A stretch of 33,392 nt of DNA from a virus. Shown one piece after another: positions 1-33,392 of this stretch (positions are counted from its first letter, which is position 1; every line of letters starts with the position of its first letter). The notes under the pieces were generated by a model. It saw only the letters and a program-made list of their open reading frames with translations, searched no databases and was not told the origin of the DNA. The position numbers were made by a program, and so were the translations under genes. The stretch is taken from positions 1 to 33,392 of IMG/VR virus record IMGVR_UViG_3300013094_000158. One strand, written 5' to 3'.

Positions 1-1132
1 CAGTACCTGAAGTAAACACAGGGCCACTAGTTCCACTTATACCTGCTACAATAACTTGATAGTAATAATTGTTGTAAACGATATATGTATTAATACTAAA
101 TGGAGTATTAGCTGTCCATGTTACTGCATGACTACTTGGATCATCTTTAATTGTTAATCCGCCAATAATATCTAATGTACTTTGAGGATTGGCGTTGTTT
201 GTACCAATACCTAACTTAGCATCTGCTGTCAAATGCATTGCTGTAATAACTGTTCCTGCATTATTTGTAGCAAATTCTATAGCGTTTCCACTATTTTTTG
301 AATACAAAACTGTAGTATTACCAGTAATACCAAGGTTAAAACCTAAACTAGCACCAATTGTAATACCGCCATCATTACGAACGTTAATTGGATAATTGGC
401 AATAGTTGTAGTATCACCTCTTAAAAAGTTTGCCGCGGCAACTGTTGTTGTTCCAACTAGCAAAGCATCAGCTTGTTGAGCGGTTCCCCATATTCTAGAC
501 AAGCTAGTAGCACTGGTAGAGTCTAAAGTACTTAAATTAAATCCTTGGTTGATTGCTTGAAATCCAGCTATTGCGGCTTTTGGAGTAAATGTATCCTTGC
601 TAATAATAGCAATTCTGTAATTGGTTGTTGTACTGCTACTACTACTCGCATAAAGAGTAATAACGTTGTGGCTAACATTAGATGTATCAACAATAGTTTC
701 TACTACAGGACCAGTTTGTAGTCCTGCACTAAATTGTGGACCAACTAAAATCCAAGCACTTCCTGAATATAGATATAACTGACTAGTATCTGTATTGACC
801 CATAAGTCTCCGGTTGTTGCGGCTGCAGGAGCAGTACCAGATTTTTTAAGACTACCAGCAGGATTCCAAGACGAACCGTCATAGACCTTTAATATATTAA
901 TGCCACTTGCAGTGTCAAACCATAGTTGTCCTTGAACTGGATTAACAGGTGCTGTATCATTAGCAAAATTTTCTAGTAAATGTAAGAAATCATTAGCCAG
1001 TATAGGAGCATATCCAGCATAGTTTTTTCCTATAAATTGCAGACTAGTAGTATTATCTACAGTACCATCAGCAACTGTGATAGGTGGTTTATCAGGATTG
1101 TTACTTTGAGTATAAGTTACTTGATATGACAT
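1..1132 (-). CDS. Tail fibre protein, N-terminal part (gene runs off the left edge)
   Basis: The frame is open from an ATG at 1130-1132 to the window edge with no stop, giving 377 residues of a longer protein. The start lies 3 nt after the stop of the upstream gene and has a GGGAG ribosome site about 8 nt before it. The N-terminus (SNNPDKPPITVADGTVDNTT) followed by NPVQGQLWFDT and GDLWVNTDTSQLYLYS is a style I know from tail fibres of marine T4-like phages. Further in is LGIGTNNANPQSTLDI, the kind of repeat that commonly precedes intramolecular-chaperone (S74-type) fibre tips. The last visible residues (VTWTANTPFSINTYIVYNNY) resemble the CBM5/12-like modules found in the giant protein of this window. 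Probable role: host-contacting fibre. The C-terminal tip that would decide host specificity is not visible. Family assignment is fairly sure; position on the virion is inferred. Confidence 0.8.
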   Translation of the reverse strand, partial: MSYQVTYTQSNNPDKPPITVADGTVDNTTSLQFIGKNYAGYAPILANDFLHLLENFANDTAPVNPVQGQLWFDTASGINILKVYDGSSWNPAGSLKKSGTAPAAATTGDLWVNTDTSQLYLYSGSAWILVGPQFSAGLQTGPVVETIVDTSNVSHNVITLYASSSSSTTTNYRIAIISKDTFTPKAAIAGFQAINQGFNLSTLDSTSATSLSRIWGTAQQADALLVGTTTVAAANFLRGDTTTIANYPINVRNDGGITIGASLGFNLGITGNTTVLYSKNSGNAIEFATNNAGTVITAMHLTADAKLGIGTNNANPQSTLDIIGGLTIKDDPSSHAVTWTANTPFSINTYIVYNNYYYQVIVAGISGTSGPVFTSGT

Positions 1133-1135
1133 CTA

Positions 1136-1744
1136 TTATACTCCCACTAGTCCGGTCAAACTCTGTATACGCACTGTATAATCAATTTGGATTAAACGAT
1201 TAAGACTTTTTAATACAGGGTGAAAAATAACATGAGTTAATAATAAACTATTTCCATTAGAATTATAACCAACAAGTCCTAGCTCATCAAATACAAATTG
1301 ACTAGAATTAGAACTTACAGTATCAAATGCACTTTGAGAACTTGGTTCACCATAGTCTAGCAAACAAGTTACAAATAAATCTGTATAATTTGTACCGGTG
1401 GTATGACGTGTTTCAATAAAATTTCTACTAGGGTCAATATTGTTACTGGAATTTTGATTAACAACTTTTAGATATGTTTGATTATACAAACTTGCATTAG
1501 TACCAGTAGTGTTTGGTGTAAGATATGTAATAATTCCTGTTGGGTCTATACTGGTTCCACCGTTTCCAAACGCCATTTGATAAACAAAGCCGTTACCGCT
1601 ATCTGCTAGACTTTGAGCCAGAGCTAAACTAATATTCTCGTAGTGAATTGCATTGCGTTTGTCAATGTAGATTTCTTTGGATGCAGGATCATATATTTTG
1701 ATATGCCCTTCAATGTGAATTCCTGTTTGATCTTTAGTCTGCAT
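1136..1744 (-). CDS. Conserved virion-type structural protein, 202 aa
   Basis: I recognise the style of this protein from T4-like marine phage tail modules but cannot name a T4 equivalent. The N-terminal half has IYDPASKEIYIDKRNAIHY (residues 17-35), then a long segment around GNGGTSIDPTGIITYL. The rest is Ser/Thr/Asn-rich beta-type sequence ending in YTVRIQSLTGLVGV. There is no signal peptide, membrane segment or catalytic motif. It is the first gene after the late box at 1765-1772, with a GAGAG ribosome site about 6-10 nt before its ATG, and its stop is followed 3 nt later by the tail-fibre start. This pairing suggests a fibre-attachment or baseplate-periphery part. It could be a functional analogue of T4 gp9 or gp10, but no sequence evidence here supports that. 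Confidence 0.75.
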   Translation of the reverse strand: MQTKDQTGIHIEGHIKIYDPASKEIYIDKRNAIHYENISLALAQSLADSGNGFVYQMAFGNGGTSIDPTGIITYLTPNTTGTNASLYNQTYLKVVNQNSSNNIDPSRNFIETRHTTGTNYTDLFVTCLLDYGEPSSQSAFDTVSSNSSQFVFDELGLVGYNSNGNSLLLTHVIFHPVLKSLNRLIQIDYTVRIQSLTGLVGV

Positions 1745-1764
1745 AATTAACTCTCTTTATCTTA

Positions 1765-1772
1765 TATTTATC
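1765..1772 (-). promoter_or_regulatory. Late promoter box GATAAATA
   Basis: On the minus strand the 49-bp gap between the sedolisin gene and the 202-aa gene contains GATAAATA, matching the NATAAATA form of the T4 late box TATAAATA. It ends 20 nt before the ATG at 1744, the same geometry as the boxes before gp6 and gp48. T4-type late promoters are read by host RNA polymerase carrying gp55, which is encoded in this window. It should start a transcript for the 202-aa protein and the downstream fibre. Confidence 0.7.
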
Positions 1773-1784
1773 AATAGTTATAAT

Positions 1785-1788
1785 GTGC
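1785..1788 (-). promoter_or_regulatory. GCAC element 12 bp upstream of the late box
   Basis: GCAC on the minus strand lies exactly 12 bp upstream of the late box at 1765-1772. The same four bases occur at the same spacing before the other two late boxes (26664-26673 and 32445-32454), where they are part of an identical 10-mer. Only the GCAC core is shared here, so this copy is weaker evidence by itself. Confidence 0.4.
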
Positions 1789-1793
1789 TAATA

Positions 1794-3371
1794 TTATGTT
1801 GTTAAAACTTGAGAATCTTGGGCCAAAAGGTTCTGAAGTGTAACTTCAGAGTAAATTGAAAAAACAATCCTGATATTAGCCGGCATAGATGCGCTAAATG
1901 ACGCTGCCAAAATCACTTGGGTACCCGAAAATGTCAAAGTTCCCGAAGTAGCCCCACTTGCAAAATATGTGTTAGCTGTTGAAAGGTTAACTTGACTTGC
2001 TCCATTGAACAATATCATTGCATAATAAATTGTTGAATATGAATTATAATTAGACGTCACTGTATATGTAACAGATGAAGTATGCGAAGGACTTGTTGTA
2101 TTTGGAGCAACAGTGTAAGAAAAACTCACTATTTTTCCAGTATTTCTCAAGTTAATAGTTTTTCTAGGATATACTGACCCGGTTGTGGGGCGAAGTCCAT
2201 AATTATGTTTAGGAAAACTAACTTGTGGTCTGAGTAATGGATATAATTTACTTCCCGTAGGAGGTCCCAGTCCTGTAACACAGTCCCATCCAGATGTACC
2301 TGCATAACCTGAAGTTATAACGTCGTTATTAGTACCAGTAGTTATGTCGTAAAATGCACTAGGATTATTATAAAACAATGTGTTGTATTCGACACTAGAT
2401 CTTTGTATACCAGTAAGTTGTTGAAATCTAGCTAACATACCGGCAATTACAGGAGCTGCCAAACTTGTTCCGCCAAATCCTCCAATGGAACCGTTGAAGT
2501 AACAACCATATACATTCATAGGAGCAGAAATGTCTGGAATTCCTCTAACAGTTAAGTTTGTAGGACTACCAGTTACGCCGTTTGTGATAGGTGTATATTT
2601 AAGTCCTGTTTGATAACTTGGCAAAGTAAACAAGGTACTTAGACCACCACCGCCTCCCCAAGTACTTCCAAAACTGGAATCTCTATTATCATCAGATTCG
2701 GATACTCTATTGTCTAGGGAATTCAACGCAAGTTTTGTGCCGCCAATGGATATTATATAAGGGCTTGAACCTGGGTACCCCACTGATAATGTGCTAGCGC
2801 CACTGTACCAGGCCGATCCATGATCGCCAGAAGCAATGACAATTGCCTGCTTATTAGTGTTTGCAGTTGCTAGTTGCGTTTGTAAAAAATCAGTTGATTC
2901 ATTAGTTGACCAACTGATTGAAATTATATGGCAGCCATCTGCAATGGCTTGATTAATAGGACTTTCCCATGTATTGCCTATATAAATTGTAATATCAGCA
3001 AGCGGAGCCATGGTAGCTGTACAATAAATGTCAACTGTATTTTCTCCACTAGCACCGTCTGCGGCATTAAATGTTCCGCTTGCGCCATCAAATGTTTTCT
3101 TTTTTATTGTGGGAGGTGACATATCAGCTGATATATAACCTGCTACTTGCAAATCTGCAAAAGATCTGTTTAGATCGCTTTGCAAAAAGCCACCACCGCC
3201 TGGGCTTATAATACCAATCTTTACTCCGTATCCAAAACTGCTTGGTAGCCCGTAGGCGTTAGCAATTTGAGGAGGGGTCAAATAAGACCCGTTTACGATA
3301 GATGCTAGTGGCTCTCCTGTGTTAGGATCAATAGCATCAATCTGGACAAGATTAGCTGGTTTAGAGTTCAT
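1794..3371 (-). CDS. Sedolisin-type (S53) serine-carboxyl peptidase
   Basis: The catalytic domain covers about residues 28-380. It shows the sedolisin signature set: E110 and D114 in GENTVDIYCTATMAPLADI, oxyanion Asp D183 in ASGDHGS, and nucleophile S303 in FGGTSLAAP. These residues map to codons at 3042-3044, 3030-3032, 2823-2825 and 2463-2465. The calcium-site segment characteristic of the family follows: YDITTGTN (D342) and SGWDCVTGLGPP (D363). The protein starts almost at the mature end (YLTPPQIANAYGLP), so the usual large N-terminal pro-domain is missing. There is also no signal peptide, so it is not made as a conventional secreted zymogen. About 145 C-terminal residues are Ser/Thr/Tyr-rich beta sequence, perhaps a virion-attachment or binding domain. 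The ATG follows the fibre gene stop by 1 nt with only a weak ribosome site, suggesting coupled translation. S53 enzymes act best at acid pH. The target (host surface, structural precursor or debris) is unknown. Confidence 0.88.
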   Translation of the reverse strand: MNSKPANLVQIDAIDPNTGEPLASIVNGSYLTPPQIANAYGLPSSFGYGVKIGIISPGGGGFLQSDLNRSFADLQVAGYISADMSPPTIKKKTFDGASGTFNAADGASGENTVDIYCTATMAPLADITIYIGNTWESPINQAIADGCHIISISWSTNESTDFLQTQLATANTNKQAIVIASGDHGSAWYSGASTLSVGYPGSSPYIISIGGTKLALNSLDNRVSESDDNRDSSFGSTWGGGGGLSTLFTLPSYQTGLKYTPITNGVTGSPTNLTVRGIPDISAPMNVYGCYFNGSIGGFGGTSLAAPVIAGMLARFQQLTGIQRSSVEYNTLFYNNPSAFYDITTGTNNDVITSGYAGTSGWDCVTGLGPPTGSKLYPLLRPQVSFPKHNYGLRPTTGSVYPRKTINLRNTGKIVSFSYTVAPNTTSPSHTSSVTYTVTSNYNSYSTIYYAMILFNGASQVNLSTANTYFASGATSGTLTFSGTQVILAASFSASMPANIRIVFSIYSEVTLQNLLAQDSQVLTT

Positions 3372-3372
3372 A

Positions 3373-6336
3373 TTATATTTCTAGTTTTAAGATTGTAAGT
3401 GTTACAGTTATATTAGCAGATGATCCACTATTATTATAAACTTTCAAATACATGTTTGAGCTAACTGTTCCATCAGCATTGAATCCAATTGCGGCTGGAG
3501 TAAAATAAGTTGTTGTTGAAACAGTTGAAATTGATTCTGCAATGACTCCACTTCCTGGAGTAGGATCTGTAGTAATAGATCTAGAACTGTCATTAGACTG
3601 TGCTGTTGAACTAGTATAAACAGTTACCCATGCTCCTGCTGAAACTTGAATACTATATAATGCGTAACCTTTAGCGGCTGTAATTGTTCCCGTCACTGAG
3701 TTTCCAGAATTAATAATACCTGTAACATATTGTACAGTAGTTCGACTTTGTAATCCAGATGTTTGAACCGCACTAATCGTACCGCCACTGATTGTAATAG
3801 TTGTTCCGTCTGGTTTTACTGCACCAAGTTGACTTGTTGTTGCGGTAGCTACTGCAATATTTCCATTAGTAGCTATAATAGTTGAACCGTCAACAGTTAC
3901 ACCACCTAATTGGCTAGTTGTAGCTAGAGCAAGGCCAATTGTTCCTGTTGTGTTTGTAATACCACTTGTAGATACTGACGGTATAATAACTCCGCCTAAT
4001 GCTGATGTTGTGGCTGCTGGAAGTGTATAAGAAATTGTACTAGTGATTACACCACCATTAATTGTAATAGTTGTACCATCTACTTTAACACCACCTAATG
4101 TACCACCAGATCCAACACCTGCGGTTGGTAAAGTATAACTAGTGATATCAGACAAATTGGCTAAAGGACTCCAAACAGAATCGTGTGCATAATACATACG
4201 AGCATCTGCATTACTAAAAGCAACTGCACCTTTATAAGAACTTGCCGATGGAAACGCTGTTTGATTTGTAAAATAAAATGGTATAATGCTACCTACAACA
4301 GGGGCAGTAATAACTCCAGTATTGTCTATAGTTACTGCACTATTTTGTAGTGTTTGTCCACCAGTGCCGTTGTATATTGCAATAGCTCTGTTGGTAGATG
4401 CTACTGGGCCAATAACAGTTCCTCCTGATGAAGGCGCACTTATAACACCAGATCCGCTGATTGTAACTGTCGTTCCATCAACTTTGACTCCGCCCAATTG
4501 TGTAGTGCTTGCTATTGCTAGTCCGATAGTACCACTGGAGTTTGTTATTCCGCTAGTAGCCACTGTTGGAATAATAACTCCACCTAATGCTGAAGTTGTG
4601 GCTGCTGGCAAAGAATATCCGCTAGCACTACTAATTACACCGCTTCCACTAATTGTAATAGTTGTACCATCAACTTTAACACCGCCCAATGTTCCTCCGC
4701 TACCTACTCCAGCTGTTGGTAAGCTATACGGTGCTGGAGGTGTAAATGAAAACACTCCGGTAGAATTGTTATAAGATAAACTGCCATTGCCGCTAGCTGT
4801 TTGAGTAGTTATACTAAGACTACTCAATTGAATTGGTGTGAATCCTAGTCCAGTTGTAATTTGATTGCTGGATAAAGTATTGCCGCTGATACTAGTTACT
4901 GTACCAGCATTTCCAGTGACGCTACCGTTAATTGGATTTGTTACTGTCAAATTAGTTAAAGTTCCAACACTGGTTAAACTAGAATTAACAATGTTTGAAT
5001 TCAAAGTTGTACCAGTCAGCAATCCTGCGGCTGCCACAGTCGATCCTGGAATTTGTTGCCAGGTAGTTCCGTTATAAATTACATAATCACCGGCACTAAA
5101 TGTAATGCCTAAAGCTGTACCTCCAACGGTAACAGCATATTCCCAACCAGCAGTACCAGAACCGTTGGTTAATGTTGGAGTATTGGTACTGGCATTCCAA
5201 GTACCTTTATAAACAACTGCTCCTGTTAAACTTGCAGGTATCTGACTAGCTGTCAATCTTCCGTCCGGTCCTAATGTTGCTATTCCACTAGCGGCACCAA
5301 TTGTACTGATTGCCGGAACTGAAATAATTCCTCCTGATATTGAAACGGTTGAACCATCTCCTTTAACAACTCCTAATACGCTTGAAGTAGCAGTTGGCAA
5401 TGACGCAATATAATCAACGCCCGGAACTGCAATACTCAATGCACCCGTCGATGTAGTACTCTTAAGTAAACCCGTAGCCAAACCGCTAGTGCCAGGTGCA
5501 TAATCTGTACCGCTTACTGCGGCTGTTCGAGTAGTGCCCGAAGACTTAACAATACCTGTTACACTTTGCGCACTTTGATAATCTGTTCCAGCAACAGCCG
5601 CAGACATACTAGTACCGTTGCCTTTTAATATGCCGTTTATGTTAGTAATTATTGTAATAGCAGGAGTTGTGGTGCTATTGGCAACAGTTCCTGCAAAACC
5701 ATTTGCTGTAACAACACTTATCGATGATACTGTTCCAGATCCTGCAATAGCAGTAATAACTCCATTATTAATAACAATCGAAGTTCCGTCAACTTTGACA
5801 CCACCTAGTGTTCCTAAAGTGCTAGTTCCAACAGTAGCCGTTGGTATAACACTACTAATAACTCCATTATTAATAACTATTGAAGACCCATCAATCTTAA
5901 CACCACCCAATGCGGTTGTTGTTGCTGTTGGTAAGCTATAACCGCTAGGTGCCGCACTGATCACACCGCCATTTATTGTAATAGTTGTACCGTCAACTTT
6001 GACACCGCCTAATACTGAAGAACTTGCTACCGGCAAACTATATGCGGCTGGAGCTCCAACTAATTTATTATAACTTAATGCTGTAATCCAACTTGGATCT
6101 GAATAATTTCCTGTTGTCAGCACCGCATTTGTTGTTGTATTAGGCGCCCAAAATAATTGAAATCCATCTGTATACAAGGCATTTCCAGCTTGTCCAACCT
6201 TACTTGGCAACACTGATGCCGCGACATTTGTGTATAATTCTGTAAAATTGGCATTTATCTTTTGCCCGGCTGTACGTAGACTGTCACCAGTGCCATCGCC
6301 TGGGGCTGATCCTACGTTAATAAGTTGTTGTGTCAT
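3373..6336 (-). CDS. Repeat-rich tail fibre protein, 987 aa
   Basis: The N-terminus carries INVGSAPGDGTGDSLRTAG followed by KINANFTELY (residues 6-34), an attachment motif typical of fibre proteins in marine T4-like phages. Residues about 105-856 are a shaft of at least nine units of the form LGGVKVDGTTITINGGVISA, plus two variants (LGGVIIP...SGTIGLA). Three units of a second type end in GTDYQ, GTDYA or GVDYI. Other segments are VYKGTWNASTNTPTL to VIYNGTTWQQIPG and KGAVAFSNADARMYYAHDS. The last ~125 residues form a distinct beta-rich tip ending in NITVTLTILKLEI. The ATG overlaps the giant gene's stop by 4 nt (ATGA) and has AAGGA about 10 nt upstream. The product is probably a trimeric fibre contacting the host. 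It is co-transcribed with the sedolisin gene that follows. Confidence 0.85.
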   Translation of the reverse strand: MTQQLINVGSAPGDGTGDSLRTAGQKINANFTELYTNVAASVLPSKVGQAGNALYTDGFQLFWAPNTTTNAVLTTGNYSDPSWITALSYNKLVGAPAAYSLPVASSSVLGGVKVDGTTITINGGVISAAPSGYSLPTATTTALGGVKIDGSSIVINNGVISSVIPTATVGTSTLGTLGGVKVDGTSIVINNGVITAIAGSGTVSSISVVTANGFAGTVANSTTTPAITIITNINGILKGNGTSMSAAVAGTDYQSAQSVTGIVKSSGTTRTAAVSGTDYAPGTSGLATGLLKSTTSTGALSIAVPGVDYIASLPTATSSVLGVVKGDGSTVSISGGIISVPAISTIGAASGIATLGPDGRLTASQIPASLTGAVVYKGTWNASTNTPTLTNGSGTAGWEYAVTVGGTALGITFSAGDYVIYNGTTWQQIPGSTVAAAGLLTGTTLNSNIVNSSLTSVGTLTNLTVTNPINGSVTGNAGTVTSISGNTLSSNQITTGLGFTPIQLSSLSITTQTASGNGSLSYNNSTGVFSFTPPAPYSLPTAGVGSGGTLGGVKVDGTTITISGSGVISSASGYSLPAATTSALGGVIIPTVATSGITNSSGTIGLAIASTTQLGGVKVDGTTVTISGSGVISAPSSGGTVIGPVASTNRAIAIYNGTGGQTLQNSAVTIDNTGVITAPVVGSIIPFYFTNQTAFPSASSYKGAVAFSNADARMYYAHDSVWSPLANLSDITSYTLPTAGVGSGGTLGGVKVDGTTITINGGVITSTISYTLPAATTSALGGVIIPSVSTSGITNTTGTIGLALATTSQLGGVTVDGSTIIATNGNIAVATATTSQLGAVKPDGTTITISGGTISAVQTSGLQSRTTVQYVTGIINSGNSVTGTITAAKGYALYSIQVSAGAWVTVYTSSTAQSNDSSRSITTDPTPGSGVIAESISTVSTTTYFTPAAIGFNADGTVSSNMYLKVYNNSGSSANITVTLTILKLEI
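3770..6030 (-). repeat. Degenerate repeats encoding the fibre shaft
   Basis: At least nine imperfect in-frame units of roughly 60-80 bp encode the GGVKVDGTTI-type shaft motif, with two longer variant units and linkers between them. Stretches such as those around 3990-4120 and 4570-4700 repeat in the same order (LGGVIIP unit next to a GSGGTLGGVKVDG unit), suggesting duplication of a multi-unit block. Such arrays can expand, contract and recombine. Confidence 0.75.
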
Positions 6337-9300
6337 TGTGTTGTTCCTTGATCGAATGTTGTGCGAGTACCGTCAAAACTTAATAGTGTGTTGTCAAAAG
6401 TTCCCACCGATACATTACTTATTTGTTTATACTCACTATACCATATGCCAGGTTCTGCTCTTAAGAAATCGCTTATTTTTCCAGTGTCATAAAGCACACT
6501 TGTTACATTATCCCAAGCCAATCCTGAATTTTGTACTACTGTAATTTGTGTTCCAAAACTTAATAAATTAGTCAATATTACAGTTGCTCCATTAATTATA
6601 AAAGTTAAAGAAGCAGTTCCATTTGAGGCTGTTCCCAATGTGTGATTAGGACCTGTAGTTCCTAGAACTCCGGCCACAGTAACTTCATAATAATTATTTT
6701 CATAATTTACATAAACACCTATTGCAACTGCTAAACCAGATGCCCATGTTGGTCCATAATATTTCACTGCTGGTATAGTAAAATCTGGACTAAATGCAAC
6801 ATCTCCTTCTGGGCTAGTTGGGGCGTTGTTTATATTAAAGACACTATATCCAACTTTCTTCAAGCGTCTATTTCCAATAAAGAATTTCCAAGCACTGCTT
6901 GATGCAATATTAGTTGCAATAGAAGTAGTAGTTCCATCACTGTTAATTGTAACTTGGGTAACAGAACTAAAGAATGTGCTTCCACTAATATGGCTAATTA
7001 AACATCTATAGGTGTAAGATCCCACATTAACTATAGCACCTACAGGATAAACTGCGCCAGTTTCCCATACTGATCCGTCGTTGTATCCTCCTACAAAAAT
7101 TTCCATATCGTTAATAGTAGCTGGTACAAAATCTAAACTAACTAGATTTGTACCGTCACTAACAATTTGTGTGACTTTTTGTGTATCACTATATGGAATA
7201 TTTTCAAAAGGTCCAATATCCTGGACTAGTGTACCTGCTAAGGATACTGAATAAATTCCTGTACCAAGAGTCCCTCGACGCAATTGACTTAACTGATTAC
7301 CTACTAGCGAGAAGTACTCAATACGCTCACCTCTAATTTCAATAACTCCTGGTTTATTTTTACTTGGATTTGGTAAGTCAAAATTAGAAGCATTTTCAAC
7401 TACAATCACAGTGTCATTCCAGTGTAAATCTTGTGCCAATGTAGTTTGTTTAGATTTACTTAGACGTTTATAGGTCACACGATTTAACATATCTTTGAAC
7501 TGCATATATGCGATTCCAGATGTATATACATTGCTACCAAAAGTAATTATGGTTAACTTGTCAGTAATAGATGTATTTTGTGCTAATGTTATACTTTGAT
7601 AATCTGGATTTAATTTATAATCAATCACAGGACTTAATAGAGTTCCATTTTTAATAACCCAAACGTAGTATTCACTTAATACTTGTCGGTCAAGCTGGAC
7701 GATTCCTCCAAGAATATTATACATGTAAAAATAAAAAGAACTATTTGGTGTAAGAGATGCTAATGTAGAAGTAGATAAGGTAGTTCTTTGTGAATCTAAA
7801 AATTCATGTTGATAACTACTTATAACTTGTACCAAATGTGTGTTGTCATATGCTGTGTTAAATGTAATCTGATTATTCAGTGCATTATATGTGTAGCCTT
7901 CTCCGGTAGTTAGACTCACAACCAAAGTTTGACCTTTATATGTGTTATAGGTAGTTTTATTAATTTTAATTGTAACACCTGACAGATCAACAATATAATC
8001 TGTTCCTAGTGTTAATGTATTACTTCCCGCATAGACATACAAAGTTCTAATGTCAATCGAATATGGAACAAATTTGGTAGGATCAACTGTATAATTAAGT
8101 CTGTTGCTACCTATTGTAAAATATGCATTTACTGGAGCAGGTAAAATAGACTGATCGACACGCACTATCATGTCTGATTCGTCTGGTAAGAATGTTCCAA
8201 CAGGATTTTGCAAATTATAGGTAAATTGTCCGTTAGTTGCTATTGTTTCAACATTAGTTATAGCATAAGTCGGCACCGTACCAGCAACTATAATAAAATT
8301 AATTAATGCACCGGCAGCAGGAGCTTTTCCAAAATTAAATCCAATTGCTCCAGAATACAAATATGTCTTATCAGTCTTAAATATCTGAGGGCTAGCAACT
8401 TTACCATCAACATATACTAAAGTTGTGATAGGAGTTGTCCAAGTTGCACTTGATACAAATTCAGATGTTGTTCCATCGCCAACAAAGTAATCAATATCTA
8501 TAATGTTTGCGCCATTGAATCCAATACTAAAAATACTAATTTCTGAATTAGAAGTAGGAGCAGTATGGAAAACAATATTATTATTTCTATAATCAACATC
8601 ATAATCAGTTGTCACAGTTTTTATCGCACCACCTACTTTTACTATTACAGCACCTGGACTGTTTGGTTGTTGACTTATTTTGAAACCAGTAGTAGCTCCA
8701 TCCCCAATATAATTGTCAGTTCTTATAACTCCCGATCCGCTAGTTGGTTTTTCAAATATTTTAATAGCTAACGCATCAACTAACTGTCCTGGAACAACTT
8801 CTTCGGGAGCCACATTCGTAGTAGTTGTAATAAGACCGTCGCCATCGACGATAATGTCATCTGCTGATAAACCAGTAGCTGTGGCATAAACACCATTTAA
8901 TGTGGTAGTATCACCGCCACTTAAACTAGTATCATAATCCTGATCTCTTGGCGCTATCGAACCATCGCTGGTAGTTTGTCTAATAACAAATTCGTCACCT
9001 TTAGATACAGTAAACACATTAGCCGATGCATTTGATCCAGCATCTACTTTGTCAAGTATTCCATATACTGTACTTGCAGATCCTCCGTCATCTACCTCAA
9101 TATCTATAGTTGTATTGGCTTGACCGCCGTCAACTAGTGTATAAGGTTGCGGAATGCTAAATGTTTTAGTTGTTAAACCACCAACATCGCTAACACCATC
9201 AGATAAGAAAGTGTTTACAATAGCAGTTGCATTTATTGAAGGTATTAATGTAGATTCGTTTGATAAGATTGTACTTAATACAGTTTGCAGACCTGCATCT

Positions 9301-12300
9301 TGAGCCGGTGCTGTAGGATTAGTTACTGGTGCATTTGGATAAAATGCACTGCTTATAATTGTTGTAATTGTTGATATATTATTACTAATAGCAGTTCCTG
9401 CTATTTGACCGTTAGCCAGGCCGCTATTTGTATATTGGAAAAAGTGTGTTTGTAATCTTGTAAATTGAGTATTGGTAATAATATGCTGAGCCATAGAATT
9501 CAAATATCCAAAAACACCTGACCAATAGGCAGGGGGTTGAATGAATGGAATACTATTATTGTAAATCCAATACTGATTTGCTGAATAGATAGATTCTCTA
9601 TTGCCGCCGTAGGTTAAATCGTAACATAGACTCAACACGATATATTGAATTTTTGTTTGGAAATCTGTTTGATCATATACTACACTTGGATAATTGTTAG
9701 TAATATATTGTATTAATTCTGCTTGAATAAACGGAATATTATCATTCAACAAAGTAGCCGCACTATAAAGTCCGTAATTAGGAGAAATAAAAGTATAATT
9801 CCCGTATTCTGCTTGTAGTCCAATACTTTGATTAATTTGTGCCGCAACTAGGCCATTATGTAGTACTACTGCTACGACTGTTGCAAATCCTGTTAGCCCA
9901 AGACCACTCACTGACCACCCTGCTTGCACTGGCGTAGCACTAATAGATGCTACTGGAATGTATACATAGGTTCCTATCGGTGATCCGTTTATATTTGGTA
10001 CATTATAAACTATAGATGTAGGAGTACCATACGGCAATGTAAATATTGGTTGAGGAACAATTCCACCGCCAACAATAGTTGTTACTATTGCTGTGTTTGT
10101 ATCAATTGCCAAGACTGCTTCTGCATTAGTACCCACTCCTTGTAGATTAGATACTGTTTCAAGTAAATTATTAATTGAATAATTTGTTTCACTAGATTTA
10201 TATCCGTAAGAAGTAATGTGGTTTGATATTGCAAGTCCTACCAAAATACTTTGATAGTTTGAATTATACGCGGCATCATAAGCTGCCGATTCTACTAGTT
10301 GAGCAAAGAAAGGTTTTATATTATAATTAGGATCATCTAATCTAACAGGATTTAATTTTCCAAGAATACTAATTATAGAACCCAGCGCTATTCCGCTATT
10401 TGTTAAATTTGTTAACGTAATTTTTCCATTGTTACTAATAACTACATCAGTTGGTTGAATTAGTGTACGAACAAAATTTAAGTAAGTGCTATCTGGTATT
10501 TCAAAATAAAGTATAGAACTTAGTTGTACTTGATTTGCAGATAAGCCCAACGTAGAATTTGGACCTACTGCTGTAACTGTAGTATTCAATGCAAACAATG
10601 ATAACGATGTATCTGTAGTTGTTATAACATCACCTACTCTTATTCCAGTCACGCTATTAACATACAAAATGTTGCTAGCAACCACGTTAGTTGTAAAAAT
10701 AATGATTCCGCTAGGAAGACTATCGGGCGGAACACTTAATTGTACCTGAGTTGATGATAGTATTGCTGTTACGGTTTGCCCCGATACAAATCCTTCTCCA
10801 GTTGCAGTCATACCCACCGTTATATTTGCAGTGCTTACTAGAGTAATAGTGTTTACATAAGATCCTGCAACAGACGCAACAGATGCAAATGTAGCACGAA
10901 CACCGCTAGAGTAAGTTGTATGAGTCAATGTAACATATGGTGCAATATCTTGAGTATTATAAACATATTCTTTAGTAACACCATCTGATACATATGAATC
11001 TACATTAACCTGTGTTCTATAAATGTTTAGTTGTATACCATTATCTGGAGTGTACGGTAATGTAAATGTATTAGTGTTAGCATTTACAACAACACTATAA
11101 TCTTTATATGTGCTGTCATAACTATCCCACTTATCTGAATAAAATGGTACACTATCCCAACCCTGAGAAATTTCAAATCCTAATCCGTTAACAATAACAC
11201 CGCCATAATCTATACCAGTCATTAACTGTGCAAGATCTTTTCCTGGTTCACCTGCACTTGGTGTATAATAATACTGTATTCTATCTGTAGCACTTAACAA
11301 AGATTCTGCAATATTATATGTAACAACTATTGATACTCCTTTTTTAGGAGCAGTTGTAAATGTTATTGTTCCAGAATATGTGGTATACCCCTTAACAGTA
11401 CTTGAAACAATAGCAAGTGTATAAGTATCTCTTAATGCAAGAATACCATTAAGTGTAACAGAACTTTTACCTATAGTGTTATCTGGTCCCCATTGTAAAA
11501 CAAATTGTAATCTACTACCAGTTCCAGTAAATGTTTCAGTTTTTTCTAATTGTGTAATAACGTATGTTTGATCTACTCTGTCAAATTTAATTCCAACATA
11601 ATTAGATCTAACAAGGCTTTTTCCAATAATTGCTACCGCAGTTGCTGGTGTTCCAGTAGGCAGTATTCCACCTTTAATTGTAATCGTTGGTGCCGATAAG
11701 TAACCAGTTCCCGGAGTTAATAGCACTATTCTATTGACTTTTTCATTACTAATAAATGCTCTAGCTGTTGCTCCGGATCCGCTGTTGCTTGTAAAAATAA
11801 CCTGAGGTTCAGTTACATACCCGCTGCCGCCGCTAGTTAATTTTAATTCTGTAATTGTAAATCCTGCATTATCAAGCCAGAACTTCCAAGGATATGTTTC
11901 TATAGCAGGATCTTGGGCGATGATTTTATCATTTTGAGAATAAACTTGTATCAAAGTTCTCTTATTATTTTCGTAAATAGAAGGTAAATCAAAATCTGTT
12001 ATAGGCAATTGGGCAGGATCAATGCTGTCATAATTGCTAATGTATTCCCTGACAGTAGTTTTATAAGGTTTAACTTCGTTGACATAATCTTCAAAATTAG
12101 CAAGATTATCTGGTTTGTAAGTCACAGGCTGATCTAGACCGCCGACATTGTGTTGGGCTCTTACAAAACTAGTCTTAAATATCCAATCAACATAAAGTTG
12201 TTCGCTATGAATATAATGTACACTACCAAAGAATAAATCTAAATAAGAACCGTTTAGTTCTCCTTTGAAAATATCATTTTTTAGACTAGACAGTATAATT

Positions 12301-15300
12301 CTCAATTCAGTTGATGCATATAGGTCAAAAGATTGAGAGTCATATATGTTATTATCAAAACCTAATTGAGTATTCGATAAATTGTAAAGAGAAGCATCCA
12401 GCTGAATGGTGCCATTTTGTAAGCCAACTACATGATAACTCTGTGTCCAATCTATGCTTGTAGAATCCGCATACTTATATAATAGTTCCCAACCGCCTGT
12501 GTTAGTGGTTCTAACTTTAACTGTTTGTCCTATAATAGGAGAAATTGAATTTAAGTCCGCCAGTGTGGCAACTGAAAAATCAGCGGCTGTAAATTGACTG
12601 TAACCAGTTGCATACCAGTCTGCATAACTCCAATAATTTCTAACATCATATGCTTGAGTTAAGACTAATGACCAATATCCAACTGTAGTCTTTCCTACTG
12701 ATGTTACTGGAGGTATCCATGCATATATACTCCAATTTCCATTAGCGTTAACATCGCTTCTAATTAATGCACTGTAATTTCTAATGGTTAATGTAGTTGT
12801 ACTATCATAACCTTGTCCTGATGATATTACTTTAGCTCCGGTAATCTGACCTTTTGTATTAATAATTGCATTTACTACAGCCCCAGTACCGGTACCATTA
12901 ACTGTAATATAAGGAGCAACAAGATATCCTTTTCCTGATAAAGGATTACCAGTACTATCAGTATTAATAGTTATTCCAGTAATCCTGCCATCCGAAATTG
13001 TTGGGTTAATACTTGGTGTTGTATAATTACCTACACTAGCATAAATTAATTCTGCATAATTATCAAAAGCAATATCATACAACCCCGTAGTAATTGCAGG
13101 TGCTGGATCATAACTTTCTAAATTTTTAAGATCTGAATTTTCTACTATCTGATTTGCTAACAATATCTGATTAGCTTGTTCTACAAATTCTTTTAATGCT
13201 TCAAAACGATTAACAAACATACCCTGGCGAGGTCGATTTTCAATACCATAACGTAACTTAGGAGGCAATGCCGGATCGGGCACTGGTCGACCTACTGAAT
13301 CATTTCCACATAAACTGTCAATCCATTTTTGTTCAATTACATCAGGAATATATGTTGTAGGGTCTTCGCTAACTAATTTCCAATGACTATGTACATTCTG
13401 ATTTGTTTTAGAACCTAACCAGTACTCAACACTTAATACAACTTCGTCATGCTTTAAGTATTGTTTTGCATTAACTAGACTAAAACTACTTGGGCCAGTT
13501 AATGCAAGATATGTATAACCCTGCCCTCTTGGATTAGCAATTAAAGTAGAAACATCGCTAGCTGCCAAGTTTCTTCCGGCAACATTAGGAATGAATTTTT
13601 TGTTTTTAACCCAGAAATAATAGGTATTCTTAAATGTTTGAGTTACAGTATTATAAGTTTGTTTTACACTATAACAACTATTGCCATATAAACTAGTTCC
13701 ACTTATTCCGGCCGTAATACCAGCTGGTGTGTCTGCTAGAGAATCCCATACTGCTGGCAATTGGTTATAACTTACCCATTCGTAAATATCAATACTTGCA
13801 CCGGTTGCTAGCGAATTCCAATTTGTATTTTTATAAACAGGGTTATCTTCATATGCATTTAAGAATTTTGCGGTTCTTAAATCCCACCATAATAAGCCTA
13901 CTTGATCATCTTTCCATGCAGTGCCAGTATTGACATTAACTGTAGTATCTCCTACACTATAAGTAGCTGGATCATAAAATGCTTTGAATTTAATTTCTTC
14001 TTCTGCTGGCCCAGCAATTTTGCCCTGTGCAGGATCAATAATATCTAAGTATGTTACTAATGTTCCTAAAGTTCTATTATACAAGAACGCTTTTTTAATT
14101 TTCTTAACGTCTGGTTTATCAATTTCGCTGTGTATGATAGTCCAAGTCTTTGTGCCTGGCATCTTACTATAATCATATACTCGACCAGAAGTTAATCCAT
14201 GATCTATACCAAATGGTGCACCAATTAATACGTGATTGCCCCCTACTGCAAATCCAGTACCATATCCGTCAGCTACTCCACCTTCATTAGTAATTATTGC
14301 GGCAATACCTGTACCTGAACCGTCACCTGTTGCAGTAAATGTAACACCAATAGCATTAACACTAGCACCAACTTTTGTAAAATCTGTAGTGCCTAAACTT
14401 AATATTGAATATGTATTACCAACAACAAATTCTCCTGCTGGGGTAACTGGATTAGACCTGGTTAAACTTTCACTAAACACCCAACTAGTATCATAACGAT
14501 CATAGATATCAATGCGACCACTATTAATTTGTCGTACAGTAAATGGTGTAGAATTTTTATCAAATGTTGTAGAATTTTTATCAAATGTTGTAGTTATAAA
14601 CGTATCGCCATACTGACTATAAATTACTAATGTTTCAAAGTTATTCATGAAAGAAATTTTACGGCCAAAATGTCCGTTAGTTTCTGGTTGATGAGGAACT
14701 AATGTCTGTTGTATAAAATATAATCCAGAATCAGTATGATAATTATATACTGCTACAGAACCTTGTTGTTTAATTTGTGTTGAACTTGTAGTATCATCTG
14801 AAATAGCAATATAATTGCCATCATCTGATATTGCCAATTGTATATCATAATCAACACCTTGTAATATTTGTACTAGTCCAAAACCAGTTAAACTATTTCC
14901 AGAAATAGTACCTGCCTGTGTTTGCGGGCCAGTAGCGTGGCTAGCATAACTAACACTATTCAATGTAACAGCAGTTACAACAAATGCGCCGTTAAATGAC
15001 GATGGTACAACACCAGAGACTGTAATTGTATCGCCTAATGCATAGGGCAATAGTGTTTGTTTAGCAAACGTCAATGTTGCCGTTGTGCCGGTTCCAGTAG
15101 CACCTGTAGTCGTCAATACAACTGTTGGTGTAGCTTTGAATATTGCCACTAAAGCAGTTGTAACACTACTTGCGGCACTAATTGCTAATGTAGAATTATC
15201 ATTACTTATGGCTAGACTATAACCAAAATTCATTCCGGTTATATTACCAGTATACACCTCGGCTTGATCATAGCCCCAACCAACAACTGCAAATTCAATT

Positions 15301-18300
15301 ACTCCGTTTGGAGTGCTATCTGGGCTGCCACTTAAAATTAATGTTGTAAAATTAACTACACTAGTAACTGTCTGTCCGCTTGTGAATCCAGTACCTAGCA
15401 CATACATGCCTGGAAGTATGCCGATTGTACTAGTTACTCGCAATGTTGCTTCTGCACTTCCTACAGGATTATATGCAGACTGAGCTTGTACTACTGAAGA
15501 ATATTTTAATTTATATACTCTACCAGATGAATTATTATATCCCGGAGCTGATATATAAATTACATCATTACCAAATGCAAAATTTGATCCAAAATTTTCA
15601 TTAGCAACAGGATAAGGACTTACAATAGTATCTACTAAAGCGTAGATATTATTTGAATCTTTCTTATATAGACTTATTACACCTTGTCGTGCATATCCAG
15701 TTTGAGCATACTGGAATGACCATTGGCCGCTGCCGCTATCAGGTGTAGAAGGAGCCTGCTGAGTAGCAGACATGATTCCACTTGCAGTCGTTAACGGCAC
15801 TGCCAAGTTACTTCCTTGTATAGCTGTTATTGTAAATTGTGTACTACTAATAATTGTTTGTACATAATAAATGACTCCAGCTACTGCTCCTCCAAATGTA
15901 TTTCCAGAAAAAATAATTTCATAACCAACGCCTAATACGCTAGTATCTGCTGTGGTCAAATAATATGTAGAGGCTGCGGTATTAGTTACTGTAATTGTTA
16001 CTTGCCCATAAATTTTAATAATAGATTGATAAACATTACTCTTATAGATAACCAAGCATCCCGAAGGATAAATTACAGTTGGATCCCAGGTTCCATAACT
16101 ATCGACTGGAATATAATATATTGTTTCCCAGTAGCCGTATACATCATATAATGGCTCATTATTTGCTGGTACAACTTTAAGTGCTCGATAAAAGTTAGTA
16201 AATCCAGTATCTAAATCTACTTCACTTACAATGAGTCCTGGGCCATATACTAAAACTTGATTCCAATTACCAATATAATTTGTAATTGCATAACCTGCCA
16301 ATGGACTGCCAGTTATCATGTACGATGCATCGGGTGCGATTGCAACTGCTGTAGCAACAACATTTCCTTGATTTGGATTAGTTGTTATTATATAAGTAGC
16401 AGTTGTTATAGATGCATTTGCTGGCTGGCTAATTGTGACACTAACTCCTTGAATTACTGAAATTATAATTGAATTTGGAGAAATGCCTTGACCTTCTATA
16501 ACTCCGTTTAACATTCCAGAGGCTGCCGCAGACATTGTAACTACAGTACTATTGATTATAGTGCTTGCAATAACATTATAAACTGTATTGGTAGAAATAA
16601 AAGGAGGTTCAATGATTTGTCGTTGTACCCATGGCAAGGCCGGACTAGATTTATCATAAGTGGTGATTTGCCCATAACCTGTGCCTATGGCAGCCATGTT
16701 ACCTTCTCTGTTGATTGCAATAACAGCACCAAACTCTAACTCATTTTGTGGAGCAGAATTATTCAAATAAGAAATTTCATATACTGGGTTGTATTGCCAA
16801 GTAGCCCATTTGCCGTTACCCTGATCATCGGTCCAAATTAGTTCTCCTGGATTTAGACGAACTGTGAGAATAGAATCTAATGAGTTAATACTAGATGTTC
16901 GTTGACTTACCAGTGCATACACTACCAATTGGTTTGATTGTGTAAATGGTTGAGGAAACCCAGAAATAGTAGCAGAAATTGTAAACGAATTTAAGTTTAC
17001 ACTGGTAATTTGATAAAATCCTTGCAACAACGCTACTTGAGAAAGCCCGACCCAATCACCTACTTGGAATGAGGTTAAATTTTCAGTAGTTAATGTTAGT
17101 GTAAAGTTATTATTGTTATAAGAAACGTTATTAATTATAATTTGTAAGTCGGTGAATCTGTAGACATTCCAACTTGGACCATCAAATGCCACCCATACAT
17201 AGGCACCTTCATTAAATGTAGTGATATCATAAGAAGATATTTCTGACAAGTATCCTAAACTTAAGAATACATCTGTGGCATTAACATATCCTGCTTCTCT
17301 TAAGAAAGAATTATACACTGGTAGTAGAGGCCAGGGTTGACTATTATAACCTAAAGGTTTTAGATAAACATCATTATATGTTTGTTCAATAATAAATGTT
17401 TCACTAAGACTTGTGTCTTTTAATTGTCTTAGTTCAAATCCCTGAGGATTAGATCTAAAATTTGCTTCGTTGAGTATAAACTCTATATTTTCAAACGCTT
17501 TAGCGGCACCGTATTGTCCCAATCGTAATGCCCATTCTTCATAAAATACCAAACTCTCTAAGTTATCAGAACTTAGTACATTAAACAATTTATTAAGACT
17601 ATTTTGTGTACCTTTTTCACGAATCATTCCTTGATAAAACTTAAATTCTGTAACATCGTCTTGTAAGATGTTATCTAGGTATTGACGTTTTTGATAACCA
17701 ATTAAATGCTGTGCAACTTTTTGTTGATTATTATCAAAATTATCACTGTCTAAGCTATAAAAATCTTCAAACTGACTTGCCTTGTAAGACCAATTAGGTA
17801 ATAGTTTTGCTGTAGGTTTTGTTGCCAGTTGAGTCCACTGTGTAGCATCAAAGGTTTCTGTACCAATCAATGCCGACAATGCGCTATAATAAAATCCTTG
17901 ATAATTAACAATATCGCCTAATGCATAATCTGTCCATGCTTTCCAATTTTGTATAATTGCTTGGTCAAAAATAAATCCTGGAATGTCTAATCCGCCATAC
18001 CAATCGATACTAACATGTCCAGAAACTTTAAGTCTTTCTTGTCTATAACCACTTTCTGGGTTATAAATTACATCATTAAAAATTGTTGTATTACTTAAAG
18101 TAATAACTTGTTCATGTTGGATTAGATAAAAACTTGCACCATATATTCCATCAGTTGTTCGAGGACTATAAGATACTATATTTCCACTTCTGTAGCTATC
18201 TAAAAATTTTGAAGCCAGTGGAGTTCCATCAACCTTGAAAATTTCATAGTGATAGAATGGATTTGTTATATCATCGACTACAGCTAAATTAGTTGTAAAA

Positions 18301-21300
18301 GTTAATTTACTTGCAGATGGACTTAGACTTATAACACTATTACCTACATTGCTTATTCCAGGCAACATTTGATATTTTGCCTTATCAAAAGAATCAGTAG
18401 CTGAAAGATTATATAAAGCACTGTAATAATCTCCGTTATATCTTACAATAGTACCATAAGTTACCGGAGCATTTGGCATCCAATCTTTCCATTGACTAGA
18501 ATCAGGAGTCCAGTTTTGAGTAGTCCAGAATAAAAATTCTTTAGCACTAGTTTCCCAATTTGTAACTAGGCCTAAGTTAACGTTAAAGCTGTCAAAAGTA
18601 AATCCTTCGTCTTGAAGATATCTGCCGTACCCTAGTAAGAAATCTACAACTTCTTGTTTAGTTTGAAATTCAGTACCGTAAGGAACAACAATAGGTTTAG
18701 TTCTGTCCCAACCAGTTCTAATAACAGCACTAGCTCCACCTACTACCGGTAAATGACCTAAGGGAGTAAAAATATTTGAATCAAACGCAGTACCTGCAAC
18801 AGTGGTAGATAATGTTCTGTAGTAAGAATTTACATATTTTACAATAGTACCAGTTACGTATGTTTCTCCTGGCGTCCAAGTTACATAAGGTGCGCTAATA
18901 CCACCAATGACTGTTGTAGGACCAGATTTAACATAAGGATAATAGGTAAAATATGGTTGAGTTTGACTGTAGCCTTTTACTTCATACCCGTCGGGCATCT
19001 TTGTAATAATAACACCACTATAAACTATTTTCCTAATTGGGCTTGAACTATTTAGAAATACATTAAAATTTTCTGCAGGAACAAATACGTTACCAGTACT
19101 TGCAGGAGTTTTAGAATCTAATAATAAATTCATCTGCTCTTTACTAGTAAATGCGCCAATTCTATAAGATATCTGTGCTGTCATTGTAGCAAGATCAGTT
19201 ATATATTGCTTGTAAGATTGTACATTATTACTAAAAATAAAATTTAAGATTTGATCTACAATATAGTTTACAATACCTGCGGTTTGTACTCTAGTAGTAC
19301 TAGAATAAATGCTTGGTAATAAAATATCTGCTGGAGATATTCTTAAATTAGTTTTTGTATAAACTAATTGTCCTGCTAAATTTCTTGCTATTCTAGATCT
19401 GTCTAACAAAATGTTTATAGTTTTAGCAGGTGTTAATAATATACTAGCAATAACAACTGCAAATGGGTAATGACTGCTACGACGCCATGCTGTTTCAACT
19501 GGACTTTGATCTCCGAATACAAATCCGTTTCCTGTATTTTGTGTTATAGTGCCGTTAGCAAGGCCAGACGCTATAGGATTTATTAATAATCCATTGCTAT
19601 CCACTGGGATATGCTTCATTAAAAAGGGTTTAGCATACTTAGACAATTTAATTGTAGGCATTCCTGGCTCTCTGACCATGCCATCATTAATATCTTGCCA
19701 CATTGGTAGATTGTCACCGGTATAAGGTGCTGGTCCGTATAACTCTACCCACCAACTTGGTTGTTGACTAAATCCTAACATTTCCCAAGGACATAAATTT
19801 GGACGATCGGTGTCTAATAAATATTGGAATATGCCTCTCCAATATCCTGGAAGTTGTCTGCCGTCGGGTGCATAGTTATCCGAATAATTATAACTAAACG
19901 GATTGTTTATATCATAACTAAGAGGTTTTGTAAAATCTCTTCCTGATAGTTTAGTCCACTTGTAAAAATTAGGAGCTAATACTTGATTAAATTCTGCAAG
20001 ACTGTAATCATTAGATCTGTTATAACTAGGAATAATGTCAGCTACATCAAAAATTGTAGGATCGTACTGAACTTTAATATTATTAAAAATACGTTTTTCT
20101 AATTCTAATAACAGCTGATCTCGGTAATCTCCATAGGCAAGTATTTTACTACCATCGTGACCTTGAATCATAGTTTGCGGAGTAGCATAGGTATTGTCTA
20201 CATAAATTTGTGGAACATAGGCTGGCCACATTCCATATTTTGTAGGTGTAGCTGGAACAAAACTACCATCAGTGCTGTCATATTCTACTGTTGTGATAGT
20301 GTCTCCATTATTCATTACTACGCTATTGGTAATAGTAAAATATCCTTGATTGTCAAATGTATAATCTCTACCATGTACTAATTGACTGTTATTCAAGTAA
20401 ATACCAACAGCTTTATTGGATAAAGTAGTTAATGTGAATACTGAACTTAATGGATATTGTTTTATTCTATAATCAACTACTGAAAGATTTGTTTTAACAG
20501 ATGCTCCGTACGGAATCATATCACTAAAATAATAAGGAGCAGTATTAGGACGATCCTTGTTTATTTTTTGCATTATTAAATCTACAAGTGTAACTGGATC
20601 TCCGTCAACGCCCAAACTAGTAGCTGTCTTAACAAAATTTCTTTTGAAATTATTATAGTCATCTCGACTTTGTTCAATTGAACGTATAATATTATTTGTT
20701 TCTGAAGTAATATGATATATTGTAGTGCTTAACGGACCACTGTGCTGTACAAATTTTGTTCCGTATTGTGTAACATTGCCTAAATCTCTTAAATTTCCAT
20801 CCCCTGGAAATGATCCAACAAATGTTGTTCCAAGATTATCAACAATTGAATTTACATGATCTGCAACTTCACCTAATGTAAAATCTCCCATGATGTTATT
20901 CAAAGGATTATTTTGCAGATTAATTGGAATTTCGTAGTAGCCTTTACTATTAATTATTTGTGAGGCAAATGCACGGATTGTTAAAACATCACTTTTAGAT
21001 ATCGGATTAACCAATGTAATAAATTTGTAGTTAGGTCCTGAATTTAATTGCCACAATGTTGGGCTTAATCTAATTCCGTTTACATAAATTTTAACCACAA
21101 GATCTGATAAGTTTGTGATATCGTCAAAAATATCTAAATTAAATTTTGTTGTTAGCCCAGAATTTTTGTAAATTCTAACGGCAGCTTGCGTATTAGGTGC
21201 AGAACATGTTTGCCAGCCATTTTTATAAGTTAACCCACCAGCATAAGTTTGTTTTACTAGATATCCTACATTAATATTTTTTGTAATTAGTGATGTAGAT

Positions 21301-23165
21301 TCCTTATACTGGAATGTATCAGTAGCCAATGTGAAATTAAAAACAATATCGCCAATATTACTGATATTTCTGTAACTAAGAGGAAACCCTAATGTAGTAT
21401 CTGCTACCCCAGATCCTATTTTATATGAAAATAAAGTAGTTCCTACAAATGTACTACCATTGTAAACACTAGTATCTCCGTAACTTATTGTGTTTTCATC
21501 AACTACATCAAACAAAGGTGCTTGGTTAATTTTAGTTTTTTGCTGGCCTAATACCCAAGAAGTTCCGTTATACCACCAACTGGTTCCTTGATAAGTTAAA
21601 CCATTCTTAATCAATGCAACTTGATTCAGAACTGGTTCTGCTATTTCAGCTAAATGTATTTGTCGGCTACCTGAACTAAGATGTAATACGTCTAAGAACT
21701 GTACTTCAAACACCTTATTTCTTGTAAGTCTATCTGTATCGGCTGTGAAAATAATACGTTGCCCTTGAGCTAATGGAATTCCATCAACATGATATCCAAA
21801 TGCTCCTTCAATTTGTGTAAATGCATCTTTAGTAAAAGTATCAATGATATCAATATCGGCAATTGCGGTGGTTCCTGAATTTGCTAACTTGAGATCTGCT
21901 TCAAATTCTATAATAGGTCTAATAGCTCTTGCTGTTTGATCGATACTAGCAACATTGCCATTATATGTTGCACTTGCGGTGATTACATCTTTATGAAACC
22001 ATCTATTATAACGACTCCAATTATTGTAATCGTTACTAGCCCGGTTAATCACAATATAGTCTTGTGACCCAGCAAAACCTGTTGCATCGCTGAAAGGGTT
22101 ATTATCAAATTTATCGCTGTCAAAAGGAATAGTTTTTTCTGTAGTATAGTTATTAATAACTTCTAAAGTAGTTGTCAATATTAGTTTTATAGCAACGCCC
22201 ACTCCTTCTACATAATATTCACCGGTAGCGTACTCTGCCGGTGTTACATTGCCGACAAATTTAAGTTTCATTCCGTTACTAAGTTGTGTTCCATCAGCAA
22301 ATTTATAAGTCTTTTTACCTAGAAGATCATTAGCAACATCTGTGTAAGTATCTTCGGTAATTGATAATATTTCAAAAACTCCGCCCAGGTTAAGATCGCT
22401 TTCACTTTGATAATAAAGCACTGTTGGAGCATCTAATGGAACTGTAAATGTTAGTAAACCTTGTTCTATTCCGTAGCCGCTTACTAAATCATTTTCGTAT
22501 CTGTTATCTGTTCCTGCACTTCTATCAGTTTTTATACTAAAAGGATTTCCAGGACTATTAATTTCAAAATTATATGTTTGCCCTCTGTAGAGTTTTAACA
22601 CAGGATTTCTTGTAAACCCGTTAGGAGTAAACAAATATTCTTTATTGCTTAATTCATTTTCAATAGTAACAGTATATGTACTTTCAATGGCCTTAACTTG
22701 TCCCGGAAACACAATAGTCTCGGGTCCGTAAGGCAACCAATAGTAGTTTTGAAAATTAACAAATTTGTCCCAATCAATATGGGGATCCCAGCTATAAAAT
22801 TCTTGTTTATTTAATCTAGCATGATTTTTTGTATTACCACCAAATACTCCGATTTGATTTATGTAATCCATGTAATCTTTGAAAAATGTAGTATTACCTA
22901 AACTATCTTGAATATTAATACTAGGTTCAAGTTGATAATTTTGTCTGTTTACTGTAGGTGCAGTTAGATAGATATCAGAACCTGTGGCACTTTTTGCATT
23001 TTCTCGACCAATATAACCGTTGATTTTCTTTACAGCACCTGGTTGGAATAACTGATCAACCGTTGCTTGTAAAAATTTGTCGTTGGCGGGTGTTTGATAA
23101 AATGTTGGTAATAATTTTTTTGTTATACCTACATTGCCGCTTTTTGCGTCACGACTATTAGCCAT
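6333..23165 (-). CDS. Giant 5610-residue virion protein in the gp7/gp8 position
   Basis: One uninterrupted frame encodes about 600 kDa. The ATG overlaps the gp6 stop by 8 nt (ATGGCTAA) with GGAG 6 nt upstream, so the start is firm. Residues 1-160 (GNVGITKKLLPTFYQ; DWDKFVNFQNYYWLPYGPE) resemble the large structural protein of marine T4-like phages. CBM5/12-like modules (W..W..Y..GDIVNYQGFYYSA) lie near residues 1427-1465, 1557-1602, 1739-1782, 2354-2385, 5362-5400 and 5469-5509. FYQGMIREKG and a following helical segment are near 1835. A probable seven-bladed FG-GAP-like propeller with inserts spans about 2140-3013. Gly-rich modules (GSGY..P...) occur near 3402-3460 and 3772-3840. A helical stretch with CYDLTYGGN is near 4510, and KPGVIEIRGERIEYF near 5270. 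No catalytic motif was recognised. In T4, gp7 and gp8 follow gp6; here this protein does, so I infer a baseplate wedge/periphery role, perhaps replacing both. Direct homology to gp7 is not shown. Confidence 0.85.
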   Translation of the reverse strand: MANSRDAKSGNVGITKKLLPTFYQTPANDKFLQATVDQLFQPGAVKKINGYIGRENAKSATGSDIYLTAPTVNRQNYQLEPSINIQDSLGNTTFFKDYMDYINQIGVFGGNTKNHARLNKQEFYSWDPHIDWDKFVNFQNYYWLPYGPETIVFPGQVKAIESTYTVTIENELSNKEYLFTPNGFTRNPVLKLYRGQTYNFEINSPGNPFSIKTDRSAGTDNRYENDLVSGYGIEQGLLTFTVPLDAPTVLYYQSESDLNLGGVFEILSITEDTYTDVANDLLGKKTYKFADGTQLSNGMKLKFVGNVTPAEYATGEYYVEGVGVAIKLILTTTLEVINNYTTEKTIPFDSDKFDNNPFSDATGFAGSQDYIVINRASNDYNNWSRYNRWFHKDVITASATYNGNVASIDQTARAIRPIIEFEADLKLANSGTTAIADIDIIDTFTKDAFTQIEGAFGYHVDGIPLAQGQRIIFTADTDRLTRNKVFEVQFLDVLHLSSGSRQIHLAEIAEPVLNQVALIKNGLTYQGTSWWYNGTSWVLGQQKTKINQAPLFDVVDENTISYGDTSVYNGSTFVGTTLFSYKIGSGVADTTLGFPLSYRNISNIGDIVFNFTLATDTFQYKESTSLITKNINVGYLVKQTYAGGLTYKNGWQTCSAPNTQAAVRIYKNSGLTTKFNLDIFDDITNLSDLVVKIYVNGIRLSPTLWQLNSGPNYKFITLVNPISKSDVLTIRAFASQIINSKGYYEIPINLQNNPLNNIMGDFTLGEVADHVNSIVDNLGTTFVGSFPGDGNLRDLGNVTQYGTKFVQHSGPLSTTIYHITSETNNIIRSIEQSRDDYNNFKRNFVKTATSLGVDGDPVTLVDLIMQKINKDRPNTAPYYFSDMIPYGASVKTNLSVVDYRIKQYPLSSVFTLTTLSNKAVGIYLNNSQLVHGRDYTFDNQGYFTITNSVVMNNGDTITTVEYDSTDGSFVPATPTKYGMWPAYVPQIYVDNTYATPQTMIQGHDGSKILAYGDYRDQLLLELEKRIFNNIKVQYDPTIFDVADIIPSYNRSNDYSLAEFNQVLAPNFYKWTKLSGRDFTKPLSYDINNPFSYNYSDNYAPDGRQLPGYWRGIFQYLLDTDRPNLCPWEMLGFSQQPSWWVELYGPAPYTGDNLPMWQDINDGMVREPGMPTIKLSKYAKPFLMKHIPVDSNGLLINPIASGLANGTITQNTGNGFVFGDQSPVETAWRRSSHYPFAVVIASILLTPAKTINILLDRSRIARNLAGQLVYTKTNLRISPADILLPSIYSSTTRVQTAGIVNYIVDQILNFIFSNNVQSYKQYITDLATMTAQISYRIGAFTSKEQMNLLLDSKTPASTGNVFVPAENFNVFLNSSSPIRKIVYSGVIITKMPDGYEVKGYSQTQPYFTYYPYVKSGPTTVIGGISAPYVTWTPGETYVTGTIVKYVNSYYRTLSTTVAGTAFDSNIFTPLGHLPVVGGASAVIRTGWDRTKPIVVPYGTEFQTKQEVVDFLLGYGRYLQDEGFTFDSFNVNLGLVTNWETSAKEFLFWTTQNWTPDSSQWKDWMPNAPVTYGTIVRYNGDYYSALYNLSATDSFDKAKYQMLPGISNVGNSVISLSPSASKLTFTTNLAVVDDITNPFYHYEIFKVDGTPLASKFLDSYRSGNIVSYSPRTTDGIYGASFYLIQHEQVITLSNTTIFNDVIYNPESGYRQERLKVSGHVSIDWYGGLDIPGFIFDQAIIQNWKAWTDYALGDIVNYQGFYYSALSALIGTETFDATQWTQLATKPTAKLLPNWSYKASQFEDFYSLDSDNFDNNQQKVAQHLIGYQKRQYLDNILQDDVTEFKFYQGMIREKGTQNSLNKLFNVLSSDNLESLVFYEEWALRLGQYGAAKAFENIEFILNEANFRSNPQGFELRQLKDTSLSETFIIEQTYNDVYLKPLGYNSQPWPLLPVYNSFLREAGYVNATDVFLSLGYLSEISSYDITTFNEGAYVWVAFDGPSWNVYRFTDLQIIINNVSYNNNNFTLTLTTENLTSFQVGDWVGLSQVALLQGFYQITSVNLNSFTISATISGFPQPFTQSNQLVVYALVSQRTSSINSLDSILTVRLNPGELIWTDDQGNGKWATWQYNPVYEISYLNNSAPQNELEFGAVIAINREGNMAAIGTGYGQITTYDKSSPALPWVQRQIIEPPFISTNTVYNVIASTIINSTVVTMSAAASGMLNGVIEGQGISPNSIIISVIQGVSVTISQPANASITTATYIITTNPNQGNVVATAVAIAPDASYMITGSPLAGYAITNYIGNWNQVLVYGPGLIVSEVDLDTGFTNFYRALKVVPANNEPLYDVYGYWETIYYIPVDSYGTWDPTVIYPSGCLVIYKSNVYQSIIKIYGQVTITVTNTAASTYYLTTADTSVLGVGYEIIFSGNTFGGAVAGVIYYVQTIISSTQFTITAIQGSNLAVPLTTASGIMSATQQAPSTPDSGSGQWSFQYAQTGYARQGVISLYKKDSNNIYALVDTIVSPYPVANENFGSNFAFGNDVIYISAPGYNNSSGRVYKLKYSSVVQAQSAYNPVGSAEATLRVTSTIGILPGMYVLGTGFTSGQTVTSVVNFTTLILSGSPDSTPNGVIEFAVVGWGYDQAEVYTGNITGMNFGYSLAISNDNSTLAISAASSVTTALVAIFKATPTVVLTTTGATGTGTTATLTFAKQTLLPYALGDTITVSGVVPSSFNGAFVVTAVTLNSVSYASHATGPQTQAGTISGNSLTGFGLVQILQGVDYDIQLAISDDGNYIAISDDTTSSTQIKQQGSVAVYNYHTDSGLYFIQQTLVPHQPETNGHFGRKISFMNNFETLVIYSQYGDTFITTTFDKNSTTFDKNSTPFTVRQINSGRIDIYDRYDTSWVFSESLTRSNPVTPAGEFVVGNTYSILSLGTTDFTKVGASVNAIGVTFTATGDGSGTGIAAIITNEGGVADGYGTGFAVGGNHVLIGAPFGIDHGLTSGRVYDYSKMPGTKTWTIIHSEIDKPDVKKIKKAFLYNRTLGTLVTYLDIIDPAQGKIAGPAEEEIKFKAFYDPATYSVGDTTVNVNTGTAWKDDQVGLLWWDLRTAKFLNAYEDNPVYKNTNWNSLATGASIDIYEWVSYNQLPAVWDSLADTPAGITAGISGTSLYGNSCYSVKQTYNTVTQTFKNTYYFWVKNKKFIPNVAGRNLAASDVSTLIANPRGQGYTYLALTGPSSFSLVNAKQYLKHDEVVLSVEYWLGSKTNQNVHSHWKLVSEDPTTYIPDVIEQKWIDSLCGNDSVGRPVPDPALPPKLRYGIENRPRQGMFVNRFEALKEFVEQANQILLANQIVENSDLKNLESYDPAPAITTGLYDIAFDNYAELIYASVGNYTTPSINPTISDGRITGITINTDSTGNPLSGKGYLVAPYITVNGTGTGAVVNAIINTKGQITGAKVISSGQGYDSTTTLTIRNYSALIRSDVNANGNWSIYAWIPPVTSVGKTTVGYWSLVLTQAYDVRNYWSYADWYATGYSQFTAADFSVATLADLNSISPIIGQTVKVRTTNTGGWELLYKYADSTSIDWTQSYHVVGLQNGTIQLDASLYNLSNTQLGFDNNIYDSQSFDLYASTELRIILSSLKNDIFKGELNGSYLDLFFGSVHYIHSEQLYVDWIFKTSFVRAQHNVGGLDQPVTYKPDNLANFEDYVNEVKPYKTTVREYISNYDSIDPAQLPITDFDLPSIYENNKRTLIQVYSQNDKIIAQDPAIETYPWKFWLDNAGFTITELKLTSGGSGYVTEPQVIFTSNSGSGATARAFISNEKVNRIVLLTPGTGYLSAPTITIKGGILPTGTPATAVAIIGKSLVRSNYVGIKFDRVDQTYVITQLEKTETFTGTGSRLQFVLQWGPDNTIGKSSVTLNGILALRDTYTLAIVSSTVKGYTTYSGTITFTTAPKKGVSIVVTYNIAESLLSATDRIQYYYTPSAGEPGKDLAQLMTGIDYGGVIVNGLGFEISQGWDSVPFYSDKWDSYDSTYKDYSVVVNANTNTFTLPYTPDNGIQLNIYRTQVNVDSYVSDGVTKEYVYNTQDIAPYVTLTHTTYSSGVRATFASVASVAGSYVNTITLVSTANITVGMTATGEGFVSGQTVTAILSSTQVQLSVPPDSLPSGIIIFTTNVVASNILYVNSVTGIRVGDVITTTDTSLSLFALNTTVTAVGPNSTLGLSANQVQLSSILYFEIPDSTYLNFVRTLIQPTDVVISNNGKITLTNLTNSGIALGSIISILGKLNPVRLDDPNYNIKPFFAQLVESAAYDAAYNSNYQSILVGLAISNHITSYGYKSSETNYSINNLLETVSNLQGVGTNAEAVLAIDTNTAIVTTIVGGGIVPQPIFTLPYGTPTSIVYNVPNINGSPIGTYVYIPVASISATPVQAGWSVSGLGLTGFATVVAVVLHNGLVAAQINQSIGLQAEYGNYTFISPNYGLYSAATLLNDNIPFIQAELIQYITNNYPSVVYDQTDFQTKIQYIVLSLCYDLTYGGNRESIYSANQYWIYNNSIPFIQPPAYWSGVFGYLNSMAQHIITNTQFTRLQTHFFQYTNSGLANGQIAGTAISNNISTITTIISSAFYPNAPVTNPTAPAQDAGLQTVLSTILSNESTLIPSINATAIVNTFLSDGVSDVGGLTTKTFSIPQPYTLVDGGQANTTIDIEVDDGGSASTVYGILDKVDAGSNASANVFTVSKGDEFVIRQTTSDGSIAPRDQDYDTSLSGGDTTTLNGVYATATGLSADDIIVDGDGLITTTTNVAPEEVVPGQLVDALAIKIFEKPTSGSGVIRTDNYIGDGATTGFKISQQPNSPGAVIVKVGGAIKTVTTDYDVDYRNNNIVFHTAPTSNSEISIFSIGFNGANIIDIDYFVGDGTTSEFVSSATWTTPITTLVYVDGKVASPQIFKTDKTYLYSGAIGFNFGKAPAAGALINFIIVAGTVPTYAITNVETIATNGQFTYNLQNPVGTFLPDESDMIVRVDQSILPAPVNAYFTIGSNRLNYTVDPTKFVPYSIDIRTLYVYAGSNTLTLGTDYIVDLSGVTIKINKTTYNTYKGQTLVVSLTTGEGYTYNALNNQITFNTAYDNTHLVQVISSYQHEFLDSQRTTLSTSTLASLTPNSSFYFYMYNILGGIVQLDRQVLSEYYVWVIKNGTLLSPVIDYKLNPDYQSITLAQNTSITDKLTIITFGSNVYTSGIAYMQFKDMLNRVTYKRLSKSKQTTLAQDLHWNDTVIVVENASNFDLPNPSKNKPGVIEIRGERIEYFSLVGNQLSQLRRGTLGTGIYSVSLAGTLVQDIGPFENIPYSDTQKVTQIVSDGTNLVSLDFVPATINDMEIFVGGYNDGSVWETGAVYPVGAIVNVGSYTYRCLISHISGSTFFSSVTQVTINSDGTTTSIATNIASSSAWKFFIGNRRLKKVGYSVFNINNAPTSPEGDVAFSPDFTIPAVKYYGPTWASGLAVAIGVYVNYENNYYEVTVAGVLGTTGPNHTLGTASNGTASLTFIINGATVILTNLLSFGTQITVVQNSGLAWDNVTSVLYDTGKISDFLRAEPGIWYSEYKQISNVSVGTFDNTLLSFDGTRTTFDQGTTQ
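6640..7080 (-). other. Two CBM5/12-like modules near the C-terminus of the giant protein
   Basis: VWETGAVYPVGAIVNVGSYT (residues about 5362-5400) and PTWASGLAVAIGVYVNYENN (about 5469-5509) follow the pattern Trp, then Gly-x-x-Val, then Tyr-rich strand, seen in chitin/carbohydrate-binding modules of the CBM5/12 type. The resemblance is by pattern only. They could equally be structural beta modules with no sugar binding. Confidence 0.5.
14120..16750 (-). other. Segment of the giant gene encoding an FG-GAP-like beta-propeller
   Basis: Seven spaced blade-like motifs of the integrin FG-GAP style can be read: LEFGAVIAINREGNMAAIG, VATAVAIAPDASYMITGSPL, NFGSNFAFGNDVIYISAPGY, NFGYSLAISNDNSTLAIS, YDIQLAISDDGNYIAISDD, HFGRKISFMNNFETLVIYS and YGTGFAVGGNHVLIGAPFG. 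Most are followed by an aromatic strand such as GRVYKLKY, GSVAVYNYH, GRIDIYDRY or GRVYDYSK. Seven blades match the common closed propeller number. The span of about 870 residues exceeds a bare propeller because other beta modules are inserted between blades. The fold is inferred from motifs, not modelled. Confidence 0.6.
14548..14589 (-). repeat. Perfect 21-bp tandem duplication inside the giant gene
   Basis: Two identical adjacent copies of a 21-bp unit (14548-14568 and 14569-14589) add exactly seven codons, giving FDKNSTTFDKNSTPF in the giant protein. The lack of any difference between copies suggests a recent slippage event. It falls in a loop between propeller blades six' inner strands and its GRIDIYDRY strand, where length change is likely tolerated. 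Confidence 0.9.
17820..18890 (-). other. Cluster of three CBM5/12-like modules in the giant protein
   Basis: Three related modules are read here: VTWTPGETYVTGTIVKYVNS, WKDWMPNAPVTYGTIVRYNG and NWKAWTDYALGDIVNYQGFY. Each continues into YY(R/S)(T/A)L and a Phe-Asp containing end (AFDSNIF, SFDKAKY, TFDATQW). The spacing Trp...Tyr...G-x-I-V-x-Y...YY matches carbohydrate-binding module families 5/12 by eye. The last copy is the best match. Sugar binding is an inference. Confidence 0.55.
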
Positions 23166-26100
23166 TAGTTACTCCAAATGTTGCACTAGTTATATTTTGA
23201 CTTGATGTAAGAGTCGATAAAGATTGTCCTGTTACAGTTTTAAGGTTGTCAGATGTTAGTCCTGGAACAATATTAATATTTGCGGCAGTAGCGCAACTTA
23301 TAAAGATTCGATCGCTTGGGCATTGAATTTCAAATAAACTTCCAAAAAATTGATTACCTTGTACTGGAACTATAACAAAATTTGTAATATCAGGAGCCAA
23401 CTGCATCATTACATAAGTTGACAATTCTGAAAAATAAAATGTATCTCCAAAATTCCAATTATCTAATGCAAAGAATGTGTTAAAGGCTGTGATTATTCTT
23501 GCAGTAATATCGTTATTACTTAATGTACTGCTTGGATTTTTTACTACATTAAAAGAAGCCTGAAGATTAGTATCTGCTAACGCACCAAATAATAAAATAT
23601 AACTAACTGGATGATAAATTATTTGATCTGAAATAGATTTTATTAAATCCAAGTCTGCACCTAACAAATTATCTAATTCTCCGCTACTTGGAGGCAACGG
23701 CTCTGCTATGTTTGCACCACTCAACCATTGTCTAAATTTAGTATCGTAGTCTGTGGTCAACACATAGATATCCATAATATTACTTGCACCCGGATCAATC
23801 CTAGATTCAAAATCAGCATTATGAATATATTGGAATTTGAGTTTATCTCTTCCGACATACACCTTAAAATCTAGTGTTGGATTTAATGTACTTGTAGAAG
23901 CATTATATTTTTTTACCACTTGTTTATCAACAAAATAAAAATATTGTCCGTCTGTGTATTGTGTCAATACACCGACATTGCCCTGTGTACTTAAAATTAT
24001 TACAAGATTATTATCATTACTTACATATTTGTAATCTTCTTGCCCTTCGCTTATAAAATATTTTTGTTGTAAAATATATTTGTTTAAGCTATTTGTATTA
24101 GGAGCAACAATATCTAAGAACAATTGAGGATTGTCAACAATTCCATTATTTTCACTATCAGCAAATGATACAACAATTTTTGTTGGGTCAATATATCCAT
24201 CTTGACCAGTATATTCTTTTATTATCTGCCAAGCCATATCAGTAGTAAATGGACTAGTACTATCTGGTTGAGTATTAATACTTAAAACATTTAGTCTGTC
24301 TAATATTGTACTGCTCGATACAATATCATATACTTTCTGAGTACCGTCAAAATAGAAAGTTACTTCTTGATCACTTTCAAAAACATATCGCAATAATCTG
24401 GTACTAACTGTATAATATTCGTTGTTAGTTGTAAACAATAATAGCCAACTAGAATCTTGTTGTGTATTTGTAGAATCCCCTTGATTGCCTAAACTAAAAG
24501 AACTTGTAGTATTCAAATTAGTTTCAAAAATTATCTGCCAGCTTTGTGTACCGGCATCGTATCTTAAACCAAACGGCTTATTGTAAAATATTAAATCAAT
24601 CATAGAAGTTACTATTGAACTCTGTATAGTAACATTTAATTCTGGAATAATTTGACTAATAACGGCATTTGTTGGAATAACTTTATTAAGAGTAACAGAT
24701 CCAAATTTAGTTGATAATATGCCGGTCGAACTTACTCCTGTTCCATCTCCTGTGATGGAAACAACTTGAGACCATAGATAATTTACAGATCCTAAATTAG
24801 TAGCAGTACCTTTAACCAGCATGTTGTTATTGGTCGTATCAAAATAATATCCAGATGGTGCAACAAATTTTATCAATGCTCCAGTGGTGAAATATTTCAA
24901 ATCCGTACTGGTAAACGATGCAAGTTTATAAGGAACGCCGTCTGAAGAAGAACCTACATAACCTGTACAACTATTGCTATCACTAGTGATATTATACCAA
25001 GAAATATTTAGACTTTCTGTAATGTAATTAATAAAATTTGCATAATAAAAATTACGTAAATCTGGAGTATCTAAAATTGGAAAAATAGTATTATAGATAA
25101 TACCTTCTATATCTGTTTTAGTTAGATAAGAAAAATTGATAGGAGAAACATAGGGTTCTTGATAAATTATGCCATCATCTGCAAATAAATTAGTGCTAGA
25201 ATATTTTCCAGTAGGATCTTTAAGATCAAAATATCTACTAATACCGCTACTTGTTCTATTAATACTTTTTACTTTTGCAACTTTTTGCGTAACAGACAAA
25301 GGACTAATGTTATAATCTTCTCCAGTGACCATACGATTTTGTGTATAATAAGTTTGAGGAGCATTGGCTTTAATACTAGCATTAGTCTCAGTAGCCGCAC
25401 TATTATTAACTGTAGAGGCCAGCCCCAAACTAAGAGTTAAAGTTTCAAAATTATTTTGTGTACTTACGTAAGGAATGGTAATCAGAACATTTATTATATC
25501 CGATGGATTGATAGTGTAGGATAAATTATTACTGGTTCTATAATAGACTCTAAAATTCCCTAAAGGTAAATTACCAAATACACCATCTGCAAACCCCAAT
25601 GAAATGGCATCTCCTGCTCGAGTGATAACATTATAGATAGTTTTAATTTTGTTATTAAGACTGTTGTATATAATGTTATTGCCTGTTAGAGCAGGTACTT
25701 GAGTCCATAAAGTGTTTTCAAGACCTGTACTTTGATCAATACTATACAGCCATACATCAGTATTATTAATATTTTGAGTATTAACATCTATTGTTTCATT
25801 AGCACTAGGCTGTGTAACGGTAAATGTTCCCTGATTAAGAGTACCTTGGGTAAAGTTAAAGAAAAATCCAGTATTTGCACTGCCGGCTCCGTAGCCGTCA
25901 TCTCGATAAACACAGGCAATATTATTAGCAATCTTTGGAGGTTCTTCGTAGATATAACTTTTACCGCTAAATGTTGTGCTAGTAATTTCAAAATTCATAC
26001 TTCTACCAGCTACTGTTTTAGTAAAACTATAAGTAGGTACATTGGTATTGGCGCCATTAAATCTATATTGCCCTGTACTAATGCCGTAAATGTTAGCTTG

Positions 26101-26625
26101 ATCTATAGGAGTTCCAAATTGGTTAGTCGGTAATAAGGCGGCATTTAAGATTTTTATAAATTGATCATACCAATTAGGATTACTACTATCGTTCCATGTA
26201 ATGTACTGTCCTGCTAAATTTATACCATTACTGTCCAGTACTGTTTCTGTAGTGCTAATAGTATTAACTTTTAATAACCCTTGAGCTGGTACATTTCTAC
26301 TAGCATTGTACCCAATCATTCTTGAAAGTCGTAATACACTTTCACGACGTTCTGCTAGTTCTAAAAAGTTTTCTCGGGCGTTAAGATCCACTCGGAAAGC
26401 TATACTTTGACCTACAAAAGCTATGAGATCAATAAGAGCAAGGTATTCGCTGGATTCAATGTAATCATTGAAATCTTCTGGAAAATTCACACGGATATAA
26501 TCAATCATTGTACGGCGCAAATTTTCAAAGTCGTAACTTTGAAAATCAGCATTTTTGAATGATTGATAGATTTTTTGCCAGTCTTCGTTTACTAATAAAT
26601 TGTTTAGTCTATCCGTCGAGCTCAT
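23158..26625 (-). CDS. 6: Baseplate wedge subunit gp6-like, 1155 aa
   Basis: The first 110 residues are characteristic of T4-like gp6: DFENLRRTMIDYIRVNFPED, then YLALIDLIAFVGQSIAFRVD and ENFLELAERRESVLRLSRMI. gp6 forms the inner baseplate ring that holds the wedges together and rearranges on sheath contraction. The C-terminal ~200 residues (HPVSYILLFGALADTNLQAS to DNWNFGDTFYFSELSTYVMM) look like the conserved J-type end. T4 gp6 is about 660 residues, so this version carries roughly 500 extra residues, mostly Ser/Thr/Asn-rich beta sequence in the middle. The ATG has AGGA about 7 nt upstream and lies 18 nt after a late box. The gene's last 8 nt overlap the start of the giant gene. The family call is firm; the extra domain is not recognised. 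Confidence 0.9.
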   Translation of the reverse strand: MSSTDRLNNLLVNEDWQKIYQSFKNADFQSYDFENLRRTMIDYIRVNFPEDFNDYIESSEYLALIDLIAFVGQSIAFRVDLNARENFLELAERRESVLRLSRMIGYNASRNVPAQGLLKVNTISTTETVLDSNGINLAGQYITWNDSSNPNWYDQFIKILNAALLPTNQFGTPIDQANIYGISTGQYRFNGANTNVPTYSFTKTVAGRSMNFEITSTTFSGKSYIYEEPPKIANNIACVYRDDGYGAGSANTGFFFNFTQGTLNQGTFTVTQPSANETIDVNTQNINNTDVWLYSIDQSTGLENTLWTQVPALTGNNIIYNSLNNKIKTIYNVITRAGDAISLGFADGVFGNLPLGNFRVYYRTSNNLSYTINPSDIINVLITIPYVSTQNNFETLTLSLGLASTVNNSAATETNASIKANAPQTYYTQNRMVTGEDYNISPLSVTQKVAKVKSINRTSSGISRYFDLKDPTGKYSSTNLFADDGIIYQEPYVSPINFSYLTKTDIEGIIYNTIFPILDTPDLRNFYYANFINYITESLNISWYNITSDSNSCTGYVGSSSDGVPYKLASFTSTDLKYFTTGALIKFVAPSGYYFDTTNNNMLVKGTATNLGSVNYLWSQVVSITGDGTGVSSTGILSTKFGSVTLNKVIPTNAVISQIIPELNVTIQSSIVTSMIDLIFYNKPFGLRYDAGTQSWQIIFETNLNTTSSFSLGNQGDSTNTQQDSSWLLLFTTNNEYYTVSTRLLRYVFESDQEVTFYFDGTQKVYDIVSSSTILDRLNVLSINTQPDSTSPFTTDMAWQIIKEYTGQDGYIDPTKIVVSFADSENNGIVDNPQLFLDIVAPNTNSLNKYILQQKYFISEGQEDYKYVSNDNNLVIILSTQGNVGVLTQYTDGQYFYFVDKQVVKKYNASTSTLNPTLDFKVYVGRDKLKFQYIHNADFESRIDPGASNIMDIYVLTTDYDTKFRQWLSGANIAEPLPPSSGELDNLLGADLDLIKSISDQIIYHPVSYILLFGALADTNLQASFNVVKNPSSTLSNNDITARIITAFNTFFALDNWNFGDTFYFSELSTYVMMQLAPDITNFVIVPVQGNQFFGSLFEIQCPSDRIFISCATAANINIVPGLTSDNLKTVTGQSLSTLTSSQNITSATFGVTNG

Positions 26626-26643
26626 AGTTTGTCCTAATAATTA

Positions 26644-26651
26644 TATTTATT
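26644..26651 (-). promoter_or_regulatory. Late promoter box AATAAATA before gp6
   Basis: AATAAATA on the minus strand sits in the 50-bp gap between gp25 and gp6 and ends 18 nt before the gp6 ATG. It fits the NATAAATA late box of T4-like phages. It would start the longest transcript of the window (gp6, the giant gene, the fibre and the sedolisin). Confidence 0.7.
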
Positions 26652-26663
26652 GAAATAAATTAT

Positions 26664-26673
26664 GTGCGTAGTT
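26664..26673 (-). promoter_or_regulatory. Conserved 10-mer AACTACGCAC upstream of the gp6 late box
   Basis: AACTACGCAC (minus strand) lies 12 bp upstream of the AATAAATA box. The same 10-mer occurs at the same 12-bp spacing before the gp48 box (32445-32454), and its GCAC core recurs before the box at 1765. Given the usual start-site position, it would lie around -35 to -26. It may be a -35-like contact or an activator site. Role unknown. Confidence 0.5.
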
Positions 26674-26675
26674 AA

Positions 26676-27113
26676 TTAAGCTACACGGAGCCCGTTGTCT
26701 TGATCAAATGTCAATTGCATTCTTTCTTGAAGATTATATTGCGAGTATTTTAGTGTAAAAGATATCTGTAGGCCAGTATCATACGGAGTGATAACCACAT
26801 TTCCGGCTTGAACTCTTGGGTCATAATTTACTATTTCATTAACGTTTTGCAATATCAAATTCTTAATTTCTTCAGTCAACGGTTCGAATATCAAGTCCCA
26901 AATTATAGTTCCAAAAGCAGGATTCATTAGACGTTCGCCCTGGCGAATATAAAAATGATTCAGTAAATCTTGTTTAATCAACTCAAAATCGTAGAGAGAA
27001 AAATTTTCAGTATTTCTACTAACAGTACTAAATCCTTTATAAGTTTTAGGAGGTGCAATGGTATTAGTTCCTACTGCTGGTACTGCAATTTTATGATATA
27101 GTTGTGATGCCAT
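26676..27113 (-). CDS. 25: Baseplate wedge subunit gp25-like, 145 aa
   Basis: This is a gp25/GPW-type protein (T4 gp25 is 132 residues). The family motif IRQGERLMNPAFGTIIWDLI is at residues 56-75, followed by FEPLTEEIK. In contractile tails gp25 links the inner wedge ring to the sheath and helps start sheath assembly. The start overlaps the gp5 stop by 1 nt (TAATG) and has a full AAGGAGG ribosome site at 27120-27126, 6 nt before the ATG, the strongest seen in this operon. That fits a small protein needed in many copies. Confidence 0.95.
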   Translation of the reverse strand: MASQLYHKIAVPAVGTNTIAPPKTYKGFSTVSRNTENFSLYDFELIKQDLLNHFYIRQGERLMNPAFGTIIWDLIFEPLTEEIKNLILQNVNEIVNYDPRVQAGNVVITPYDTGLQISFTLKYSQYNLQERMQLTFDQDNGLRVA

Positions 27114-28765
27114 TATTTTCCTCCTTGTACCTTATTAAAAGTATCTGTTTTGGTTGTATATTTTTGATAAAACTCCGGAGTAGCAATAGCACTTCCAGAT
27201 TCTCTGTCTGTATTTGAAGTCTTAAATTTTGTAGCATCTAGATTTTCATGATGTGCATAAGGTTCAGTAGTAGGTATACGCAACATGATGCTGTTTATAC
27301 TGCTTCCTGCCGATGCTGTTCCATCAGAACCAACAGTTGGTTCACCAGGATTATCAAATGTGCTCAACGGAGTAGGTGTTGTTGCTGCCGATGCAGAGCC
27401 AGCCGTGGCGGCTGCTGGTCCATTAAGGTTAATATTACCACCAGAAATAGTAGTATTAGCCGCACTAAGTTCCATATTACCGCCAGATGTTAATTTATTA
27501 GACCCACTTGTATTCAAATCAAATCCGCCACTAATTGTCATATTTGTTTGGCCGCCAACAGTAACATCCCATGTAGAACCAAAAGATTGTTTGTGTGCGC
27601 CTGTTATAGTTTCATCTTGTGTACCATCTACTTTTATCTTGACATTGCCGTTTACTATGGTAATTTTGTCTTTACCTATTTCGGTTTGATGTCTTCCTCC
27701 AACTTTTAGATTGAAATTCCGTTTGGCTTCAAAGTTAAAGTCTCGTCCTGCGTAAAAATTAAAATCGTGTTCACTATGCACACTAATACTGTCTTTAGCA
27801 TAGATATCAATCTTACCGTCGCTAGTTAATTCTATCCAAGCAGTTCCTCTGCTATTTGTAATATAGATAAGATCTTCACTGTTATGTAATAATATTTCAT
27901 GGCCTGTTCTAGTTCTAATTCTTACCAACTCATTATGGGGAATATCAGGTTTACCAGTATACTCGCCTTGCTCTACTGCCGCATAATCTGGAGGACCGTC
28001 CTTAGGTGTAGTCTTGCGTAAAAATTTATCATCACCGTCATCCATAACAAATGTAGTACCACCTAATCTACTTACAGGAGAATTAGGTATTAGATGTTCT
28101 AATTTACCAACTGGGCCTTGTTTTGCTCCTGGACGTTTATCTAAAGGTCCTGGAGTACTAATACCAAATACCATACTGGGTGCTTCTCTCCTAGCACTGC
28201 TGGTAGTTATTCCTCTTATATCGTCTTTTATCAGTCCTTGATGGTTTAATGCATCAGCTAAAGGATGCGTAGGTTTTTTAATCTGCGAAGGATCTGAAGG
28301 ACTATTGTTTATTTGTTTGTTGTATTCTGCTGTAGGAGCTCGTGTATATGTACCTTCAACATTATTTTGTGTTGCCGCTATACCTGGCAACATAAAATTA
28401 GCATTTTCATCTTGAACACATCCCATCCAGTAGCCTTGACGAGGATCTCCGTCAATAAAAAACACAATCACAGTGGTTCCGGGATCGGGAGGTATCATCC
28501 ACATACCATAACTTTTTTGAGTATTGTTATAATCGTTAGGATCGGCTTGAACATACTTAACACCAGTAATACCATAAAATGGACTCATATATTTTACTTG
28601 GTGGAGTTGACTTTCTGTTCCGTCGCCGCCTGCTGGTCTTAAAATTTCAACTTCTAATATACCCATATAAGTAGGGTCAAGATGGCTAACAACTCGTGCT
28701 AGAAACGGGCCTGGTTTTTGTTCTGCATCGTGCGCAGGAGCGTAGTCATAATTTTTATCTGCCAT
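27113..28765 (-). CDS. 5: gp5-like tail spike/hub protein without a lysozyme domain, 550 aa
   Basis: An OB-fold-type N-terminal domain spans about residues 20-118, ending in IDGDPRQGYWMG. A linker leads to GHEILLHNSEDLIYITNS (residues 289-306), then a triple-stranded beta-helix region at about 310-450 with short repeats (GKIDIYAKDSISVHSEHDFN; NMTISGGFDLNTSG) as in gp5 and VgrG. Gp5 forms the membrane-piercing needle at the tail tip. T4 gp5 has a lysozyme domain between the OB-fold and the helix. Here that interval (about 130-280) holds no lysozyme motif, so peptidoglycan digestion must come from another protein or be dispensable. The last ~100 residues are Ala/Ser/Thr-rich and probably flexible. 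The ATG follows the hub gene stop by 2 nt with AGGAAG upstream. Confidence 0.85.
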   Translation of the reverse strand: MADKNYDYAPAHDAEQKPGPFLARVVSHLDPTYMGILEVEILRPAGGDGTESQLHQVKYMSPFYGITGVKYVQADPNDYNNTQKSYGMWMIPPDPGTTVIVFFIDGDPRQGYWMGCVQDENANFMLPGIAATQNNVEGTYTRAPTAEYNKQINNSPSDPSQIKKPTHPLADALNHQGLIKDDIRGITTSSARREAPSMVFGISTPGPLDKRPGAKQGPVGKLEHLIPNSPVSRLGGTTFVMDDGDDKFLRKTTPKDGPPDYAAVEQGEYTGKPDIPHNELVRIRTRTGHEILLHNSEDLIYITNSRGTAWIELTSDGKIDIYAKDSISVHSEHDFNFYAGRDFNFEAKRNFNLKVGGRHQTEIGKDKITIVNGNVKIKVDGTQDETITGAHKQSFGSTWDVTVGGQTNMTISGGFDLNTSGSNKLTSGGNMELSAANTTISGGNINLNGPAAATAGSASAATTPTPLSTFDNPGEPTVGSDGTASAGSSINSIMLRIPTTEPYAHHENLDATKFKTSNTDRESGSAIATPEFYQKYTTKTDTFNKVQGGK

Positions 28766-28767
28766 CT

Positions 28768-31104
28768 TTAACTTCCTGCACTTTCGCCATCAGGGCCGTT
28801 GTATCCTGCCGGATCCCCTAGAGCTGGTGCTGTTTTATCGCCTTCGCCATCTGGGTTGTTAGGATTAACTGTACTCTCGCTAGTATTGAGAGGTTTACCA
28901 GATACTGTCATCTCTTGTGCTGGTCTTCTAAATCCAATTAAATTTTGTGTAAATTTACCTTGTTTGAAATGACTTTCAACATTATTAATACAATATAATC
29001 CGCTAAAAGCCATTACGGGTTTAGTAGTTCCAGATCCAAAATCATACATTCCAGTAGTTTGATTAATATCTATAGGAGTTCTAAAATTTACAATAATATC
29101 AACTTCACCGCTTTGATGATTTACTGTACCATCAGCATTTAGATTTTTGAATTGACTTGGAGGCGAAGTATATGTACCTGTTCCGCTTTGAATAATAAAA
29201 TAGGGATCACCAATAATTTCCATATTGAGTTGTAGCATATCAACACCGCCATTAATAGCATCGTGCCATATGCGAGCCGCTCGAGTTTTTTGATCTTCAG
29301 AACCGCCGCCGCCCTTTTTATCTGTAGCCTGTGTAGTTCCTGAATATTTTATTGTAGTAGGATTTTCTCCTAAATTACCCGAAGGAGCAGAACCTTGTTC
29401 TACAGGTTTTAGTGTTGGAACAACTTTATCTTTTGTCCCACCTTCTGCGGCAGAATTTTTATTATCTTGAGTATTTGCTAAACTACTTGCTGGCAAACTT
29501 GTACTAAAAGTTGCATTGTATTCTATATCAAATTTTATTACATCGATATTTTTGCCTGTATAGATATAATTGTATACTTTTACTGCTTGTTTTTTTAGTT
29601 CTTCGAACCCAGGTGCTCTAGTATTTGGAGGCATTATTTTACTTGTATGTGCTTCCCAAGGCACAACACGATAAACAATTAATCGAGGTTGTTTACCTGT
29701 ACCTTTCTGATAATCTCCAATATTATAAACTTGAGTGTCAATTCTCCACCATTGTCGCATACCAGTCGGAGTAACGTTTGACTCTTCAAGTGCTTTGTTT
29801 GCGTAGTCACTTTTTAACATTACCTGATTTATTGCATTTGGAATATCACTATCCTGTGTAAACTTAAATTCACTCATTTTAGGATCAATTGTATTTTTTC
29901 CTCTAATGGTAACTTGTCCTTTAGGATCATAAAGTTTATTTTCTTTACCCATGCTTGGGTCGCCTTTTTTAACTTCATCAAATGCTAATACTGCTTTTCC
30001 TAAAGGATTACATGCTGATTGAGACTGTACTAGTGTTTTATTTGTACTACTTCTAGTAAGACCTAATTTTGTAAATACTCCTTGCGCACTTGGTGCATCT
30101 ATAGGCTGAGTAGCAGATGTGTTATTTTCACTAGTAGTAGAATCTGTCGCTAGTGTGACTCCAGACGATATATCAGTTGGGAACATGATTACTATTTCGT
30201 CTGGAATTTCAACTACTTTGTCGTCTTTTAATTTTTGTAGTCTTTGATTAACAGCAACTTGTAGACTTTTTTCTCCTGTTTGCAAAACTTCTTGCACAGT
30301 TTTTCCTGCTACAGATACATCAGTTTTCAATGAAGTATACTCTGCTGTGTGAGCTTGATCGGCTTGTGCAAACGCTTCCACATTGTATGTTGCACCTTTT
30401 TCATTAACTTTCATTGTTAAATTTTGAAACTTAAAAGGTATTTTACGAGTAGTGTTAGGCACAGGCACCATAGATCCTGTTTCAGTTTCTCCTCTAAATT
30501 CAATGGTCAATAAAAATGTTGTATCTCTCCAATTACCTTTACCTTTTGTAGGTGCTACTAAATTTGCGGCTTCTTGAACTGCAATATAAAACAACCCCAT
30601 ACTATAAGGCTCTATAATGTCAAATGTAATATTTGTAACACTAGAATTTTTTCCGCCTTGACCGGTCAACACTCCATTAACTTGTAAATTATCAATATAA
30701 AAATCAAATTTACCATAGTCTGTATTAATCCTATTAGTAGGATCAGCGTTTGCTGATTTACAAATTAAAGGATACTGACTTGTATTCATATACAATGCAG
30801 GATTACTCAACTGATCGTTGGATAATGCTCCTATGCCAAGAACATAATCATAACTTGCATAGACAAACAAGGGATTAGGTAATGGTAATTGTGTCCCTGA
30901 TAGCGGTTTTATAAAACTTGATATACTTTGAAAAATACCTGATATTGCATCTCCGGCGGCACTCAACGCACTTGCAGGGCCTTGTGAAAGAAAGTTTCCA
31001 ACACTGCCTCCAATGTCAGATACTGTATCGCCTACAGCTTGAACTCCTGACTGTACAGAGGCAGTTGCTGAATCTAGTAATCCTGGTAATCCGTCAAGAC
31101 TCAT
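28768..31104 (-). CDS. Probable baseplate hub protein in the gp27 position, 778 aa
   Basis: The gene lies directly upstream of gp5, where a hub partner of the spike is expected. I call it hub-like from position and beta-rich composition, not from a clear motif. Residues 1-67 are an Ala/Gly/Ser-rich, probably amphipathic segment (SVQSGVQAVGDTVSDIGGSV), similar in style to parts of the gp48-like protein. Residues about 75-300 form a first beta domain (NPLFVYASYDYVLGIGALSN). After two low-complexity linkers (about 320-350 and 560-620), a further domain begins near ARIWHDAINGG and ends in FKQGKFTQNLIGFRRPAQEM. The tail is acidic and Gly/Pro-rich. T4 gp27 is about 390 residues, so this would be double length. 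AGGA lies about 8 nt before the ATG. It could instead be a different tail structural protein. Confidence 0.6.
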   Translation of the reverse strand: MSLDGLPGLLDSATASVQSGVQAVGDTVSDIGGSVGNFLSQGPASALSAAGDAISGIFQSISSFIKPLSGTQLPLPNPLFVYASYDYVLGIGALSNDQLSNPALYMNTSQYPLICKSANADPTNRINTDYGKFDFYIDNLQVNGVLTGQGGKNSSVTNITFDIIEPYSMGLFYIAVQEAANLVAPTKGKGNWRDTTFLLTIEFRGETETGSMVPVPNTTRKIPFKFQNLTMKVNEKGATYNVEAFAQADQAHTAEYTSLKTDVSVAGKTVQEVLQTGEKSLQVAVNQRLQKLKDDKVVEIPDEIVIMFPTDISSGVTLATDSTTSENNTSATQPIDAPSAQGVFTKLGLTRSSTNKTLVQSQSACNPLGKAVLAFDEVKKGDPSMGKENKLYDPKGQVTIRGKNTIDPKMSEFKFTQDSDIPNAINQVMLKSDYANKALEESNVTPTGMRQWWRIDTQVYNIGDYQKGTGKQPRLIVYRVVPWEAHTSKIMPPNTRAPGFEELKKQAVKVYNYIYTGKNIDVIKFDIEYNATFSTSLPASSLANTQDNKNSAAEGGTKDKVVPTLKPVEQGSAPSGNLGENPTTIKYSGTTQATDKKGGGGSEDQKTRAARIWHDAINGGVDMLQLNMEIIGDPYFIIQSGTGTYTSPPSQFKNLNADGTVNHQSGEVDIIVNFRTPIDINQTTGMYDFGSGTTKPVMAFSGLYCINNVESHFKQGKFTQNLIGFRRPAQEMTVSGKPLNTSESTVNPNNPDGEGDKTAPALGDPAGYNGPDGESAGS

Positions 31105-31105
31105 A

Positions 31106-31405
31106 TTACAATCCTAAAAATGTTGTTAGCGCTGAACCTTTTGGTATATAAATTTGTGTCCCTGGAACAAAATCTAAGATAGGATCTTGTAGTACATCTA
31201 AATTACGTTGAATAAAAACCCACCACAGTGCGGCGTCTTTATACAAGTCAAATGCCAATAAATCTGGTCTATAAGTATACTGAGGCTGAATAGTATATAA
31301 AAAATCATCAGCAGACGTTGGCACTGGTCTAATAGACAGTACATCTAAATAATTATTAGATATTGTTGTTGTAAACCAAGGACTAGCAGATTTGTATTTT
31401 GCCAT
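31106..31405 (-). CDS. 53: Baseplate wedge subunit gp53-like, 99 aa
   Basis: The core is the gp53 signature: YRPDLLAFDLYKDAALWWVF (residues 45-64) followed by NLDVLQDPILDF and PGTQIYIPKG. The end reads like a LysM-type closing strand. Gp53 is a wedge component that clamps the wedge complexes into the baseplate. I start the gene at the ATG at 31403-31405 (MAKYKSASPW), 1 nt after the gp48 stop, rather than at an in-frame TTG at 31459. That upstream stretch overlaps gp48 and adds 18 residues of poor family fit. At 99 residues it is about half of T4 gp53 (196), keeping only the conserved C-terminal part. Confidence 0.85.
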   Translation of the reverse strand: MAKYKSASPWFTTTISNNYLDVLSIRPVPTSADDFLYTIQPQYTYRPDLLAFDLYKDAALWWVFIQRNLDVLQDPILDFVPGTQIYIPKGSALTTFLGL

Positions 31406-31406
31406 A

Positions 31407-32402
31407 TTAGATGTATCCAAAACTATTATTGAGATATCCACCTTGAACAAATCTATCAAGACTGAAATTCTTCACACTATTTCTACTGTACATTGGTTGT
31501 AGACTAATAGTAAAACTACTCTTTGTTGGTACATGTGTAACTCCGCCACTTGTTGTTCCACCAAGACCTAACGACCCAGCTAATGAAGCAACTTGACCAA
31601 TACCACCCGCTATACTACTTACCGTACTAGTGATATCTGATATACCAGGAATGGCTCCACCTAATGAATCAGCAAGTCCGCCAATTGAATCGGCTACACC
31701 GTTTATCTGGCCTGCCATACTACCAACAACATTAACACCAATATAATCGCAAGTGGAATCTAGTGTAGTTGTAAAACTTGTAACTACTACTGGCACATTC
31801 TTAAACACATAGTTTCCATAACCGTTTAAGAATACAATAGGAGGAGGATTACCTGCTTTAGGATCAGATCCTGTGAACATTTTGGTAAGACTTCGTAAAT
31901 AATGTACCGCCGCGACCCAGTATAGACCTTGAGTTGGATCTTCAACGTTCATAGGTGCAGTAATTTGTATTTCACCTGGTTCGCTATTTTGAAAAGCCTT
32001 GAAAGCATAGTTAGAATGAGTGATAGGAATACTGGTATAACTGGCTTTACTGGTCATAGTGATTTGAGGAGTATACGGAAAGATTAACCCGCCCGCATCT
32101 TTTAACGGAGCAAGCACTGGACTATTCCTAAAAGCCGGCCAAGTTGGCAAGCTCATTCTAACACGCCAATCGTTAGAATTTGCATCTCCGCCAAAACTGG
32201 CCACAGCACTGAGTACATCGCCTACTGCTTCTCCTGCCGCTGGTAAATCTATGCTTCTAATAGCACTCATTACTCCGCCATTGGCATATCCAGCGCTAAT
32301 AGCACTAGATAAGTTACCGGCAACATTGATAGCATTAGTGCCCGCACCAATGATATTTTGTGAAGAAGTTATGTCTTGTATTAGATTATCGCCGAATGCC
32401 AT
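31407..32402 (-). CDS. 48: Baseplate tail-tube cap/initiator, gp48-like, 331 aa
   Basis: This is the first gene of the leftward late operon. Motifs include DWRVRMSLPTWPAFRNSPVL, GLIFPYTPQITMTSKASYTS and YWVAAVHYLRSLTKMF, followed by PPPIVFLNGYGNYVFKNVPV. These belong to the tube-cap/tube-initiator group (gp48 and gp54 in T4), which share the tube-protein fold and cap the baseplate to nucleate tail-tube growth. Two Gly/Ala/Ser-rich stretches (about residues 15-60 and 225-290) interrupt the fold. The ATG follows AAAGGAA by about 9 nt. I prefer gp48 because of its place before gp53, but gp54 cannot be excluded and no second tube-cap gene is present here. Confidence 0.7.
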   Translation of the reverse strand: MAFGDNLIQDITSSQNIIGAGTNAINVAGNLSSAISAGYANGGVMSAIRSIDLPAAGEAVGDVLSAVASFGGDANSNDWRVRMSLPTWPAFRNSPVLAPLKDAGGLIFPYTPQITMTSKASYTSIPITHSNYAFKAFQNSEPGEIQITAPMNVEDPTQGLYWVAAVHYLRSLTKMFTGSDPKAGNPPPIVFLNGYGNYVFKNVPVVVTSFTTTLDSTCDYIGVNVVGSMAGQINGVADSIGGLADSLGGAIPGISDITSTVSSIAGGIGQVASLAGSLGLGGTTSGGVTHVPTKSSFTISLQPMYSRNSVKNFSLDRFVQGGYLNNSFGYI

Positions 32403-32424
32403 AATAATATTCCTTTTGGTATAT

Positions 32425-32432
32425 TATTTATT
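32425..32432 (-). promoter_or_regulatory. Late promoter box AATAAATA before the gp48-like gene
   Basis: AATAAATA on the minus strand ends 22 nt before the gp48 ATG and matches the other two late boxes. Its upstream edge shares base 32432 with the -35 hexamer of the rightward sigma70 promoter, so the two polymerases cannot bind at the same time. Confidence 0.7.
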
Positions 32433-32460
32433 TGACTTTATTAAGTGCGTAGTTTATAAT
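32432..32460 (+). promoter_or_regulatory. Host sigma70-type promoter for the late sigma gene
   Basis: TTGACT (32432-32437) and a perfect TATAAT (32455-32460) are separated by 17 bp, one base from full consensus. Transcription should begin near 32467, about 20 nt before the sigma gene. This would allow host polymerase to express the late sigma factor and gp47 before any phage factor exists. Confidence 0.8.
32445..32454 (-). promoter_or_regulatory. Conserved 10-mer AACTACGCAC between divergent promoters
   Basis: Identical to the 10-mer at 26664-26673 and at the same 12-bp distance from its late box. Here it also occupies the spacer between -35 and -10 of the rightward sigma70 promoter, ending right against TATAAT. 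A protein bound here could help the leftward late promoter while blocking the rightward early one. Confidence 0.5.
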
Positions 32461-32486
32461 TAACCTATCAGAGGACTGAGAACAGG

Positions 32487-33314
32487 ATGACAACTAAAAT
32501 AAATTACCTAAACAACAAGGATATGTTGTTAGAAATACATAGATCAAAAAGTTCATATTGTAGCTTTACCAAACCAGAATATCACCAATATGACATAATT
32601 TTACCTAGCATAGACAAAATTAATATACGTACTATAGCAGAAGCCAAACGCAATAGAGCCAAACGTATAGGAGATTTGGATTATCAAACTCGAAAAAAAG
32701 CCGGCGAAAAAGTCAAACAAGCAGACTGTGAAGTAGACTATAAAAAGATTGCTAAAACAGATCTAGTCTTTAGGATTATGACATTTGATCATATCCCACT
32801 TAACAGTACTCGTAAAAAGAATCCCAAGAGTCTTGCTGACCATAGAGATAAGGTCAACTTTCCGCCATTCCAACATTGGAAATTTAATGACGCAGACGAA
32901 CTCGAATGTGTTGGAAAAAGTCATTGGAAAGGTGATTTAGTCAAGGGTAAGTTTGATAAAGATGCTGGCCAAATTACTAACACTTTAGCACGTATGATGT
33001 TAAAATTGTGTGAAAGGTATGCTACTCGCGGCAATGTTCGCGGTTACACATACAATGACGAAATGAAAGGACAGGCCATTTTGCAGTTAACACAAATTGG
33101 GTTACAATTTGACGAAAGTAAATCAGACAATCCGTTTGCTTATTTTACTGCGGCTGTTACTAATAGTTTTGTTCGTGTTATTAATATTGAGAAACGTAAT
33201 CAAAATATTCGTGACGACATTTTAGAAATGAATGGAATGAATCCAAGTTATAGCCGTACTGGTGCTGGAGAACATGCGGCCGCAATGAAACGAAACGAGG
33301 AAGCCGGTGAGTAA
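32487..33314 (+). CDS. 55: Late-transcription sigma factor, gp55-like, 275 aa
   Basis: The core at residues about 162-245 (ITNTLARMMLKLCERYATRG; YTYNDEMKGQAILQLTQIGL; FDESKSDNPFAYFTAAVTNS) matches the sigma region 2-like part of T4 gp55, which directs host RNA polymerase to late boxes. The N-terminal INYLNNKDML matches the start of T4 gp55 as I recall it, so I keep the first ATG over the one at 32523; GAGG lies 12 nt upstream. Between these blocks sits a Lys/Arg-rich insertion (about residues 25-155), roughly 110 residues more than T4 (185 aa in total). T4 gp55 ends in a hydrophobic sliding-clamp-binding tail. This one ends AAMKRNEEAGE with no such motif. The gene is driven by the sigma70-type promoter just upstream and overlaps gp47 by 8 nt. 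Confidence 0.9.
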   Translation: MTTKINYLNNKDMLLEIHRSKSSYCSFTKPEYHQYDIILPSIDKINIRTIAEAKRNRAKRIGDLDYQTRKKAGEKVKQADCEVDYKKIAKTDLVFRIMTFDHIPLNSTRKKNPKSLADHRDKVNFPPFQHWKFNDADELECVGKSHWKGDLVKGKFDKDAGQITNTLARMMLKLCERYATRGNVRGYTYNDEMKGQAILQLTQIGLQFDESKSDNPFAYFTAAVTNSFVRVINIEKRNQNIRDDILEMNGMNPSYSRTGAGEHAAAMKRNEEAGE

Positions 33315-33392
33315 TTTATTCAAAAAAGTAGCGTGTTTTACTGATATACATTTTGGATTGAAATCTAACAGCTCGGTACACAACCAAGACTG
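33307..33392 (+). CDS. 47: Recombination endonuclease subunit gp47-like, N-terminus only
   Basis: A GTG start at 33307-33309 opens a frame reading VSNLFKKVACFTDIHFGLKS and running off the window edge after 28 codons. FTDIHFG carries the Asp-x-His metal-binding motif that begins the metallophosphoesterase domain of SbcD/Mre11-type nucleases. In T4-like phages this is gp47, partner of gp46 in DNA-end resection for recombination-dependent replication. The start overlaps the last 8 nt of the sigma gene (GTGAGTAA), with AGGAAG about 8 nt upstream (33298-33303). Only the first motif is visible. Confidence 0.8.
   Translation, partial: MSNLFKKVACFTDIHFGLKSNSSVHNQD

Follow-up and report, generated by a model that had tools for sequence, protein, structure and literature searches.

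A complete sedolisin in the tail operon of a phage raises the question of what such an enzyme might do there. The gene in question, at 1794-3371, was analysed within the first 33,392 nucleotides of IMG/VR record IMGVR_UViG_3300013094_000158 (the window), where a first-pass annotation had claimed a complete S53 protease. This claim is borne out by phmmer, by fold comparison and by residue conservation. Against PDB sequences, phmmer matches kumamolisin (E 4.6e-31) across residues 31-385, with further matches to sedolisin (1.7e-14) and TPP1 (1.5e-11). An AlphaFold2 model, for which 26 sequences of the window and of IMG/VR were used, has a core mostly above pLDDT 90, with no confident model of the C-terminus from residue 402. 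The core aligns with pro-kumamolisin 1t1e (Z 48.3, rmsd 2.8, 351 aa) and kumamolisin-As 1sio (Z 46.2, rmsd 2.1), and subtilisins reach only about Z 26, well below the 46-48 of the sedolisins. Homology search and structural model, both of them proposed at the outset as checks, thus return a sedolisin.

The hallmark residues E110, D114, D183 and S303 and the DIT...GWD calcium site all lie where they had been placed, and the calcium-site aspartates D342 and D363 are, like the catalytic residues (Table 1), invariant in 19/19 aligned phage S53s, which reach down to about 36-40% identity. The only Pfam match is to Peptidase_S8 PF00082, which has the same fold, and covers residues 136-319. Membership of S8 was rejected on the active-site sequence and the fold ranking: the active-site helix reads GENTVDI (E110/D114) where subtilisins show HGTHVAG, and the Asp-His-Ser triad is not found. 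The protein combines S53 homology, Ser-Glu-Asp with the oxyanion Asp, GTSxxxP, the calcium aspartates and the sedolisin fold. Comparison with the sedolisins of loci L011 and L013 gives a dN/dS of about 0.11-0.14, a rough figure with dS >1, and most pairs of relatives fall at 0.03-0.17 (one near-identical pair, 0.20), several again rough with dS >1; the window gene is under strong purifying selection. On this evidence we take it to be a new S53 member in an unusual place.

Table 1. Features of the fibre and sedolisin genes in the window.
Feature	Coordinates	Strand	Remarks
Fibre gene, 987 aa	3373..6336	-	Stop codon one base ahead of sedolisin ATG
Fibre N-terminal motif, phrog_958 baseplate wedge subunit	6220..6330	-	E 1.1e-7
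Fibre C-terminal beta-sandwich, phrog_15343, proposed protease-docking domain	3373..3753	-	E 2e-52
S53 sedolisin gene, short pro-domain-less phage type	1794..3371	-	525 aa, ATG start
N-terminal 30 residues ahead of first conserved S53 block	3282..3371	-	No Pro-kuma_activ match
S53 catalytic core, residues 31-383	2223..3281	-	phmmer, AlphaFold2, fold match
Catalytic E110 codon	3042..3044	-	Invariant in 19 aligned phage S53s
Catalytic D114 codon	3030..3032	-	Invariant in 19 aligned phage S53s
Oxyanion-hole D183 codon	2823..2825	-	Invariant in 19 aligned phage S53s
Nucleophile S303 codon (GGTSLAAP)	2463..2465	-	Invariant in 19 aligned phage S53s
Tail motif, residues 385-409 (VSFPKHNYGLRPTTGSVYPRKTINL), proposed docking tag	2145..2219	-	Common to slot phage S8s
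116-residue extra domain, residues 410-525, this copy only	1797..2144	-	No Pfam/phage match, low model confidence
Late-promoter-like GATAAATA	1765..1772	-	Between sedolisin and next gene, 21 bases before next gene

Neighbouring window proteins include gp25-like, gp6-like and gp5-like baseplate or tail proteins and a late sigma factor. Judged by gp6 and a 202-aa neighbour (phrog_11259), two jumbo phages, Phosso and Atu_ph07, come closest among cultured relatives, with further matches to Salicola phage SCTP-2 and the RaK2 group. Phosso and Atu_ph07 keep the order of gp6, giant protein and phrog_11259 but have no fibre-sedolisin pair, which has thus been inserted into a conserved operon. The giant structural protein of the window (6333-23165) has 5610 aa, compared with about 4450-4560 aa in its Atu_ph07 and Phosso homologues. 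The sedolisin had been described as lying between a fibre gene and a late promoter. Both do adjoin it, with the qualification that the promoter-like GATAAATA is 3' of the sedolisin and fronts the next gene; the sedolisin would be the last gene of its transcription unit. Similar AATAAATA sites precede the genes starting at 26625 and 32402, and the late-promoter motif shows no enrichment across the window (148 matches with one mismatch, 142 expected).

The fibre N-terminus is probably the point of baseplate attachment. The C-terminal domain of the fibre, of ~125 residues, is common to Synechococcus phages and is modelled as a confident beta sandwich. Comparison with PDB folds gives nothing above Z 7.9, that is, a generic viral beta sandwich, and the good BFVD matches are phage proteins of the same family.

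Two IMG/VR surveys were made with this domain, the second headed by the S-RSM4 cyanophage domain, and yielded 80 and 79 loci; each represents the best 80 of at least 576 confirmed candidates, with query alignments drawn from protease-adjacent domains, and is not a census. The next gene is a protease at 69/80 loci in the first survey (39 S53 and 30 S8; two more loci end at a contig edge), and an S8-type ORF at 79/79 in the second, a few being shortened by contig ends. Among the 202 fibre-domain ORFs in the fetched loci, 177 have a protease next (102/114 when non-redundant), and in 141 of these 177 pairs the two genes are separated by exactly one base. The pairing extends across well over a hundred other phage sequences, and the window itself has phrog_15343 directly upstream, the one-base gap and a [YFW]PR tail past the core. 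Scans of IMG/VR with the window sedolisin gave 29 loci, in most of which it starts one base past a fibre ORF with the same ending. The suggestion that homologues might be sought beside fibres in other T4-like phages is answered by many such phages with a sedolisin next to a fibre. The fibre domain is likewise paired with a protease in the cultured cyanophages S-H9-1, ACG-2014h, S-CREM1, S-RSM4 and S-H38. In Synechococcus phages, the gene after the fibre domain is annotated as a subtilisin-like protease, a peptidase or hypothetical, and a Peptidase_S8 domain is present in each of the four that were tested. A tblastn search with the whole window protein against 50,697 phage records gave no match; the S53 relatives seen are therefore all uncultured IMG/VR contigs.

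A divergent subfamily of the fibre domain, in which most members end IGE or IGDN and many lie on the same contigs, precedes a different structural protein and serves as an internal control. Examples are the paralogous domains of L127:2-2964, L100 and L005:489-4269 (LEV in L005), which are followed by a structural protein of ~780 aa ending ARTT. A few loci have the fibre domain without a protease. Contigs L081, L082, L084 and L085 share the jumbo-phage layout with the fibre and no protease, the giant protein being seen in L082, and represent a natural protease-less state. The sedolisin frame is broken in L033 and L046, contigs that otherwise resemble L032 and L045, which reflects either an assembly error or a decaying gene.

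Most S53 relatives are 407-411 aa long and end shortly past a motif resembling FPKxNYGFRPxTGxTYPRKTTGxR. The C-terminal domain of ~145 residues in the first-pass annotation is a composite: residues 386-409 are a separate conserved tail, and the extension proper has 116 residues (410-525), missing from every aligned relative and without a match in Pfam or among phage proteins. Nor is there support for the proposal that this domain anchors the enzyme, as all other short relatives in the slot end at the tail and have the same fibre partner without the domain. The tail lies after the catalytic core in both S53 and S8 slot proteases, with the common form R..(S/T)G..(Y/F/W)PR. [YFW]PR is found past the core in 118/120 non-redundant full-length proteases, many of which have a preceding R and then S/T-G. 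In its strict form, the tail falls within the last 45 aa of 47/114 proteases compared with 1/666 other ORFs (Fisher p 1.5e-42, a value that ignores relatedness and concerns a form chosen after some sequences had been seen). Among S8s of the second survey, [YFW]PR occurs past residue 430 in 65/65, compared with 7/399 other ORFs (last 250 residues), and the tail is found in 0/82 bacterial and archaeal S53s. It was also looked for and not found in P-SSM2_297, S-SCSM1_144, S-T4_070 and the L037 S53; the gene upstream of the tail-less P-SSM2, S-SCSM1 and L037 proteases, when tested, lacks the fibre domain. Since the tail spans two peptidase families yet keeps to one fibre domain, its likeliest role is that of a docking tag, although it could instead be a processing or folding signal.

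Several variations on this arrangement were noted. A further domain lies behind the tail in 46 S8s and in the window S53, as in the cyanophage S8s L005:5389-7395 and L006:5389-8313; that of L006 resembles cupredoxins (PF00127) at E 0.0014, below the cut-off. L161:2564-3316 is a 250-aa non-protease ORF with the same terminal tail (VRPSSGQQYPRGNRGN) and no Pfam match, possibly another cargo for the same dock. In L028:7971-12212 and L029, the sedolisin is fused to ~1000 more residues (1413 aa); the gene directly upstream has no fibre domain, and the tail is weak (SLIFPRKTI). The P-SSM2 and S-T4 S8s (L276:3722-5557 and L278:3389-5155) have another common C-terminal stretch, RRIxFNPFxNxxxxSIxGxxF, located in P-SSM2 behind a different fibre-region protein, and this is perhaps a second docking pair.

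The N-terminus is the other unusual feature. The protein had been said to lack both pro-domain and signal peptide, and we agree: a Pfam search of the window protein for Pro-kuma_activ (PF09286) finds none, and residues 1-30 contain no visible hydrophobic signal stretch. The related statement that it starts where a mature sedolisin would start is correct as to the missing pro-domain, but ~30 residues precede the first conserved block, and these correspond to the part of 1t1e immediately ahead of the mature enzyme. Long phage S53s in the fibre slot (such as L038, L057 and L088) keep PF09286 (E 5e-10 to 7e-17), and three N-terminal states occupy the same slot: S8 with a weakly inhibitor I9-like region (E 0.006-0.06, below the cut-off), S53 with Pro-kuma_activ and S53 without it. 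Bacterial genomes scanned with a two-sequence S53 alignment gave no match, and a broader S53 alignment gave 79 loci, at best 33-34% identical. Many of the nearest bacterial S53s are in acid-loving groups, mostly with long N-terminal extensions. Ktedonobacteria have S53 lipoproteins (L216-L221, L225 and L229) with N-termini too short for a pro-domain, and to call ordinary S53 enzymes secreted zymogens, as had been done, is too strong; the loss of the pro-domain is therefore unusual and not unique. Sedolisins are silent at cytoplasmic pH, which is a possible reason for its loss. Phage S53 cores are lower in charge than the phage S8s (K+R 4% and D+E 7% of the core, compared with 5.6% and 10%), which is only suggestive of proteolysis at acid pH.

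The two families appear to alternate behind the fibre. On a fibre-domain tree of 114 domains and 126 columns, in which many forks are unresolved, the labels S53, S8 and none need 14 changes. The S53 label alone needs 8, at least 3 of them forced by starred branches, and one starred set (95) mixes two S53 and two S8 rows. The protease behind the fibre has probably been replaced several times. A tentative and rather doubtful extension is that one fibre domain and a short tail form a lock and key for two enzyme families between which the environment chooses: acidic fresh waters would favour the acid-active S53 and the sea the neutral-active S8, and S53 could drop its pro-domain because it depends on acid and the neutral cytoplasm silences it. 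An acid habitat favouring S53 is a lead only; several S53-contig sample numbers look like those of bog-lake samples, and a literature search by sample number gave no match.

A genuine sedolisin tightly linked to a fibre gene is therefore probably a virion-associated protease. The scenario that we favour, with somewhat better than even confidence, is that a working sedolisin is the cargo of a two-gene fibre-protease module, carried by the virion at the fibre tip and cutting host surface proteins. The fibre N-terminus would hold the fibre to the baseplate, and the protease from the next reading frame would dock on the fibre beta-sandwich through tail residues 385-409 and ride on the virion. During adsorption it would cut proteins on or around the host surface, candidates being outer-membrane or S-layer proteins, pili and sheath, and the slot would be refilled repeatedly by S53 or S8 enzymes. 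A host surface protein as substrate is the most economical guess. The best support for a virion location is indirect and comes by analogy from S-SCSM1 gp144, a fibre-adjacent S8 protein carrying a 'virion protein' flag in its record, whose meaning we infer, and having neither fibre domain upstream nor tail. Mass spectrometry of S-SCSM1 virions identified 45 proteins (PMC9602691).

The sedolisin may instead be an assembly or maturation protease that acts inside the infected cell on a structural precursor, be it the fibre, the 5610-residue neighbour or some other, and is dispensable in the mature particle. Its position as last gene of a late tail operon, after the giant protein and the fibre, its lack of a secretion signal and the common use of maturation proteases by phages are all consistent with this. 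We nonetheless regard it as unlikely: the four protease-less contigs have the fibre and, as seen in L082, the giant protein, Atu_ph07 and Phosso keep the giant protein without the pair, and the module adjoins unrelated neighbours in other phages. Moreover, the cytoplasm lacks the acidity that S53 enzymes usually need, and the fibre C-terminus is conserved up to its last residues, which would be unexpected in a domain that is cut away. Trimming of the giant protein had been offered as a role for the enzyme and, as its main role, is set aside on the same contigs and neighbours. Overall, the earlier interpretation stands as to the sedolisin, the absent pro-domain and the link to the fibre, and is unsupported as to the C-terminal anchor and giant-protein trimming as the main role.

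A one-base spacing fits plain translational coupling equally well, and the enzyme could be a late cytoplasmic or lysis-stage protease, coupled to the fibre by transcription only, that is freed at burst and then targets host proteins or debris. This seems improbable, since coupling alone leaves unexplained why so many phages pair the protease with one particular fibre domain, and why the tail follows this domain across two families. Least probable is that the protein is an enzymatically silent structural protein or adhesin whose sedolisin fold is kept for receptor binding; some phage adhesins do reuse enzyme folds, but none of the tested catalytic and calcium residues varies among the aligned phage S53s, even the most distant, and most of the second-survey S8s that are its swap partners keep GTSMASP.

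Known systems offer partial parallels to the fibre-borne sedolisin that we favour. Kumamolisin and kumamolisin-As (MEROPS S53) share the core fold, the E-D-S residues with the oxyanion Asp and the calcium aspartates, whereas the window protein, at 31-32% identity, lacks the pro-domain, has the conserved tail and the 116-residue extension and is encoded in a phage tail operon. The long phage S53s share its slot, tail and catalytic residues and differ in their ~130-residue PF09286 activation domain. The cyanophage subtilisin-like proteases T4-GC_292/phrog_9158 (S-H9-1, S-RSM4, S-CREM1 and ACG-2014h) occupy the same slot after the same fibre domain, with the [YFW]PR tail in those checked and, in several, an extra C-terminal domain past it, but belong to S8 and have a weakly I9-like N-terminal region. 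Tailspike and tail-fibre depolymerases resemble the proposed role, in that a fibre enzyme clears a path to the host surface. Those enzymes act on polysaccharide and usually lie within the fibre polypeptide, whereas the window enzyme is a protease and a separate protein.

A search of the open literature found no description of S53 in phages, of S53 with tails or of S8 with fibres, and, judging by that literature, a module in which interchangeable proteases share a tail and a fibre partner is undescribed. The usual view of phage fibres is that they bind or cut sugars. If the scenario is correct and fibre-docked proteases are widespread, many aquatic phages, marine cyanophages among them, would attack proteins during entry, and a family of hypothetical genes next to fibres would gain a function. 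The short tag, able to load either enzyme family on the fibre tip, would then be a simple natural display system.
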